Shown here piece by piece: positions 1-64,000 of a stretch of DNA of 64,000 bases (positions are counted from its first letter, which is position 1; each line of letters opens with the position of its first letter). The position numbers and the translations under genes were made by a program. The notes under the pieces were generated by a model. It searched no databases. It saw only the letters and a list, made by a program, of their open reading frames with translations, and was not told the origin of the DNA. The stretch comes from Bacteroidaceae bacterium (GTDB lineage: Bacteria > Bacteroidota > Bacteroidia > Bacteroidales > Bacteroidaceae). The stretch spans positions 62,001 through 126,000 of the forward strand of contig JAFSPM010000045.1 in the NCBI GenBank assembly GCA_017442855.1. The letters are read 5' to 3'.

Positions 1-858
1 CATGGCTATAGCCAGATTTCGGAGGGTGGCTCTTGTGAAGATGTGCTTGAGGTGATTCGCCAGCATGGCATCTGTCCTGAGGAAGCTATGCCTGCACCAG
101 GTTCGCTGACAGGCGACTCGTTGGCAAACTTCAAGGTGTTTTTCCCCGAACTGGAACGTACCGTCAGTAGCATCGTATGGAATGAGGGGAAGCTCGAGCT
201 GAACCGATTTACTACAGAAGAGCAGGCCCCTTTGAGAAACCCAGCACCCAAGCCACATTGGCAAGATAGCGTGCAAGCCGTCATCGACCAGTATGTAGGA
301 GCATGCCCTGAGACATTTGTTTATGAAGGAAAGATGTACACCCCGAAGACCTTCGCAGAAAGCCTTGGCCTCGACCTCAACGACTATGTGAGTCTGACCA
401 GCTACACCCATCATCCATTCAACCAGTGGTTTGTCATCGAGTCACCCTATAAATGGCGACTCAAGCCCAGCTACAACATCCCCATCGAGCAATTGATGGA
501 TATCCTCGACCAGACACTGGATGCAGGCTATACAGTAGCTTGGGGAGGCGATGTCTCAGGCGATTTCTATCGTAACCAGTCGCTGGCCTACTTGCCCGAT
601 GGAGTGACACCTACCCAGGAGATGCGTCAAGAGCAGTGGAACAACTGGGAGTTTACCTACGACCACGTAATGCTGATATATGGCAAGGCCGTCGATGAGC
701 AAGGCAAGCCCTATTATCTGGTCAAGAACTCTTGGGGAACGAACTATCCGTACAAAGGCACCTGGTACATGTCGCGCGACTACATCGCACTTAACACTAC
801 CTACTTGTTCTTAAACCGTCACGCCCTTTCTGCAGATCTCCAGAAAGTTGTAGCGTAA
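1..858 (+). CDS. C1B cysteine peptidase (aminopeptidase C / bleomycin hydrolase family), 5' end missing
   Basis: The reading frame is open from base 1, so the gene starts upstream of the window and only the C-terminal 285 residues are visible. The catalytic His is in the motif TYDHVMLIYG and the catalytic Asn in VKNSWGTNYPY, followed by the aromatic ending GTWYMSRDY typical of papain-like C1B peptidases. The nucleophilic Cys would lie upstream and cannot be checked. Family members are cytoplasmic or exported aminopeptidases; the signal region is not visible, so location is unknown. A GTG at 43 is only an internal codon in this frame, not a likely start. The next gene begins 60 bp downstream on the same strand with no recognisable promoter of its own, so the two may be co-transcribed. 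Confidence 0.85.
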   Translation, partial: HGYSQISEGGSCEDVLEVIRQHGICPEEAMPAPGSLTGDSLANFKVFFPELERTVSSIVWNEGKLELNRFTTEEQAPLRNPAPKPHWQDSVQAVIDQYVGACPETFVYEGKMYTPKTFAESLGLDLNDYVSLTSYTHHPFNQWFVIESPYKWRLKPSYNIPIEQLMDILDQTLDAGYTVAWGGDVSGDFYRNQSLAYLPDGVTPTQEMRQEQWNNWEFTYDHVMLIYGKAVDEQGKPYYLVKNSWGTNYPYKGTWYMSRDYIALNTTYLFLNRHALSADLQKVVA

Positions 859-918
859 TAGAGACCTGTAAAGTGTTGTTGAAAAGAATATTCAAGTTTA
901 ACTAAAATAGTTGTTATT

Positions 919-1500
919 ATGAAAAAGTTATTGATTTTTAGTCTTTTGCTTGCGATGGCTTCATCTGTTTTCCCCCAGGTAGGCAATGAGTGGAAAGAAA
1001 TAAAGCCAGAAGAGATTGGTATAAACCCCATCAATTTATTTAAAGACGGATTGGCACTCACTGTACAGGATGGTGAGAAAGCCAACTCTATGATGCTGAC
1101 GATGGGAACCTTAGGTTATTTCCGCGGAAAAGGCATGCTTGCCATGTATGTAAACGAAAGTCGCTATACTTATGACTTGCTGATGAAGAATCCTTATTTT
1201 ACGGTTGAAGCATTCCCAGAGGCATATAATGAGCATCTGCGCTATTTGGGCACACATTCGGGTAGGGACGGCTCCGACAAGATTAAAGATGCCGGACTGA
1301 CAGCCAGCAAAACAGCAGAGGGAACACCTTATATTCTTGAGGGCAACCTGCTTATCGAGTGCCGTCTGGTCTATACTGGCTCATGGGATGAGGATAAGTT
1401 GGATGATAGCATCAAGGCTTCTTATTACCGAGACGGTGTTCGTCGCCCCATGCACCAGCAACTGCTTGCTGAAATCCTCCATGTTTGGGTGAAGGAATGA
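919..1500 (+). CDS. exported FMN-binding split-barrel (flavin reductase-like) protein
   Basis: 193 residues starting with a Sec signal peptide (MKKLLIFSLLLAMASSVFPQ, cleavage near residue 20). The remainder resembles flavin reductase-like/pyridoxamine-phosphate-oxidase-type split barrels: NSMMLTMGTLGYF fits the first barrel strands, followed by YVNESRYTYDLLMKNPYFTVEAF, the usual run of such proteins in Bacteroidales, and a late LIECRLVYTG strand. The fold assignment is by pattern only. These proteins normally bind FMN in the cytoplasm, so an N-terminal export signal is unusual; the protein may be periplasmic. It is convergent with the glycosyltransferase gene downstream. Confidence 0.6.
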   Translation: MKKLLIFSLLLAMASSVFPQVGNEWKEIKPEEIGINPINLFKDGLALTVQDGEKANSMMLTMGTLGYFRGKGMLAMYVNESRYTYDLLMKNPYFTVEAFPEAYNEHLRYLGTHSGRDGSDKIKDAGLTASKTAEGTPYILEGNLLIECRLVYTGSWDEDKLDDSIKASYYRDGVRRPMHQQLLAEILHVWVKE

Positions 1501-1540
1501 ATGTTTAGCAATGACAATAGAGAACTGAGACTGTGTGATA

Positions 1541-2272
1541 TTATTTTTTGAACAGGGAATCCCACTTCAGCTGGATGACACCGAACATGGCTTCGCCAAA
1601 GATGCTGCTGTTCATCTTGGAGGTGCCTTCCTTGCGGTTGACGAAGATAACGGGCACTTCCTTGATGCGGAAGCCGAGCTGCCAAGCGGTGAACTTCATC
1701 TCTATCTGGAAGGCATAGCCTTTGAAACGGATCTTGTCGAGGTCCATCATCTGCAACACTTTCTTGCGATAGCAAACAAAGCCTGCAGTGGTGTCGTGTA
1801 CTGGGATGCTGGTGATGAGACGAACATACTTGGAGGCGCAATAGCTCATCAACACACGACTCATAGGCCAATCTACCACATTGACACCAGATACATAGCG
1901 AGAACCAATAGACACATCAGCACCTTCATGGGCACAGGCGTCATATAATCGGGGAAGGTCATCAGGATTGTGACTGAAGTCGGCATCCATCTCAAAGATA
2001 TAGTCGTAGTCGTGCTCCAACGCCCACTTGAAACCTGCAATATAAGCAGTGCCAAGACCTAACTTGCCCGTACGCTCAATCATATAGAGACGCTCGGGAA
2101 ACTCGTCCTGCATGCGCTTTACAATAGCTGCCGTGCCATCGGGAGAGTTGTCTTCAACGACTAAAATGTGAAAGCCGTGCTCAAGGGCAAAGACGGCCCT
2201 GATAATCTTCTCGATGTTCTCGCACTCGTTGTAAGTGGGGATGATTACTATGCTGTCGTTTACTTTATGCAT
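1541..2272 (-). CDS. polyprenol-phosphate mannosyltransferase-like glycosyltransferase (GT2)
   Basis: 243 residues. The N-terminus IVIIPTYNECENI is the GT2 nucleotide-sugar-binding strand, VEDNSPDGT and FEMDADFSHNPDDL are the two Asp-containing motifs (the second is the DxD region), and RTGKLGLGTAYIAGF is characteristic of the DPM1/polyprenol monophosphomannose synthase group. The C-terminus VIFVNRKEGTSKMN also fits this group. No C-terminal membrane helices are present, so it resembles the soluble DPM1-type enzymes that charge a lipid carrier at the inner membrane. The frame extends upstream to 2329, but a -7 box at 2297-2304 places transcription start near 2292, so the Met at 2272 is the start. 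Confidence 0.85.
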   Translation of the reverse strand: MHKVNDSIVIIPTYNECENIEKIIRAVFALEHGFHILVVEDNSPDGTAAIVKRMQDEFPERLYMIERTGKLGLGTAYIAGFKWALEHDYDYIFEMDADFSHNPDDLPRLYDACAHEGADVSIGSRYVSGVNVVDWPMSRVLMSYCASKYVRLITSIPVHDTTAGFVCYRKKVLQMMDLDKIRFKGYAFQIEMKFTAWQLGFRIKEVPVIFVNRKEGTSKMNSSIFGEAMFGVIQLKWDSLFKK

Positions 2273-2296
2273 GTTAGTTTTTTTGTTTATCGGTGA

Positions 2297-2304
2297 CAAA
2301 TGTA
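2297..2304 (-). promoter_or_regulatory. -7 box of the GT2 gene
   Basis: On the minus strand this reads TACATTTG, matching the Bacteroidetes -7 consensus TAnnTTTG. It lies about 24 nt upstream of the chosen start at 2272 and rules out the longer reading frame. Confidence 0.6.
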
Positions 2305-2367
2305 GCCATTTTTGTTTTACTAACTCCAATATTCGGCTGATTTTTCACTTATTTTAGAAAAAAATGG

Positions 2368-2375
2368 TATATTTG
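2368..2375 (+). promoter_or_regulatory. -7 box of the deglycosidase-like unit
   Basis: TATATTTG followed by CATC matches TAnnTTTG. It is 34 nt upstream of the ATG at 2410 and back to back with the minus-strand GT2 promoter. Confidence 0.6.
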
Positions 2376-2409
2376 CATCAATAACCTAACTAATAAATGA
2401 AAGACATTT

Positions 2410-3402
2410 ATGAAAGAAAATTCCATTTCTAGAAGAAACTTCCTGCGTGGCGCATCGGCTGTGGCTATGGCCAGTGTCTTGCCCGGTTCGGTGATGGCTG
2501 CTGAGAAAGAGGCTGCAGTGGCCGATACGACTGCAAAGGCAGCTGTTCGCAAGGGTCCGAAGAGGGGTGTTTCGTTCTATAGCTATTCTGCCGAATTCGG
2601 CTTTGAGAAAAACCTGGAAGATTGCTTCGAGGATGTGCATGACATGGGCGCTCATGGCATTGAAATCTTGGCTAATGCGCATATTGCCAACTATCCATAC
2701 CCTACAGAGGAGTGGGTGAACAACTGGTGGGCACTGTGCAAAAAGTTTGATATTGAGCCTGTAGAGTATGGCCATTGGTTGGATTGCAGGTTGTATCAGG
2801 ACCGTTTGCTTGACGTGGATGAGGCTGTTGAGTTCCTGAGTCGTGATTTGCATCTGGCACATCGTCTGGGTTTTAAGTTCCTGCGTACCAAGATGACGGT
2901 GAAGGATGGTCAGTTGGCTCCTATCGACAATTGGCAGGACATCATTCTGAAGGCGTTACCGCTGGCTGAGCGCTTGGGACTGGTGATGTTGCCTGAGATA
3001 CATACGCCTTCGAGCTTGACGGAGGGCTTTATCAACGATTATGTGGACTTTATCAAGAAGACGGGTACCAAGAACTTTGGCTTGAACATTGATTTTAGTG
3101 TGTTCCGTACTACTCGTGGTCGTGAAACACCAGGTCAGACTGCTTATTACAGCAAGCCTGAGGACATAATTCCTCTGTTGCCTTACATCTATTGCTGTCA
3201 CGCTAAGCTGTTCCACATGAGCGATGACTTCCGTGAGACAGAGATTCCATACGAAGAAGTACTGAAAATCATGATTGACCACAACTGGGACGGCTACCTG
3301 CTGAGCGAATATGAGGGTAGCGACAAGTATGACCAGGGTTACGAGGTGGGTCAGACCTTGCGCAAGCAACACATCATGATGAAGAGAATATTGGGTGAAT
3401 AA
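2410..3402 (+). CDS. exported sugar phosphate isomerase/epimerase-like TIM barrel; probable C-glycoside deglycosidase alpha subunit
   Basis: 330 residues. The N-terminus has a twin-arginine signal (SRRNFLRGA followed by a short hydrophobic stretch, residues 6-28). The rest is a xylose-isomerase-like TIM barrel. Candidate metal ligands are the Glu in MLPEIHTP (near residue 196), the Asp in LNIDFSVF, the His in CCHAKLFHM and the Glu in LLSEYEG, the usual E-D-H-E layout of the superfamily. On its own it could be any epimerase-like protein, but the next gene is a DUF6379 protein, the small beta partner of C-glycoside deglycosidases, which break carbon-carbon-linked sugars from plant flavonoids after oxidation at C3. 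The substrate is unknown, and no C3-oxidising Gfo/Idh/MocA dehydrogenase gene is adjacent. Family membership is firm; the deglycosidase role is inferred from the pairing. Confidence 0.75.
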
Positions 3403-3421
3403 AAGCGTAGGAGGAAACATT

Positions 3422-3862
3422 ATGGAGAAACAAGTTATACAATCTGTAGGATTTAGGAATATCAGCGAAGGGGGCAAGGTAACTGGCTTCCAGGTGAAGA
3501 TTCGTCTGCCTTATTACAGAGGCGTGTTCTTGAGTCAGGTAAAGGTGGGCTCTATCGTGGTGGATGGTGAGGAAATCACCAAAGACCATATTCTGTGGCG
3601 TCTGAATGGTGCCGACTATACTTGGCAGGAAATGCTGAAGTCGGGCAACGTGCACTGGAACCCACTGGAACTGGTGACACTGATTGTGGATAAGCCAGGT
3701 GGCTTGAAGCAGGGGTATCACGACCTGAAATACAGCTATGCGTGCACCCACTCGTATATGCCGCCAATCATGGAGGACCTGATGCAGCCGGATAAGGAGG
3801 AGACTGTGTATCTGGTGGAGTTTGGTCATATCCACAACACCCGTCGTTTGATCATTGTATAA
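3422..3862 (+). CDS. DUF6379 family protein; probable C-glycoside deglycosidase beta subunit
   Basis: 146 residues from the ATG at 3422, which follows the strong ribosome binding site AGGAGG at about 3409; the longer frame from 3395 has a weak site and overlaps the previous gene. The core TGFQVKIRLPYYRGVFLSQ followed by VDGEEI is what I associate with DUF6379, an all-beta protein that caps the active site of the TIM-barrel alpha subunit in C-glycoside deglycosidases. It starts 19 bp after the alpha gene. It has no signal peptide, while the alpha subunit carries a twin-arginine signal, so either it is carried out as a folded complex or the two act in different compartments. Confidence 0.7.
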   Translation: MEKQVIQSVGFRNISEGGKVTGFQVKIRLPYYRGVFLSQVKVGSIVVDGEEITKDHILWRLNGADYTWQEMLKSGNVHWNPLELVTLIVDKPGGLKQGYHDLKYSYACTHSYMPPIMEDLMQPDKEETVYLVEFGHIHNTRRLIIV

Positions 3863-3916
3863 GTCAAAAATTGACTACGTCCTATTTCGTCGCGACTCGG
3901 CAGAGTTCAAGCAAGC

Positions 3917-3936
3917 TTGACTCTGCCCTCGCTGCT
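3917..3936. repeat. dispersed 20-bp repeat, copy 1
   Basis: These 20 bases (beginning TTGACTCTG, ending CGCTGCT) occur again exactly at 10167-10186. The bases before them (AAGCAAGC, with an AAGCTT palindrome) match 10066-10080. Both copies lie between genes. Function unknown. Confidence 0.7.
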
Positions 3937-3962
3937 TCGAAAAATGGTAATAATAATATGCG

Positions 3963-3992
3963 AAGCTCCTCATTTAGTGGGGAGCTTTATTT
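3963..3992 (+). terminator. hairpin terminator after the deglycosidase-like unit
   Basis: AAGCTCC at 3963-3969 pairs with GGAGCTT at 3981-3987, followed by TATTTAT. It separates the two-gene unit from the GH30 gene. It could also act as a leader hairpin of GH30, for which I find no clear -7 box. Confidence 0.55.
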
Positions 3993-4014
3993 ATAAATCA
4001 ATCATTTAACAAAT

Positions 4015-5448
4015 ATGAATAAAAGGCTGATATTAACAGGATTGTGTGTAACGTGTATGAACGCATTTTTGTGGGCTCAACAGGTGGTGAGTTACACCAC
4101 TGACGTTACACGAACATGGGACATGACCTTGGGACAAACCACACTGGGAACCTCGAAAAGTGAGGTGCCTGAAATACAAATCAACCCCTCGGTGCGCTAT
4201 CAGGAAATCGATGGATTCGGGGCTGCTATCACTGGCTCTACGGCTTACAACCTGTCGCTCATGCCAGCTGAGGCAAGGCACCAGTTCCTGCAAGAAACCT
4301 TTGCCCCTGACAAGTTTGGTTTCAGCTATGTGAGGGTGAGCATTGGGTGCTCGGATTTCTCGCTGAGCGAATATACCTTGTGCGACGAGCCTGGCATTGA
4401 GCATTTTGCACTGACGGTGGAGGAAACCAAGTATGTGATTCCTGCGCTGAGGGAGATATTGGCCATTAATCCTGCGCTGAAGATAATGGGTACGCCGTGG
4501 ACGTGTCCGAAGTGGATGAAGGTAAAGGACCTCGATACGCTTGAGCCTTTCGACTCGTGGACGAGCGGACAACTGAACCCTGCGTATTATGATGATTATG
4601 CGCAATATTTCGTGTTGTGGATACAGGCGATGCAACAGGCTGGGGTGCCTATCTACTGTGTGACACCTCAGAATGAACCGTTGAATCGTGGTAACTCGGC
4701 TTCGCTGTTTATGGGTTGGAAAGAACAACAGGCTTTTGTGAAGCAGGCATTAGGCCCTGCCTTGCGCAAAGCGGCTTTGCCTGTAAAGATATATGCTTTT
4801 GACCACAATTACAATTATGACAATATGGCTGACCAGCAGCAATATCCTTTGCATATCTACGAAGATGCGGAAGCCGCAAGGTTCTTTGCTGGGGCGGCTT
4901 ATCACAACTATGGGGGCCAACCTGCTGAGTTGTTGCGCATACAGCGTGAGGCGCCTGATAAGGAGTTGGTGTTCAGTGAAGCCAGTATCGGTACGTGGAA
5001 CAATGGTAGGGACCTGGAGAAGTCGCTCTTGAGGGATGTGGAACAACTGGGTCTGGCCACCGTAAATGGCTGGTGCAGAGGCTCTGTGGTGTGGAACCTG
5101 ATGCTGGACAACGATCGTGGTCCACATCGTGGTGAGGGGGCTTGTGCCACTTGTTATGGGGTGGTGGACATTGATAATACTGACTACACAATCATTACGC
5201 GCAACTCGCATTTCTATGCGATGGCGCACATGAGTGTGGCAGCAAAGCCTGGGGCTTATCGTATTGCAACCAACGAGCATGCTGGTGAGGGTCTGACTTA
5301 TGCTGCTTTTATCAATCCAGATGGCTCCTATGGTTTGGTGGTGAGCAATCGTGGGGAGGCTCGACAAGTGAATGTGAAACTAAATGCTGATGCTGCTTTT
5401 GTGGCTGATTTGCCTGCAAAGGCAGTGGTTTCTTATAGCTGGAAATAA
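4015..5448 (+). CDS. GH30 family glycoside hydrolase, secreted
   Basis: 477 residues with a Sec signal peptide (about residues 1-21, ending FLWAQ). The catalytic barrel contains YQEIDGFGAAITGS near residue 65, MGTPWTCPKWMK, the acid/base Glu in TPQNEPLNRG (near residue 219) and the nucleophile Glu in LVFSEASIGTW (near residue 320). The C-terminal 80 residues form the beta-sandwich usual in GH30. Members act as glucosylceramidases, beta-1,6-glucanases or xylanases; the bacterial secreted form fits a retaining beta-glucanase, but substrate cannot be read from sequence. Its stop codon overlaps the start of glycerate kinase by one base (TAATG), so the two are translationally coupled. Confidence 0.88.
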   Translation: MNKRLILTGLCVTCMNAFLWAQQVVSYTTDVTRTWDMTLGQTTLGTSKSEVPEIQINPSVRYQEIDGFGAAITGSTAYNLSLMPAEARHQFLQETFAPDKFGFSYVRVSIGCSDFSLSEYTLCDEPGIEHFALTVEETKYVIPALREILAINPALKIMGTPWTCPKWMKVKDLDTLEPFDSWTSGQLNPAYYDDYAQYFVLWIQAMQQAGVPIYCVTPQNEPLNRGNSASLFMGWKEQQAFVKQALGPALRKAALPVKIYAFDHNYNYDNMADQQQYPLHIYEDAEAARFFAGAAYHNYGGQPAELLRIQREAPDKELVFSEASIGTWNNGRDLEKSLLRDVEQLGLATVNGWCRGSVVWNLMLDNDRGPHRGEGACATCYGVVDIDNTDYTIITRNSHFYAMAHMSVAAKPGAYRIATNEHAGEGLTYAAFINPDGSYGLVVSNRGEARQVNVKLNADAAFVADLPAKAVVSYSWK

Positions 5449-6506
5449 TGAAGATAATTGTTGCCATAGATTCTTTTAAGGGTTGCCTTACCTCTGTGCA
5501 GGCCAATGCTGCTGCTTGTCGAGGTGTGTTGCAGCAACATCCTGAAGCTGAGGTGCTAAAGATTCCTGTGAGCGATGGGGGCGAGGGGTGGACGGAGGCT
5601 TTTCATGCTGCCTTAGGGGGCGAACTGAAGCAGGCGGAGGTGCTTGACCCGTTGATGCGGCCTATAGAGGCTTGTTACCTGAAGAAAGACGAGTTGGCTG
5701 TGATTGAGATTGCCAAAGCCAGTGGACTGACTTTACTGGCGCCTGAAGAACGCAATCCGCTGATGGCTTCTACCTATGGTACAGGACAACTGATTGCTGA
5801 TGCCATCAGGCAGGGATGCCAACGCTTTATTGTGGGCCTGGGGGGCAGTGCTACCAGTGATGCGGGCATGGGAATGCTGCAAGCACTATCGGATGCCTTT
5901 GCGAATGGACAGCATCTATCTAAAGTGGATTTCTTGCGCGATATGCAGTTTAGCATAGCTTCTGATGTGACCAACCCACTTTATGGACTTATGGGTGCAG
6001 CTCATGTGTTTGGTCCGCAGAAAGGGGCTACGCCAGCGATGGTGGAAGAGTTGGACAGGCGTGCCATGTTGTTTGCTGAGCAATCGGCCTTGCACGATGG
6101 GTACGACTGTTCTCATCAACCTGGAGCAGGTGCTGCTGGTGGTCTGGGTTATGCTTTCTTGCAATATCTGCATGCCGACCAGCGATTGGGTATCGACTTG
6201 CTGTTGGATACCATCAATTTTGATAAACTATTGGAAAATACAAACTTAGTGATAACTGGCGAGGGGGCTTCTGATGCACAGACACTGATGGGGAAGTTGC
6301 CTTTCGGCATTATGCAACGGGCTAAGAGGCAGGGGGTATCTACAGCGCTGATTGCTGGAAGGATTACTGACAAAGAGACGTTGCTCTCGGCTGGCTTCGC
6401 TCAGGTGATGTGTATCAATCCTGATGGCTTGCCTTTGGAAGAGGCTATGAAAGTGGAGGTGGCAGAAAGAAATATAACACATACAACGGGTTGCTTGGTT
6501 AAATGA
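5448..6506 (+). CDS. glycerate kinase (GarK/GlxK type I family)
   Basis: 352 residues. The N-terminus KIIVAIDSFKGCLTS and IPVSDGGEGW are signature motifs of glycerate kinase family 1, with GLGGSATSDAGMGML and GAGAAGGLGYAFL later and the ending ITGEGASDAQTLMGK. It phosphorylates D-glycerate, most often at position 2, feeding lower glycolysis. Length is slightly below the usual 370-380. It is coupled to the upstream GH30 gene; the biochemical reason is not obvious. Confidence 0.92.
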   Translation: MKIIVAIDSFKGCLTSVQANAAACRGVLQQHPEAEVLKIPVSDGGEGWTEAFHAALGGELKQAEVLDPLMRPIEACYLKKDELAVIEIAKASGLTLLAPEERNPLMASTYGTGQLIADAIRQGCQRFIVGLGGSATSDAGMGMLQALSDAFANGQHLSKVDFLRDMQFSIASDVTNPLYGLMGAAHVFGPQKGATPAMVEELDRRAMLFAEQSALHDGYDCSHQPGAGAAGGLGYAFLQYLHADQRLGIDLLLDTINFDKLLENTNLVITGEGASDAQTLMGKLPFGIMQRAKRQGVSTALIAGRITDKETLLSAGFAQVMCINPDGLPLEEAMKVEVAERNITHTTGCLVK

Positions 6507-6517
6507 CGGAATTTTTG

Positions 6518-6525
6518 TAATTTTG
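6518..6525 (+). promoter_or_regulatory. -7 box of mfd
   Basis: TAATTTTG followed by CACCC matches TAnnTTTG. Only nine bases separate it from the ATG at 6535, so the transcript would have a leader of only about five nucleotides. Confidence 0.6.
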
Positions 6526-6534
6526 CACCCTGAA

Positions 6535-9500
6535 ATGAAGATAGATGAACTACAACAACTGTTGGTGAAGCATCCGCAGGTGGCGGCGATGGGCCAACTG
6601 ATTGAACAAGGAAAAGTAAAACACATTTATTGCGGGGGTCTGAAGGCTTCGGCCTCTTCTGTGTATGCCTCTGCCTTAATAGGAAACACGCATTGTCCCT
6701 TTGTGTTTATCTTGGGCGACCTTGAAGAAGCAGGTTATTTTTATCATGACCTTACCCAAGTTTTGGGTGATGAACAGGTACTGTTCTTCCCTTCGTCGTT
6801 CCGCAGGGCTATCAAATACGGACAAAAAGATGCTGCCAACGAGATATTGCGCACTGAGGTGCTGAGCCGTCTGCAGAAGAATGTGGCCAACCTGTTTGTG
6901 GTGACCTATCCTGATGCGTTGGCCGAGAAAGTGATAGCACGTAAGGAGTTGGATGAGAAAACTCTCAATATCAGGGTGGGCGACCAACTGGATATGAAGT
7001 TTGTGACCGACTTGCTGCAGCAATATGGTTTTCAATATACGGATTATGTCTATGAACCAGGACAGTATGCCCAGCGTGGCAGTATCATCGACGTGTTCTC
7101 GTTCTCATCGGAATATCCTTATAGAATAGATTTCTTCGGTGATGAGGTGGACAGTATCCGTACCTTCGAGATAGAAAGTCAGCTGTCGAAGGAGAAGAAA
7201 GACAATGTGGTGATTGTGCCTGACCTCAGTGCGGGATTGTCGCGCAAGGGGGATGGGGGAATGGTGTCGTTCCTCGACTTCCTGCAACCTGAGACAATGG
7301 TGGTGATGCGCGATTTGTTCTGGTTGCGTGAGCGTATTCAGCAGGTGCATGATGAAACCCTTTCTGAACAAGCTGTAAAAGCGCGAGAGGCGGAAGAACA
7401 GGGGATGCTGGTGCTCGATGGGAAGATTATTGATGGCGAGATCTTTATGCGTAAGGTGTTGCAATACCGCAGGATGGAGATTGGTGTCAAGCCTACTGGC
7501 ACGCCTGAGGCATCACTGATGTTTGATACGGATGTGCAACCTATCTTCCACAAGAATTTCGACTTGTTGAGTGAGCGCTTGCAGCAATATATGCAGGATG
7601 GCTATCGTTTGTTTATCTGCAGCGACAGCAAGAAACAGACGGAGCGTATCAAGGCTATCTTTGAAGATAGGGGTGACAACATAGAATTTACTGCTGTTGA
7701 GAAGACGATTCATGAGGGATTTGTTGACCATCAGCAACGCATGTGTGTGTTCACCGACCATCAGATATTCGACCGTTTCCACAAGTATAACCTCAAGAGC
7801 GACAAGGCACGTAGTGGTAAGATTACACAGAGTCTGAAAGAACTAAACGAATTCCAACTGGGTGATTATGTGGTGCATACCGATCATGGCGTGGGGCGTT
7901 TTGCGGGGTTGGTGCGCATTCCTAATGGCAACACTACACAGGAGCTAATCAAGCTGGTGTATCAGAACGAGGATGTGGTGTTTGTGTCTATCCATTCGCT
8001 ACATAAGGTGTCGAAATACAAGGGTAAGGACGGTGAACCACCCCGACTGAATAAATTGGGCTCTGGGGCTTGGGAACGCATCAAGGACAGGACCAAGACC
8101 AAGATAAAAGACATTGCTCGCGATTTGATAAAATTGTATGCTGCCCGTAGGGATGAAAAGGGTTTCGCCTATAGTCCTGACAGCTTTATGCAGAAGGAGC
8201 TGGAGGCTTCGTTCCTCTACGAAGATACACCTGACCAGAGCAAGGCTACCGCTGAAGTGAAGGCTGATATGGAGAGCGATCGTCCTATGGACCGTCTGGT
8301 GTGTGGGGATGTGGGCTTTGGTAAGACAGAGGTGGCCATCAGAGCGGCTTTCAAAGCGGTGAGCGACAACAAACAGGTGGCTGTGCTGGTGCCCACTACC
8401 GTATTGGCTTACCAGCATTATCAGACATTCAAGGAACGTCTTAAGGATATGCCTTGCAGGGTGGACTATCTCAGCCGTGCCCGTTCGGCTAAGGATACCA
8501 AGCAGATTATTAAGAACTTGGCAGAGAACAAGGTAAACATTCTGATTGGTACCCACAAGATCTTGGGCAAGGAGGTGAAATTTAAGGACTTGGGATTGCT
8601 GATTATCGACGAGGAGCAGAAGTTTGGCGTGAGTACGAAAGAGAAGCTGCGCCAACTGAAGGAGAATGTGGATACCCTTACGATGTCGGCCACTCCGATA
8701 CCCAGAACCTTGCAGTTCTCGTTGATGGGAGCTCGTGACCTCTCCGTCATTCAGACACCTCCTCCTAACCGTTATCCCATACAGACGGAGGTGCATACCT
8801 TCAATGAGGAACTGATAGCCGATGCGATTAATTTTGAGATGAGCCGTAACGGACAGGTCTTCTTTGTTAACAACCACATCTCTAACTTGGAGATGCTGAA
8901 GGCTGTGATTCTGAAACATATACCCGATTGTCGCGTTGCCATCGGACATGGCCAGATGGATCCTGTGGCTTTGGAAGAGATTATCCTGGGCTTTGTGAAC
9001 TACGACTATGACGTGCTGATATCTACTACCATTGTGGAGAACGGTATCGACATTCCGAATGCGAACACCATCATCATCAATGATGCGCAGAACTTCGGAT
9101 TGTCCGACTTGCACCAGATGCGAGGCAGGGTAGGACGAAGCAACAAGAAGGCGTTCTGTTACTTGTTGGCACCCCCGTTATCGACACTGACACAGGAGGC
9201 ACACCGTCGTCTGCAGGCCATCGAGAACTTTGCGGGTTTGGGTAGTGGTATTCATATTGCTATGCAGGATCTTGACATTCGTGGTGCTGGTAATATGCTG
9301 GGTGCCGAACAGAGCGGGTTTATTGCCGATGTGGGCTATGAGACCTATCAGAAGATTCTGGGTGAGGCTGTTCACGAACTCAAGATGGATGAGTTCAGCG
9401 AGTTGTTTGCCGAGGAGAACAGTAAGAATGAAGCTGACAAAGGTGAACACTATGTGGATGAATGTCAGATAGAGAGCGATCTCGAGTTGCTGTTGCCAGC

Positions 9501-9915
9501 TAGTTATGTGACGGGTAGCAGCGAACGTATGTTGCTGTATCGTGAGCTCGATAATCTTTCAACGGATAAAGATGTGGAAAATTTCAAAATCAAATTGTTA
9601 GATAGATTTGGACCTATTCCGCAAGAGACGGAGGAGTTATTGCGCATTGTTCCTCTGCGTAAGTTGGCGGCAAGGTTGGGTGTCGAGCGTATCTTCTTGA
9701 AGGGTGGACGCATGACGCTGTTCTTGGTGTCGAATCCTGAGAGCCCTTATTACAAAGGTGCTGTATTTGGCAAACTTATCGACTATATGATGAAATACAC
9801 TCGTCGTTGTGAACTGAAGGAGCGCAATGACCATAAGCGTTCGATGCTGGTGAAGGATGTCGGTAGTGTGGAGCAGGCGCTTAACGTTCTTCGCGAAATC
9901 TACGCTATGGCTTAA
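6535..9915 (+). CDS. mfd: transcription-repair coupling factor Mfd
   Basis: 1,126 residues, normal for the family. Mfd removes RNA polymerase stalled at DNA damage and recruits UvrA. The N-terminal UvrB-like module is followed by the polymerase-interacting domain (GDYVVHTDHGVGRFAGL near residue 445), then the RecG-like translocase: Walker A CGDVGFGKTEVA, Walker B LLIIDEEQKFGV, TMSATPIPRTLQ and the motif VI segment QMRGRVGRSNKKAF. The C-terminal autoinhibitory D7 domain is present. A frame extends to a TTG at 6523, but this lies inside the -7 box, so the ATG at 6535 is chosen. The gene is convergent with ygiQ. Confidence 0.97.
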   Translation: MKIDELQQLLVKHPQVAAMGQLIEQGKVKHIYCGGLKASASSVYASALIGNTHCPFVFILGDLEEAGYFYHDLTQVLGDEQVLFFPSSFRRAIKYGQKDAANEILRTEVLSRLQKNVANLFVVTYPDALAEKVIARKELDEKTLNIRVGDQLDMKFVTDLLQQYGFQYTDYVYEPGQYAQRGSIIDVFSFSSEYPYRIDFFGDEVDSIRTFEIESQLSKEKKDNVVIVPDLSAGLSRKGDGGMVSFLDFLQPETMVVMRDLFWLRERIQQVHDETLSEQAVKAREAEEQGMLVLDGKIIDGEIFMRKVLQYRRMEIGVKPTGTPEASLMFDTDVQPIFHKNFDLLSERLQQYMQDGYRLFICSDSKKQTERIKAIFEDRGDNIEFTAVEKTIHEGFVDHQQRMCVFTDHQIFDRFHKYNLKSDKARSGKITQSLKELNEFQLGDYVVHTDHGVGRFAGLVRIPNGNTTQELIKLVYQNEDVVFVSIHSLHKVSKYKGKDGEPPRLNKLGSGAWERIKDRTKTKIKDIARDLIKLYAARRDEKGFAYSPDSFMQKELEASFLYEDTPDQSKATAEVKADMESDRPMDRLVCGDVGFGKTEVAIRAAFKAVSDNKQVAVLVPTTVLAYQHYQTFKERLKDMPCRVDYLSRARSAKDTKQIIKNLAENKVNILIGTHKILGKEVKFKDLGLLIIDEEQKFGVSTKEKLRQLKENVDTLTMSATPIPRTLQFSLMGARDLSVIQTPPPNRYPIQTEVHTFNEELIADAINFEMSRNGQVFFVNNHISNLEMLKAVILKHIPDCRVAIGHGQMDPVALEEIILGFVNYDYDVLISTTIVENGIDIPNANTIIINDAQNFGLSDLHQMRGRVGRSNKKAFCYLLAPPLSTLTQEAHRRLQAIENFAGLGSGIHIAMQDLDIRGAGNMLGAEQSGFIADVGYETYQKILGEAVHELKMDEFSELFAEENSKNEADKGEHYVDECQIESDLELLLPASYVTGSSERMLLYRELDNLSTDKDVENFKIKLLDRFGPIPQETEELLRIVPLRKLAARLGVERIFLKGGRMTLFLVSNPESPYYKGAVFGKLIDYMMKYTRRCELKERNDHKRSMLVKDVGSVEQALNVLREIYAMA

Positions 9916-10065
9916 CTACACTTTCTTTTTGATGATAAAACTGTCTGAGTTTCTTCCACTAAAAATCACTCACGTTTTCCTAAACCGCAAAAACTCGCTT
10001 CGCTCAAACAGGTTTGCGTTTTTATACGGAAAACTTTACAGAATCTTGGTTGCACCTCTGCATAG

Positions 10066-10186
10066 CTCAAGCAAGCTTGGCTCTGCGTTCGGTTTGCACA
10101 AGTTTTCCCGATTTTCTTAACGCTGCAGAAACATATGTCAGTTTTATTCATCAAAAATAGAATAGTTTGACTCTGCCCTCGCTGCT
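10066..10186. repeat. dispersed intergenic repeat, copies 2 and 3
   Basis: Bases 10066-10080 share the CTCAAGCAAGCTTG-type core with 3906-3920, and 10167-10186 repeats 3917-3936 exactly. The 281-bp gap between mfd and ygiQ (9916-10196) holds these and a CGCAAA/TTTGCG inverted pair near 9986 and 10014, with no gene and no convincing terminator. Confidence 0.6.
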
Positions 10187-10196
10187 CCAAAAAGCT

Positions 10197-11999
10197 TCAA
10201 CGCTTCCCGTAGAGTTTGTCGATTAAGTCGGGACGATGAATGCGACGAAGTTCGTTGATGATTTCGCGCCGTTGCTCAGGCTGGTACCAGAAAAAGAAAA
10301 GGCGCTGAGCCAGTTTCTCGCGTTGGGTTCTTGCACTGAACACAGGATCTAAGGTATAAGGATGGAAACCTGTGTACCATGTTTCTGTTGATACCGTCAT
10401 GGGGGTAGGTGTGAAGTCTTGCACTTGTTCCAGGTGAAAATCCAACCGTTTTGTGATTACAGCCAATTCGGCCATATCTTCTTCTTTACAGCCAGGGTGA
10501 CTGCTGATGAAATAAGGAATGATCTGCTGTCGCAGGTTCTCTTGCGTGTTGATGCGGTCGAATATTTTCTTGAATTCCTCGAACAGCTTGAACGAAGGCT
10601 TGCGCATAAGGTAGAGCACATCGTCGCTGGTATGTTCGGGAGCAACCTTAAGTCGTCCGCTAACATGTTTGGTAATCAATTCTTTGGTGTATTGGCGATT
10701 GGCTTTGTTCACCTCCTCATTTTCATTGCGGTGTAGCAGTAAGTCGTAGCGTATACCACTACCAATAAAGCTTCTCTTGATTTCAGGAAGCGCATCCACT
10801 GCATGGTAGATATCCAGTAGCGGACGGTGGTCGTTGTTCAGGTTCTTGCACACTGTGGGGTGGGCACACGATGGGCGTTTGCACTTCTTGCACAACTCCA
10901 GGTTCTTGCCGTGCATGCGATACATGTTGGCCGAAGGACCACCCAAGTCGCTGAGGTATCCTTTGAAATCGGGCATCTGTATCACCTTCTTCACCTCTTT
11001 CAAGATGCTCTCCTTACTACGACTCACAATGAATTTTCCCTGGTGGGCAGATATGGTGCAGAAGGCACAACCTCCGAAGCAACCTCTGTGCAGGTTGATG
11101 CTGAACTTAATCATATCGTAGGCAGGAATGCGCTTGCCCTTATACTTGGGATGTGGCAAACGGGTATAGGGTAGGTCAAACGAGTGGTCAAGCTCTGCTT
11201 CCGTCATAGGCGGGTAGGGCGGGTTTACCACTACGGTCTGTTTACCAGTGCGTTGCAAGATACGCTGGGCACTCCATTTGTTGCTTTCCTCCTCGATATG
11301 TCTGAAATTAGCTGCTTCCTTTTTCTTGTCTTTCAGACATTCCTCGTGCGAATAAAGCACAATGTCTGTATCTTGTGGTTGGATGTCGTTTGTCAGATAG
11401 GCAATCTGTGGGGTATCAGTGAGCGGTTCACCTCGTTCTAATTTGCGTGCTACCTCCACCACAGTTTTTTCTCCCATGCCATACATCAGTAAGTCGGCAC
11501 CGCTATCCACCAGGATGCTGGGGCGCACGCGGTCTTCCCAATAGTCGTAGTGGGTAAGGCGTCGCATGCTGGCCTCGATGCCTCCTAAGAACACAGGGGT
11601 GTCAGGATATAACTGTTTGAGGATTTTGGTGTAAACAATGCTGGGATAATCAGGACGCATATCTGTACGTCCATCGGGTGTATAAGCATCTTCGTGCCTA
11701 ATGCGCTTATTGGCAGTATATTTGTTGACCATACTGTCCATGCATCCTGGACTAATGCCAAAGAACAAACGTGGCTTACCCAGTTTTTTGAAGTCGCGCA
11801 AATCGTCTCGCCAGTTGGGTTGTGGCACAATGGCTATCTTGAGTCCTTCTGCCTCGAGTATTCGACCGATAACAGCTGCACCAAACGAAGGGTGGTCCAC
11901 ATAGGCGTCACCGCTGAACAGTATCACGTCCAGCTCGTCCCATCCCCTCAGTTCTACCTCTTTCTTGGTAGTGGGTAACCAATCGGTTAAGTTGTTCAT
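10197..11999 (-). CDS. YgiQ family radical SAM protein
   Basis: 600 residues. The YgiQ N-terminal region is complete (LPTTKKEVELRGWDELD, FSGDAYVDHPSFG). The radical SAM cluster motif is NLHRGCFGGCAFCTISAHQG, giving the Cys-x3-Cys-x2-Cys iron-sulfur ligands, and a second Cys-rich stretch (CKKCKRPSCAHPTVC) is seen after it. The C-terminus QDFTPTPMTVSTETWYTG is also typical. The substrate of this widespread family is not known to me. It lies 19 bp downstream of a small gene on the same strand and shares its promoter. Confidence 0.92.
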   Translation of the reverse strand: MNNLTDWLPTTKKEVELRGWDELDVILFSGDAYVDHPSFGAAVIGRILEAEGLKIAIVPQPNWRDDLRDFKKLGKPRLFFGISPGCMDSMVNKYTANKRIRHEDAYTPDGRTDMRPDYPSIVYTKILKQLYPDTPVFLGGIEASMRRLTHYDYWEDRVRPSILVDSGADLLMYGMGEKTVVEVARKLERGEPLTDTPQIAYLTNDIQPQDTDIVLYSHEECLKDKKKEAANFRHIEEESNKWSAQRILQRTGKQTVVVNPPYPPMTEAELDHSFDLPYTRLPHPKYKGKRIPAYDMIKFSINLHRGCFGGCAFCTISAHQGKFIVSRSKESILKEVKKVIQMPDFKGYLSDLGGPSANMYRMHGKNLELCKKCKRPSCAHPTVCKNLNNDHRPLLDIYHAVDALPEIKRSFIGSGIRYDLLLHRNENEEVNKANRQYTKELITKHVSGRLKVAPEHTSDDVLYLMRKPSFKLFEEFKKIFDRINTQENLRQQIIPYFISSHPGCKEEDMAELAVITKRLDFHLEQVQDFTPTPMTVSTETWYTGFHPYTLDPVFSARTQREKLAQRLFFFWYQPEQRREIINELRRIHRPDLIDKLYGKR

Positions 12000-12018
12000 G
12001 TTTAATCAGTCAAGACGC

Positions 12019-12333
12019 TCATGCGTTGTCAGTCAATGGGTGTTCTTCATCCCAAGAGGCGTAAAGTGCCATTAACTTTTGCAAGCCAAAAGCTTTCATG
12101 TTATCGTGATAAATCACATTGATACATAAGTTCAGCAAGTCTTTGATATCGCCATTCTCTGCAGCGATGAGTGATCGAACGCCGAGTTTCAGTTTCTCAA
12201 GCACGCTTTCATCTACAAAACCATTACTATCGGTCAGGTTGTTAAACAACCCATATTTACGAATGGTGGCCAGGTGCTCGTCGCTGATCTGCATTGAGCG
12301 TGTACCACTTTGGTTAGTCTGTATGGTGTACAT
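12019..12333 (-). CDS. small conserved-looking protein of unknown function
   Basis: 104 residues with no signal peptide, membrane segment or Cys. It looks helical, with several amphipathic stretches (LEKLKLGVRSLIAAENG, LQKLMALYASW) and an acidic C-terminus. A good -7 box at 12357-12364 and the short spacing to ygiQ downstream support it as a real gene and the first cistron of that operon. I do not recognise the family. Confidence 0.6.
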   Translation of the reverse strand: MYTIQTNQSGTRSMQISDEHLATIRKYGLFNNLTDSNGFVDESVLEKLKLGVRSLIAAENGDIKDLLNLCINVIYHDNMKAFGLQKLMALYASWDEEHPLTDNA

Positions 12334-12356
12334 ATTTATATTGATTTAATTCTGCA

Positions 12357-12364
12357 CAAATATA
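12357..12364 (-). promoter_or_regulatory. -7 box of the small gene and ygiQ
   Basis: Minus strand TATATTTG followed by TG. The ATG at 12333 is 24 nt downstream. Confidence 0.6.
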
Positions 12365-12382
12365 CACATATTATTTGAATAA

Positions 12383-13546
12383 TCAACCCACGGCCTGTTT
12401 CAATTGTTGTAAAGCCTGTTGCAACACACTGCGTGGACATCCTACATTCAGGCGCATAAAGCCTTTACCCTCTTTGCCGAACATGGTGCCGTCGTTGAGT
12501 GCCAGATGGGCCTTATCTACAAAGAGATTCACCAACTCTTCCTGACTAAGTCCCAGTTGGCGCCCATCCAGGAACACCAGATATGAGGCTTGTGGTTTCA
12601 ACATTTTGATGGCAGGTATGTTTTCTTTCAGGTATTGTTCGGTAAAGTCGATGTTCCCCTGCACATAGGCCAGCATTTGGTTCAGCCATTCTTCCCCCTG
12701 TGCGTAGGCAGCAGCACAAGCCGAATATGCAAACATATTCCCCATAGAAAGCTCACTGGATTCCATAAACTCGTTGAACTTATTCCTAAGTACAGCATTG
12801 AAAATCAAACTGTAAGAACTACTTAAGCCAGGCATATTGAATGCTTTGCTGGGTGCCATAAAGGTCACACTGTTCATACGAGCCTCCTCTGATACAGTAG
12901 AAAACGAGTGGTGCTTGTATCCTGGTAATGTTAGGTCGGCATGAATCTCGTCGCTCACCACCAGTGTACCGTTCTTTTGACAAATCTCCGCTACCCGTTG
13001 CAACTCTTCCAACTTCCATACTCTGCCTCCTGGATTGTGAGGATTGCAGAAGATAAACATCTTACAGTCTTTGATATCCTGTTCGAAACGCTCGAAATTG
13101 ATATGCACTTGTCCGTCGTTGATGTCTAAAGGACTATACACTACTTGTCGGTGGTTATGTTCTGCTACCAAGAAAAACGGATGATACACAGGAGGTTGTA
13201 CCATCACTCTGTCGCCCGGTTGGGTAAAGCAGTTCAAGGCAAAAGCAATGCCTCTCACAATACCGGGTACAAAACAGATGTCTTTTTGTTCTACCTTCAC
13301 TCCATGACGTTTACCTACCCATTTTATAATATTGTCATACCAACGCTGACAAGGTTGGGTGTATCCTAATATCCCCTGGTCGAGTTGCTGGCGAATGGCG
13401 TCAATGATAAATGTTGGTGTGCGGAAATCCATATCGGCCACCCACATGGGCAGCAAGTCATCGCGCCCCCATATCTCGGCTACTGCATCATATTTTACAC
13501 AGTCGGTGCCTTTGCGCATTATTATTTCATCAAAATCGTATTTCAT
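12383..13546 (-). CDS. PatB/MalY family PLP-dependent C-S lyase (aminotransferase-like)
   Basis: 387 residues. PLP fold-type I: DLLPMWVADMDFRTP is the PatB/MalY N-terminal signature, FCNPHNPGGRVW and VVSDEIHADL contain the cofactor-binding Asn and Asp, and the Schiff-base Lys is in MAPSKAFNMPGL. Members cleave cystathionine or cysteine conjugates to pyruvate, ammonia and a thiol. The frame starts at 13567, but the -7 box at 13569-13576 directly abuts that ATG, so the Met at 13546 is the more likely start. The RNase G terminator lies just upstream, so this is probably a single-gene unit. Confidence 0.9.
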   Translation of the reverse strand: MKYDFDEIIMRKGTDCVKYDAVAEIWGRDDLLPMWVADMDFRTPTFIIDAIRQQLDQGILGYTQPCQRWYDNIIKWVGKRHGVKVEQKDICFVPGIVRGIAFALNCFTQPGDRVMVQPPVYHPFFLVAEHNHRQVVYSPLDINDGQVHINFERFEQDIKDCKMFIFCNPHNPGGRVWKLEELQRVAEICQKNGTLVVSDEIHADLTLPGYKHHSFSTVSEEARMNSVTFMAPSKAFNMPGLSSSYSLIFNAVLRNKFNEFMESSELSMGNMFAYSACAAAYAQGEEWLNQMLAYVQGNIDFTEQYLKENIPAIKMLKPQASYLVFLDGRQLGLSQEELVNLFVDKAHLALNDGTMFGKEGKGFMRLNVGCPRSVLQQALQQLKQAVG

Positions 13547-13568
13547 AATATGATAGATAGTTTTCATG

Positions 13569-13576
13569 CAAAGTTA
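13569..13576 (-). promoter_or_regulatory. -7 box of the PatB-like gene
   Basis: Minus strand TAACTTTG directly followed by CATG. Transcription would start at or inside the first ATG (13567), which favours the second ATG at 13546. Confidence 0.6.
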
Positions 13577-13597
13577 GATTTTTTCCACATAATAAAA

Positions 13598-13627
13598 AAG
13601 CCCCAAAGCAATAAAGCTTCAGGGCTT
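13598..13627 (-). terminator. terminator after RNase G
   Basis: AAAGCCCCAAAGC pairs with GCTTCAGGGCTTT around an AATAAA loop, and the minus strand continues into a T-run. It ends the RNase G transcript just before the PatB-like promoter. Confidence 0.8.
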
Positions 13628-13636
13628 TCATAAAAG

Positions 13637-15205
13637 TTAAGCATCTTGTTTCTCCTGCATGTCAATTTCCTCACCTTTCTTGTCGAAGAATTTGTACTGC
13701 AAGAAAGCGAGACTTTGATCAGGAATAACGCTGATGCCAAATCCATACTTCATCTGCCATTGCCTCTTGAGCGACAGCAATCCTTTGTTGACGTAAGCCG
13801 CCACATAAGGATGTACATGTAGTGAGAATTTGGATATCTTCACTTTGTTCACCAGGTAGTCGATTTTGCTCTCCAGAGAGTCTGTGAAGAGGATAGACGG
13901 TCGAATCTGACCCTTGCCGAAACAGGTTGGACATGTTTCCAGCGTGTCTATGTCCAGCACAGGCCTCACCCTCTGTCGGGTAATCTGCATCAGTCCGAAT
14001 TTGCTCAGTGGTAGGATTTTATGCCTTGCCCTGTCTTTCTGCATATTCGCGCACATTCTTTCATACAGCTTCTGACGGTCTTCCGCCAACGCCATATCGA
14101 TAAAGTCCACCACAATGATGCCACCCATATCACGCAGTCTGAGCTGTCGTGCCAGTTCGTCGGCGGCACCCAGGTTCACTTCCAGTGCGGTCGTTTCCTG
14201 ATTGTCGGTCTTGGTACGGTTCCCGCTGTTCACGTCAACTACGTGCAAAGCCTCCGTATGTTCAATAATCAGGTAGGCACCACTCTTGTAGGAGATGGTA
14301 CGTCCAAACGACGACTTGATCTGCTTGGTTACTCCAAAGTTGTCAGAGATAGGTAGTTCGCCTTTGTACAGCTTCACGATTCCTGCCTTTTCAGGGGCTA
14401 TGATTGATACGTAATCCTTGATTTCGTTATATTCGGCTTCATCGTTTACATAGATGTGCTCGAAATCAGGATTGAACAAGTCGCGCAACATACCAACGGC
14501 ACGGCTTGTCTCTTCGTAAATCAGTGTCGGAAATTTCGTGGCTTTCTGCACTTTTAGCATGGCGTCATCCCATCTTTTCAGCAAGACTTTAAGTTCAGCG
14601 TCGAGCTCAGCTACACGTTTTCCTTCAGCTACCGTCCTGACAATTACCCCAAAGTTTTTGGGTGTTATACTCATCAGCAACTGCTTGAGGCGTGCACGCT
14701 CTTCACTCGATTTAATTTTTTGCGATACAGAAACCTTATCGTCGAAAGGCATGAGCACCAGATACCTGCCGGCAAACGACAGTTCTGTGGTCAGTCTTGG
14801 CCCTTTTGTTGAGATAGGTTCCTTAACAATCTGCACCACCACTTCTTGTCCTACTTCCAGGTAATCAGAAATTGATCCGTCCTTCGGTAGGATAGGCATT
14901 ATGGATGCCTTGCTCACGGGGTTCAGCTTCTTCTTGTTGCTTAAAACTTGCTTGACATACTTGTTTGCTGAGCTGAATTTCTCACCCAAGTCCAAGTAAT
15001 GAAGAAATGCTTCCTTCTCGTATCCCACATCCACGAAGCATGCATTGAGTCCGGGCATTAATTTCTTAACGCGTCCCAAATAAATGTTGCCCACGTTGAA
15101 AGCTGTGTTGTTGCCTTCTTTTTGAAGTTCAACCAACTGCTTGTCTTCCAACAGGGCGATGGAAACCTCCTTGGGTTTCACATCCACCACAAGTTCGTTA
15201 GTCAC
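13637..15205 (-). CDS. rng: ribonuclease E/G
   Basis: 522 residues, the usual size for Bacteroidales RNase G-like enzymes. The S1 domain is at the N-terminus (GNIYLGRVKKLMPGLNACFVDVGY). The DNase I-like catalytic domain has the metal-binding Asp in GGIIVVDFIDMA and a second Asp before RARHKILPLSKFG; the zinc-link Cys pair is in TCPTCFGKG. There is no long C-terminal degradosome scaffold. It processes rRNA and mRNA. I see no clear -7 box immediately upstream. Confidence 0.95.
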   Translation of the reverse strand: MTNELVVDVKPKEVSIALLEDKQLVELQKEGNNTAFNVGNIYLGRVKKLMPGLNACFVDVGYEKEAFLHYLDLGEKFSSANKYVKQVLSNKKKLNPVSKASIMPILPKDGSISDYLEVGQEVVVQIVKEPISTKGPRLTTELSFAGRYLVLMPFDDKVSVSQKIKSSEERARLKQLLMSITPKNFGVIVRTVAEGKRVAELDAELKVLLKRWDDAMLKVQKATKFPTLIYEETSRAVGMLRDLFNPDFEHIYVNDEAEYNEIKDYVSIIAPEKAGIVKLYKGELPISDNFGVTKQIKSSFGRTISYKSGAYLIIEHTEALHVVDVNSGNRTKTDNQETTALEVNLGAADELARQLRLRDMGGIIVVDFIDMALAEDRQKLYERMCANMQKDRARHKILPLSKFGLMQITRQRVRPVLDIDTLETCPTCFGKGQIRPSILFTDSLESKIDYLVNKVKISKFSLHVHPYVAAYVNKGLLSLKRQWQMKYGFGISVIPDQSLAFLQYKFFDKKGEEIDMQEKQDA

Positions 15206-15274
15206 TGGGTTACTTTTACTAATAAATTAAAGATCTCTTTTGTCAATCGAGACAAATGCTGTTTTACTATAAAT

Positions 15275-15317
15275 AAAAGGACAAACTTGAACAAGAAACA
15301 CTCAAATTTGTCCTTTA
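15275..15317 (-). terminator. terminator after the HU operon
   Basis: AAAGGACAAACTTGA and TCAAATTTGTCCTTT form a long hairpin, and the minus strand then runs into TTTTATTTAT. It ends the HU/small ribosomal protein transcript before rng. Confidence 0.8.
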
Positions 15318-15346
15318 TATTTACCTCAATTCATACCAAGAAATGT

Positions 15347-15436
15347 TTACTTGCTCTTATGCCTGTTCTTTCTCAGTCTTTTCTTACGCTTATGCGTAGC
15401 CATTTTATGTCTTTTTTTCTTCTTACCGCTTGGCAT
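15347..15436 (-). CDS. AURKAIP1/COX24-domain ribosomal-type small protein
   Basis: Only 29 residues: M-P-S-G, a KKKKRHK run, then MATHKRKKRLRKNRHKSK. Sixteen or so residues are Lys or Arg. The sequence matches the short, extremely basic AURKAIP1/COX24-domain proteins of Bacteroidetes, related to mitochondrial ribosomal protein mS38 and mycobacterial bS22, which sit in the small ribosomal subunit. It starts 28 bp after HU on the same strand and is followed by a strong terminator, so HU and this gene form a two-cistron unit. Confidence 0.85.
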   Translation of the reverse strand: MPSGKKKKRHKMATHKRKKRLRKNRHKSK

Positions 15437-15464
15437 AGCTTTGAAAAATTAAAGGGTTAATAAA

Positions 15465-15740
15465 TTATTTCTTTACCTGCAGTGTGAAAGTCTTTGCTGG
15501 CTTGAAAGCAGGAATGTTATGCTCTGGGATAATCAGGGTAGTGTTCTTAGAAATGTTACGAGCGGTCTTCTGAGCGCGCTTCTTAACAATAAAGCTACCA
15601 AAACCACGGAGATAAACGTTCTCTTCCTTCTCCAAAGAATTCTTAACTGCAACCATGAATGCTTCTACTGTAGCGGCAACTGACTTCTTGTCAACGCCAG
15701 TGCTCTTTGCGATTTCGTTAATGATATCAGCTTTAGTCAT
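15465..15740 (-). CDS. HU family DNA-binding protein
   Basis: 91 residues, full length. The N-terminus MTKADIINEIAKSTG, the central GFGSFIVKKRAQKTARN and IPAFKPAKTFTLQVK are the HU/IHF helical dimer core, beta-arm start and C-terminal end. HU bends and compacts DNA. Bacteroidales genomes carry several HU paralogues, so no symbol is given. It is first in a unit with the 29-residue basic protein. Confidence 0.95.
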   Translation of the reverse strand: MTKADIINEIAKSTGVDKKSVAATVEAFMVAVKNSLEKEENVYLRGFGSFIVKKRAQKTARNISKNTTLIIPEHNIPAFKPAKTFTLQVKK

Positions 15741-15778
15741 TTCTTTATAATTTTTAGTATGTTAGTATTTTCGGACTG

Positions 15779-15786
15779 CAAATATA
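15779..15786 (-). promoter_or_regulatory. -7 box of HU
   Basis: Minus strand TATATTTG followed by CAG, 39 nt upstream of the HU ATG. Confidence 0.6.
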
Positions 15787-15882
15787 CTACCTATTTTCTA
15801 AATCCCAAAATTGGAATGCGCTTTTTTTTTATAAAATCTCGTAATTTGAGTAAATTAAGTGTTTTCTTCCCCTGTTTTTTAC

Positions 15883-15890
15883 TATTTTTG
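15883..15890 (+). promoter_or_regulatory. -7 box of mutY
   Basis: TATTTTTG followed by CAGG, 23 nt upstream of the mutY ATG. Confidence 0.55.
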
Positions 15891-15913
15891 CAGGCGGATT
15901 AGTCCAAAATAAC

Positions 15914-17044
15914 ATGAGTACCTTTAGTAACTTTATATTAATATGGTATAGCATCCACAAGCGCGATTTACCTTGGCGTAATACTACTGACCCTTATCGT
16001 ATATGGATTTCAGAGATTATCCTGCAACAGACGCGCGTGAGTCAGGGTTATGACTATTTTCTGCGTTTTATGGAACGTTTCCCCACTGTACAGGCATTGG
16101 CCGAGGCACCAGAGGATGAGGTGATGCGCCTTTGGCAAGGATTGGGTTATTACTCACGGGCCAGTAACTTGCATGCTGCTGCCAAAAGTATTTGCAACAA
16201 ACAGTCAGCATCAGACCATCATGTTACTGACGATCAGTCGAAAAGGGAGAAGGGAGAACTGGTTTTACAAACGTTGAAAGAGGAGGATGGTAGTTTGTTC
16301 CCTAAAACTTTTGAAGAGGTACGAGCCCTTAAAGGAGTAGGGGATTACACAGCTGCCGCCATCTGTTCGTTTGCCTACAATATGCCCTATGCTGTGGTTG
16401 ATGGCAACGTCTATCGTGTCTTGGCCCGCTATTTCGGCATCCATGAGCCTATTAATACTACCCAAGGCAAGAAACTTTTTGCCACTTTGGCACAAGATCA
16501 GTTGGATGCTTCGTGTCCAGCTGATTACAACCAGGCCATCATGGATTTTGGGGCTTTGGTATGCACTCCACTTTCCCCTTCTTGTACTTCATGTCCTTTG
16601 GGGGAGAGCTGCGAAGCACTACGTAGCGGACAGGTTGATGTGTTGCCACAAAAACAAAAGAAACTTACACTGAAGATACGCTATTTCCATTACTTATTGG
16701 TAAAGGCTGGCGATACTACTTTTATCCGCAAACGCACTGAGCGTGATATCTGGCAGAACCTCTATGAGCTGCCCCTTGTGGAGAGCAATCACCAGCTTTC
16801 GATACCAGAGTTGCTTCAAGCCATCAAGCCTATGATAGCCGAAGGTGAAGAGCCACAGCTCACCCTTATTCGTCGGGGGGTAAAGCATGTGCTTACCCAT
16901 CGCATCATCATGGCCGATTTCTACGAACTGACCTTACCTGCAAGCACTTGCTCGTTTGCTACCTGTCAGCAGATAAAGATGGAGCAGCTTGACGATTATG
17001 CCTTCCCTCGACTCATCACACTTTTTTTAGATAAATCATCCTAA
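15914..17044 (+). CDS. mutY: A/G-specific adenine glycosylase MutY
   Basis: 376 residues. It removes adenine mispaired with 8-oxoguanine. The catalytic Glu is in WISEIILQQTRV, the helix-hairpin-helix is LKGVGDYTAAAI and the catalytic Asp is in AVVDGNVYRV. The 4Fe-4S cluster ligands are spaced Cys-x6-Cys-x2-Cys-x5-Cys in CTPLSPSCTSCPLGESC. The C-terminal NUDIX-like 8-oxoG recognition domain is present (from about residue 250). Between the third and fourth helices there is an insertion of about 30 residues (16195-16284, including DDQSKREKGELV) that family members normally lack. It heads the conserved Bacteroidetes order mutY-ssb-gldE. Confidence 0.95.
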   Translation: MSTFSNFILIWYSIHKRDLPWRNTTDPYRIWISEIILQQTRVSQGYDYFLRFMERFPTVQALAEAPEDEVMRLWQGLGYYSRASNLHAAAKSICNKQSASDHHVTDDQSKREKGELVLQTLKEEDGSLFPKTFEEVRALKGVGDYTAAAICSFAYNMPYAVVDGNVYRVLARYFGIHEPINTTQGKKLFATLAQDQLDASCPADYNQAIMDFGALVCTPLSPSCTSCPLGESCEALRSGQVDVLPQKQKKLTLKIRYFHYLLVKAGDTTFIRKRTERDIWQNLYELPLVESNHQLSIPELLQAIKPMIAEGEEPQLTLIRRGVKHVLTHRIIMADFYELTLPASTCSFATCQQIKMEQLDDYAFPRLITLFLDKSS

Positions 17045-17072
17045 AAAACTTGCAAGATGCAATTATTTACTT

Positions 17073-17080
17073 TACTTTTG
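17073..17080 (+). promoter_or_regulatory. -7 box of ssb
   Basis: TACTTTTG followed by TGG, 32 nt upstream of the ssb ATG, in the short gap after mutY. Confidence 0.55.
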
Positions 17081-17112
17081 TGGCGAACAATTAATTTTTA
17101 TAAATAACAGTT

Positions 17113-17544
17113 ATGAATAAAGCGATTTTAATTGGTAACGTTGGCAGAGATCCCAACGTAAGATACTTTGAAGGCGGACGTGCAGTAGCACAAGTGACAT
17201 TGGCAACTACCGAGCGTGGTTATACATTGCAGAACGGCACCGTTGTTCCCGATCGTACGGAGTGGCACAACTTGGTGTTCCGTAATGGTATGGCACAGAC
17301 AGTAGAGAAGTATGTTCACAAAGGCGACAAGCTTTATGTTGAAGGTAAGATTTTTACTCGCAGCTATGATGACCAAAGTGGCATCAAACGTTATGTCACC
17401 GAAATCTATGTCGACGAGATGGAAATGCTTACGCCTAAGTCTAACCAGTCGGCATCAGCGGCACCACAGTCAGTTGCTCCTTCAGCTCAGCCAGCAGCTC
17501 CTGCACAGCAGGTAGCTGAACCAACGGACGACTTGCCGTTTTAA
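17113..17544 (+). CDS. ssb: single-stranded DNA-binding protein
   Basis: 143 residues. The OB fold runs from MNKAILIGNVGRDPNVRY through EWHNLVFRNGMAQTVEKYVHKGDKLYVEGKI, followed by an Ala/Gln/Pro-rich flexible tail (residues about 112-135) and the acidic tip DDLPF that binds partner proteins in replication and repair. It has its own promoter and is followed 27 bp later by gldE, with no terminator between. Confidence 0.96.
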   Translation: MNKAILIGNVGRDPNVRYFEGGRAVAQVTLATTERGYTLQNGTVVPDRTEWHNLVFRNGMAQTVEKYVHKGDKLYVEGKIFTRSYDDQSGIKRYVTEIYVDEMEMLTPKSNQSASAAPQSVAPSAQPAAPAQQVAEPTDDLPF

Positions 17545-17571
17545 CAACATGTTTAACTAATTTGTAATTCT

Positions 17572-18906
17572 TTGGACTCAGACTCATTTTTATCTCAGCT
17601 AACAGCTGTATTTAATGAAATCACTATCCAGCAGCCATCAACAGCGGCCATTGTAGCCATTGTTGTGGCTGCTTTTCTGTTGCTTTTTTCTGCCTTTGCT
17701 TCTGCTTCAGAAATAGCATTTTTCTCACTATCTCCCACTGATCTAAGTATCATTGAGGAAAAGAAGAACCCTGCTGACCAACGCATTTCACGCTTGCTGG
17801 GTGATAAAGAAAGGTTGTTGGCTACTATCCTAATCACCAACAACTTCGTCAATGTCACCATCATTTTGTTGTGCAACTATTTTTTCATGCAGGTGTTCCA
17901 GTTTGGCTCACCATTGGCTGAGTTCATCATTCTCACAGTGTTGCTCACCTTCCTCTTGTTGCTCTTTGGTGAGATTGTGCCTAAGATTTATTCTGCTCAA
18001 AACATACTGAAATTCTGTCGCTTTGCTGCTCCTGGCATCAGTTTCTTCAGTTCGTTGTTCAAGCCTTTTGCCAAGGCGTTGGTGCATAGCTCGTTCTTCA
18101 TGAACAAATATTTCTCTCCCAAGAAGCACAATGTGTCTGTTGATGAATTGGAACAGGCGCTTGAGTTGACCGACAAGAAAGAAATTTCCGACGAAAGTAC
18201 TATTCTGCAAGGCATTATACGCTTTGGTGGCGAGACAGCCAAGGAGGTGATGACTTCTCGAATGGATATGATAGCCCTTGACATTCGCACACCATACAAG
18301 GATGTTATGCGTTGCATCATAGACAATGTATATTCGCGTATCCCAATCTTTCAAGGTACGGTGGATAGCATCAAGGGTGTGCTCTACATCAAGGACCTGT
18401 TGCCCCATCTAGGCAAGGCCGACAACTTCCACTGGCAGTCGTTGATTCGTCCTGCTTATTTCGTACCTGAGACCAAAAAGATTGATATGCTGCTCAAGGA
18501 TTTCCAAACGAGTAAGGTACACATCGCTATTGTGGTGGATGAGTTTGGTGGCACATCGGGCTTGGTGACGATGGAGGACATTATCGAGGAGATAGTGGGG
18601 GAGATTCGCGACGAGTACGATGACGAGGAACGTTCGTTTGCTAAAATCGACGACCATACATGGATCTTCGAAGCAAAGACATTGCTTACCGATTTCTACA
18701 AAATTACTCAGCTGGATGAGGATACCTTCGAAGAGGCTTCTGGCGAGAGCGACACCGTTGGTGGTTTACTTTTGGAGCTCAAGGGTGAGTTTCCTAAAGT
18801 GCATGAAAAGATCATCTACCAAGGCTTTGAGTTCGAGGTGCTGTCGCTCGATAAACGCCGCATACTGAAGGTGAAGTTCACGATTTTGCCGAACGTTGAT
18901 ACTTGA
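17572..18906 (+). CDS. gldE: GldE-like CNNM/CBS-domain membrane protein, TTG start
   Basis: 444 residues. An N-terminal CNNM-type membrane region of about four helices (residues 20-160; ASASEIAFFSLSP is typical) is followed by two CBS domains (VMTSRMDMIALD; HIAIVVDEFGGTSGLVTMEDIIEEIVGEI) and a C-terminal CorC/HlyC domain (SDTVGGLLLELKGEFP). Position after mutY and ssb identifies it as the GldE orthologue, named for gliding in Flavobacteria though present in non-gliding species; gldD does not follow. The start is TTG at 17572: the only nearby ATG (17550) terminates after a few codons. Family members are linked to divalent cation transport. Confidence 0.85.
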   Translation: MDSDSFLSQLTAVFNEITIQQPSTAAIVAIVVAAFLLLFSAFASASEIAFFSLSPTDLSIIEEKKNPADQRISRLLGDKERLLATILITNNFVNVTIILLCNYFFMQVFQFGSPLAEFIILTVLLTFLLLLFGEIVPKIYSAQNILKFCRFAAPGISFFSSLFKPFAKALVHSSFFMNKYFSPKKHNVSVDELEQALELTDKKEISDESTILQGIIRFGGETAKEVMTSRMDMIALDIRTPYKDVMRCIIDNVYSRIPIFQGTVDSIKGVLYIKDLLPHLGKADNFHWQSLIRPAYFVPETKKIDMLLKDFQTSKVHIAIVVDEFGGTSGLVTMEDIIEEIVGEIRDEYDDEERSFAKIDDHTWIFEAKTLLTDFYKITQLDEDTFEEASGESDTVGGLLLELKGEFPKVHEKIIYQGFEFEVLSLDKRRILKVKFTILPNVDT

Positions 18907-19007
18907 CCATACCTCTACGCCAGAATGGATGTGCCGGCAGCTGACTGAGAGCAGATTTGGCACCTACACACATCCATTTGGCTTTGCTATGATGCAAAAT
19001 AATATAA

Positions 19008-19034
19008 AAAGGCTACTCGGTTTGAGCAGCCTTT
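19008..19034. terminator. bidirectional terminator between gldE and the SulP gene
   Basis: AAAGGCTACTC pairs with GAGCAGCCTTT (one mismatch) around a GGTTT loop, with A/T runs on both sides. The two genes converge here. The rest of the gap (18907-19007) shows no gene. Confidence 0.8.
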
Positions 19035-19041
19035 ATTATGT

Positions 19042-20739
19042 TTATTGGTCGAGAGAACGAAGGAATGAAGTGCAATCTTCAAATGTCTTGAAGGTATGCT
19101 CTTCCGGCACAAGGTCAGGAATCACATCCATTGTCTTCAACATATACATCGGCTGAGGCTGAATGATTGTCATCAGTACCATAGCCCCGTGCGACTGGAT
19201 ATCCTTGATAGCCGTCTCCATCGCATATAGACCGCTCTGATCCATAAAGCTCACCAGTCGCATGCGGATAATCACTATCTTTGCATCAGCAGGCACATCG
19301 TTCATCACGCTTTGGAACTTAGTGATGGAGCCAAAGAAGATAGGACCGTTCAGACGCTGAATATAAATATGATCCTTTAAGTTCTCAGGTATGCCACCCT
19401 CATCAGCCCACGGACTCTCCTTGTCGAAGTTAGTCATTACCGAAGAACTGTAACCACCTTCTACCAAGTCGCTCATGCGCTTCATGAACAAAACGCTGGC
19501 AATCACCATACCAATGCCCACAGCAGTTAGCAGATCCACCAGCACCGTCAGAGCGAACACAATCAGTAATACGCTGGCATCAGCCTTAGGAATTTTGAAC
19601 AAGTCGCGGAAACCCTTGAAGTCGATGATGCCCCAACCAACGGTAATCAGGATACCCGCCAATACCGACAGTGGCACGTAACGAACCAGTCCGCCCAAAC
19701 CTAATAAGATGGCCAACAGGAACAGAGAGTGAACCATACCGCTGATCTTGGTACGTCCACCGCTCTTCACATTCACCACCGTACGCATGGTAGCACCAGC
19801 ACCACCAATGCCGCAGAACAGTCCGCCCATCATGTTGCCGATACCCTGACCAATCAGCTCTTGATTGCTGTTGTGATGTGTCTTAGTGATATTGTCCGCC
19901 ACCACCGAAGTCAGTAAGGTATCTATACTACCCAGACCAGCTAATGTCAAGCCCGGCACAATGGCCACTTTCAGCGTTTCGTACCAGTCGATGCCACTCA
20001 GCGAGATACTGCTATTGGCAAAGAAAGGCATCGGCAGTCCACCAGGAATAGCTCCAATCAGCAGGCGGTCTTCCATCTTGAAGAACAACGATACCACTGT
20101 CATGACCAGTAATGCCACCAGTGTAGCAGGTACTTTCTTAGATATCTTAGGCATCAGCCAGATGATGGCAATAGTACCCAAGCCTAATAGTAAGGCTTCG
20201 TATGATACACCACCTGACAGACGTTCAGGCAGTTCTGTAATCATATCTACCGTCAGCACCGGTGATTTCAAGCCCACCAGTGCATAGAGCTGTTGCAGAA
20301 TGATGATTACGCCGATACCACTCATGAAGCCCGATAGCACAGGGTAGGGGATGTATCTCACATACTTGCCAATCTTAATGACACCAAACAGTATTTGAAA
20401 TAGTCCGCAGAACAGGCCTGCCATTGACATACTGATGAGTACGGCACTCAGCGAGTGTTGCGATGCCCATACGCCACTGATTAATGTGGCAGTGATGACT
20501 GTCATAGGACCAGTAGGTCCACTAATTTGTGAATGTGTTCCTCCAAATAATGATGCAAAAAAGCCTAACAGTGTAGCACCCACCAGTCCAGCCAATGCTC
20601 CCATGGAACTGGCTGCCGGGTCGTCAATGCTTCCAAATGCCTGAATACCAAAGGCAAGAGCCAAAGGTAAGGCGACAATTCCAGCTGTTACTCCACCGAA
20701 AATGTCGCCCTTCAAATTGCTTGTTTCAATAAATGCCAT
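19042..20739 (-). CDS. SulP family inorganic anion transporter with STAS domain
   Basis: 565 residues. The N-terminus GDIFGGVTAGIVALPLALAFGIQAFG and FFASLFGGTHSQISGPTGPMTV are SulP signatures; about 11-12 membrane helices cover residues 20-420, followed by a cytoplasmic STAS domain (DHIYIQRLNGPIFFGSITKF, VSFMDQSGLYAMETAI). Members carry sulfate, bicarbonate or other anions; no carbonic anhydrase or sulfur gene is adjacent to suggest which. It is a single-gene unit with its own promoter and terminator. Confidence 0.93.
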   Translation of the reverse strand: MAFIETSNLKGDIFGGVTAGIVALPLALAFGIQAFGSIDDPAASSMGALAGLVGATLLGFFASLFGGTHSQISGPTGPMTVITATLISGVWASQHSLSAVLISMSMAGLFCGLFQILFGVIKIGKYVRYIPYPVLSGFMSGIGVIIILQQLYALVGLKSPVLTVDMITELPERLSGGVSYEALLLGLGTIAIIWLMPKISKKVPATLVALLVMTVVSLFFKMEDRLLIGAIPGGLPMPFFANSSISLSGIDWYETLKVAIVPGLTLAGLGSIDTLLTSVVADNITKTHHNSNQELIGQGIGNMMGGLFCGIGGAGATMRTVVNVKSGGRTKISGMVHSLFLLAILLGLGGLVRYVPLSVLAGILITVGWGIIDFKGFRDLFKIPKADASVLLIVFALTVLVDLLTAVGIGMVIASVLFMKRMSDLVEGGYSSSVMTNFDKESPWADEGGIPENLKDHIYIQRLNGPIFFGSITKFQSVMNDVPADAKIVIIRMRLVSFMDQSGLYAMETAIKDIQSHGAMVLMTIIQPQPMYMLKTMDVIPDLVPEEHTFKTFEDCTSFLRSLDQ

Positions 20740-20761
20740 AGTTGTATAAAATTTGAGGCTG

Positions 20762-20769
20762 CAAAAATA
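20762..20769 (-). promoter_or_regulatory. -7 box of the SulP gene
   Basis: Minus strand TATTTTTG followed by CAG, 23 nt upstream of the ATG. The 151-bp gap 20740-20890 otherwise shows no feature. Confidence 0.55.
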
Positions 20770-20890
20770 CTACTTTTTCTTCAAACAACAATAACATATA
20801 AAGCAAAATCGTTCAATGGTCACTATCAGGATTGAAACTAAACACGATCCCTCTACAGTATGGCGTATCACCAGATGTTCACTGACGTAT

Positions 20891-21958
20891 CTATTCAATA
20901 ATTGATATAGTTACATGAACCATGTCGCCTGGCTGCTTGTTCAGTTGCTTACGTATTTCTTTCAACATACCGAGTATGTAGCATACAGAACCATCTCTAT
21001 TCTTCACACCCATATTGACAATGCTACCGTCGTAAGGAATTCCATCAAAAGTGGCATGCACTTTGAGACGGCCTTTGCCAAACATCTGTTTAATGTCATA
21101 CGGGAAGCGTACAAACGCTCCTCCTTTTTCTGGCACAGGTTCTATCTGTGCGTCAAACTGAATCATTGTTTGAGTTGGCATTTTTGATTTCGCTTCCTCC
21201 CATAGAGCATCCATTTCCTCCAGCGTCATATCTTTGAGGTTGCGCCCTTGCTTGATACTGTGTTCCTCCACATAGTTGAAACGGCGGATAAACTTTTGGT
21301 TGGTATGCTCCAGGGCATTGTCAGGATTGATGTGCAGCAAGCGTGCGGCGTTAATCAGACTGAACATCACATCGCCAAATTCAACCTCTGCCTCCTCCTT
21401 GGTCATTTCCTTCGATGCTTCCTCAAATTCGGCTATCTCCTCTTTCACCTTCTGCCAAGCGCCAGAGGCATCTTCCCAGTCGAAGCCAACGTTGCGCGCT
21501 TTGTCCTGTATGCGATACGCCTTGATAAGGGTAGGGAGTGAGGCTGGCACACCACTCAGCACCGTTTTGTTGCCACCTTTTTCCTTTATCTTCAGCTGTT
21601 CCCAGTTCTGCAGCACCTGACCTACATTCTCGGCAACGGCATCTCCATAGATGTGCGGATGACGGTATATCAGCTTGTCGCATAGGCGATCGCATACATC
21701 CTTGATGTCAAACTGTCCCTTTTCGTCGCCGAATTTGGCATAGAAACACACATGCATCAAAACATCGCCCAGCTCCTTGCATATCTCTTGGTCGTCGTTT
21801 TTCATCAAGGCCTCGCACAACTCGTATGTCTCTTCTATCGTGTTCGGTCGCAGACTCTCGTTCGTCTGCTTTCTGTCCCACGGACATTTTTCCCTTAGCT
21901 CGTCAATGATATCCAGCAGTCGGCCGAACGCCGCCATCTTTTCTTCTTTACTATGCAT
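20891..21958 (-). CDS. mazG: MazG nucleoside triphosphate pyrophosphohydrolase fused to a DUF1905 domain
   Basis: 355 residues, about 95 longer than usual. Residues 1-259 are a complete two-repeat MazG: first repeat CPWDRKQTNESLRPNTIEE with E-E-x-x-E and KELGDVLMHV, second repeat KVKEEIAEFEEA with VEFGDVMFSLINAAR. MazG hydrolyses nucleoside triphosphates to monophosphates. From residue 260 (base 21181) the chain continues in frame into a DUF1905-like beta barrel: FDAQIEPVPEKGGAFVRFPYD, KVHATFDGIPYDGSIVNMG and GMLKEIRKQLNKQPGDMV. The junction is a Met, so the second domain may once have been a separate gene. It lies 16 bp after murQ in one unit. Confidence 0.9.
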   Translation of the reverse strand: MHSKEEKMAAFGRLLDIIDELREKCPWDRKQTNESLRPNTIEETYELCEALMKNDDQEICKELGDVLMHVCFYAKFGDEKGQFDIKDVCDRLCDKLIYRHPHIYGDAVAENVGQVLQNWEQLKIKEKGGNKTVLSGVPASLPTLIKAYRIQDKARNVGFDWEDASGAWQKVKEEIAEFEEASKEMTKEEAEVEFGDVMFSLINAARLLHINPDNALEHTNQKFIRRFNYVEEHSIKQGRNLKDMTLEEMDALWEEAKSKMPTQTMIQFDAQIEPVPEKGGAFVRFPYDIKQMFGKGRLKVHATFDGIPYDGSIVNMGVKNRDGSVCYILGMLKEIRKQLNKQPGDMVHVTISIIE

Positions 21959-21974
21959 ACTTTTTGTTTTTCAA

Positions 21975-22793
21975 TTATAAACATCTACTTACGCTGCCAG
22001 CTTCCAGCAAGCGTTTATGCGCCTCCTCGTAACTCAGTCCTAATGACTCTTGCAGCATTCTTGTACCACGATTTATCAATTTATCATTTGTCAACTGCAT
22101 ATTCACCATGCGGTTGCCCTTTACACGTCCCAAACGAATCATCAAGGTGGTCGATATCATGTTCAGCACCATTTTCTGCGCCGTGCCACTCTTCATCCTG
22201 CTGGAGCCTGTTACGAACTCAGGTCCTACGATGGTCTCAATAGGGAACTCTGCTTCTTGTGCCAATGGTGTATCGGGATTGCTGGTGATGCAGCCTGTCA
22301 ACAAGCCGTTCTGCCGAGCATGATGGATTGTACCCACCACATAAGGTGTGGTGCCAGAGGCCGCTATGCCCAGCACACTATCATCTTTCGTGGGTTTGTA
22401 GGCTTGCAAGTCTTTCCATCCTTGTTCCGATATATCTTCCGCACGTTCAACCGCATGACGCAAAGCTTGATCGCCACCAGCTATAATGCCCATCACCCAT
22501 GTTTCAGGCACTCCAAAAGTAGGAGGTAATTCGCTGGCATCCAGTACACCTAATCGTCCGCTCGTACCAGCACCAATATAAAACAGTCGGCCACCTTGCT
22601 TCATTCGGGGCTCAATGGCCTCTACCAAAGCCTCAATCTGTGGAATAGCTTTACTTACCACCAATGCTACACTCCGATCCTCCTCGTTGATGTGCTGCAG
22701 CAACTCAAGTACCGACATCTCCTCCAGGTGATCAAAGTGTGATGGCTGTTCCGTTATCAGTTCGTCATTTCTTATGCTTTTCTCTTCATCCAT
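21975..22793 (-). CDS. murQ: N-acetylmuramic acid 6-phosphate etherase
   Basis: 272 residues. The enzyme cleaves the lactyl ether of MurNAc-6-phosphate to GlcNAc-6-phosphate during peptidoglycan recycling. The SIS domain is evident: FYIGAGTSGRLGVLDASELPPTFG, then GIIAGGDQALRHAVE, GIAASGTTPYVVG and FVTGSSRMKSGTAQKMVLNM. The C-terminal helical part is short but present. The ATG is only four bases from the end of its -7 box, implying a leaderless mRNA. No MurNAc kinase or transporter gene is adjacent; mazG follows in the same unit. Confidence 0.95.
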   Translation of the reverse strand: MDEEKSIRNDELITEQPSHFDHLEEMSVLELLQHINEEDRSVALVVSKAIPQIEALVEAIEPRMKQGGRLFYIGAGTSGRLGVLDASELPPTFGVPETWVMGIIAGGDQALRHAVERAEDISEQGWKDLQAYKPTKDDSVLGIAASGTTPYVVGTIHHARQNGLLTGCITSNPDTPLAQEAEFPIETIVGPEFVTGSSRMKSGTAQKMVLNMISTTLMIRLGRVKGNRMVNMQLTNDKLINRGTRMLQESLGLSYEEAHKRLLEAGSVSRCL

Positions 22794-22797
22794 ATTG

Positions 22798-22805
22798 CAA
22801 ATATA
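22798..22805 (-). promoter_or_regulatory. -7 box of murQ
   Basis: Minus strand TATATTTG followed by CAAT and then the ATG at 22793. The transcription start should fall at or next to the initiation codon. Confidence 0.6.
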
Positions 22806-22833
22806 CGAATAATTTGATACTTTTAAAAATCTT

Positions 22834-23781
22834 TTACGAGTGATCGATAACGCTATCGTGAAAAAATAGGGTGAAGATTCTTGCTACGATGGCACCAGAA
22901 ATGTTATGCCATACACTGAACACGGCTCCAGGAATGCTGGCCATAGGATAGGCAGCAAAATGGATGGTCGCCAATGAAGTGGCTAACCCTGAGTTCTGCA
23001 TGCCCACCTCTATAGAGATGGCTTTTCGCTTGGGTGTTGAGAGTCCCAACAGTTTGCCAATAAGAAAACCCAAACACAAACCACAGATGTTGTGCAATAC
23101 AACTACCAATATGATTATCAGGCCACCTACCATAAGTTTCTCGGCATTGGCGGCGATGACAATGCCCACGATGCTGGTAATGGCTAAGGTAGAAATAGCG
23201 GGCAGGTAATCCACTGCCTTCTCACTGAACTTAGGCCAGACGGATTTCACTGTCAATCCTATTACAATGGGGAGGATAACTACCCAAAGGATGCTCAGAA
23301 ACATGCTCATTACATCAACATCTACCGACTTCCCTGCCAATAACCAAGTGAGGAGTGGTGTCAGGAAAGGGGCAAGTAGGGTAGATACGCCTGTCATACC
23401 TACTGACAGTGCTAAGTCGCCTTTTGCTAAGTAGGTAATGACGTTAGAAGCCGTCCCTCCTGGGCAACAACCTACCAATACCACACCTAAAGCCAAGGCC
23501 TCGTCAAGACCAAATACTCGTGACAATGTCCATGCCAACATGGGCATGATGGTAAATTGTGCCAAACAACCTATGATAACATCCTTGGGACGGCTGAAAA
23601 CAATTTTGAAATCTTGCAGGTTCAGCGTCAGGCCCATGCCGAACATCACTATGCCTAACAGGTAGTTGATTACCGTTGGGCGTACGTGGCTCAGCACTTC
23701 AGGGAAAAATAGTGCCAACACTGCTGCCAATAGCACCCAAATCCCCATGTAATCGGAGATGTATTTGCAAATGGTTTTCAT
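22834..23781 (-). CDS. bile acid:sodium symporter family (BASS) transporter
   Basis: 315 residues, about nine to ten membrane helices. IVMFGMGLTLNLQDFKIVF is the BASS entry motif, VLVGCCPGGTASNVITYLAKGDLALSV the conserved substrate/sodium core, and SIEVGMQNSGLATSLATIHF the second crossover motif. Despite the family name, bacterial members carry diverse organic anions (for example keto acids), so bile acid transport should not be assumed. Its promoter is at 23856-23863. Confidence 0.9.
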   Translation of the reverse strand: MKTICKYISDYMGIWVLLAAVLALFFPEVLSHVRPTVINYLLGIVMFGMGLTLNLQDFKIVFSRPKDVIIGCLAQFTIMPMLAWTLSRVFGLDEALALGVVLVGCCPGGTASNVITYLAKGDLALSVGMTGVSTLLAPFLTPLLTWLLAGKSVDVDVMSMFLSILWVVILPIVIGLTVKSVWPKFSEKAVDYLPAISTLAITSIVGIVIAANAEKLMVGGLIIILVVVLHNICGLCLGFLIGKLLGLSTPKRKAISIEVGMQNSGLATSLATIHFAAYPMASIPGAVFSVWHNISGAIVARIFTLFFHDSVIDHS

Positions 23782-23855
23782 TTCTCGACTGCTTTTACTA
23801 CTTTGTTGATATGTTCGTTATCTATAATCTGTATTAGTTTCGTTTTTCACGTTGA

Positions 23856-23863
23856 CAAAGGTA
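23856..23863 (-). promoter_or_regulatory. -7 box of the BASS gene
   Basis: Minus strand TACCTTTG, about 75 nt upstream of the ATG. It is back to back with the valS promoter. Confidence 0.5.
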
Positions 23864-23912
23864 GTTATTATCGTTTCTATCCCCAAATTTATCGCTGTTT
23901 ATTTCTTTCTGC

Positions 23913-23944
23913 TTTGGCATTTGTAATTATTTTATGTAACTTTG
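23913..23944 (+). promoter_or_regulatory. full promoter of valS
   Basis: -33 TTTG at 23913-23916, a 20-bp spacer, then -7 TAACTTTG at 23937-23944 followed by CACCC. Spacing and both boxes fit the Bacteroidetes consensus. Confidence 0.7.
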
Positions 23945-23981
23945 CACCCTAAATTAAAATAAAGTAAAGAATTAAGATAAA

Positions 23982-26666
23982 ATGGAGTTAGCAAGTAAGT
24001 ACAGTCCCGCAGAAGTGGAGGAAAAATGGTATCAGTATTGGACTGACCATAAGCTTTTTAGTTCAAAACCTGATGGAAGACAACCCTATACCATTGTGAT
24101 TCCACCACCTAATGTGACAGGTGTGCTGCACATGGGACACATGCTGAACAATACAATACAGGATATTCTGGTTCGTCGTGCCCGTATGGAGGGCAAGAAT
24201 GCTTGTTGGGTACCTGGTACTGACCATGCTTCTATTGCTACTGAGGCTAAGGTGGTGAAGAAACTGGCTGGTGAGGGCATCAAGAAGCGTGACCTTACTC
24301 GTGAGCAGTTCCTGGAACATGCTTGGGCATGGACACATGAGCATGGTGGTATCATCCTACAGCAGTTGCGTAAGTTGGGTGCATCATGCGATTGGGACCG
24401 CACGGCCTTTACGATGGATGAAGAACGTAGCAAGAGCGTCATCAAGGTGTTTGTTGACCTCTATAACAAAGGCTATATCTATCGTGGCTTACGTATGGTG
24501 AATTGGGATCCTAAGGCGCTGACGGCACTTTCTACTGAGGAAGTTATCTATAAGGAAGAACAGAGCCATCTTTTTTATCTGAAATACTATGTAGCCCCTG
24601 AATACCAAAATACTATCGACGAGAGTGGCGAAGGCAACGTGATTCACAAGGATGCCAAAGGCTATTATGCTGTAGTGGCTACTACACGCCCTGAAACTAT
24701 TATGGGTGATACTGCTATGTGCGTGAATCCTAAAGATCCTAAGACACAATGGCTGAAGGGCAAGAAGGTGATTGTTCCCCTTGTGAACAGGGTGATTCCT
24801 GTGATAGAGGACCGTTATGTAGATATCGAGTTTGGTACGGGTTGCTTGAAGGTAACGCCTGCTCACGATACCAATGACTATATGTTGGGTAAGACCCACA
24901 ATCTGGAAACTATTGACATTTTTAACCCTGATGGCACTATCTCTGAACAGAGCACCCTCTATGTGGGTATGGATCGTTTTGATTGCCGCAAGGTGATTGC
25001 AAAAGACCTGCAAGATGCTGGCCTGATGGAGAAAGTGGAAGACTATACCAACAAGGTGGGCTATTCAGAGCGTAATCCTGATACTGCCATCGAGCCACGT
25101 CTCTCATTGCAGTGGTTCTTGAAAATGGAGCATTTTGCCGAGATTGCGTTGAAGCCTGTGGTGGAGGGCGAGATGCACTTCTATCCGCAGAAATATGTGA
25201 ATACCTACAAAAACTGGTTGGAGAATATTCAGGACTGGTGTATCAGTCGCCAGTTGTGGTGGGGTCATCGCATTCCTGCATACTACTACGACACTGATGA
25301 TGATTTCGTAGTAGCTGAATCAGCCGAGGAGGCTTTGGCGTTGGCTCGTAAGGCCAGCGGTAATGCTAATTTGCAGCTCATAGATTTGCGCCAGGATGAG
25401 GATGCTCTTGACACTTGGTTCAGTTCTTGGTTATGGCCTATCTCACTGTTTGGTGGCATCAACAACCCAGGCAATGAGGAAATAAAGTACTATTATCCTA
25501 CCAGTGATTTGGTGACGGCTCCTGATATCATCTTCTTCTGGGTGGCCAGAATGATTATGGCGGGTGAGGAGTATATGGGAACCTATCCGTTTAAGAATGT
25601 ATATTTTACTGGTATCGTACGCGATAAACTGGGTCGTAAGATGTCGAAGAGTCTGGGCAATTCCCCAGATCCACTGGAGTTGATTGAGAAATATGGTGCT
25701 GACGGTGTGCGCATGGGTATGATGCTCTCGGCTCCTGCCGGTAACGATATCCTGTTTGATGATGCTCTGTGTGAACAAGGACGTAACTTCTGCAATAAGA
25801 TATGGAATGCTTTCCGCCTGATTCAGGGATGGGAGGTTGCTGATATCGAGGTGCCAGAGGCATCGGAGATAGCGATGAGGTGGTTTGAGAGCAAGCAGAA
25901 TGATGTGGCACTCGAGGTAGCCGACCTGTTTAGCAAGTATCGTCTGAGCGAGGCCCTGATGGCGGTGTATAAGCTGTTCTGGGACGAGTTCTCGGCTTGG
26001 TATCTGGAACTGATTAAGCCTGCTTACCTGCAACCTATCCCTCGCAAGGTGATGGAGAAAACCATTGAATTCTTCGATACATTGCTGCATCTGTTGCATC
26101 CGTTTATGCCATTCATCAGCGAGGAACTGTGGCAACACATTACCGAGCGCCAGGAGGGTGAGAGCCTGATGGTAAGTCCGATGCAACCTGTGGGCAAGGT
26201 GGATGATCAACTGCTGAAGCAGGTGGAGGCTGTGAAGGATGTTATCAGTGGTATTCGTGCCATTCGTGTGCAAAAGAACATTGCCCAGAAAGAACAGCTG
26301 ACTCTGCAAGTGGTGGGTGCGAATCCTGTGGCAGAATTTAACTCATTGTTAAATAAAATGTGTAATCTTTCTGGTATTGAGACGGTTGAAGAAAAATCAG
26401 AAGGTGCTTCTAATTTTATGGTGGGCACCACTGAATATGCTGTTCCATTGGGCAACCTGATTGATGCAGCGGCTGAGATTGCACGTATGGAGAAAGAGCT
26501 GGCAGCTAAAGAAGGTTTCCTGAAAGGCGTTCTGGCTAAGCTGAACAACGAACGCTTTGTGGCAAATGCTCCTGAAGCTGTGGTGGCTTTGGAGCGTAAG
26601 AAGCAACAAGATGCTGAAAGTATCATTGCATCGTTGAAGGAAAGCATTGCTGCATTGAAAAAATAA
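23982..26666 (+). CDS. valS: valine--tRNA ligase
   Basis: 894 residues, full length. Class I signatures: the HIGH-type motif in [14 protein letters not shown] near residue 48 and the KMSKS motif in [14 protein letters not shown] near residue 550. The CP1 editing domain lies between ([29 protein letters not shown]). The anticodon-binding domain and the C-terminal coiled-coil arm (last 65 residues, [14 protein letters not shown]) are complete. It charges tRNA-Val and hydrolyses mischarged Thr. It is followed by a strong terminator. Confidence 0.98.
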
Positions 26667-26688
26667 GCCAAAGAGCTATCTATTTTAT

Positions 26689-26720
26689 AATCCCTCCCCA
26701 AAAAGGAGGGATTTTTTTTT
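26689..26720 (+). terminator. valS terminator
   Basis: AATCCCTCC pairs with GGAGGGATT, then a run of T. The end of the T-run supplies part of the -33 element of the next promoter. Confidence 0.9.
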
Positions 26721-26748
26721 GTGGTAGTAATAGTATTTTGTAATTTTG
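26718..26748 (+). promoter_or_regulatory. promoter of the symporter/GH32 unit
   Basis: -33 TTTG at 26718-26721, a 19-bp spacer and -7 TAATTTTG at 26741-26748. The ATG at 26769 is 20 nt downstream; an earlier ATG at 26761 stops after three codons. Confidence 0.65.
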
Positions 26749-26768
26749 ACAAATAATACTATGAAAGC

Positions 26769-27926
26769 ATGAAGAGAATCAAGATAGGTCTTTTGCCAAG
26801 AATCCTTATTGCCATTGCGCTGGGAATTATCATTGGGCAAGTATTCCCATTGGGCTTGGTACGGGTGTTTGAGACATTCAACAGTATCTTCAGTCAGTTC
26901 TTGGGCTTTTGCATCCCGTTGATTATTGTGGGTTTAGTGACCATTGCCATAGCTGATATAGGGAAGGGGGCTGGCAAGATGTTACTCGCCACTGTATTAC
27001 TGGCATACGGTTGCACCCTGTTGGCTGGTTTTCTGTCGCTCTTTACAGGCTTATCTCTCTTTCCATCACTCATCACTTCTGGTATTCCGTTGGAAGAGAT
27101 ATCAGAGGCCCAGGGCGTGGAGCCCTATTTCAGTGTGAAGATACCGCCACTGATGGATGTAATGACCTCGCTGGTACTGGCATTCGTGCTGGGCTTGGGC
27201 GCTGCATCTATGGACAGTGACTATTTGAAGAATGTTGCGCGCGACTTCCAACAAATTATCATCAAGACCATCAGCAGTGTGATTCTGCCTCTGTTGCCGC
27301 TTTACATTTTCGGTATCTTCCTGAATATGACCCACACCGGACAAGTGTTTTCTATTCTCGTGGTATTCATTAAAATTATAGGTATTATATTTGCCCTGCA
27401 CATATTCTGGTTAGTGATGTTGTATGTGGTAACAGGCACCATGGTGAAACGCAACCCGTTCAAGTTGCTGTGGACCATGCTACCAGCCTATTTCACGGCA
27501 TTGGGCACACAGTCGTCAGCTGCTACGATTCCTGTAACACTGGAACAAGCAAAACGGAATGGTGTGAGCAATGAGGTGGCTGGTTTTGTGATTCCGCTTT
27601 GTGCTACCATCCATCTGTCGGGTAGTATGCTGAAGATTGTGGCATGTGCCTTGGCACTGATGATTATGCAGGGAATGCCCTATACGATAGGTATGTTTGC
27701 TGGGTTTATCTGCATGTTGGGCATCACGATGGTAGCTGCTCCTGGTGTGCCTGGTGGCGCCATCATGGCGGCTTTGGGTGTATTGCAGTCGATGCTGGGC
27801 TTCGATGATGCAGCCCAGGCATTGATGATAGGTTTGTATATTGCGATGGATAGCTTTGGTACGGCCTGCAACGTGACGGGTGATGGGGCAATAGCGTTGG
27901 TTATTGATAAGTTCAAGAAAAAATAA
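26769..27926 (+). CDS. dicarboxylate/amino acid:cation symporter (DAACS family)
   Basis: 385 residues, about eight membrane helices with two re-entrant hairpins. GIIIGQVFPL at the N-terminus, LGTQSSAATIPVTLEQAKRNG as the Ser-rich hairpin and CATIHLSGSM plus DSFGTACNVTGDGAIALVID as the substrate-binding end are the GltP/SstT-family hallmarks. It imports acidic or small neutral amino acids, or C4-dicarboxylates, with sodium or protons. Only one base separates it from the GH32 gene, so it is the first cistron of the fructan unit. Confidence 0.88.
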   Translation: MKRIKIGLLPRILIAIALGIIIGQVFPLGLVRVFETFNSIFSQFLGFCIPLIIVGLVTIAIADIGKGAGKMLLATVLLAYGCTLLAGFLSLFTGLSLFPSLITSGIPLEEISEAQGVEPYFSVKIPPLMDVMTSLVLAFVLGLGAASMDSDYLKNVARDFQQIIIKTISSVILPLLPLYIFGIFLNMTHTGQVFSILVVFIKIIGIIFALHIFWLVMLYVVTGTMVKRNPFKLLWTMLPAYFTALGTQSSAATIPVTLEQAKRNGVSNEVAGFVIPLCATIHLSGSMLKIVACALALMIMQGMPYTIGMFAGFICMLGITMVAAPGVPGGAIMAALGVLQSMLGFDDAAQALMIGLYIAMDSFGTACNVTGDGAIALVIDKFKKK

Positions 27927-27927
27927 T

Positions 27928-29733
27928 ATGAAAAAACTGCTGATTTGTTTGGTAAGCCTATTAGCACTGACAGTATATGCTGCTGGTGGCGACGTAGAGG
28001 TGGTTGACCTGGGTGATGGTCATGGGTTGGTACGTATCAATCCCACACAGAGATATTTGATTTTGCCAGTGGAAGATACAGCTCCTGATGTAAGCATCAG
28101 TGTGATGGCTGATAATATGCAGGTGGAGACTTTCACTGTACGTCTGGCTGTCAATAAGGTAGATTATACGGTGCCTTATGATTTGTCAAAGGTGGCAGGC
28201 AAGCACGTGGTGCTTCGCTTTGCCATGAGTCCTTTAGAAAGGGGCAAGGAACGTCCAAAGGTGAAGGAATCGGCTTTCTGTAGTCGCCTTACTTTAGCGA
28301 ACAGTTTTGATGCCAGCAACAGGGAGACTTTGTGGCGCCCTGTATATCACTTTGCTCCACAATATGGATGGATGAATGACCCCAATGGTATGGTTTATAA
28401 AGATGGTGAGTACCATCTGTTTTATCAATATAACCCTTATGGCTCCCGATGGGGTAACATGAACTGGGGACATGCCGTGAGTCGCGATCTGGTGTCATGG
28501 GAACACCTGCCTGTGGCAATCTCTCCAGACGGATTGGGTACCATCTTCAGTGGTTCAGCAGTAGTGGATAAGAACAATACCGCTGGATTTGGCGCAGGTG
28601 CCATAGTGGCTTTCTATACGCAGGCCAGTGTGCGACAGATGCAGAGTATCGCCTATAGTACTGACAATGGTCGTACGTTTAAGAAATATGCTGGCAACCC
28701 TGTGCTGACGGGCGAGGTGGGTGATTTCAGAGACCCGAAGGTATCATGGCATGAGGGTTCAAAGAAATGGATCATGGCATTGGCGGTAGGACAGGAAATT
28801 CGTTTTTACTCGTCGCCTAACTTAAAAGAGTGGACTTACGAGAGTAAATTTGGTGAGGGACAAGGCTGTCATGATGGCGTGTGGGAGTGTCCTGATCTGT
28901 TTGAGTTGCCTGTAGCTGGTACCAGTCATAAGAAATGGGTGCTGGTGGTGAATATCAACCCTGGCGGTCCGTTTGGAGGCAGTGCTACCCAGTATTTTGT
29001 GGGTTCTTTTGATGGACACAAGTTTGTTAATGAATCACCGAATGTTACGAAATGGATGGATTTTGGCAAAGACCACTATGCTACAGTGACCTGGAGTAAT
29101 GCGCCAGAAAACCGTGTGATAGCATTGGCGTGGATGAGTAACTGGCAATATGCAAATGATGTGCCTACCATGCAGTTCAGAAGTGCTAACTCTGTACCAC
29201 GCGACCTGCAACTGTTCCAGCTGAATGGTGAGACGTATATGCAATCCGCTCCATCGCCTGAGTTGTTGAAGCTAAGAAGCGAGCAGGTGATGAGCAAGTC
29301 GTTTACTGTGGGAAAGGAATACAGCATCGGGCAACTGATGGATAATAATGCTGGAACCTACGAGATAACAATGACAGTGCGTCAGAAGAAACAGGGTAGT
29401 CTGACTTTCCGCTTGATGAACCAGCAAGGTGAGGAGATAGAATACCGCCTGGATATGGCAAAGCGGGAGTTGACCTGCATTCGTGATAAGAGTGGGGTAG
29501 CAGACTTTAGCAAAGACTTCATTACTTCTACGGTGACACAAGTAGAGGGGGGCGACTTGCAACTGAGGTTTATCGTGGATCGTTGCAGTGTGGAGGCCTT
29601 TGTGAACGATGGTCGCTTTGTGATGACCAATCTGGTATTTCCCCATACTCCTTATAATAAGGTGGTTCTGAATGCTACTGGTGGTAGTGTGCAGGTTAAG
29701 AATTTCACGGTGTATAATCTTAAAACTAATTAA
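27928..29733 (+). CDS. GH32 glycoside hydrolase (levanase/inulinase/invertase family), secreted
   Basis: 601 residues from the ATG at 27928, with a Sec signal peptide (about residues 1-21). An N-terminal beta domain of about 120 residues (as found in Bacteroidales GH32 enzymes) is followed by the five-bladed propeller: nucleophile Asp in WMNDPNG (near residue 150), GDFRDPKV (transition-state Asp, near 268) and acid/base Glu in WECPDLFEL (near 320). The C-terminal beta sandwich (residues about 450-600) ends with VEAFVNDGRFVMTN. It releases fructose from fructans or sucrose outside the inner membrane. The MFS transporter and fructokinase follow at gaps of 4 and 5 bp. Confidence 0.95.
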   Translation: MKKLLICLVSLLALTVYAAGGDVEVVDLGDGHGLVRINPTQRYLILPVEDTAPDVSISVMADNMQVETFTVRLAVNKVDYTVPYDLSKVAGKHVVLRFAMSPLERGKERPKVKESAFCSRLTLANSFDASNRETLWRPVYHFAPQYGWMNDPNGMVYKDGEYHLFYQYNPYGSRWGNMNWGHAVSRDLVSWEHLPVAISPDGLGTIFSGSAVVDKNNTAGFGAGAIVAFYTQASVRQMQSIAYSTDNGRTFKKYAGNPVLTGEVGDFRDPKVSWHEGSKKWIMALAVGQEIRFYSSPNLKEWTYESKFGEGQGCHDGVWECPDLFELPVAGTSHKKWVLVVNINPGGPFGGSATQYFVGSFDGHKFVNESPNVTKWMDFGKDHYATVTWSNAPENRVIALAWMSNWQYANDVPTMQFRSANSVPRDLQLFQLNGETYMQSAPSPELLKLRSEQVMSKSFTVGKEYSIGQLMDNNAGTYEITMTVRQKKQGSLTFRLMNQQGEEIEYRLDMAKRELTCIRDKSGVADFSKDFITSTVTQVEGGDLQLRFIVDRCSVEAFVNDGRFVMTNLVFPHTPYNKVVLNATGGSVQVKNFTVYNLKTN

Positions 29734-29737
29734 TATA

Positions 29738-30904
29738 ATGAGTAATCAAAATCAATCTCAGATGGCGAAGCTGGTGCCTGTGATGCTCTGCTTCTTCGCT
29801 ATGGGCTTTGTCGATTTAGTGGGCATTGCCTCTAATTATGTAAAAGATGACTTACAATTGACGGACTCTGTTGCCAATATTTTCCCGTCGTTAGTGTTCT
29901 TCTGGTTCCTCATCTTCTCTGTGCCAACGGGCATGTTGATGAACAAGATAGGTCGTAAGAAGACGGTGATGTTGTCACTTATCGTTACGGTATTGTCATT
30001 ACTGTTGCCGTTGTTTGGCAATAACTTTGGCATTATGCTGGTGGCTTTCTCGTTGTTGGGCATTGGCAATGCTTTGATGCAGACATCCCTCAATCCGTTG
30101 GTGTCTTCTATCATCGGTGGAAAGAATCTGGCATCAACGTTGACCTTTGGACAATTTATCAAGGCCATCGCATCGTTTATTGCTCCTTATCTGGCCATGT
30201 GGGGAGCTACGCATGTGATACCAGATTTGGGGTACGATTGGCGCGTGTTGTTCGCTATTTTCTTGGTGGTAGGTGTCATCGCTACGCTGGCGTTGGGTAT
30301 TACCAAGATTGAAGAAGAACCCATTGAGGGAAAGGCTTCTACCTTTGTGGAATGCCTGCAGCTGTTGGGCAAACCCATCGTGTTGTTGTCGTTTTTTGGC
30401 ATCATGTGTCATGTGGGTATTGATGTGGGTGTGAACACTACGGCTCCAAAGATTCTGATGGAGCGCTTGGGCATGACCCTCAACGAGGCTGCTTTCGCTA
30501 CCAGTCTGTATTTCATATTCCGTACGTTGGGATGTCTCACGGGCTCGTTCTTCCTGCGCATCATGAAAACACGCACCTTCTTCATTATCAGTGTGGTGAT
30601 GATGGCACTCAGTATGGCATTGCTGTTTACTGGTCAGACACAGTGGATGCTCTATGTTGGCATTGCTCTGGTGGGCTACGGTAACTCCAATATCTTCCCC
30701 ATCGTGTTCAGTCAGGCCCTGCTTTCAGTACCCGACAAACAGAACGAGGTGAGCGGACTGATGATTATGGGGTTGTTTGGCGGTACCATCTTCCCATTGA
30801 TCATGGGCTTTGCCAGCGATGCTATTGGTCAGGCTGGTGCCGTACTGGTCATGGCTATCGGTGTGATTTATCTATTGACATTCATCAAACAAGTTAAAGC
30901 ATAA
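29738..30904 (+). CDS. MFS sugar transporter (FucP-like), probable fructose importer
   Basis: 388 residues from the ATG at 29738; the longer frame overlaps GH32 and is not needed. Twelve membrane helices; FFAMGFVDLVGIASNYVKDDLQL and the RKK motif after helix 2 (NKIGRKKTVMLS) fit the FucP-type sugar:proton symporters common in Bacteroidales. Placed between GH32 and fructokinase, fructose (or a short fructo-oligosaccharide) is the likely substrate. Confidence 0.88.
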   Translation: MSNQNQSQMAKLVPVMLCFFAMGFVDLVGIASNYVKDDLQLTDSVANIFPSLVFFWFLIFSVPTGMLMNKIGRKKTVMLSLIVTVLSLLLPLFGNNFGIMLVAFSLLGIGNALMQTSLNPLVSSIIGGKNLASTLTFGQFIKAIASFIAPYLAMWGATHVIPDLGYDWRVLFAIFLVVGVIATLALGITKIEEEPIEGKASTFVECLQLLGKPIVLLSFFGIMCHVGIDVGVNTTAPKILMERLGMTLNEAAFATSLYFIFRTLGCLTGSFFLRIMKTRTFFIISVVMMALSMALLFTGQTQWMLYVGIALVGYGNSNIFPIVFSQALLSVPDKQNEVSGLMIMGLFGGTIFPLIMGFASDAIGQAGAVLVMAIGVIYLLTFIKQVKA

Positions 30905-30909
30905 TTAAT

Positions 30910-31800
30910 ATGAAAGATATAGTTGTTGGAATGGGTGAGGCATTGTTCGATTGCCTGCCTGAAGGAAAAAAGATAGGTGGTGCTCCTGCCAATTTTGCTT
31001 ATCATGTGTCACAGTTTGGTTTCAAGAGTTGTGTGGTAAGTGCCATAGGTAATGATGAGGATGGTGACGAGATTATGCGCATCTTCAACCAGCGCGGACT
31101 GAATACGCTGATTGAGCGTGTGCCTTTCCCTACAGGCACCGTGCAGGTGACACTGGATGAGAAGGGGATTCCTTCCTATGAGATTAAGAAAGGTGTGGCC
31201 TGGGATAATATACCATTTACTGAAGAGTTGAAGGAGTTGGCTCATAGTGCCCGTGCCGTATGCTTTGGCTCACTGGCTCAACGTAATGCTGTAAGTCACG
31301 AAACCATAGTTAAGTTCCTTGAGGAAATGCCTAATGATGCAGGTACACTGAAGATTTTTGACATTAACCTTCGTCAGAATTTCTATAAACCTGATTTGTT
31401 GGAAGAGTCGATGGGGCGTTGTAATATATTGAAGATTAACGACGAAGAGCTGGAACTGGTGAGCCGTTTATTTGGTTTCCATTCCATCTCACAGGCTGAT
31501 AAGTGTTGGCTCTTGTTAGCGAAGTATGGATTGAAGATGCTCATCCTTACCTGTGGCACAGAAGGCAGCTATGTCTTTACTCCAGGAAAGTTCTCTTATC
31601 AGCCTACACCTCGTGTTATTGTAGCTGATACCGTTGGTGCTGGCGATAGCTTTACAGGAGCTTTTACTGCTGCTATCTTGGCTGGAAAACCAGTTGAAGA
31701 GGCCCACCAGTTGGCCGTGGAGGTCAGTGCTTTTGTATGCACACAGAGTGGTGCGATGCCAGTATTGCCTGACGAGCTAAAGGCACGTCTTCTGGCTTAA
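30910..31800 (+). CDS. fructokinase (PfkB family carbohydrate kinase)
   Basis: 296 residues. GEALFDCLPEGKKIGGAPANFAYH is the sugar-binding N-terminus of fructokinases, and DTVGAGDSFTGAFTAAIL carries the anion hole and catalytic Asp of the PfkB family. It makes fructose 6-phosphate from the fructose released by GH32 and carried in by the MFS protein. Last gene of the unit, followed by a strong terminator. Confidence 0.92.
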   Translation: MKDIVVGMGEALFDCLPEGKKIGGAPANFAYHVSQFGFKSCVVSAIGNDEDGDEIMRIFNQRGLNTLIERVPFPTGTVQVTLDEKGIPSYEIKKGVAWDNIPFTEELKELAHSARAVCFGSLAQRNAVSHETIVKFLEEMPNDAGTLKIFDINLRQNFYKPDLLEESMGRCNILKINDEELELVSRLFGFHSISQADKCWLLLAKYGLKMLILTCGTEGSYVFTPGKFSYQPTPRVIVADTVGAGDSFTGAFTAAILAGKPVEEAHQLAVEVSAFVCTQSGAMPVLPDELKARLLA

Positions 31801-31818
31801 TAAGCTTACATATAATAA

Positions 31819-31847
31819 AAGAGCGCTTACCTTTGGTGAGCGCTCTT
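31819..31847. terminator. terminator after fructokinase
   Basis: AAGAGCGCTTACC pairs with GGTGAGCGCTCTT (one G-T pair) around TTT, with A-rich and T-rich flanks. It can serve both this unit and the converging gene. Confidence 0.88.
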
Positions 31848-31870
31848 ATCGTTTAACCCAATGTCGTGAT

Positions 31871-32314
31871 TTAATCTGACAACAGATCCTTTAAGAACTC
31901 GTTGAGCTCTTCGTCCAAGCCCTTGAGCAACCCATCTGTGACAATCAGTGTATCATCATCCATCAGCAGTAGCTCGGCAATGGTTTCTTTGTCCTCATCC
32001 ACATACACGAAAGAGTAGGGTTGCATAATCTGCACCTTTGCAAAGTCGCCTGCATCTTTCATCTCCTGTAGGATGGTAGTAAGGGTATCTGTCACGATTT
32101 CCTCGAAATCATCACCATCGTAGGCTACCCATTCCATGACGGAGGTGTGTCCCAGCTCCATATCGTCGTCATCAAACAAGCTAATTGTACCAGTCTGAGG
32201 GTTGGCCTGTATGTGCAGATCGGTAACAAAAGTCTCGTCCTCGACAGTAAATTTGCCGATGGCTTTACGTATGGTAGCCTTTAGCTGTGCGGATGATGAA
32301 TCGTTTAATCTCAT
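31871..32314 (-). CDS. very acidic protein of unknown function
   Basis: 147 residues, no signal peptide or membrane segment. Acidic residues dominate (for example FDDDDMELGH, YVDEDKETIAELLLMDDDT), giving a low predicted pI. The pattern suggests an alpha/beta cytoplasmic protein, with a C-terminal acidic helix LDEELNEFLKDLL. I do not recognise the family. A -7 box at 32337-32344 supports expression as a single gene. Confidence 0.65.
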   Translation of the reverse strand: MRLNDSSSAQLKATIRKAIGKFTVEDETFVTDLHIQANPQTGTISLFDDDDMELGHTSVMEWVAYDGDDFEEIVTDTLTTILQEMKDAGDFAKVQIMQPYSFVYVDEDKETIAELLLMDDDTLIVTDGLLKGLDEELNEFLKDLLSD

Positions 32315-32336
32315 ATATCAACGAATAATTATCGGA

Positions 32337-32344
32337 CAAATATA
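32337..32344 (-). promoter_or_regulatory. -7 box of the acidic protein gene
   Basis: Minus strand TATATTTG followed by TCC, 23 nt upstream of the ATG. Confidence 0.55.
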
Positions 32345-32376
32345 AGCATTTTTTGTAAAAGTGTTCATGCCATTGC

Positions 32377-33435
32377 CTAAAAATCTTCATTAAAACGCTG
32401 CATCTGCATCTTAACGCTGGCATAACTCTGTTTTCTGGTGTTCAACTGCTGGAGATAGATACTTGTGAACTGTGCCACCTCGCCTTGGTTAGCTTGCAGG
32501 GCATATTGCTGAGCTTTGGTAGCCCATTCAATCGCCTGGTCGATATCATCCAGCATCTCGTGACCCAGTGCCAGGTTGTAGGATGCATACATTTTCTTCT
32601 TGTTACTCTTGCTCTCGTCGTATGCTTGTTGCCACAACTTCATGGCCTCTTCCCACTTGTCTTCTTTGACGACTACGGCAGCATCACGCATAGAGACAGA
32701 GCCGTTGGTGAAGTAGTAACGGGTGGATGTTTCCCAATAGGGTACGAAGGTCTTGGCAATGAACTCACCTGCATATTGACTGGCTTCGCTCACTATGCTT
32801 TGGTTGGTGGGCAATTCGCGTACCGACTCGGTAAGGTCTTCGCCAAAGCCTTGCCAGAAGATGCTATCTACCTTATTGATAGGTGTGCGTGCGGTCTGTT
32901 GTGGCAGATACACTCGTACGGTAGGCAAAACCTTGACATCGGTACTGGCTACAAAAAAGCCTGTATAATAATCAGGAGCTGCTTTTGTCTCAGCACGTAG
33001 CTCAAGTCCTTCGAGGGCAATCAGGAAATCGACACCCAGTTGCTGGGTCAGTTCATCCACCTCATCACGAGAGAGTGCCTGACGGCGTTCCTCCTTATCA
33101 CTGGCACGCAAGGCAGAGTCGCAGATGATGACGGTATCAAAATAGTCACCATCAGCCAATGCCTGAGCCAATGATTCTGTAGTTGCCTTACTGTCACCAG
33201 ATAAATATTGCGTCTTGCGGTACTGCGTGCGCATGTTTACATCTGGCTCGTCAGCAAACTGTCTGGGTAATCGGGTAGGAGTGCCTTCCACTACATTATT
33301 CACCACCGCTACCTTCCTGAGTTCGTTAGGGAAACTCATCTCGGCAGGGAGCAGATAGTCGATAGAGAGATAGTCAACGCTCTGGCACCCCCAAAGCACC
33401 CCCAAACCAAACAATATCAGCAATAACTTCTTCAT
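32377..33435 (-). CDS. DUF6340-type lipoprotein with TPR-like C-terminus
   Basis: 352 residues from the Met at 33435, four bases after the secA stop; the longer frame runs inside secA and is rejected. The signal peptide MKKLLLILFGLGVLWGC ends in a lipobox, so the mature protein is lipid-anchored. The middle resembles DUF6340 (LSIDYLLPAEMSFPNELRKV, then a conserved Asp-rich stretch near DFLIALEGLEL). The last 90 residues look like TPR helices (WEEAMKLWQQAYDE, ASYNLALGHEMLDDIDQAIEWATKA). Function unknown; co-transcription with secA suggests an envelope role. Confidence 0.75.
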   Translation of the reverse strand: MKKLLLILFGLGVLWGCQSVDYLSIDYLLPAEMSFPNELRKVAVVNNVVEGTPTRLPRQFADEPDVNMRTQYRKTQYLSGDSKATTESLAQALADGDYFDTVIICDSALRASDKEERRQALSRDEVDELTQQLGVDFLIALEGLELRAETKAAPDYYTGFFVASTDVKVLPTVRVYLPQQTARTPINKVDSIFWQGFGEDLTESVRELPTNQSIVSEASQYAGEFIAKTFVPYWETSTRYYFTNGSVSMRDAAVVVKEDKWEEAMKLWQQAYDESKSNKKKMYASYNLALGHEMLDDIDQAIEWATKAQQYALQANQGEVAQFTSIYLQQLNTRKQSYASVKMQMQRFNEDF

Positions 33436-33439
33436 CTGA

Positions 33440-36400
33440 TTAGAGTCCTTTCCCGTGGCAATTCTTGAACTTCTTGCCACTACCGCATGGACATGGATCG
33501 TTACGACCCACTGTTTTAGGTGCGATGTACGGGGTTCTCTGTTGCTCACGTGTATCACGTGCCGCAGCAGCCTGCTGTGCAGGGTCACCTCCCGATAATG
33601 AACCGGCATCACGCTTGTTCTCGCGCATCTGACTCATATCTTGGCTTCTCTCAGGAGCTGCTTGCTGCACTTGCTGTGGTTCCTGCAAAGGAATCTGACC
33701 ACGCATCAAGATAGAGATGGTGTCATTGTTGATGACTTCTACCATATCGTCAAACAGCTTAGCAGAATCGAGTTTATAGAGCACTAATGGGTCTTTCTGC
33801 TCGTAGCGGGCATTCTGCACAGAGTTACGCAGTTCGTCAAGGCTGCGCAGGTTCTCTTTCCATTCCTCGTCAATCACATGCAGCAGGATAGATTTCTCAA
33901 ACTGCTTCACAATTGCCTTACATTCGGTCTCGTAAGCCTCCTTGAGGTTGCAGGAGATGTTATACATCTTACGGCCGTCGGTAATAGGAATAAGTATATT
34001 CTCGTACATCTGCCCCTGGGTCTCATATACTTGCTTGATGACAGGATATGCGATTTCAGCCATGTGGTCGGTGCGCTGCTTGAAATGAAGCATTGCATTA
34101 TCGAATATCATGCCAGCCAGATCTTCCTTGTTCTTGTTCATGAAGTCATCTTCGTTGAACGGTGTCTCCAAAGCAAAAGTCTTCAGAACTTCCATCTTGC
34201 AGTCATCATAGGTAGCCAATTGAGTAGCATTGAAGCAACGTTCCCAAATCATGTTGGCAATATCCATACCGATACGTTCACCCATGAGGGCATGGCGGCG
34301 TTTCTCATAAATCACGGTACGCTGTTTGTTCATTACATCATCGTAGTCGAGCAAGTGCTTACGAATACCGAAGTTGTTTTCCTCTACCTTCTTCTGTGCG
34401 TTCTCTATAGAGCGGGTGATGAGGCTGTGCTCCAGCACTTCACCATCCTTGAATCCCATGCGGTCCATGAGGTGAGCCACCTTCTCAGAGGCGAACTTGC
34501 GCATCAGGTCATCCTCCAAAGATACGAAGAAGACAGATGAACCTGGGTCACCCTGACGACCAGAACGGCCTCGCAGCTGACGGTCAACGCGACGTGACTC
34601 ATGGCGCTCGGTACCGATGATGGCCAAACCACCAGCCTCACGTACCTCCGGACTCAGTTTGATATCGGTACCACGACCAGCCATGTTGGTGGCAATGGTA
34701 ACGGTACTGGTCTGACCTGCCTGTGCCACAATCTCCGCCTCACGCTGGTGCAGCTTAGCATTCAGTACGTTATGCTTAATTTTGCGCATGGCCAACATAC
34801 GGCTCAAAGTCTCAGATATTTCGACCGATGTAGTACCCACCAATACAGGACGGCCTTGGTTGACCATATTCTCGATTTCCTCGATGACAGCCTTGTATTT
34901 CTCGCGTTTGGTCTTATAAACGCGGTCGTTCATATCTTTGCGGATTACCGGACGGTTGGTAGGAATCACCACCACTTCCAGTTTGTAGATATCCCAGAAT
35001 TCGCCTTCCTCTGTCTCAGCCGTACCAGTCATACCTGCCAGCTTATGGTACATACGGAAGTAGTTCTGTAGAGTAATGGTAGCAAATGTCTGCGTAGCCC
35101 CCTCAATTTTCACGCGCTCCTTCGATTCCACAGCCTGGTGTAAACCGTCCGACCAGCGACGGCCTTCCATGATACGACCAGTCTGCTCGTCCACAATCTT
35201 CACCTCACCATTCAGCACCACATAGTCAACATCAATCTCAAACATGGTGTAAGCTTTGAGCAGCTGTATCAGTGTGTGCACGCGCTCTGCCTTGGTAGAG
35301 TATATATTCAGCAACTCATCCTTCTTGGTCAAGCGCTCTTCGTCATTCATGCTCTTGTCGTTCTCCAACTCGGCCAACTGTGTCACAATGTCAGGCAGCA
35401 CGAAGAAGCTGGGCTCTGAGGTGTAGCTACTCAGTTCGTCGAAACCTTTGTCGGTCAACTCCACACTCTTCAACTTTTCATCAATCACGAAGTAGAGTGG
35501 GTCGGTCACCTCGTGCATGCGTTTCATGTTCTGCTCCATATAAATTTCCTCGGTAGCCAGCATACCTGTCTTGATGCCTTGCTCGCTGAGGAACTTGATC
35601 AGTGGCTTGTTCTTTGGCAATGCCTTATGACTGCGATAGAGGGCCAGGAAGCCTTCTTCCACCTCTTTCTTGTCCTCTGAGTAAATCAGCTTACGGGCTT
35701 CTGCCAAATATTTGGTAGCCAGGTCGCGCTGTTTAGCCACGAGGCGTTCTACATACGGACGGAAATCTTCAAATAGTTTGGTGTCGGCATTTTGAGGAAT
35801 AGGACCAGAGATAATCAGAGGAGTTCGTGCATCGTCAATCAGCACTGAGTCCACCTCATCGACAATGGCGTAGTTGTGTTTGCGTTGCACCAGGTCTTGC
35901 GGACGAATGGCCATATTGTCGCGCAGGTAGTCGAAACCAAACTCGTTGTTGGTACCGAAGGTGATATCTGCCAGATAGGCATTGCGACGAGGGATTGAGT
36001 TCGGCTGATGCTTGTCGATGCAATCAACGCTCAGTCCGTGGAACATATAGAGTGGCCCCATCCACTCAGCATCACGCTTAGCCAAGTAGTCGTTCACCGT
36101 CACCACATGCACACCGTTACCTGTCAAGGCGTTAAGGAATACAGGCAAGGTAGCCACCAAGGTCTTACCTTCACCTGTTGCCATTTCAGCTATCTTGCCT
36201 TGATGCAGTACCACACCACCAATGAGCTGTACATCGTAGTGTACCATGTTCCATGTCACCTCGTTGCCACCAGCCATCCAATGGTTCTGGTAAATGGCCT
36301 TGTCGTCCTCGATACGTACAAAGTCGTGAGAAGCAGCCAGCTCACGGTCAAAGTCGGTAGCTGTTACCACAATCTCTTCGTTCTCAGAGAAACGCTTGGC

Positions 36401-36751
36401 GGTTTCCTTCACGATAGCAAACACCTGAGGCAGCACCTCGTTCAGTTTCTCTTCAAAGAGGTCAAGAATCTCTTTCTCAATTTTATCGATTTGCGCGAAA
36501 ATAGGTTCGCGGTCTTCCAGTTCGGTTACTTCAATCTTAGCTTTCAGCTCGTCAATCTTGGCACGCTTTTCTATGGCAGCGTCTTGCACGTAACGCCTAA
36601 TCTCTTGTGTCTTAGCACGCAGTGCATCGTTGTCAAGTTGTTCAATTTCAGGTGAGGCAGCCTTTATTTTGTCTATCCAAGGCTTAATTTCCCTCATGTC
36701 TTTCTGCGACTTGTTGCCGAAGATTTTGGTCAAAAAATCATTAAATCCCAT
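33440..36751 (-). CDS. secA: preprotein translocase ATPase SecA
   Basis: 1,103 residues, the long form found in Bacteroidales. Walker A is in [11 protein letters not shown], Walker B in [20 protein letters not shown], the preprotein-binding domain follows, and helicase motifs include [12 protein letters not shown] and [14 protein letters not shown]. The C-terminus has the linker and zinc-binding motif [17 protein letters not shown]. An insertion-rich region near residues 350-450 accounts for the extra length. It drives Sec-dependent export at the inner membrane. Confidence 0.98.
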
Positions 36752-36808
36752 TATGTTATTATTTTAATTTCTTGTTGATAAAAAAGCACAATACATGCTT
36801 ACGGGGTG

Positions 36809-36816
36809 CAAAGGTA
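36809..36816 (-). promoter_or_regulatory. -7 box of secA
   Basis: Minus strand TACCTTTG followed by CACCCC, 57 nt upstream of the secA ATG. Confidence 0.6.
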
Positions 36817-36833
36817 AGCAAAATCGAGGGCAG

Positions 36834-36860
36834 AACAAAAAGAATTTATTCTTTTTTGTT
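36834..36860 (-). terminator. A/T-rich hairpin after the PafA-like gene
   Basis: AACAAAAAGAAT pairs with ATTCTTTTTTGTT with one bulge. It could end the lnb/PafA-like transcript before the secA promoter. The stem has almost no G/C, so the call is weak. Confidence 0.4.
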
Positions 36861-36872
36861 AAAACTCATTCT

Positions 36873-38357
36873 TTATTCTGCCAAAGGAGAAAGAGAACAG
36901 CCATTGGGGGCACGGATGTGAATGGCATTGGCAAGGGTAGGAGCGATGCGTTCAGCCACCACGGGAGTAGCGATAGTTGCCGCCTTGAATGCTGGGTGTA
37001 ATATGATGAGGGGAGTAGGTGTAACTGCCTGACTCACCACCTTTTTAGTCTGTGCCTGTTCGTCAACAATCTGCCATCCGGGCAACACCTCGATGACAAG
37101 GTCGCCCGAACGTTTGCGGTGGTAACCGTTACGACTGCGTTCGATACGTTCGGTATAGGGGGCCAACAGTAAACGGTTGGCAGAATAAACTTCACTCACA
37201 CCACTGAATTGCACCAGGAACTCGGATGACTTCTGCTGGATGTCTGCCATATCAAGGTGTTTGTCTTCAATCAGTTTGTGGTTGAGGAATATCTGCTGGT
37301 CGTAGTAATACTCCACATAATTTCCTTCACCATAAGTGGCCATCAAGAACATATTCAGCAAGGTGGCACAGCGGTTGAGGTAGAATTCTCCTGTAGGAAT
37401 GTTGTAGGTAGTGATATCCTGATATACTGGATCGGTGTATCCTGTAGAGCTGATGCACAACAGTACATGATTCATGCCAACCTGGCGTTCCAGTAGGTTG
37501 AGCAGGTTGGCCAAGCAGTAATCTATCTTGGTATAAACGGCCTGCATTTCCTGTTCAACCGTTTGTAGAGGTTGATGCTGGTAAGTTCCTGCATAATAGG
37601 TAAGTGCGAGAAAATCAACCACCTCGTCTTCACCCATGTTGCTTTGCTTGAGCAACTCTTCCGTCAGCAGGTTCACCTCTTCGTTTACAGCAGGGGTGGT
37701 GAGCAGGCGACGATAGCGGTTCACACGGTCTTTATCCTTCACCCTGAGGTCAGGACCTTGTTGGGTATTATAGTTGTCGAGCCATAACGGATAATCTTTG
37801 TAGTAGGTGGTGCTGCACCACTTGCCTGTCTCTGGGTTAATCCAGAAAGCACAGTTGGCAGCATGGCCGGCCGATAAGATGGCAGCATCACGGAACGGTG
37901 ACACTGCATATACCATAGCTTGGTTACTGGTAGCTATCTTCAATTCATCGGTCAGGGTGGAAGAGAGCAGCAGCGCAGCCGACGAGTTTTCGTTGGTGTT
38001 GTTGCCCATAAATGCGGCATCATCCACGCAGTTCTGCGACCTGCCCGTAGTGCGATCCAGCCATTGACTGCCAATGATGCCATTCACAGATGGTGTAGTA
38101 CCTGTATAGATGGCAGCTATTGCAGAAGCCCTGTCTTTATTTTCAAAAGAAAAATGTACCTGTTGGTACACCCTTCCCTCGCGCATGAGGCGTTTAAAGC
38201 CTTGCGAACCGAAGTAGGGCGTAAAAGTATTAATGTAGTCACTGCGCAGCTGGTCAATGGTGACCGACACCACCAAACGAGTCTGCGCCGATGCCTCCTG
38301 CATCTGCCAGCCTCCTATTGTCAGGACTAATATGGTTGCCAAAAATTCTTTTTTCAT
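36873..38357 (-). CDS. PafA-like alkaline phosphatase family protein with a degenerate active site
   Basis: 494 residues, with a signal peptide ending near ASAQ (residue 25). It aligns over its whole length with PafA-type alkaline phosphatases (TRLVVSVTIDQLRSDY, GFKRLMREG, IYTGTTPSVNGI, SAGHAANCAFW, NIPTGEFY, YHRKRSGDLVIEVLPGW). By recalled alignment only the first metal ligand (Asp35) remains: the nucleophile Thr is Arg76, the active-site Asn is Ser97, the Lys/Arg pair is Phe155/Asp157, the Asp/His metal ligands are Tyr254/Thr258 and Ser304/Thr305, and the last His is lost. It is therefore probably not a phosphatase; a binding or structural role is likelier. It lies 10 bp after lnb. Confidence 0.8.
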   Translation of the reverse strand: MKKEFLATILVLTIGGWQMQEASAQTRLVVSVTIDQLRSDYINTFTPYFGSQGFKRLMREGRVYQQVHFSFENKDRASAIAAIYTGTTPSVNGIIGSQWLDRTTGRSQNCVDDAAFMGNNTNENSSAALLLSSTLTDELKIATSNQAMVYAVSPFRDAAILSAGHAANCAFWINPETGKWCSTTYYKDYPLWLDNYNTQQGPDLRVKDKDRVNRYRRLLTTPAVNEEVNLLTEELLKQSNMGEDEVVDFLALTYYAGTYQHQPLQTVEQEMQAVYTKIDYCLANLLNLLERQVGMNHVLLCISSTGYTDPVYQDITTYNIPTGEFYLNRCATLLNMFLMATYGEGNYVEYYYDQQIFLNHKLIEDKHLDMADIQQKSSEFLVQFSGVSEVYSANRLLLAPYTERIERSRNGYHRKRSGDLVIEVLPGWQIVDEQAQTKKVVSQAVTPTPLIILHPAFKAATIATPVVAERIAPTLANAIHIRAPNGCSLSPLAE

Positions 38358-38367
38358 TGCTTAAAAA

Positions 38368-39621
38368 TCAATGAAATTTATATGATATAATTATGTTGCT
38401 CATACTACGCTCTAACAAACACAGTGCCAAAGGAAGTACTGCGAGCGGCAATTTTTGTGGAATTACTGCCCCCAATATAATAAATAATGTTAATTCTATG
38501 GACAGTGCAACCAGATAGCGGCTTCTCTTCAGCTCTTTTACTTTGCGAATGAACCAAGGAAGCAGTAACAGGTGCAGTGGTTGGAAGAGCAGCAACAGGT
38601 AGTTGGGACTCACTGTAGGATGCTCGGAGAATGAAGCCAGAAATGCCAGCATACATCCTGCAATACCCGCGGTGGCAAATAACACCAGATCTAACACCCA
38701 AAGGCTTTTACGATGTTTGATGCCATAAATAGTTAATGCAGTCACTATAATAAACAACAGTGTGAAGCAACGGAACGGAGTGAAAGGCGTGTCTGGATGC
38801 AGCTTGTCTGCTTCAGGAATGACCACTACCTGACGGCTCTCAGCTACCAATGGTATAGTAGTCTTCTGAACGGGGTTTTCTTTAATCTCTCGTGAGGAAA
38901 GATTTTTTTCCTCGTGAGGGAGTAAAACTGCACTGTCAAAATATTGCTCCAAGTACAGAGGGATGAACATCATCATGCGCCTGGAGATAGGTTGGTCGGC
39001 TTCACTACCTAAGCACAGGTCGATGCCAAACTGCGACCAGGCATTGTCGGCAGTAAACTCGTGGACAATACTTCTAAACGATTGTCCTGTGGCTGTCGTT
39101 GTCATATCGTCAGCATATTGCAGTTGACTGTCCAGACATTTCTCTATCAAGTCCCTGGGGCGTGTGGCACAGTTATCGTAAAAATAATTATACCGATATA
39201 CACGGTGCTGTGGCAGGTAGTTCTCGTTCAGCAGAGCTATGAGGTTGTTCTTTTCTTGGATACTCAGGTTTAGCACCTGCTCCCTTACATCCCTGTTGCA
39301 ATAGGCATACCAGTCAACGAAGTCTTGATAGTGCTGAATGCCCAACTGATAGTCGGTTTGTCCCAAGGTGAAACGCAGGGCAAAGTTGGGCGTGTTGAAA
39401 CTGAAGATACCATAATTATAAATGAGGTCGATGTCACGCGAAGCGTTCTTCATTCGTATGGCAGAATGCCCAAACTGGTTATACACCTCCACACCAGGGC
39501 CACAAGTAATGAGGCTCACCTGCCAGGTGTCGGCCGTGTCGGTGGGCAGTGTCAATGATTGGGTCTGTGCCTGCATCTCAAGTACGCTCCATAGCATCAG
39601 CAACCATAAGCCATGTTTCAT
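38368..39621 (-). CDS. lnb: lipoprotein N-acyltransferase Lnb (DUF4105 family)
   Basis: 417 residues from the Met at 39621. The signal sequence (about 19 residues) leads into the DUF4105/Lnb periplasmic domain, with the catalytic His in NQFGHSAIRM and the Cys in FYDNCATRPRD. About five membrane helices fill the last 150 residues. Lnb transfers an acyl chain to the N-terminal Cys of lipoproteins, replacing Lnt in Bacteroidetes. Two other in-frame ATGs exist: 39657 is upstream of the -7 box, and 39636 would be nearly leaderless. The family call is firm, the specific enzymatic role is by family knowledge. The PafA-like gene follows 10 bp later in the same unit. Confidence 0.8.
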   Translation of the reverse strand: MKHGLWLLMLWSVLEMQAQTQSLTLPTDTADTWQVSLITCGPGVEVYNQFGHSAIRMKNASRDIDLIYNYGIFSFNTPNFALRFTLGQTDYQLGIQHYQDFVDWYAYCNRDVREQVLNLSIQEKNNLIALLNENYLPQHRVYRYNYFYDNCATRPRDLIEKCLDSQLQYADDMTTTATGQSFRSIVHEFTADNAWSQFGIDLCLGSEADQPISRRMMMFIPLYLEQYFDSAVLLPHEEKNLSSREIKENPVQKTTIPLVAESRQVVVIPEADKLHPDTPFTPFRCFTLLFIIVTALTIYGIKHRKSLWVLDLVLFATAGIAGCMLAFLASFSEHPTVSPNYLLLLFQPLHLLLLPWFIRKVKELKRSRYLVALSIELTLFIILGAVIPQKLPLAVLPLALCLLERSMSNIIISYKFH

Positions 39622-39643
39622 AAGAATTCGTCTCATTTGGCTA

Positions 39644-39651
39644 CAAAGATA
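39644..39651 (-). promoter_or_regulatory. -7 box of lnb
   Basis: Minus strand TATCTTTG followed by TAGCC. It excludes the ATG at 39657. Confidence 0.55.
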
Positions 39652-39756
39652 ATGCAAAGCAGAGAATTTTTATGTCACTTTTGTTTTTTTAACGGCATTA
39701 AGGGCAAAAAACTTTTGATACGTGAAATAAAAGTTGCATCTTTGCAAACGAATTTG

Positions 39757-39764
39757 TAATTTTG
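39757..39764 (+). promoter_or_regulatory. -7 box of the outer-membrane protein gene
   Basis: TAATTTTG. It overlaps the first possible start codons of the long frame (39762, 39765), so the Met at 39795 is chosen as the start. Confidence 0.6.
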
Positions 39765-39794
39765 ATGAATTGTGTACGAATATTAAGAAAAGAA

Positions 39795-41075
39795 ATGAGA
39801 TATAGAAAAACGCTTCTGATGCTTATGTCCTTCCTGATGGCAGGAGTGGCTTTTGCACAAAACAACACAAATTCGCCGTATAGCCGCTATGGTTACGGAC
39901 AGTTGGCCGACCAGGGGGCAAGCAATAGCAGAGCTATGGGTGGCGTGGCTTATGGTCTGAGAGACAAGCAACATACTAATTTCGCCAACCCGGCATCCTA
40001 TACGGCTGTTGACTCGCTGACATTCATTTTCGAGGGCGGCATATCGTTACAGAACACCAATTTTGATAATGGCACTCTCAAGACGAATGCCAAGAATACC
40101 AGTCTTGACTATCTGTCCATGCATTTCCGTGTGGGTACTCGTTTTGGTATGAGTCTGGGCTTGTTGCCTTATGCCAATGTGGGTTACGACATGCAAAATG
40201 TAATCAAAGATAATTCGGATGCTACTAAAACTTACGCAATAAACTATTTCGGTGAGGGTGGTTTGCATCAAGCTTATGTAGGTTTAGGATATAAAATTAA
40301 CCGAAAATTTTCAATTGGTGCAAATATTTCTTATCTTTGGGGTGACGTAGAGCATGCTATGATGCTTACCTTCCCTTATAATGACGAAGCATTCGGCTTT
40401 ATGTCGCGTGACCATGTGGGCATCAATAGCATAAAGTTTGACTTTGGCGCACAATACTCCTATCAGTTTGGCAAGAAACATTTTGCCACTTTTGGCGCAG
40501 TATTTTCGCCGGGCTATAATTTAAATAATAGAAGCTACTACCAAGAAATCATAGGAAGTACATCTGCTATTGTAAATGGCAGTAGCAGTGGACTCACCAT
40601 CAAGGAAACAGATTTGAACGTGAAAAGTGGTATTCCTATGACATTTGGGGCAGGTGTTGCTTATATTTACGATGGTAGGCTTACTGTAGGACTGGATGTA
40701 ACCTACCAGGCATGGAGCAAGGTATCGTTTATGGGCAATGAAGATGCGTTCGTTGACAGAACCAAGGTGGCAGTTGGAGCAGAATACCTGCCCGACCCAA
40801 TAGGCAGAAGTTTCCTGAAAAGAACCAAGTACAGGATAGGTGCCTATTATAATGCTCCTTATTATAAATTGGATGATGTAAGGGCATCGAAAGAATTTGG
40901 TGTGTCGGCAGGTTTCTCTATACCGGTGTTGAGGTCGCGTTCTTATGTTAACATCTCTGGACAGTATGCCAGGGTGAAAGGTCAGACCGCCGACTTCATC
41001 CATGAAAACCAGCTGAGGGTGAACATAGGTGTTACATTCACCGAACGATGGTTCTACAAGACGAGAGTGAATTAA
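39795..41075 (+). CDS. outer-membrane beta-barrel protein (FadL/OmpP1-like)
   Basis: 426 residues with a Sec signal peptide (about 20 residues, ending VAFAQ). The N-terminus NSPYSRYGYGQLADQGASNSRAMGG and the pattern NFANPASYTAVDSLTF resemble the FadL/OmpP1 hatch of Bacteroidetes outer-membrane transporters. Many alternating hydrophobic strands follow, and the chain ends in a barrel-type last strand (VNIGVTFTERWFYK). The substrate is unknown. It is the first gene of a unit with a TPR protein, lptC and a CNNM protein, an order I recall from other Bacteroidales. Confidence 0.75.
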   Translation: MRYRKTLLMLMSFLMAGVAFAQNNTNSPYSRYGYGQLADQGASNSRAMGGVAYGLRDKQHTNFANPASYTAVDSLTFIFEGGISLQNTNFDNGTLKTNAKNTSLDYLSMHFRVGTRFGMSLGLLPYANVGYDMQNVIKDNSDATKTYAINYFGEGGLHQAYVGLGYKINRKFSIGANISYLWGDVEHAMMLTFPYNDEAFGFMSRDHVGINSIKFDFGAQYSYQFGKKHFATFGAVFSPGYNLNNRSYYQEIIGSTSAIVNGSSSGLTIKETDLNVKSGIPMTFGAGVAYIYDGRLTVGLDVTYQAWSKVSFMGNEDAFVDRTKVAVGAEYLPDPIGRSFLKRTKYRIGAYYNAPYYKLDDVRASKEFGVSAGFSIPVLRSRSYVNISGQYARVKGQTADFIHENQLRVNIGVTFTERWFYKTRVN

Positions 41076-41117
41076 TAATTGAGAATTAAATAAATTAATA
41101 ATAACACTTTAAATTTA

Positions 41118-42443
41118 ATGGCAATGAAAATTAAGAATTTACTTGCAATCGCCCTCCTCGCTGGAGGTTTCAGCACTGCTTTCGCTCAGAGTCAGGAGTG
41201 CATCACCAATAGCTCTATTGGTCATGAGGCTGTTAAGGCAAAGAATTATGCTGATGCTTATGAGCCTACCAAGGCTGTATTGAAAGAATGTCCTACGATG
41301 AAGTATTACACTTTCTCTGACATGATTGACATTCTGCACTCTTTCCTGACTCCAGACAAAAAGGGTACTGCTGAATACAAGAACTACTTTGACGAACTGA
41401 TGGGCATGTATGACCTGCGTACCAAGTACTTGCCTGAGTTTCGCGCAAAGGGTACAAAAGTAAAGTCTGACGCTGCTGCTTTGGCTGACAAGGCTGCTGA
41501 CTACCTGACTTATGCCCCTGAGGTAAATCACAAAATTGCTTATCAGTGGTTTAAAGAGTCAGTTCAGGGCGATGGTGTGAACACCAAAGCTTCTACCATC
41601 ATGAACTTCCTGAACGAGTCTATGGCAGTGATGAAGGCTGACCAGAGCCAGAGCAACCAGTTCCTTGATGACTATCTGTGGTCATCTGACTTGACCGACC
41701 AGGCTATCGCTGCAGCAGATGACGAAAAGACTAAGGAAAACATGCAGGCTGCCAAGGAAAACGTGTTGGCAGTATTTATCAACAGTGGTATGGCAGACTG
41801 CGAGACCCTGCAGAATGTATTTGGTCCTCAGGTAGAGCAGAACAAGAGCAACGAAGCTTTCTTGAAGAATACCATCGCTATCCTTCGCATGATGAAGTGT
41901 AACGAGAGCGAAGTTTACTTCACTGCATCTGACTATATGTATCGTATCAACCCAACTGCTGACGCAGCAAACGGTGTGGCTTACATGTACTTCAAGAAGG
42001 GTGAGTATGAGACCGCTGTTAAGTATTTCGATGAGGCTCTGCAGTTGGAAAGCGACCCAGCCAAGAAGGCCGAAATTGCTTACGCTATTGCAGCTTCTCT
42101 GTCAACCATCAAGCAGTGGGGCAATGCTAAGAGATATGCTAACCAGGCTATCACCTTCCGCGATGACTGGGGTGCTCCTCACATCCTGCTGGCTCAGATT
42201 TATGCAGCTAATCCTAACTGGAGCGACGAGCGTTCACTGAACTCTTGCACCTACTATGTATGTGTTGACCGCTTGCAGCGTGCCAAGACTCTGGATCCAA
42301 GTTGCGCTGAACAGGCTGATGAGTTGATCCGTACTTACTCCCGCTACTTCCCGAAGTCAGAAGACCTGTTCATGCAGGGTCTGAAGAAGGGTGACCGCGT
42401 GACTGTTGGTGGCATCGTTGGTGAGACTACTACCATTCGCTAA
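41118..42443 (+). CDS. secreted tetratricopeptide repeat protein
   Basis: 441 residues with a signal peptide ending near AFAQS (residue 25). TPR-type helices are clear in the second half (NGVAYMYFKKGEYETAVKYFDEALQLE, AEIAYAIAASLSTIKQWGNAKRYANQAI, PHILLAQIYAANPNW). The first half is Lys/Ala-rich and helical. Presumably periplasmic or outer-membrane associated; no enzymatic motif seen. It lies between an outer-membrane barrel gene and lptC, suggesting an envelope assembly role. Confidence 0.75.
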   Translation: MAMKIKNLLAIALLAGGFSTAFAQSQECITNSSIGHEAVKAKNYADAYEPTKAVLKECPTMKYYTFSDMIDILHSFLTPDKKGTAEYKNYFDELMGMYDLRTKYLPEFRAKGTKVKSDAAALADKAADYLTYAPEVNHKIAYQWFKESVQGDGVNTKASTIMNFLNESMAVMKADQSQSNQFLDDYLWSSDLTDQAIAAADDEKTKENMQAAKENVLAVFINSGMADCETLQNVFGPQVEQNKSNEAFLKNTIAILRMMKCNESEVYFTASDYMYRINPTADAANGVAYMYFKKGEYETAVKYFDEALQLESDPAKKAEIAYAIAASLSTIKQWGNAKRYANQAITFRDDWGAPHILLAQIYAANPNWSDERSLNSCTYYVCVDRLQRAKTLDPSCAEQADELIRTYSRYFPKSEDLFMQGLKKGDRVTVGGIVGETTTIR

Positions 42444-42451
42444 TGTAGCAA

Positions 42452-43111
42452 ATGTTTATGCAACTTTCGATAGTTCGCATACATCAACCTATCTGCATAA
42501 CCACTGTCTTCGTGGCAGTGGTTATGCTTCTTTTTTTCTCTGCATGCTCAGGCAACGGAAAACAGATGGGAGGTGCTGTCACCAACCGTGATTCATTGCC
42601 TGCACTGGAGACCCACGATGTGACGACACTGATATCCGATTCGGGTGTCATCCGTTACCGCATCACTACGCCCCTCTGGCTGGTGTACGACAAGCTCAAC
42701 CCGTCGCACTGGTCGTTCGAAGAGGGGGTCTATGTTGAAAACTTCGACGAGAACAACGATGTGATGGCCGAGATCAAGGCCGACACCGCCTATTACTACG
42801 ACAAGCAGAAGCTGTGGGAATTGCGTGGACACGTCGATATACGCAACCAGCAGGGTGAGCGTTTCAATACGGAGCTGCTCTTCTGGAACCAGGATACACA
42901 GAAGGTGTATTCCGACAAGTTTATCCGTATTGAACAGATTGACCGAATCATCACCGGACACGGTTTTGATTCCAACCAGCAGTTCACGGTCTATACCATC
43001 CATCAGCCAGAAGGTATCTTCTATGTGGATGAGGAAAAGACAGCTGTAACGCCTGCTGATAGTCTGCAAACCGACTCGGTTGCTACAGCATCCGCTAATA
43101 CTTCTGAATAA
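42452..43111 (+). CDS. lptC: LPS export system periplasmic protein LptC
   Basis: 219 residues. An N-terminal hydrophobic segment ends in a lipobox-like FFSACSG, followed by the LptC beta-jellyroll: DTAYYYDKQKLWELRGHVDIRN, NTELLFWNQDTQKVYSDKFIRI and GHGFDSNQQF. LptC receives lipopolysaccharide from the LptBFG transporter and passes it to LptA. The C-terminus is a Thr/Ser-rich tail. The next gene starts at the adjacent base. Confidence 0.88.
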   Translation: MFMQLSIVRIHQPICITTVFVAVVMLLFFSACSGNGKQMGGAVTNRDSLPALETHDVTTLISDSGVIRYRITTPLWLVYDKLNPSHWSFEEGVYVENFDENNDVMAEIKADTAYYYDKQKLWELRGHVDIRNQQGERFNTELLFWNQDTQKVYSDKFIRIEQIDRIITGHGFDSNQQFTVYTIHQPEGIFYVDEEKTAVTPADSLQTDSVATASANTSE

Positions 43112-44368
43112 ATGAATATACTGATCTGCCTTTTGATAGCTGTACTTTTCTCTGCATTCTTCTCGGGTGTGGAGATTGCCTTCGTCTCTGTCGATAAACT
43201 GCGTCTGGAGATGGATCGCAAGCCAGGTATCACATCGTCTATCCTTTCTTATTTCTACCATCACTCCAGCAACTTCATCTCTACCATGCTTGTGGGTAAC
43301 AACATCGCCCTCGTCATCTATGGTATCCTGATGGCACAGCTGCTGGAACCTTATTTGATTCCTCTTGTAGGACAGAACGAATTCTGGATCCTGCTCCTGC
43401 AAACCATCATATCCACTCTTATCATTATCGTTACGGGTGAATTCCTGCCTAAGACCTTTTTCAAGATGAACCCCAACCTTATGTTGCGCATCTTCGCTAT
43501 ACCTCTTTATATATTATACATCATCCTTTATCCTGTATCCAAGTTTGCCTCCATGCTGTCATACGTGTTGTTGAGGCTGTTCGGACAAAAGGTGAACCGT
43601 GAGGTGGAGGAGAAGGTGTTTGGCAAGGTTGACTTGGATTATTTCGTGACCTCCAGCATCGAAAATGCAGAGAATGAGGATAACCTGGGTTCTGAAGTGA
43701 AGATATTCCAGAATGTGCTTGATTTCTCATCCGTCAAGTTGCGCGACTGTATGGTGCCCCGTACCGAGATACTGGCACTGGATGTCAAGACACCTGTGCA
43801 AGAGCTTATCAATACCTTCATTGAATCGGGCAACTCACGCATCATCATTTTTGATGGAAATATCGATAACATATTGGGCTACATACATTCATCCGAGATG
43901 TTCCGCAACCGTAATAACTGGGTGAAGAATATCAAGACCATGCCTATTGTGCCAGAAACCATGTCGGCTCAGCGACTGATGAAGAAGTTCATCAAAGATA
44001 AGCAGAACATGGCTGTGGTGGTGGATGAGTTTGGTGGCACTTCGGGCATCATCACCCTCGAAGACCTGGTGGAAGAAATCTTTGGTGAGATAGAGGACGA
44101 ACACGACAGCTCAAACTACGTTTGCAAGAAGGTAGGGGAGAACGAGTATGTGCTTTCTGCCCGTTTGGAGATTGAGCGTGTGAACGAGACATTTAACCTC
44201 GACCTGCCTGAGTCTGACGACTACCTCACCGTAGGTGGCTTGATTCTGGACCGCTACCAGAGCTTCCCCAAGCTGCACGAAACAGTGAAAATTGATAAAT
44301 ACGACTTTAAAATCATCAAGGTGGCAGCTACTAAAATCGAACTTGTACGTCTAAAAGTGAACGAATAG
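43112..44368 (+). CDS. CNNM/CBS-domain membrane protein (hemolysin family)
   Basis: 418 residues. A CNNM-type membrane domain (SAFFSGVEIAFVSVDKLRLE; MLVGNNIALVIYG) precedes two CBS domains (LRDCMVPRTEILALD; NMAVVVDEFGGTSGIITLEDLVEEIFGEIEDE) and a CorC/HlyC domain (DDYLTVGGLILDRYQSFPKL). A paralogue of the GldE-like protein at 17572-18906. Members are associated with Mg or Co efflux. It directly abuts lptC (stop at 43111, start at 43112). Confidence 0.88.
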   Translation: MNILICLLIAVLFSAFFSGVEIAFVSVDKLRLEMDRKPGITSSILSYFYHHSSNFISTMLVGNNIALVIYGILMAQLLEPYLIPLVGQNEFWILLLQTIISTLIIIVTGEFLPKTFFKMNPNLMLRIFAIPLYILYIILYPVSKFASMLSYVLLRLFGQKVNREVEEKVFGKVDLDYFVTSSIENAENEDNLGSEVKIFQNVLDFSSVKLRDCMVPRTEILALDVKTPVQELINTFIESGNSRIIIFDGNIDNILGYIHSSEMFRNRNNWVKNIKTMPIVPETMSAQRLMKKFIKDKQNMAVVVDEFGGTSGIITLEDLVEEIFGEIEDEHDSSNYVCKKVGENEYVLSARLEIERVNETFNLDLPESDDYLTVGGLILDRYQSFPKLHETVKIDKYDFKIIKVAATKIELVRLKVNE

Positions 44369-44423
44369 AGTTATTTGGCAACATTTTTTTTGAAAAAAAA
44401 CAATAGGGTATTAGTATTTTTTG

Positions 44424-44431
44424 TACCTTTG
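44424..44431 (+). promoter_or_regulatory. -7 box of the PpiD-like gene
   Basis: TACCTTTG followed by CACC. It rules out the reading-frame start at 44421 and supports the ATG at 44499. Confidence 0.6.
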
Positions 44432-44498
44432 CACCGTTTTTGGAATTAATAGCCAAAAACAGAAAAACTTATCGCATAAAAAACTTAAAAATTTAAAT

Positions 44499-46631
44499 AT
44501 GGCAGCTTTACAAGAAATCAGGTCTCATGGACCATTGTTGGTTGGTGTGATTGCCTTGGGCTTGTTTGCCTTCATCGCTGGTGACGCATGGAAGGTAATT
44601 GCTCCCCGTCAGTCACAGGATGTAGGTGAAGTTTATGGTAAAAAGCTCTCCGCACAGGACTATCAGAAATTGTTCGAGGAGTATGCAGATGCAGTGAAGT
44701 TTTCACAGGGTCTCAGCGCACTGACTGATGAGCAGAACGATGCAGTGAAGGATCAGGTGTGGCAGGCTTATGTAAATAACCAGCTGATCGAGAACGAGGC
44801 CAAGAAACTGGGTCTCACCGTTTCAGATGAAGAAGTACAGGACATCATCAATGAGGGTTCTGCAACCATCTTGTCTAACACTCCTTTCCTGAACCAGACA
44901 ACCGGTGCATTTGACAAGGATATGCTGAACATGTTCCTTGTGAACTATTCCAGCATGAACGCATCCAACACTTCTGCAGATGTTTTGCAGCAGTATCAGC
45001 AAGTTTACAACTATTGGACATTTATCGAGAAGACCCTGCGTCAGAATCGCCTGGCAGAGAAATACCAGACACTGCTCTGCATGTCACTGCTCTCTAACTC
45101 TGTTGAGGCACAGAACAGCTTCGATGCACGTACCACTCAGACCGACTTCCTGATGGCAGCACTTCCTTATAGCTCAGTGCTCGATTCATCTATCGTGGTA
45201 ACCGACGCTGAGATCAAGGCTCGCTACGACAAGAAGAAAGAACAGTACCGTCAGTTGGTAGAGACCCGCGACGTCCGTTATATCGACGTACAGGTGGTAG
45301 CCAGCGATGAAGACCGTGCCGCTCTTGAGGCTGAGATGGAAGAATATACCGAACAGCTGGCAGGCGACGTAGCTGACTATACCACCTTCATTCGTCAGTC
45401 AGGTTCTGAGCAGCCATTCATCAACCTGTACTATACCGCCAACGCATTGCCATCTGACGTGGTGGCTCGCTTGGACTCTGTAGAGGTAGGTGGCGTGTTT
45501 GGTCCTTACTACAATACTGCTGACAACACCATCAACAGCTTCAAGAAGCTGGAGGTTGTCAACATGGCAGACTCCATTCAGTTCCGTCAGATTCAGGTGA
45601 CTGGCGACACACAGGCTCGTGCACAGGAACTGGCCGACAGCATCTTTACTGCCATCAAGGGTGGTGCACAGTTTGCTGACATCGCCCAGCGCTATGGTCA
45701 GACAGGCGAACCTGTTTGGATTACTTCAGCCAATTATGAAGGTGCTCAGGTAGATGGTGACAACCTGCGTTACATCAACGCTATCATCACCACTCCACAG
45801 AACCAGCTCACCAACCTCAACCTCACACAGGCTAACGTTATCCTTGAGGTAGTGGCTAAGAAGAACGTACAGCCTAAGTACAAGGTAGCTGTTGTGAAGC
45901 GTCCTATCGAGTTCAGCAAGGAGACCTATAACAAGGCATACAATAATTTCAGCGAGTTCGTAGCAGCTAACAGCACCTACGAGAAGATGGTGGCCAATGC
46001 AGAAGATGCAGGTTTCCGTCTCTATACCCAGGGTGAGGTACAGAACTCTGACCACACCATCGGTTCTATCCGCAATACCAAGGATGCCCTCAAGTGGGTG
46101 TTCGAGGCTAAGGCCGGTGATGCTTCTGGTCTGTATGAGTGTGGCGAGAGCGACCGCCTGATGCAGGTAGGTGTAGCTCGCATCAACAAGGTGGGTTATC
46201 GCCCATTGGCACTGGTGCAGGATGAGATCAAGCGCGAGCTTATCCGTGAGAAGAAGGGTGAGCAGTTGTTGGCTAAGGCAGCTGGTGCTTCTTTGGATCA
46301 GCTGAAGGCTATGGACGAGGCTGTGAGCGACTCTGTAAAGCGTGTATCCTTCTCTTCACCTGCTTATGTAGCTGCAGTAGGTGGTTCTGAGTATGTGTTC
46401 AGTGCCGATGCACTGGTAGGTAAGCAGGGCGTGGCAAGTGCTCCTCTCAAGGGCAACTATGCTGTTTATGTGTTGCAGCCTTATGCACAGAACAAGACCA
46501 ACGATACTTACGATGCATCAGTAGAGAAGCTCTCATTGCAGAACAACAAGGTGACCATTGCTCGCCAGCAGTTTGGCAACGACCTCTATCTGAAGGCTAA
46601 CGTAAAGGATACCCGTTATCTGTGGTTCTAA
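44499..46631 (+). CDS. PpiD/SurA-type membrane-anchored periplasmic folding factor
   Basis: 710 residues. A single membrane anchor near residues 13-30 (LLVGVIALGLFAFIAGDAW) is followed by a SurA N-terminal chaperone region (VWQAYVNNQLIENEAKKLGLTVSDEEVQDII), long helices and a PpiC-like parvulin region (QIQVTGDTQARAQELADSIFTAIKGGAQFADIAQRYG). It belongs to the PpiD-like group that assists outer-membrane protein folding in the periplasm. Whether the parvulin domain is active cannot be judged here. Strong terminator downstream. Confidence 0.85.
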   Translation: MAALQEIRSHGPLLVGVIALGLFAFIAGDAWKVIAPRQSQDVGEVYGKKLSAQDYQKLFEEYADAVKFSQGLSALTDEQNDAVKDQVWQAYVNNQLIENEAKKLGLTVSDEEVQDIINEGSATILSNTPFLNQTTGAFDKDMLNMFLVNYSSMNASNTSADVLQQYQQVYNYWTFIEKTLRQNRLAEKYQTLLCMSLLSNSVEAQNSFDARTTQTDFLMAALPYSSVLDSSIVVTDAEIKARYDKKKEQYRQLVETRDVRYIDVQVVASDEDRAALEAEMEEYTEQLAGDVADYTTFIRQSGSEQPFINLYYTANALPSDVVARLDSVEVGGVFGPYYNTADNTINSFKKLEVVNMADSIQFRQIQVTGDTQARAQELADSIFTAIKGGAQFADIAQRYGQTGEPVWITSANYEGAQVDGDNLRYINAIITTPQNQLTNLNLTQANVILEVVAKKNVQPKYKVAVVKRPIEFSKETYNKAYNNFSEFVAANSTYEKMVANAEDAGFRLYTQGEVQNSDHTIGSIRNTKDALKWVFEAKAGDASGLYECGESDRLMQVGVARINKVGYRPLALVQDEIKRELIREKKGEQLLAKAAGASLDQLKAMDEAVSDSVKRVSFSSPAYVAAVGGSEYVFSADALVGKQGVASAPLKGNYAVYVLQPYAQNKTNDTYDASVEKLSLQNNKVTIARQQFGNDLYLKANVKDTRYLWF

Positions 46632-46653
46632 GACTTCATTATTAAGTTATATA

Positions 46654-46698
46654 TAAAAAAAGGGTTGGCTTCCGTTTGGGAGCCAACCTTTTTTTATT
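46654..46698 (+). terminator. terminator after the PpiD-like gene
   Basis: GGTTGGCTTCC pairs with GGGAGCCAACC around GTTT, flanked by A and T runs. Confidence 0.88.
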
Positions 46699-46776
46699 AT
46701 ACTCATCGCTGCCTTTTTGCCTCTCTTAGAGGGAAAGAAATGCCTCCTTTCCGCCCATTTTTAAAGGAATGCCTTC

Positions 46777-46974
46777 TACAGGTTGTTGCAGTATCTGCTA
46801 CGGGTCGTTCCAAAGCCTCCTATGAGTCATCGCAGTATCTCCTATGGGGGTACGGCAGATACTGCGACGGGTGATAGCAGATACTGCGGCCAGTGGTAGG
46901 AAACTCTCCGTCACCTGCTAGTAAGCTTTACCACCGCCCATAGCGAGTTTTCCGACGACTGATAGCAGGCATTA
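46777..46974. repeat. degenerate 22-bp tandem repeat array
   Basis: Nine consecutive blocks of 22 bp begin at 46777, 46799, 46821, 46843, 46865, 46887, 46909, 46931 and 46953. The shared pattern is roughly TACGGGT followed a few bases later by GCAG and ATACTGC or TATCTGC. The best copies contain the quasi-palindrome GCAG-TAT-CTGC or GCAG-ATA-CTGC; outer copies are decayed, with one-base shifts. There are no spacers and 22 is not a codon multiple. It fills most of the 364-bp gap between the PpiD-like gene and the converging DUF4249 gene. Function unknown. Confidence 0.65.
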
Positions 46975-46995
46975 TAGCCATTGCAATGTGGGAAT

Positions 46996-48117
46996 TCAGT
47001 CATACGGGATGATGACACGTTGGTAGGAGAGGGCGCCCAAGATGCCCCAGCCCTCCTTCACATTGCTGACTATCTGTACGGGTTCGGAGAAAGCATCGGA
47101 TGTGGATACACGATACAGCTCTACCGACTTGAGGAAACGATAGAACTCAGGCGAGATGGCCTGTAGTTCCACCATTACCTGTGGCGCTACCCAAACACTG
47201 TTGGGTCGCATGTCGCCCATTTCATAACTCGTTACTTGCAGTATCGGTTTAGGACTGTCAACGACAAATGAATAGTCATTACCTTTCATCAGCGTATCGT
47301 CAAATATATTGCTGAAGAAAGCAGGCCAACCGCCAAAGTTGGTGTTCAAGCGGTTATCCATGAACAGTTCGTCATCGGAGAAGAAAATGTCCTGCATAAG
47401 GTAACGGGTTCGGTCTTCAGTGTTCTCCAATCGGTACCACCCGTCAATCAATATGTCAGGCCTGTCAGAAATCACGCCCCTTACACGCAGCCTGTAATAC
47501 TGATTCTCGGCAGTGTCTGTAATACGACAGGTAATCCGCATAATGGTATCGGTGTCGTATGTAAGGTTATTCATCACCTTATAGGGGTTGTCGCCCAACA
47601 CTTCATGCTTCACCACCTCTATCTTTGGCTGAGCAGGCACTGTGGTTTCTGCCGTTGCTTCCTGCATGCCCACTTCTGTACCCTGGCTCCAATCCATCTT
47701 GTGATAGCTTGCCTTTACCACAATATGGTCATTCACCTGAGGAATATAGTTACAAACAAAGCCCAGACTGTCGGCTGCCAACGTCAAGTTGTAGGTCTGA
47801 CTGCCATTGACCACCGCCTGCACCTCGGCATCCAGAATGGCTGTTTTCTTGTAATAAGCCATGCTCTGGTAGTCGGTACTCACATCATCATCGAAGAATA
47901 CCGAACTCTGGTAGTCGTTATAGGTCAGCGTGGGTGTCTTTCCCACCTGAAAGGCGTGTGACACCAACACCTTGAAAGGCTTGCCAACCACCGCCACCGC
48001 ATTGATGATGATATCGTTCTCCGTCTCTTGCTCCACACCTTTGAAGTCCAACTCTTTCTCGCACGCACTGCAGAGAAACGCCAACGTCAGTAATAGGTAT
48101 AATAATTTGCTGTTCAT
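46996..48117 (-). CDS. DUF4249 lipoprotein, partner of the upstream TonB receptor
   Basis: 373 residues from the Met at 48117 (the longer frame overlaps the receptor). The signal peptide ends in a lipobox, FLCSACEKELDF. The domain shows the DUF4249 pattern: an early beta domain (INAVAVVGKPFKVLVSHAF), ETTVPAQPKIEV, then the conserved FFSDDELFMDNRLNTNFGGW and a C-terminal FYRFLKSVELYR with GWGILGA. It is a surface or periplasmic lipoprotein associated with TonB-dependent receptors; SusD-like ligand capture is my inference. It starts 5 bp after the receptor gene and is paralogous to 53937-55064. Confidence 0.85.
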   Translation of the reverse strand: MNSKLLYLLLTLAFLCSACEKELDFKGVEQETENDIIINAVAVVGKPFKVLVSHAFQVGKTPTLTYNDYQSSVFFDDDVSTDYQSMAYYKKTAILDAEVQAVVNGSQTYNLTLAADSLGFVCNYIPQVNDHIVVKASYHKMDWSQGTEVGMQEATAETTVPAQPKIEVVKHEVLGDNPYKVMNNLTYDTDTIMRITCRITDTAENQYYRLRVRGVISDRPDILIDGWYRLENTEDRTRYLMQDIFFSDDELFMDNRLNTNFGGWPAFFSNIFDDTLMKGNDYSFVVDSPKPILQVTSYEMGDMRPNSVWVAPQVMVELQAISPEFYRFLKSVELYRVSTSDAFSEPVQIVSNVKEGWGILGALSYQRVIIPYD

Positions 48118-48122
48118 AGTCG

Positions 48123-50594
48123 TTATAGTTTGAGGGTGAGGGTAAATGAAGGCATAATGGGGAACATACACACACCCTTGAGGGCTTTTCGGTTATTGGT
48201 ATAACCCCAATAGACAGACGAGATGTTTTGCTGATTATACAGGTTATAGATGCCCACCTCACAAATCATCTCACCTATGCCGATATTGCCGTGATGAATC
48301 AGACTGACATCCAGTCGGTGTAGGGCAGGGAATACAAAACTGTTTCGCTGTCGGTAGGTATCCATTCGCACCGCACGGTCAAAGTCAGTATCTACATAAT
48401 ATTCATCAGTCTCATACCTGTAGGCAGGGTTCTGACTTAGGTCTTTGCTCCACCCTGTCGATGAAGTAGGCGTATAGTTGTTAAATTCGTCCAGTTGTCC
48501 GAAAGCCACTGTCGTTGTGGCGATAGAAGCTCTTCGTCCGCTTTGGTAGGTCCATGCGGCTGAGAAGTCCCAGTTCTTGCTCAAACGCTGTGTGATGCTG
48601 ATGTTGAAGTTATGCCTGCGATCACCATTGGAATAAAATTCACGTCCGCCGTTCAGCTCCATGCCTAGGTGGTCGAAGGTACGCAGCGACTTGCTCCAGG
48701 TGTAGCTTATCTGTCCCGTTGTCTTGCCAAAGGTCTTCTCCACCAGCATCTCTACGCCGTAGGCCCTGCCTCGTCCTTGCACAATCAGTTCGTTCATCCC
48801 CTTGGCACCTATGTAGGAAGTACCCTCGGCATAGTCCACCACATTGTCCAACCATTTGTAGTAGCCCTCCACTGAGAACTGTATGCCATTGTCGGTGTCG
48901 TAGTTGAAACCCAGCGACAGCTGGTCAGAGGTGCCCAGTTTCATGTCTTTGTTGTAAGGAATCCATATCTCAGAGGGAGTGACTAAGCTACCGCTGGTAA
49001 GTAGGAACAAGCCTTGTGACATACGCGCATACGACAGCTTCAGTGAGGCATTCTTGGCCAACAGCCAACGCAAGGAGGCACGTGGCTCCAACGAAGAGCG
49101 GAACTTACCGTCGGATTGGTATCCCTGCCAACGCAGACCCACATTAGCCCTGAGCCAGGGGGTGATGGTCCAATCGTCGTCTATGTAAACTGCCATTGAG
49201 CTCAACGACCTGCCTTCCACCATGTCGTTGTGCACATTTCTCTCCGTAATTTTATAGCGATCCTCACCCAATCCGATGTTCCAAAGTGTCTGCTCGTCTA
49301 ACGATGCTTTTTTCCAGTAATTGTAGAAAGCATCGATACCAGAGGAAAGATTGATGGCATTTCCCTGCAACCCTGCATGTGCCTCATGCTTGCCTTGTAG
49401 GGTGTAGCCCAGGTCAATCTTCGCATTCCAGTCATTTACTTTTGTCTTGAAATGGGTACCGTTATCCACCTTTGTCGTCGAAAACACCAGCCCATCGTTC
49501 TCGTCCATTTCCCATTTGTCAGGGTCTCTGTCATAGATGGTAAGCTTCACCTCGTTTTGGGTGTAAGTGTCGTAGTTCAGCTCATAGTCGTAGCCGCTGT
49601 AGGCTGCAGCTGCCTCCAGCTTCAGCTGTGGTGAGAACCGATGACTGTATTGCAATCCTCCCAGCAGGTTGTGCCAGCGGTTGGTGGTGACACTCTCACT
49701 GCTCACGTTGGTCCAGCTGGTTTTATCGCTCCACGAGGGCAACCCCGAAACAGGATCTCTGATTACTTCACCACTGGCATCAGTTTTCCATATCGTATTT
49801 ACAAAGTGCTGACTCGTCTCAGTAGGCGTGGCATTATTCACGTCACGTCCATAGTAGAACATGGCCGTCAGCTTGTCCTTGTCCGTAAAGCGATGGGTAA
49901 TCTTGGCATTGATGTCGAAATACTTCATGTGGTTGTAGGCATTCATCGCTCCAGGGTTGTCATACACCACCTCTTCCAACAACGGGCGTATGATGGCATT
50001 GAAGTAGGAGGCACGCGCCGCCACATTGAATGAGGTGCGTCCTTTCCAGATAGGACCCTCCAGCTGGATCCTGGATGCCAGCATACCTGCCGCTATCGTA
50101 GCGTGGTATTTATTCATGTCGCCCTCTCGCAGACTCATGTCGATGATGCCTGACAAGCGACTGCCAAAACGGGTGGGGAAGGCCCCTTTGTACAGCACCA
50201 CATCATCCAGCATGTCGGCATTGACGGCAGAGGTAAAACCCTGCAGATGCTGTGGGTTGTACAGGTTGATGCCATCAATCAGAAAGAGGTTCTGGTCATA
50301 GTCACCGCCTCGTACGAAGATGCCCGCACGGCCTTCGCCGCTCGACTGCACACCAGGAAGGCGTTGCAGTGATTTGAGTACATCGATCTCACCCAACAGC
50401 ATGGGCAGTTTCTTAATCTGGTCAATGGAAAGCGAGTTGGCACTCATCTGAGAACTGAGGGCATTGAAGTTATGGCGCTTCGCTGTTACGGTCACCTCCT
50501 CCAAATCCAGATCCTTTGATACGTCCTGTGCCTTTGCTGTCCATCCTACAGCCAACAAAGCACAAGCACACCATATTCTACCAAACCTAATCAT
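48123..50594 (-). CDS. TonB-dependent receptor lacking the N-terminal regulatory domain
   Basis: 823 residues from the Met at 50594; the longer frame (50621) starts at the -7 box and is excluded. A signal peptide (about 23 residues) leads directly into the plug: LEEVTVTAKR, LPGVQSSGEGRAGIFVRGG, LFLIDGINLYNPQH. The beta barrel runs to the terminal aromatic/hydrophobic strand (FTLTLKL). The carboxypeptidase-like beta domain found in its paralogue 51313-53931 is absent, as the mature N-terminus is only about 15 residues long before the plug. It imports an unidentified ligand using TonB energy, probably with the DUF4249 protein. It is not a SusC with a SusD partner. Confidence 0.92.
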   Translation of the reverse strand: MIRFGRIWCACALLAVGWTAKAQDVSKDLDLEEVTVTAKRHNFNALSSQMSANSLSIDQIKKLPMLLGEIDVLKSLQRLPGVQSSGEGRAGIFVRGGDYDQNLFLIDGINLYNPQHLQGFTSAVNADMLDDVVLYKGAFPTRFGSRLSGIIDMSLREGDMNKYHATIAAGMLASRIQLEGPIWKGRTSFNVAARASYFNAIIRPLLEEVVYDNPGAMNAYNHMKYFDINAKITHRFTDKDKLTAMFYYGRDVNNATPTETSQHFVNTIWKTDASGEVIRDPVSGLPSWSDKTSWTNVSSESVTTNRWHNLLGGLQYSHRFSPQLKLEAAAAYSGYDYELNYDTYTQNEVKLTIYDRDPDKWEMDENDGLVFSTTKVDNGTHFKTKVNDWNAKIDLGYTLQGKHEAHAGLQGNAINLSSGIDAFYNYWKKASLDEQTLWNIGLGEDRYKITERNVHNDMVEGRSLSSMAVYIDDDWTITPWLRANVGLRWQGYQSDGKFRSSLEPRASLRWLLAKNASLKLSYARMSQGLFLLTSGSLVTPSEIWIPYNKDMKLGTSDQLSLGFNYDTDNGIQFSVEGYYKWLDNVVDYAEGTSYIGAKGMNELIVQGRGRAYGVEMLVEKTFGKTTGQISYTWSKSLRTFDHLGMELNGGREFYSNGDRRHNFNISITQRLSKNWDFSAAWTYQSGRRASIATTTVAFGQLDEFNNYTPTSSTGWSKDLSQNPAYRYETDEYYVDTDFDRAVRMDTYRQRNSFVFPALHRLDVSLIHHGNIGIGEMICEVGIYNLYNQQNISSVYWGYTNNRKALKGVCMFPIMPSFTLTLKL

Positions 50595-50618
50595 ATATAA
50601 AGGAATAATGTATAGGCG

Positions 50619-50626
50619 CAAATATA
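50619..50626 (-). promoter_or_regulatory. -7 box of the minus-strand receptor unit
   Basis: Minus strand TATATTTG followed by CGCC. Two TTTGTAAAC copies lie upstream, the near one ending 32 positions from this box. Confidence 0.7.
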
Positions 50627-50657
50627 ATTAGTTTAGCTCACCTAAACAAGTATTATA

Positions 50658-50687
50658 GTTTACAAAATAGCCTTGTTAGTTTACAAA
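50658..50687 (-). promoter_or_regulatory. operator pair of the minus-strand receptor promoter
   Basis: TTTGTAAAC (minus strand) at 50658-50666 and again at 50679-50687, 21 bp apart. The near copy starts 32 positions from the -7 box end at 50626, just upstream of the expected -33 region, the place of an activator site. Confidence 0.65.
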
Positions 50688-50688
50688 G

Positions 50689-50732
50689 CTTTATTATTAA
50701 ATGGCGCAACGCAGAAACATTGCACGGCATTA
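50689..50732. repeat. 44-bp block shared with 57519-57562
   Basis: 42 of 44 bases are identical to 57519-57562 (differences at 50705 and 50721). The block contains GCAACGCAGAAACAT and GCACGGCATTA. In both places it lies immediately beyond the TTTGTAAAC pair, on the side away from the -7 box. It is not explained by any gene. Confidence 0.75.
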
Positions 50733-50758
50733 ACCATTTTTAACTTTCCGTAAAAGGC

Positions 50759-50775
50759 TTGTAAACTATTTACAA
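50759..50775. promoter_or_regulatory. palindromic operator copy in the divergent control region
   Basis: TTGTAAA-CTA-TTTACAA is a perfect inverted repeat with a 3-bp centre, made of two facing copies of the same TTTGTAAAC-like motif. It lies between the two promoters and upstream of the plus-strand direct pair. Confidence 0.6.
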
Positions 50776-50787
50776 ACCGCCCTCACA

Positions 50788-50808
50788 TTTGTAAACTCAT
50801 TTGTAAAC
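50788..50808 (+). promoter_or_regulatory. operator pair of the plus-strand receptor promoter
   Basis: TTTGTAAAC at 50788-50796 and 50800-50808, 12 bp apart. The near copy ends 32 positions before the -7 box start at 50840, the same geometry as at the two other promoters. Confidence 0.65.
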
Positions 50809-50815
50809 TCCAAAA

Positions 50816-50847
50816 TTTGCAGGACCCTGAAGAGTCGAATATCTTTG
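50816..50847 (+). promoter_or_regulatory. promoter of the plus-strand receptor unit
   Basis: -33 TTTG at 50816-50819, a 20-bp spacer, -7 TATCTTTG at 50840-50847. The ATG at 50882 is downstream. Confidence 0.7.
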
Positions 50848-50881
50848 GGGTAAAATGTCATATCTATTATTTTATACTACT

Positions 50882-51301
50882 ATGAAAACACTTAGAGTTT
50901 ATGGTACCCTGCTTCTTTTGGCTGCATTGCCCCTTATCCTCAGTGCTTGTAAAGATAAGGATGAAGTAGATTATGAAAATGAACCCATAGGTTGGATACG
51001 GCTTTCTACCGAACAATTTGAACTCGGTCCTGATGCAGCTACGCTGCAAGTAACGGTGGAGGTAAACAATGTTCCTTTACGTGCAGAAATCTATCGAGAT
51101 TATGTTTCTTGGATTACTTCTTGCAAGTTGGTGGAACAAGAGCAAGGTGGAAGTAGCAGAAAAGAAACCTATCTTATCACTGTAGAAGCCAATGATACCT
51201 ATGCCAGGCGCCTAGGTACTGTGTTTTTCTATGCGGGCAGTTATGCTGTAAATCCTGTTAGTAAAGGGGTTGTTATCATTCAGGAGCCTATGAATCATTA
51301 A
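50882..51301 (+). CDS. small lipoprotein, BACON-like single domain
   Basis: 139 residues from the ATG at 50882. The signal peptide ends in the lipobox LILSACKD. The rest is one beta-rich domain: IRLSTEQFELGPDAATLQVTV, WITSCKLVEQ, TYLITVEANDTYARRLGTVFFYAG, in the style of BACON-type immunoglobulin-like domains (strand, W-x-T, closing GTVFFY), but the match is only by pattern. It leads the operon with the second TonB receptor, starting 11 bp before it. Presumably cell-surface; role unknown. Confidence 0.7.
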   Translation: MKTLRVYGTLLLLAALPLILSACKDKDEVDYENEPIGWIRLSTEQFELGPDAATLQVTVEVNNVPLRAEIYRDYVSWITSCKLVEQEQGGSSRKETYLITVEANDTYARRLGTVFFYAGSYAVNPVSKGVVIIQEPMNH

Positions 51302-51312
51302 TCTTCATCGTT

Positions 51313-53931
51313 ATGAAAAGGTCTATCTATAACCATTGTTTATTAGTGGGGCTGCTGTTGCTATGTTTGCCACTTGGTGCCCAGAATGTGGTGCTGAGCG
51401 GACAGGTGACAGATGCAGAAACAGGAGAGCCTCTGGTGGGTGTGACCGTCTATCATACCCAGCGACGGACGGGCACCACCACGAATGCTTCAGGGTATTA
51501 TGTCATCACATTGCCCAGTAACCGACAGTTGGAACTGGTGTTCAGCTACGTAGGCTATGCATCAGTGACGCAACAGATCACCCTTAGGAACGACCAGAGG
51601 TTGAACATCCAACTCAAGCAGGATGCACAGAACCTGAGTGAGGTGCAGGTATATGGCACCCGTCATAACTTTGGCGCATTGAACTCGCAGACCAGTGCCA
51701 TTGCCCTGTCAGCCGAACAGATACGTCGCATGCCCATGGTCTATGGTGAAACCGATGTACTGAAATCATTGCAACACCTGCCTGGTGTGCAAAGCAGTGG
51801 TGAGGGGCGTGCCGGCATCCATGTGCGTGGTGGCGACTACGACCAGAACCTCTTCATGCTTGATGGCATTACGCTTTACAACCCACAGCATCTGCAGGGG
51901 TTTACCTCTGCCATCAATGCCGATGTGATGGATGATGTGGTGCTCTATAAGGGCGCTTTCCCTGCCCGCTATGGCAGTCGTTTGTCGAGCGTTGTCGATA
52001 TCAGTCTGTTGGATGGTGACATGAACCGCTACCGTGCTTCTGTAACTGCGGGTATGTTAGCCTCGCGTGTACAGGCAGAGGGCCCCATTTGGAAAGACCG
52101 CACCTCTTTTAATATAGCAGCCCGTATGTCTTATTTCAACCTCATAGTAAAGCCGCTGCTCGAAGAGGTGGCGTATGACAATCCTGGGCAGATGAACGAC
52201 TTTGCCCACATGAAATACTTCGATGTCAATGCCAAGTTGGTGCACCGCTTTACTGACAAAGACAAGCTGTCGCTGGTGTTCTACATGGGGCATGATGAGA
52301 ACAACGCTACACCTAATGAAACCCAGCAGCATTTCCAATACCAAAAAAGAGGAAACAACGATCTTACCATCTTCGGTTTGATAGACAATACCTTGACCAG
52401 TCAGACATTGAACAAATGGAACAACCTGTTAGGAGGACTTACCTATACCCACCAGTTTAGCGGATCGCTGCAATGGAACACCATGCTTTCCTACAGTGGA
52501 TATGACTATGAACTGAAGCACCTGTACAGCAGCAGTGACAGGGTCAGCCTGGGCATCAACTCAAACGAGCGAATGACTGCTGAACTTTATTCTCTTGAAA
52601 ATAAACAAGGAGGAACGGTTTATACTTCGAAAGTACACGATGTGCAATTAAAGAGCGACTTGGTATATACGTGGAAAGACGTGCATGAGGTGCATGGTGG
52701 CATACAGGCCGGCATCATTAACCTGACGCCCTCGATAGCGGTGAACAACGATGCTTACACCAAAAAGACAGACAGTGAGAGTACTGCCCTTAACAAAGGA
52801 TTGGGTGATGTGCGCTATCAGGAAACACAGAAAAATGCCAACAATCAAGTAGGTGGAGTGCAAGACCTGAAAGTGTTTGGCGCCTATGTGGAGGATGATT
52901 GGGAAATCACCCCTAAGTTGAAAGCTAACTTGGGACTCCGACTACAGGGTTATGTAAGCGATACGAAGACGCAGGTAGCCATAGAGCCTCGTGCTTCCGT
53001 TCGTCTGTTATTGGGCAAGCGCACATCAATAAAAGCCTCTTATGCCCGTATGTCGCAAGGCATGAGTCTGCTGAGCAGTGGAAGTCTGCTTACGCCCACC
53101 GAGATATGGGTACCCATTACCGGCAACATGAAGATTGGCACTTCCGACCAGGTTACACTTGCTTTTAACCATGATACGAAGAGTGGCATTCAGTTTTCGA
53201 TTGAGGGCTACTACAAATGGTTGGACAATGTGATGGACTATCAGGAAGGAGCCTCGTTCCAGACGGGCAACAACTGGGAGGATAAAATAGTGCAGGGACG
53301 TGGCCGTGCCTTTGGTGTGGAGGTGATGGCACAGAAAACCGTTGGTACTACAACGGGTATGGTGAGCTACACATGGAGCAAATCACTGCGTACCTTCGAT
53401 CGTCCGGGTATGATACTCAATGAAGGACGTGAGTTCTATGCCGTGGGCGACCGTCGCCATAACTTCAGCATCAACATTACCCAGCGACTGAGCAAGAACT
53501 GGGATTTCTCCGCTGCCTGGACTTACCAGACAGGCCGACGTGCCTCTATGGCCAGCATGACCATAGCTGGAAATGTGCTGGATGAATACAACAATTATTA
53601 TCCAATAGACGGAAGTGGAAACAATCCTGCCTATAAGAACCGTCTTGAAGCAAATATGGGAACCACTTACATTGACCATATCGTACGTACCGACACCTAT
53701 GGACAACGCAATGCATACCAAATGCCGGCTGTGCACCGCCTCGACATCACGCTGAGTCATCATGGCAGCATCGGCATTGGTGAAATGATTTGCGATATCG
53801 GCATCTATAACCTCTATAATCGTGCCAATGTGTCGTCAGTATATTGGGGATACAAAGACAACCGTCGCGCCTTGATGGGTGTGTGTCTGTTCCCCTTCAT
53901 GCCATCCATCAATCTCACTCTTAAACTCTGA
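51313..53931 (+). CDS. TonB-dependent receptor with carboxypeptidase-like regulatory domain
   Basis: 872 residues. A signal peptide (about 23 residues) precedes a carboxypeptidase-regulatory-like beta domain (VVLSGQVTDAETGEPLVGV, residues about 25-112), then the plug (LPGVQSSGEGRAGIHVRGG; FMLDGITLYNPQH) and a 22-strand-type barrel ending in LTLKL. It closely resembles the divergent receptor at 48123-50594 over plug and barrel (for example NNATPNETQQHF versus NNATPTETSQHF). It is followed 5 bp later by its own DUF4249 gene. The ligand is unknown. Confidence 0.93.
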   Translation: MKRSIYNHCLLVGLLLLCLPLGAQNVVLSGQVTDAETGEPLVGVTVYHTQRRTGTTTNASGYYVITLPSNRQLELVFSYVGYASVTQQITLRNDQRLNIQLKQDAQNLSEVQVYGTRHNFGALNSQTSAIALSAEQIRRMPMVYGETDVLKSLQHLPGVQSSGEGRAGIHVRGGDYDQNLFMLDGITLYNPQHLQGFTSAINADVMDDVVLYKGAFPARYGSRLSSVVDISLLDGDMNRYRASVTAGMLASRVQAEGPIWKDRTSFNIAARMSYFNLIVKPLLEEVAYDNPGQMNDFAHMKYFDVNAKLVHRFTDKDKLSLVFYMGHDENNATPNETQQHFQYQKRGNNDLTIFGLIDNTLTSQTLNKWNNLLGGLTYTHQFSGSLQWNTMLSYSGYDYELKHLYSSSDRVSLGINSNERMTAELYSLENKQGGTVYTSKVHDVQLKSDLVYTWKDVHEVHGGIQAGIINLTPSIAVNNDAYTKKTDSESTALNKGLGDVRYQETQKNANNQVGGVQDLKVFGAYVEDDWEITPKLKANLGLRLQGYVSDTKTQVAIEPRASVRLLLGKRTSIKASYARMSQGMSLLSSGSLLTPTEIWVPITGNMKIGTSDQVTLAFNHDTKSGIQFSIEGYYKWLDNVMDYQEGASFQTGNNWEDKIVQGRGRAFGVEVMAQKTVGTTTGMVSYTWSKSLRTFDRPGMILNEGREFYAVGDRRHNFSINITQRLSKNWDFSAAWTYQTGRRASMASMTIAGNVLDEYNNYYPIDGSGNNPAYKNRLEANMGTTYIDHIVRTDTYGQRNAYQMPAVHRLDITLSHHGSIGIGEMICDIGIYNLYNRANVSSVYWGYKDNRRALMGVCLFPFMPSINLTLKL

Positions 53932-53936
53932 AAGCT

Positions 53937-55064
53937 ATGAAGAACAGGATATTTACAATTCTACTTGCACTGGCTGTCGCTTGTACATCTTGCGAGCATG
54001 TCATCGATTATGAAGGTACCCAGGAAGACTTGTCCATAGGTTCTACGGTCATCAATGCCGTTGCCATTGCCGGTATGCCCTTTATCGTCTATCTGATTCA
54101 TGCCGAACGGGCAGATCTGGCTCAGGCGCGACGTTACGTGGATTTTGATACGGCCATGTATCATTATAATGAAACATATACTGGTGACTACAGTAGTAAT
54201 GAATATTTGCAACGCACCCATATACCGTCGGCACAGGTGGAGGTACAGGTGAACGGACAGACGACTTATCCCATGACGTTCGATGGCAAGAACTATAACT
54301 ACAAGACCAGCTATACCCCTCAAGAGGGTGATCATGTAGTAGTAAATGCCACCGTCGATGGGGTAACGCTGACTGCGGAAACCACTGTTCCCGCCAAGCC
54401 GCAGATAGAGGTAGTAAGTAATGAGGAGTTGGACGGCAACCCCTATAAATATATGAATGGCCTCGCCTTCGAGACCGACAGCATTATGCGCCTTACACTA
54501 CGCATTAATGATGTGGGGGGTGATGGCTATTACCGCCTACGCGTACGTAGTGTAGGTGTGAGTTATTTCCATAGTGGCATTTTGGACCAAAATAGAACTT
54601 CCACAACAGTTTGGACCATTACTCCCTATTACAGAGCACAGGATGTATTCTTTTCTGATGACGAGATGTTTATGGATAGCCGTCTCACCAGTGGTTTTGG
54701 AGGCTGGTCGGCATTCTTTTCAAATGTATTCAGCAGTGAGCAGATACAGGGTGGAGGCTATACCTTTGTCGTTGATAGTCCGAAGGTGCCTTATACCCCA
54801 TCTGTTTATGACTGGATGAAAGAGGAGGGTATAATAGATGATTCCCAGTTGAAGAATTTCACCTATATACCACCTCAGATACAGGTGGATTTGGAAGCCA
54901 TTACCGAGGATTATTACCGCTTCCTTAAGTCAGCTGAGTTGTATCGCCTCACCACTAGCGATATCAACAGCGAAACCATCTACACGCATGGCAATGCCGT
55001 AAACGGATGGGGGATTTTGGGAGCGATGAGCTATGACAGGCATATCATCTACTTCGAAAATTAG
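53937..55064 (+). CDS. DUF4249 lipoprotein, partner of the second TonB receptor
   Basis: 375 residues. The signal peptide ends in a lipobox-like AVACTSCEHVIDYEG. DUF4249 features parallel its paralogue at 46996-48117: INAVAIAGMPFIVYLIHAE, AETTVPAKPQIEV, FFSDDEMFMDSRLTSGFGGW, DYYRFLKSAELYRL and NGWGILGAM. It closes the plus-strand unit and converges with the regulator gene, with only 13 bp between stop codons and no obvious terminator. Confidence 0.85.
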   Translation: MKNRIFTILLALAVACTSCEHVIDYEGTQEDLSIGSTVINAVAIAGMPFIVYLIHAERADLAQARRYVDFDTAMYHYNETYTGDYSSNEYLQRTHIPSAQVEVQVNGQTTYPMTFDGKNYNYKTSYTPQEGDHVVVNATVDGVTLTAETTVPAKPQIEVVSNEELDGNPYKYMNGLAFETDSIMRLTLRINDVGGDGYYRLRVRSVGVSYFHSGILDQNRTSTTVWTITPYYRAQDVFFSDDEMFMDSRLTSGFGGWSAFFSNVFSSEQIQGGGYTFVVDSPKVPYTPSVYDWMKEEGIIDDSQLKNFTYIPPQIQVDLEAITEDYYRFLKSAELYRLTTSDINSETIYTHGNAVNGWGILGAMSYDRHIIYFEN

Positions 55065-55077
55065 TCATTCATACAAA

Positions 55078-56823
55078 CTATAACGACAGTATGATGCTGT
55101 CCCAATCAGTAGGTGCTCCATCCCGACCCGTCACTTTCTTCAAGAGACGGCGACGGATGAGAGACACCGTGGACTTGTCGCGCAACACCAAGGTAGCAAT
55201 GCTGCTGGGGGGGAGTTCCATCTTTAGCAATAGGCATACCTGATATTCCAACGGGTTCATGGTGCCCAACTGACTGAGGTGCTGACGAAAGTCGGGATAA
55301 ACCTCATCCACTAACTTCTCTATCTCCTTCACCTCTTTTGCTTTTATATGATTTCCTTGGTTTACCATCTGTTGCAGGTGCTTCATAACGTCAGAATCCC
55401 TGATGACTGAGTCTGCCTGATTCTTCTCACCTCGTTTGATTTCGGCCACTAAGTTGGCGTTCTCCAGTTGCTCCTTCTGCCTTTCCAGTCGCTCCACCAA
55501 CTCATGGTTCTCTTGATTGACTTCTTCTAATTGTTGCTGTAAATGGATGATCTCTTCCTTGTTGGCTTGGATAAATGCCTCGCTCTGGCGATATTTCTCT
55601 TCTTGCAGCTGTTGCAAGCGCTCCTTGTTGTGCTGGTGGCGCATGCGTTTTCGTCGGCTGTATTGGATGTAAATAATCAGTAACAACAGGATGACACTCA
55701 CCACAAAGGCGATGCGCTGTAAAAGTTGTTGGTGCCGTTCCAGCTGTTTCTGTAGGCGTATATTCTCTTTCTCACGTAACTGGTAGTTGTACATGGCGTT
55801 CATACGGCTCACGCTTTCAGTGGCATCAGCACGGTAGATGCTGTCGCTGCATGCCTTGTACAGCTCGTAATAGTAGAGATAGTCGTCAGATAGATGCTTG
55901 TGGGCAGCTATGGTGGCTAGCCCATTGTAGGCATCCTGCCTTACAGGAGCTGCATCGGCATGCATCATCAGTTTGTAGTATGTCTGGGCTTCATCATATC
56001 TGCCTTCGTTCAGCAGGATATTGGCATACACATCGTAGGTGCTGAACTTGTCGGCTTCGCCCACCTGCTGCATGGCTTGGTCGATGAAACGATGCGCCTC
56101 TTCCTGTTTGCCCAACTGGTTGTACAGTCCTGCCAACTGTGAGGCGATAAGTCCCTGCATCTCCTCGTCTTCGTATTGTTGCGCTAACTGCTCGGCTTGG
56201 TGCAGATAATACAAAGCACTGTCGGGCTGCTGCAAGGTGCGATGTGTGAAAGCCAGGTCGCGTAAATCGAGGATAATGCCTAAGGTGTCATTAGAAAGTG
56301 CATCCAAACGGTAGGCTTCGCCATACATCTCCAAAGCCTCTGGGTAGAGCGACTGATAATAGTAAATCTCTCCCATCTGGGCATACAGAACGGAACTCAC
56401 CCATTGACTATTGTTTTGCCGTGTAGCATCCAGTCCTTTCTGGAAATAAGCCAATGCCAAGGGAGCGTCGTTGAGGTCACGATACACTCGCCCTGCATAG
56501 TAATAAGCTTCTCCTAAGTAATCGGGGTCACCACCTTGTTCGTAGTATTGCACCACTGGCAGAATCAAACTATCGGTGGTGTGGGGGATATAGGCCTTGT
56601 CGGCTGCCTTGATGCTGAGCAGGCGATGCAGCATCTGTGTAGCTTTGGGCGCTTGGTTCATATCCTCCTCCATAGCCGATAACAATGTAATCGCTGTAGT
56701 TGGGTCGGCACTTGCCAAGCTGTCCGCCAACAGCAACTGTGCAGGATAGTCTGTGCGTTGCTGACAGCCTGCCAGTCCCAGCATCATCCATAGTACTATG
56801 AGCCACCCCTTTCTCATCTTCAT
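55078..56823 (-). CDS. membrane-spanning TPR/HTH transcriptional regulator
   Basis: 581 residues. The N-terminus is a signal sequence ending in a lipobox-like LGLAGCQQ. Residues about 25-350 form TPR helices (ALAYFQKGLDATRQ; YPEALEMYGEAYRL), expected in the periplasm. One membrane helix lies near residues 368-390 (IAFVVSVILLLLIIYIQY), then a positively charged stop and a long coiled coil (about 395-475). The C-terminal 70 residues form a LuxR-like helix-turn-helix (MNPLEYQVCLLLKMELPPSSIATLV, then KSTVSLIRRRLLKKV). It probably senses a periplasmic signal and acts directly on DNA. It overlaps the upstream lipoprotein gene by four bases and is the obvious candidate for the TTTGTAAAC sites. Confidence 0.8.
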   Translation of the reverse strand: MKMRKGWLIVLWMMLGLAGCQQRTDYPAQLLLADSLASADPTTAITLLSAMEEDMNQAPKATQMLHRLLSIKAADKAYIPHTTDSLILPVVQYYEQGGDPDYLGEAYYYAGRVYRDLNDAPLALAYFQKGLDATRQNNSQWVSSVLYAQMGEIYYYQSLYPEALEMYGEAYRLDALSNDTLGIILDLRDLAFTHRTLQQPDSALYYLHQAEQLAQQYEDEEMQGLIASQLAGLYNQLGKQEEAHRFIDQAMQQVGEADKFSTYDVYANILLNEGRYDEAQTYYKLMMHADAAPVRQDAYNGLATIAAHKHLSDDYLYYYELYKACSDSIYRADATESVSRMNAMYNYQLREKENIRLQKQLERHQQLLQRIAFVVSVILLLLIIYIQYSRRKRMRHQHNKERLQQLQEEKYRQSEAFIQANKEEIIHLQQQLEEVNQENHELVERLERQKEQLENANLVAEIKRGEKNQADSVIRDSDVMKHLQQMVNQGNHIKAKEVKEIEKLVDEVYPDFRQHLSQLGTMNPLEYQVCLLLKMELPPSSIATLVLRDKSTVSLIRRRLLKKVTGRDGAPTDWDSIILSL

Positions 56824-57437
56824 TCAGATTTGATATACTTCAAGGAACTAAATGGACGAGTCCAAGATTTATAATAGCTACAATGAGGTTGCTCAGGATA
56901 ACGATAGTACATCCGGACTTCCACATCAGTACATGACCACCATATACTCTTTGTAAAAGTAAACTTGTCACCAGGTTTGTAATAAGAATGGGAAAAAACG
57001 CATTTATACCCATCATAATAGGTATAAGTCAGTTCGCCATAGCCTTGCCGTTTGAATATCATATAAACTTTCGCATCAAAGAACAATGATTTGTCTTCCT
57101 CGCTGATCTCTTCTCCCCAGTAGATTTCCGCAGTATACATTTCTGTTTCTTCGTCGTAATCAGTGACAATGATATCGCCCTTCTGCAATTCAGATATTGC
57201 TGAATACCTGATTTCCATGTCACCATTGCCCAGAATATCACGATGGTCGTGACCTTTCTCTCCATTGAATATGCCAGACCTGCGACTAATCTTCGTGCTA
57301 CGCAAGGCATCTGCATTCAGCAATGCCAATGACTGTTGTTGCTCTAAATCCTTCAGAAGGCTGTCCGTTTCTTTCTCGCAAGATACGAACAGAACACTTG
57401 TGAGAGTCAGTATAGTAAAAAGTTTACTTCTTTTCAT
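56820..57437 (-). CDS. lipoprotein of unknown function, first gene of the regulator operon
   Basis: 205 residues from the Met at 57437 (the longer frame would start inside the promoter). The signal peptide ends in the lipobox VLFVSCEKE. The mature part has a helical start (LLKDLEQQQSLALLNADALR), then a beta-rich domain with many aromatic residues (MYTAEIYWGEEI, GELTYTYYDGYKCVFSHSYY, SIWWSCTDVEVRMYYRY). No family recognised. Its stop codon overlaps the start of the regulator, so the two are coupled, and a partner or sensor role for the regulator is plausible. Confidence 0.75.
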   Translation of the reverse strand: MKRSKLFTILTLTSVLFVSCEKETDSLLKDLEQQQSLALLNADALRSTKISRRSGIFNGEKGHDHRDILGNGDMEIRYSAISELQKGDIIVTDYDEETEMYTAEIYWGEEISEEDKSLFFDAKVYMIFKRQGYGELTYTYYDGYKCVFSHSYYKPGDKFTFTKSIWWSCTDVEVRMYYRYPEQPHCSYYKSWTRPFSSLKYIKSE

Positions 57438-57458
57438 AGTATCAATTATTCTAACACG

Positions 57459-57466
57459 CAAATATA
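57459..57466 (-). promoter_or_regulatory. -7 box of the lipoprotein/regulator operon
   Basis: Minus strand TATATTTG followed by CGTG, 22 nt upstream of the chosen ATG. The surrounding region is a near copy of that at 50619-50732. Confidence 0.7.
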
Positions 57467-57497
57467 GTTAGTTTGACTCAGCAAAACAACTCTTGGA

Positions 57498-57517
57498 GTT
57501 TACAAATAGTTTACAAA
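57498..57517 (-). promoter_or_regulatory. operator pair of the regulator operon promoter
   Basis: TTTGTAAAC (minus strand) at 57498-57506 and 57509-57517, 11 bp apart. The near copy starts 32 positions from the -7 box end, as at 50658. Compared with that site, the gap between copies is exactly 10 bp shorter, one helical turn. Confidence 0.65.
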
Positions 57518-57518
57518 T

Positions 57519-57562
57519 CTTTATTATTAAATGGTGCAACGCAGAAACATGGCACGGCATTA
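57519..57562. repeat. 44-bp block shared with 50689-50732
   Basis: Second copy of the conserved block, 42 of 44 bases identical. It lies between the regulator promoter and the msrA promoter. Confidence 0.75.
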
Positions 57563-57585
57563 TCTTATTTTTATCAATAAATGAT

Positions 57586-57593
57586 TATCTTTG
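57586..57593 (+). promoter_or_regulatory. -7 box of the msrA/exporter operon
   Basis: TATCTTTG followed by CAGC, 30 nt upstream of the msrA ATG. It excludes the reading-frame start at 57591. Confidence 0.6.
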
Positions 57594-57623
57594 CAGCAGA
57601 AAACTCATAATACATATTTATAT

Positions 57624-58154
57624 ATGGCAACAATGGTTTTGAAAGAGATATACCTGGCAGGAGGCTGCTTCTGGGGAACAGAGCATTTCTTCAAGCAGAT
57701 AGATGGAGTGGTGGAGACCGAGGTGGGCTTCGCCAACGGATATACTGAAAACCCTACCTACAAGGAGGTATATACCGATACGACCGGCTATGCCGAGACG
57801 GTGAAGATAGTATATAACCCCGAGGTGGTGGGACTGCGTTTCCTCCTTCAGATGTTCTTCAAGGCCATCGACCCAACCAGTTTGAACAAACAAGGCCACG
57901 ACGAAGGTACTCGTTACCGCACGGGCATCTATTATGTAGATAAAGAAGATGCGTTTATCGTGGAGGAGGTGTATCAGGCTGAGCAGGCCAACTATGAGGA
58001 ATCCTTGGTGGTGGAGAAGATGCCACTACAAAATTTCTATACGGCTGAGGAATACCACCAGGACTATCTTGATAAGAACCCCGATGGCTATTGCCACCTG
58101 CCTGTTTCCCTGTTTAAATTCGCAAAAGAGACCAAGCCTGTGAAAGACTTGTAA
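57624..58154 (+). CDS. msrA: peptide-methionine (S)-S-oxide reductase MsrA
   Basis: 176 residues from the ATG at 57624. The active-site Cys is in LAGGCFWGTEHFF, with the conserved GYTGNPTY-like segment as GYTENPTY and the ligand region QGHDEGTRYRTGIYY, then TAEEYHQDYLDKNP. It reduces methionine sulfoxide in proteins. No signal peptide. It is 14 bp upstream of the exporter adaptor with no terminator, so it leads the operon. Confidence 0.94.
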   Translation: MATMVLKEIYLAGGCFWGTEHFFKQIDGVVETEVGFANGYTENPTYKEVYTDTTGYAETVKIVYNPEVVGLRFLLQMFFKAIDPTSLNKQGHDEGTRYRTGIYYVDKEDAFIVEEVYQAEQANYEESLVVEKMPLQNFYTAEEYHQDYLDKNPDGYCHLPVSLFKFAKETKPVKDL

Positions 58155-58168
58155 ATAAAGTATCGCTT

Positions 58169-59035
58169 ATGAGTAATAACAACCCATTTTCAGAGGATAG
58201 TCGCCAACAAAAGCTCCAGTCGCTTGATCAAGTAGGGAGCCTGTTGAAGATTACTTCGGTGCCTTCCTATCTCGTAGCCCTCACAGTCTTGCTGTTGTTG
58301 GGAGCTTTCATCACCTGGGGTTTCTTGGGTACTGTGTCCGACAAGGCCTATTATAGTGGCGTAGTTTTCCCTATGCAGGGTACCAATGACGTTTCGTTGC
58401 CCAACAAGGGTATGATTCGCACGATGCTGGTTCATAGCGGTGATCATGTGGTGAAAGGACAGTCGGTAGCCCTGATTTCGATAGATGACAGTTATAGTAT
58501 TCTGACCAGTACGGTGGAGGGAACGGTCATCAGTACCAAGGTGGATAACGAGCCTTTCGAGGCTTTCGAACCTATTGTGAGTGTGGTTGATAACTATAAT
58601 CAGTTCACCCAACGACACATGCTGATAGCCTTTGCCAACAACCAAAACCAACGTCACCTGCGTGAAGGTATGGAGGCACAGGTTTGGCCTGAAAATGAGA
58701 AACGCGACGAGATAGGCTATGTACGTGGACGCATCGTCCGTATCGACCGCTACCCGGTGTCGGCCGATGTGGTTCGTCAGGCACTAAAGAGCAACGAGTT
58801 GGTACAGCGCATACTTGAGTCGGGTGAATTGATGTATCAGGTGAACATTGAACTGCTAACTTCAAAGGAAGATGAAACACGCTATGACTGGTCGTTTGGC
58901 GAGCCGGTAGATGTAGATATGAATGTGGGCACCTATTGCTCGGTGCTAAGTGAGACAAGGCGTCGCAGTATGTTTGTGTATTTGTTTGAATCAGTCAGGA
59001 CTCGCTTCCGCTCCATTAAACTTGCCACCGAATGA
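58169..59035 (+). CDS. NHLP-type HlyD-like membrane fusion protein
   Basis: 288 residues. A cytoplasmic N-terminus, one membrane helix near residues 34-55 (YLVALTVLLLLGAFITWGFLG), then a lipoyl-like half motif (GTNDVSLPNKGMIRTMLVHSGDHVVKGQSVALI) and a beta-barrel region; there is no long coiled-coil hairpin between the lipoyl halves. The short form fits the secretion protein of NHLP-type peptide exporters. It overlaps the first ABC gene by four bases (ATGA). Confidence 0.75.
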   Translation: MSNNNPFSEDSRQQKLQSLDQVGSLLKITSVPSYLVALTVLLLLGAFITWGFLGTVSDKAYYSGVVFPMQGTNDVSLPNKGMIRTMLVHSGDHVVKGQSVALISIDDSYSILTSTVEGTVISTKVDNEPFEAFEPIVSVVDNYNQFTQRHMLIAFANNQNQRHLREGMEAQVWPENEKRDEIGYVRGRIVRIDRYPVSADVVRQALKSNELVQRILESGELMYQVNIELLTSKEDETRYDWSFGEPVDVDMNVGTYCSVLSETRRRSMFVYLFESVRTRFRSIKLATE

Positions 59036-60792
59036 ACGCTGAGCGACAAGCAAATAGTAGATTACATAAGGGGCGGTCATCGACCATCAACCTGATAAGC
59101 CGCTTCAATCGGGGCTGCAAGGGTTTCTTTTTGGTTACCTTCCTGTTGCTGATAGGGGATATGGCTTCCTATTTGTTGCCACCTTTCTTCCAGCAGGTCT
59201 ATACAGATAACATCATTACCCACAAGAACCCTGAATGGTTCACGCCCTTGATGATTATCTACGCCCTGCTGTTCGTGCTGGAACTTACCATGTGGCTACT
59301 ACTGAACCCCCTTCGTAGGCGTGAGTTCGCCAAGATGGGAATTCACTCTTCTTCCCGATACGTTAGGCATCTGCTAGAACTGCCTATGAGTGCCATTGAT
59401 CGCTTCACGGCAGGAGAGCTGGTGGCCCGCTACTCCAGCATCAAGAACATAGGAATGGCCATGGATCATTTTTCCTATGCACTGGTACTGGTCATCCGCC
59501 CGCTCCTGTGTGCCTGGTTGCTGGTGATGTATAGCTGGAAACTGGGTATGGTAGTGGTGCTCTCTATGGTGTTTCTTGTGGTTGTGATGCGATTCACCGC
59601 CAGTACCATTAAGAAAAAGGCTAAGGGTTCAGAAGAAACAGATGCTCGCCTGCAAGGCGTTACCATGGCGGGTATCAAGAGCATGGAAACTATCAAGTCT
59701 ATGGGTGACGAACGCCTTTTCTTTGCTAAGTGGGAAGAGGCATACGTGCGTGCACTCAACGCTCGTGTAGGTACCACTATGATGACCATGAGCATTGGCT
59801 CCCTGCCCCTGCTGGTTCTAAACTTATGCAATGCCCTCATACTGTGTCTGGGTGCGTGGTATATCCTGCAAGGCGAGCTTACCCCAGGTATGTTGTTGGC
59901 CTCTCAGGCACTGGCTACCAGCATCATCTTCCCCATCAACTCGGTGGTTAATTCTACACAGGAGATTTACCGTTCCCATGCTGCTATGGAACGCTTGGAA
60001 GAAGTGGAGGAGGCTAGTCAGGGTCACTCTCTGACACTCTCTAGTGAGGATGAGTTGCCTGATGAACCCAAACTTCTAGGAGAGGTGGAGCTGCGTAACG
60101 TTACTTTCGGTTACGACCGCAACAACCCGCCTGTGCTCAAGAATTTCTCACTGAAGATAAGTCCGGGACAGCAGGTGGCTTTCGTCGGGTTCTCTGGCTG
60201 TGGTAAGAGCACCATAGCCAAGCTTATTTCCGGCCTTTATGAGCCGTGGGAGGGAGAGGTACTCCTGGATGGTGTGCCGGTGGGAAAGATTGACCGTTCT
60301 GTCAAGAACAACTCCCTTTCTGTGGTAAACCAGGATATCACCCTCTTCGAGGGACCTATTGCTGACAATATTAAGATGTGGGATGAATCTATTGAGGATT
60401 TCTCTATGGTGATGGCCGCTCACGATGCTCAAATACACGAAGATATAGTCGGACGTCCTGGCGCCTATCAGTCGCTACTTGCAGAAAACGGAAAGAATTT
60501 CAGTGGAGGGCAACGTCAACGTATTGAGATTGCTACGGCCTTAGCCAAAGACCCCTCTATCCTTATCATGGATGAGGGCACATCGGCCTTGGATCCCAAG
60601 ACTGAGGAACTGGTGATGGGACATATCCGTCAGTTGGGCATCACTACGATTATGATAGCCCATAGGCTTACTACCATCCGTGATTGTGATATTATATATG
60701 TATTAGAACGTGGTCAGCTGATACAGCAGGGTTCGCATGAGGAACTGATGCAACAAGAAGGCCTGTACAGCGAACTGATTAAATATGCCTGA
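59032..60792 (+). CDS. NHLP-type ABC exporter, permease-ATPase, no C39 peptidase domain
   Basis: 586 residues. Six membrane helices (residues about 25-310) are followed by an ATPase domain: Walker A FVGFSGCGKSTIAKL, Q-loop VVNQDITLFEGPI, signature NFSGGQRQRIEIATAL, Walker B ILIMDEGTSALDP, H-loop IMIAHRLTT. The membrane domain resembles the peptidase/permease/ATPase subunit of NHLP peptide exporters, but the usual N-terminal C39 peptidase of about 130 residues is absent; only about 25 residues precede the first helix. The start overlaps the adaptor gene, so the lack of peptidase is not a start-site error. Confidence 0.85.
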   Translation: MNAERQANSRLHKGRSSTINLISRFNRGCKGFFLVTFLLLIGDMASYLLPPFFQQVYTDNIITHKNPEWFTPLMIIYALLFVLELTMWLLLNPLRRREFAKMGIHSSSRYVRHLLELPMSAIDRFTAGELVARYSSIKNIGMAMDHFSYALVLVIRPLLCAWLLVMYSWKLGMVVVLSMVFLVVVMRFTASTIKKKAKGSEETDARLQGVTMAGIKSMETIKSMGDERLFFAKWEEAYVRALNARVGTTMMTMSIGSLPLLVLNLCNALILCLGAWYILQGELTPGMLLASQALATSIIFPINSVVNSTQEIYRSHAAMERLEEVEEASQGHSLTLSSEDELPDEPKLLGEVELRNVTFGYDRNNPPVLKNFSLKISPGQQVAFVGFSGCGKSTIAKLISGLYEPWEGEVLLDGVPVGKIDRSVKNNSLSVVNQDITLFEGPIADNIKMWDESIEDFSMVMAAHDAQIHEDIVGRPGAYQSLLAENGKNFSGGQRQRIEIATALAKDPSILIMDEGTSALDPKTEELVMGHIRQLGITTIMIAHRLTTIRDCDIIYVLERGQLIQQGSHEELMQQEGLYSELIKYA

Positions 60793-62902
60793 TGATATGA
60801 ATAATCCTTTCTTCGAACAGCTGGTGCAACGAATTGAGGGCGACCGTCAGGCCCTGAATCAGATCTCTGACATCTTCCGTGGGATGATAGACCGTAGAAT
60901 GTGGGAGAAACTCACCCGCCAGCGGGAGATCCCTACTGATATCGACCAGCTGGAGGAGGTCTTCTACCGCCACCAGATATTCTTCCGCCAAGTGCAACTG
61001 GAAGGCCGTTGGTGGACACGTTGCTCGGGCAGGATCCTGGCATTTACTCAGGAAGGTGACCATCCTGTCATTCTCATGCCTCTCTTTGCCGACTATTCCT
61101 TTATCCTTCCCGGTTCTGGACGTCGCTGCTCTGCCAGAAAGGATGCGGCTCTTCTCAAGCCAGAGGCGTTCACACTCTGCTATCCGTTGCCCAGCGAGAA
61201 ACTTACGCTTTCTTCCTTCCTGTGGTACACGCTGAAGCAACTGAATATTTTCGATTATCTCTGTGCACTGTTGGCGTGCCTGGGCGTGGTAATACTAACC
61301 ATGGTGACCCCTTACATCTGCAAGCTGCTGTTCAACGAGGTGATTCCATCCGGTGAAGCTTCTCAGCTTACCCCTATTGCCGTACTGCTTTTTAGTGCTG
61401 CAGCTGGTCTTGTAACAGTACAATTGTCTCGAAATTATCTGGTCGTCAGGATGAAGGATAAGACGGAATATGCCATGCAGGCTCCACTGATGGCCCGACT
61501 ATTGATGCTGCCTACCACATTCTTCAAACAGTATGCTCCTGGAGATTTGTCAAACCGCGTACTGTCGGTGGTTAGGCTCTTCACCAAACTTACGGAGGAT
61601 ATGCTATCTACCATTCTCTCCTTGGTGTTCACAACGGTGATGTTTATACAGTTCTTTACCTATGGTGGACCGCTGCTGTGGACGGGCATCCTCATCATCG
61701 TCATTTACCTGCTGGCTATTTACAGCGTATATTATTTTAGAAAGAATGTACAGAATAGTGCCAACGCAAGCGGCTCCAAGCTTACGGGTGTCATCTATAA
61801 TCTGGTGTCTGGCGCCCAGAAAATCCGAACCAACGGAGCTGAGATTCGCGCTTTCCGTCATTGGGCAGTGGCCTACGAACCCTCTGAGCCCAATGGTAGC
61901 CGCTATCCAGCCATGTTCGTCATCGGCAACTCGCTGAGTTATAATTTCCGTTTGGTGCCACTACTGGTCACCATGATAGCTGCTTGGTATTATGGTTTGG
62001 GCTTGTCTGACTATATCGCTTATTGCAGCGTACTCACCTTTGCTGTCCGTGCGGTGGAAGACTTTGAACGAATTACCAAGGATGTAGCTATGTTGGGACC
62101 GGAACTCAAGCTCTGTACCCCTATCTTAGAAGCTGAGTCTGAGGCACAGTCTGGCGACACTTTGTTGCGTAGTGTCAGTGGCATGATTGACATTCGTAGT
62201 CTCAAGTTCCGCTATGCCGAGAATATGCCTTACATCTTTAATGGTCTTGACTTACACATTAATCCTGGTGACATCGTGGCCATCGTGGGCCCTTCGGGAT
62301 GTGGTAAAAGTACCCTCGTGCGTCTACTCCTGGGTTTCGAACGTCCAGAGAGTGGTTCCATCTTCTACGACGAGCACAACCTGGACGAAATCAATAAGCC
62401 CAGTTTGCGCCGCTACTGTGTGAGCATCTGCCTGCAAGATGGGCAGCTGGTGGAAGGCACCATCCGCGATAACATCCTCTTCGGTAATGATTGGTATAAT
62501 GACGACAAGGTATGGGAGGCTGCCCGTTTAGCTGCCTTAGATAAGGATATCCTAGGGATGCCGTTAGGTTTAGATACTCCTATTAACTCCGATGGACAAG
62601 GTGTTTCCGGAGGCCAGCGTCAACGTATATTGATGGCTCGCTCTTTCATACGTAAGCCCAAGATTCTTTTCCTCGATGAGGCTACTTCAGCGCTTGACAA
62701 TATCAGCCAGCACATAATCACCGAGAACCTGACTAAGATGGATTGTACCCGCATTACCATTGCCCATCGAATGAGTACCATCCGGCAGTGTAGCCGCATC
62801 ATTGTACTCAATAAGGGAAGTGTGGCTGAGGATGGCACCTATGATGAACTGATGGCAAAGGGTGGATTGTTTGCTGATATTATAAAACGACAGATGCTAT
62901 GA
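60785..62902 (+). CDS. NHLP-type ABC exporter, second permease-ATPase subunit
   Basis: 705 residues. The N-terminal 150 residues are a soluble domain with LEGRWWTRCSGRILAFTQEGD and VILMPLFADYSF, characteristic of the second subunit of NHLP exporters. Membrane helices span residues about 160-430. The ATPase has Walker A VGPSGCGKSTLVRL, Q-loop CLQDGQLVEGTI, signature VSGGQRQRILMARSF, Walker B ILFLDEATSALD and H-loop ITIAHRMSTI. It probably pairs with the preceding ABC protein as a heterodimer. It overlaps that gene by eight bases and the next by four. Confidence 0.85.
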   Translation: MPDDMNNPFFEQLVQRIEGDRQALNQISDIFRGMIDRRMWEKLTRQREIPTDIDQLEEVFYRHQIFFRQVQLEGRWWTRCSGRILAFTQEGDHPVILMPLFADYSFILPGSGRRCSARKDAALLKPEAFTLCYPLPSEKLTLSSFLWYTLKQLNIFDYLCALLACLGVVILTMVTPYICKLLFNEVIPSGEASQLTPIAVLLFSAAAGLVTVQLSRNYLVVRMKDKTEYAMQAPLMARLLMLPTTFFKQYAPGDLSNRVLSVVRLFTKLTEDMLSTILSLVFTTVMFIQFFTYGGPLLWTGILIIVIYLLAIYSVYYFRKNVQNSANASGSKLTGVIYNLVSGAQKIRTNGAEIRAFRHWAVAYEPSEPNGSRYPAMFVIGNSLSYNFRLVPLLVTMIAAWYYGLGLSDYIAYCSVLTFAVRAVEDFERITKDVAMLGPELKLCTPILEAESEAQSGDTLLRSVSGMIDIRSLKFRYAENMPYIFNGLDLHINPGDIVAIVGPSGCGKSTLVRLLLGFERPESGSIFYDEHNLDEINKPSLRRYCVSICLQDGQLVEGTIRDNILFGNDWYNDDKVWEAARLAALDKDILGMPLGLDTPINSDGQGVSGGQRQRILMARSFIRKPKILFLDEATSALDNISQHIITENLTKMDCTRITIAHRMSTIRQCSRIIVLNKGSVAEDGTYDELMAKGGLFADIIKRQML

Positions 62903-63225
62903 GAAAGCTAAAGGTAATCATATTATGTGTTTGTGGTTTGCTGCCATCATTCTGTTTTGCCCAGAGTCTTGAGGAGGTCATTAAATTGGCACAGGATAGT
63001 GCAATTACGGCTTTCCAAAGTCGCTATGAGTATGAATCCTATCAGGCACAAAATGCAGCGTTTGAGGCTCTTCGCAGACCCCAGCTCACCTTGCAGTTCA
63101 CTCCCAACTATCAGCGGGTGGTGAGTGATCCTTCGCGTGACGATGCTTACAATCAACACCTTACCGTGCTTGAGAAATATTGGACTACCTATTATCACCT
63201 GCTAACACTCATTCAATATGAATAA
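62899..63225 (+). pseudogene. TolC-family outer-membrane channel remnant with an in-frame internal deletion
   Basis: 108 residues where TolC proteins have 420-480. The signal peptide (MRKLKVIILCVCGLLPSFCFAQ) and first helix (SLEEVIKLAQDSAITAFQSRYEYESYQAQNAAFEALRRPQL is continuous in the frame) are normal up to about residue 87 (DAYNQHL). It then jumps to VLEKYWTTYYHLLTLIQYE, which resembles the closing segment of Bacteroidales TolC proteins (W-x3-YY-x-L-R-x-L-T-x-Y). About 330 residues, the barrel and tunnel helices, seem to be missing. Overlaps with both neighbours are kept, so the frame and coupling survive. It cannot form a channel. Confidence 0.65.
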
Positions 63226-64000
63226 ATATCTTTCATCTCCAATTCTATTGCTGGCCCTTGTTGCTTGTAACAATAACAAGATCTCTCCAAAAGATTCTGA
63301 CTATAACAATGAACAGTCAATAGTCGAAAGTTTGGATAGTTTATCTAATGATAGTCAACGCATCATGGTCAACGAAAGTCTCCAGCAAACTATCACTTCT
63401 GAAGGCTTCTCCAGCAAAGGCTCCATTCAGGCCGTTACCGAGGTGCCCGTCTATAGTCGCCTTAACGAACAGATTGTATCGCTCAATGTTGAGCTAGGTC
63501 AGCGGATAAAGCAAGGACAGGTGGTGGTAGTCTTGAGCCAGGTAGCATTACTAGACAAGATTAATCGATGCAAAGCCGACCTCGAGCGTGCAGAATTTCA
63601 ATACCAGGCCATCCTGATGGGGCAGGGGTATAAACGTAACGAGTTGGAGAAAGCACCAGAGGACATCAAGCGCCAGGCTCGAATAAACAGTGGCTATAAC
63701 ACTGCTCAAGCATCGTTACAAGAATTGGAGCATGAACTTACCTATTGCACTGTCACTGCTCCTATTACAGGGGCTGTAAGTCGCATAGAAAGCACCTTGT
63801 ACAGTGCTGCCACACCAGGCGAGCCGCTTTTTTATATCGTTGATACGGAACATATGAAAGTAAGTTTTGATGTCTTGGAAAATGAACTTCAGAAGTTCCA
63901 GACAGGCACACGGATTCAGGTGATTTCCATTGCATATCCGTCGGAGGTACACAAGGCTGAAGTTTCTGTGATCAGTCCTGTAGTCGAGAAAAACGGTATG
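63218..64000 (+). CDS. lipoprotein efflux adaptor (membrane fusion protein), 3' end missing
   Basis: The ATG at 63218 overlaps the TolC remnant by eight bases and the frame is open to base 64000 (261 codons). The signal peptide ends in the lipobox LALVAC, so the protein is lipid-anchored. It has a lipoyl half motif (VYSRLNEQIVSLNVELGQRIKQGQVVV), a helical hairpin (LLDKINRCKADLERAEFQ to ASLQELEHELTY) and the returning lipoyl half (CTVTAPITGAVSRIE), then a beta-barrel domain (MKVSFDVLENELQKFQTG). This is the order of AcrA/RND-type adaptors. A pump gene would be expected just beyond the window. Confidence 0.85.
   Translation, partial: MNKYLSSPILLLALVACNNNKISPKDSDYNNEQSIVESLDSLSNDSQRIMVNESLQQTITSEGFSSKGSIQAVTEVPVYSRLNEQIVSLNVELGQRIKQGQVVVVLSQVALLDKINRCKADLERAEFQYQAILMGQGYKRNELEKAPEDIKRQARINSGYNTAQASLQELEHELTYCTVTAPITGAVSRIESTLYSAATPGEPLFYIVDTEHMKVSFDVLENELQKFQTGTRIQVISIAYPSEVHKAEVSVISPVVEKNGM

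Follow-up and report, generated by a model that had tools for sequence, protein, structure and literature searches.

To our knowledge, few Bacteroides regulators have known operators. The promoters of these bacteria follow the consensus TAnnTTTG, with a TTTG element at -33. Tandem sites one helical turn apart, lying beside the -35 or -33 element, are the class II geometry of PhoB-type activators. A hybrid two-component system (HTCS) combines a histidine kinase, a receiver and an AraC-type HTH in one protein. According to passages of one source (PMC3878776), the HTCS of Bacteroides have transport genes as targets and direct-repeat operators averaging 21 bp apart, while the direct repeats predicted for SusR-like regulators lie 67 or 77 bp apart.

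The locus described here is part of a window of 64,000 nucleotides (the whole stretch of Bacteroidaceae DNA that was analysed) and comprises two operons with TonB-dependent receptors and the operon of a regulator. As far as the same passages describe them (PMC3878776), the SusR-like systems are similar in that sensor-regulators lie beside outer-membrane uptake genes, the predicted operators are direct repeats and motif similarity follows protein similarity. However, the repeats of the window are 11-12 bp apart (21 bp at one promoter) instead of 67 or 77 bp, and their distance from the -7 box is constant. Unlike an HTCS, the regulator shows no kinase, receiver domain or AraC-type HTH, its only Pfam matches at E 0.001 being to TPR. 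It also differs from NarL/FixJ/LuxR proteins in that its HTH forms the C-terminal end of a predicted membrane-anchored TPR protein in which no receiver domain was found. With PhoB-type, class II-like activators the locus shares tandem sites at a fixed distance beside the -33/-35 element.

Both receptor operons show the pairing known from BT2172/BT2173, a TonB-dependent transporter with a DUF4249 partner (PMC11003636); the passages concerned mention neither a regulator nor an operator. A related protein profile is that of the BT3442 family (NCBIfam NF053779), which also takes in TPR-containing Bacteroides proteins. It matches residues 3-564 of the regulator with a score of 84 bits, the cut-off being 940, and none of the 14 matches in the same genome exceeds that cut-off. 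By profile score, then, the regulator is a relative and not a member of the family. BT3442 adjoins BT3441, a homologue of BVU_0276 (PDB 3d33), and in the passages that treat it (PMC2954219) it is termed a TPR protein, not a regulator, with no operator given; the predicted targets in the window are TonB/DUF4249 operons. None of the literature matches listed for the half-site TTTGTAAAC concerns such a regulator by title or abstract, and no description of the tandem operators was found in the literature covered, which lies largely outside subscription papers.

Genes of the locus

TonB-dependent receptor 1 (48123..50594, minus strand; 823 aa from its ATG; Pfam TonB_dep_Rec_b-barrel and Plug) adjoins a DUF4249 protein (46996..48171, minus; Pfam DUF4249). 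On the plus strand, a putative lipoprotein of 139 aa with a BACON match (50882..51301) is followed by receptor 2, which carries a CarboxypepD_reg domain (51313..53931), and by a second DUF4249 protein (53937..55064). The regulator operon, on the minus strand, opens with a putative lipoprotein of 205 aa bearing a GEKG.D.RD motif (56820..57437) and continues with the regulator itself (55078..56823). Neither receptor has a match to the STN signalling domain of Fec-type systems, which consist of an ECF sigma factor, an anti-sigma factor and a transducing receptor (Pfam, E 0.001).

The neighbouring NHLP-type exporter genes (58169-62902) were considered as part of the system, which was not supported; they have no exact TTTGTAAAC site. 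Among the listed open reading frames around the related regulators of genomes G057 and G023, judged by their first residues, no exporter was noticed.

Tandem half-sites at three promoters

The window holds six exact copies of TTTGTAAAC, all of them at three promoters; shuffled sequences hold 0.56 on average, and none of 100 reaches six. Each promoter has two direct copies upstream of its -7 box, as the sequence-only reading had described. At the receptor-1 operon (minus strand) the box TATATTTG lies at 50619..50626, the near half-site at 50658..50666 and the far one at 50679..50687. The lipoprotein/receptor-2 operon (plus strand) has its far half-site at 50788..50796, its near half-site at 50800..50808, the TTTG (-33) at 50816-50819 and the box TATCTTTG at 50840..50847. 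At the regulator operon (minus strand) the box, again TATATTTG, is at 57459..57466, with the near copy at 57498..57506 and the far copy at 57509..57517. In all three cases the near copy stands 32 positions from the box, with 31 bases between them, and 7-8 bp separate its end from the -33 element further downstream. The repeat periods are 21, 12 and 11 bp, as had been claimed.

The identity of geometry proposed for the three promoters holds for the distances, but the likeness of the 50619 and 57459 promoters is partly one of shared descent. Some 125 bp of these two are homologous, duplicated sequence, and the segment 50689..50732 (no strand assigned) is nearly identical to 57519-57562. Because this is duplicated DNA, the two promoters are not independent. 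The 50619 copy carries 10 inserted base pairs between its half-sites, and this insert is the difference between periods of 21 and 11 bp. It could be argued that the shared geometry is nothing but copied DNA, in undiverged duplicate promoters whose spacing is under no selection. The duplication makes this true in part, and genome G023, with its two similar receptor blocks, points the same way. Yet, across genomes and genera, the flanks differ around a near half-site and a 31-bp gap that do not change, and the motif-blind scan reported below finds this geometry with unrelated repeat sequences as well, so that we consider this explanation extremely improbable.

A "perfect palindrome" had been noted at 50759-50775 (TTGTAAACTATTTACAA). 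Its 7-bp arms, TTGTAAA and TTTACAA, are perfect and its 3-bp centre is not; the element is better described as an imperfect inverted pair, CTTGTAAAC/ATTTACAAA, at 50758..50776 (no strand assigned). The far copy of the plus-strand promoter lies downstream of the forward half, CTTGTAAAC at 50758, by exactly 30 bp; two G023 promoters show additional copies with this 30-bp step.

Distribution of the putative operator pairs

In the 2.76-Mb assembly of this gut Bacteroides, about 80% complete, direct TTTGTAAAC pairs with a spacer of 0-15 bp occur three times and control matches not at all. All three pairs are those of the promoters described above. Single TTTGTAAAC sites were rejected as a genome-wide regulon, their number (45) being close to the background given by the reversed pattern (37).

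Pairs are present in 3 of 99 genomes of the genus. A regulator at least 66% identical occurs in 3 of 158 genus genomes, and these are the same three. In genomes G000, G023 and G057 the gap is exactly 31 in 11 of 16 site-box matches (of the remaining five, three are far copies belonging to these promoters); in other genomes the figure is 5 of 86. At one G057 promoter TAATTTTA takes the place of a consensus box.

Beyond the genus, a pair search that left the gap free between 27 and 36 found pairs in 5 of 399 genomes of the taxonomic family, all with a gap of 31, and no control matches. Four of the five belong to two other genera, and their four loci form two pairs of similar loci. There the pair adjoins a protein of 337-377 aa with a different sensor and a homologous C-terminal HTH (35-43% identity); the next gene is redoxin/thioredoxin-like in both of the loci scanned, 2 of the 4. 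The whole regulator, searched against the same 399 genomes (E <=1e-130, three candidates scored per listed genome), was found in its own genome only.

This co-occurrence supports the proposal that the adjacent regulator controls both receptor operons and its own. The alternative is that the TTTGTAAAC pairs are bound by some other DNA-binding protein, either a global one or one encoded at another locus, and that the regulator is simply their neighbour. Linkage, like the covariation described below, is correlative, and this speaks for such a binder. Against it, the pairs are confined, among the genus genomes searched, to those with a close regulator; loci from two other genera combine the operator with an HTH homologue although the sensor and the targets differ; and half-sites change with the predicted recognition helix of the regulator. 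A different binder thus appears very unlikely.

The regulator and its predicted DNA-binding domain

The regulator consists of a TPR region, a hydrophobic stretch and a putative LuxR/NarL-like HTH at the C-terminus (Pfam TPR matches, hydropathy and a structure model). The hydropathy profile shows a single stretch of strong hydrophobicity, starting at residue 368. Of 54 family regulators, 52 have a hydrophobic 19-mer 100-260 aa before the C-terminal end, again by hydropathy. The protein would therefore fit a membrane-anchored one-component type, with a predicted transmembrane segment between sensor and HTH.

The structure model of the HTH has a pLDDT of 93.9. In a Foldseek search LuxR/NarL-type structures came out on top with weak E-values (>=0.6), and by this comparison the model would resemble NarL, DosR, VpsT and GerE. 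The C-terminal 120 aa match no HTH family in Pfam at E <=5, with filters that drop most matches above about 0.1, and the HTH sequence compared with PDB, Pfam and NCBIfam led to no named HTH family, the only match being a weak one to BT3442_fam.

A layout shared by the regulator family

The layout recurs across the regulator family, beyond this one locus. In a motif-blind scan of 298 boxes, covering periods 9-39, exact 9-mer repeats peak at offsets 30 and 31 with period 11 (15 and 14 cases). Outside offsets 29-32 at that period, no cell of 2,201 exceeds 2. The pattern consists of 11-bp direct repeats whose end lies 30-31 bp upstream of the -7 box; the half-sites differ from case to case. It was found after 27 of 54 family regulators and in 15 of 42 new loci of another genus, where control offset pairs gave a median of 1 and a maximum of 3. 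In the 350 bp tested, no such repeat was seen for the other 27 of 54 and 27 of 42; the regulators without it include members of helix classes KES, KSA and KST. Two paralogs, C24 (L043) and C14 (L094), have at their own promoter an inverted pair that ends about 43-44 bp before the box.

In the layout proposed for the family, the pair of half-sites with its 11-bp period would often precede the first gene after the regulator, and TPR or other sensors would be joined to one shared LuxR-like HTH. Among the genes that follow family regulators, 4 of 10 scanned encode DUF3244 proteins; PDB 3d33, the BT3441 homologue BVU_0276, is presumably one as well, which is a point of likeness to BT3442.

Predicted recognition helix and half-site

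Across 34 regulators, operator distance tracks the predicted recognition helix when the remainder of the domain is controlled for (partial r 0.39, p 0.001). Nine of the operators in this test were assigned by hand; restricting it to the 26 automatically assigned ones gives a partial r of 0.32 (p 0.001). Both values were obtained with the complete helix seen in the structure model, used in place of a nine-residue window chosen by eye, whose partial correlation was not significant (0.09, p 0.086; automatic operators only 0.06, p 0.20). Ranked by simple correlation, the top nine-residue windows likewise fall inside the helix of the model. An alignment of 34 promoters omits, in its family rows, boxes less than 76 bp from the stop codon. 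The last helix gives a weak signal (0.19, p 0.008; 0.14, p 0.031; 0.03, p 0.33).

A paralog with KTT/KTS in place of KST/KSS carries TTTGTACAC. In the new genus, the three regulators that have both a repeat and a known helix class (KES once, KQG twice) carry the half-site expected for the class. Exceptions to a simple code are L098 (KES with TGTACACT), L107 (KST with CCGCACA/CCGTCCA) and L095 (KST with TTTATAAAC). Together with the family-wide geometry, this covariation backs the assignment of the operators to the regulator.

A model for the switch

The regulator 55078-56823 is likely to use the pairs as its tandem operators, acting as a local, autoregulating, membrane-anchored LuxR-like activator; its binding and the sign of its effect are predictions from sequence. 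The TPR sensor region would be periplasmic, joined through one transmembrane segment and a linker to the cytoplasmic C-terminal HTH. Two DNA-binding domains would occupy the half-sites in head-to-tail order, both on one face of the helix, at a period of 11-12 bp (21 bp at one promoter). A factor bound 31 bp before the -7 box could make contact with RNA polymerase (sigma) and yet not stand in its way. Once the sensor has been triggered, presumably by a ligand, the most likely result would be activation of the two TonB-receptor/DUF4249 operons and of the regulator's own operon, giving a local positive-feedback switch.

Of the class II-like layout that had been proposed, the tandem sites at a fixed distance beside the -33 element are observed, and activation is favoured by position: the sites lie upstream of -33 and overlap no core element, which argues for positive feedback. 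Autoregulatory sites are often repressive, and the same regulator might bind the pairs as a repressor of its own and the receptor operons, released by a ligand of the TPR sensor. The inverted pairs further upstream at the own promoters of C24 and C14 suggest that regulation there may differ. Against repression stand the position of the sites clear of both promoter elements and the constant distance to the box, since steric repressors need no such constancy. Negative autoregulation is thus unlikely, and we retain activation as the probable mode.

For the Bacteroidaceae, the results probably describe a large and largely undescribed family of membrane-anchored regulators with one promoter layout and a half-site code set by the recognition helix, from which operators and regulons could be predicted. 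Half-sites that differ with the helix would insulate the many paralogs of one genome, 14 related matches being present in this one. The fixed geometry and the helix-operator correspondence would allow targets to be assigned for a regulator family of many copies, including uptake systems of the TonB/DUF4249 kind. The layout would also give tunable, mutually insulated promoters for the genetics of gut commensals. Judging from the relatives, members of this large and little-studied family may combine the same fixed layout with switch sequences of their own, which could allow the genes under each member's control to be predicted.

Predicted operator pairs at the three promoters

The half-site TTTGTAAAC occurs exactly six times in the window (0.56 on average after shuffling), every time at the three promoters with TAnnTTTG -7 boxes at 50619-50626 (-), 50840-50847 (+) and 57459-57466 (-). 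The first two serve operons encoding a TonB receptor and DUF4249 protein, the third that of the regulator at 55078-56823 (-), which comprises a TPR region, a hydrophobic stretch and a predicted C-terminal LuxR/NarL-like HTH. As the sequence-only reading had claimed, the sites are paired and the near copy lies 32 positions from the box at 3/3 promoters; its within-pair spacings of 21, 12 and 11 bp hold as repeat periods. It had also seen identical geometry at the three promoters, with 21 and 11 bp differing by one helical turn. The spacing stands, but the 50619 and 57459 promoters are not independent: they descend from a single duplicated stretch of about 125 bp, which takes in 44 bp 5' of the sites, and a 10-bp insert separates the half-sites in the 50619 copy relative to the 57459 copy. 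The one-turn difference thus comes from 10 bp gained by the 50619 copy or lost from the other. The nearly identical 44-bp segments (50689-50732 and 57519-57562; CTTTATTATTAAATGGYGCAACGCAGAAACATKGCACGGCATTA) are either duplicated promoter DNA or a second factor's site. In the supposedly perfect palindrome at 50759-50775, the 7-bp arms match perfectly, while the 3-bp centre is asymmetric. The forward half precedes the far copy of the 50840 promoter by exactly 30 bp, and extra half-sites recur at the same step in two promoters of G023, another genome of the genus. With these two corrections, duplicated promoters and an imperfect palindrome, the observation is confirmed.

Distribution of the pairs

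The source assembly (2.76 Mb in 49 contigs, about 80% complete) contains the single motif at background level (45 matches vs 37 with the pattern reversed). Direct pairs separated by 0-15 bp are found at the three promoters only, with 0 control matches. Exact pairs occur in three of 99 genus genomes (three in the source genome, five in G023, two in G057); the reversed pattern gave 3 matches, in other genus genomes. These three genomes alone, among 158 of the genus searched, carry a regulator at least 66% identical; a 66% identical match lies in the yak omasum assembly RGIG9747 (JAGCFP010000093.1). When the gap between site and box was left free over 17-46, counts made by hand from the listing gave a gap of 31 in 11 of 16 matches in these three genomes, two of them at the paralogous loci C24 and C14; the other five comprise three far copies belonging to these promoters and two strays. 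Elsewhere in the genus, gap 31 accounts for 5/86 matches, which is background. Judged from the beginning of each open reading frame, G023 and G057 share the same gene layout: the regulator is accompanied by a lipoprotein, and the TonB receptor by a lipoprotein and DUF4249. Half-sites precede the regulator's own operon in 3/3 genomes. In G023 (L091:421-10517), the receptor/DUF4249/lipoprotein block is present as two similar copies, and each of these has two divergent tandem operators that lie about 103 bp from one another.

A search of 399 family genomes for TTTGTANAC twice, at a gap of 27-36 to the box, matched five, all with TTTGTAAAC at gap 31 (control 0): the source genome and two genome pairs from two other genera. 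At the four other-genus loci, a protein of 337-377 aa is encoded 5' of the pair, and its C-terminal domain shares 35-43% identity with that of the window regulator. The two such proteins scanned have no TPR match and carry a hydrophobic stretch 165 residues from the C-terminus; at the two loci scanned, a redoxin/thioredoxin-like gene comes next. Since domain and operator are kept together while sensor and targets differ, the C-terminal DNA-binding domain probably reads the operator; this is the strongest single argument for the assignment.

Paralogs and the family-wide layout

Paralogous operators were assigned by eye. A paralog with 55% identity, present in G057, G023 and G138, goes with TTTGTACAC, as an inverted pair 5' of the paralog itself (G057, G023) and as tandem copies 5' of lipoprotein genes (G057, G138). 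Paralogs in contigs C24 (source genome) and C14 (G057) retain TTTGTAAAC, and one in C36 of G023 has TTTATAAAC/TTTCTAAAC. Some paralogous regulators (L043:10041, L094:5059, upstream of L092:6215) have an inverted pair (TTTGTAAACTGGTTTACA, TTTGTACACTAGTGTACA) 5' of the regulator gene in place of the tandem pair at 31; it stops about 43-44 bp short of the box.

A motif-blind scan looked for exact 9-mer repeats (offsets 10-80, periods 9-39) at 298 TAnnTTTG boxes lying between genes in loci with a regulator; it gave 15, 14, 8 and 5 matches at period 11 for offsets 30, 31, 32 and 29, respectively; all others of the 2,201 cells hold at most 2. The peak is dominated by TTTGTAAAC and includes the unrelated repeats AAACCGCACA, TTGCGTACT, AAGTGAAAT, TGTACACTA and AATTCAACA; one repeat (L089) is >1 kb away from its regulator. 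Of 54 regulators, 27 are followed within 350 bp of the stop by a repeat at offset 30-31 and period 11-12; among them is L090_14314, whose repeat is really the operator of the neighbouring regulator. Counts for the 28 control offset pairs are 0-6, save the shoulders 27-28 (9) and 33-34 (12). The unchanged rule was applied to a new genus, where 43 of 145 places in 61 genomes (30 returned by the search, plus 13 of 14 additional ones at E <1e-24) yielded 42 distinct regulators: 15 satisfy it, 15/37 among the closer ones, and 26 control pairs have a median of 1 and a maximum of 3. At L097, L099, L100 and L116, a small secreted DUF3244 protein follows the family regulator, with a tandem repeat in its promoter region.

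None of the papers examined describes this operator family. In PMC3878776, predicted operators are direct repeats at 67/77 bp for SusR and about 21 bp for HTCS; PMC2954219 presents BT3442 as a TPR protein of several domains located close to MACPF genes, and PMC11003636 discusses DUF4249 together with its transporter.

Recognition helix and half-site

Among the 37 regulators for which an operator had been assigned, classes were formed from the first residues of the predicted recognition helix. KST/KSS goes with TTTGTAAACT in 8/10 (exceptions L095 and L107), KTT/KTS with TTGTACACT in 3/3 (assigned by hand), KES with TGCACACT in 7/8 (exception L098), KQ- with CGTAC in 6/6 and KSA with CCGCACA, in one half or both, in 4/4. 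Operator distance correlates with distance in the recognition helix of the structure model (partial r 0.39, p 0.001; 34 regulators left by thinning, rest of the domain controlled), as it does for the 26 automatically assigned operators (0.32, p 0.001) and under stricter thinning (28 regulators; 0.45, p 0.001). The last helix gives a weak signal and five others nothing; with a narrower recognition window, chosen first, the correlation is not significant. Helix classes known from the earlier loci account for three of the 15 new-genus repeats, one KES and two KQG, and their half-sites, ATGCACACT and TTTGCGTACT, are those expected; these regulators may be orthologs of earlier ones. Other new-genus KES, KSA and KST regulators have no repeat within 350 bp after the stop.

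Proposed mode of activation

The TTG of the -33 element follows the 10-base half-site by 7 bp in 13/13 aligned TTTGTAAAC promoters. It is exactly there in 14 of all 34 aligned promoters, and mostly not in the other half-site groups. Two half-sites one turn apart, beside but not over the core promoter and always equally far from it, fit a tandem-bound activator touching sigma in the manner of PhoB-type and class II activators.

The regulator operon starts with a putative lipoprotein (56820-57437) without a Pfam match, of a divergent family with a conserved G-E-K-G-x-D motif (13 sequences aligned); it is a candidate partner. Next to msrA (57591-58154), 58169-62902 encodes an HlyD-like protein and two ABC transporters, relatives of NHLP bacteriocin exporters below NCBIfam cut-offs, followed by an ORF at 62899.

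Regulator co-occurrence, the other-genus loci and the family layout support the earlier reading of the pairs as operators of the adjacent membrane regulator, with binding and sign predicted. Sites 5' of the regulator's own operon would close a positive feedback loop, and the finding in the window opens onto a promoter layout that extends across the regulator family.
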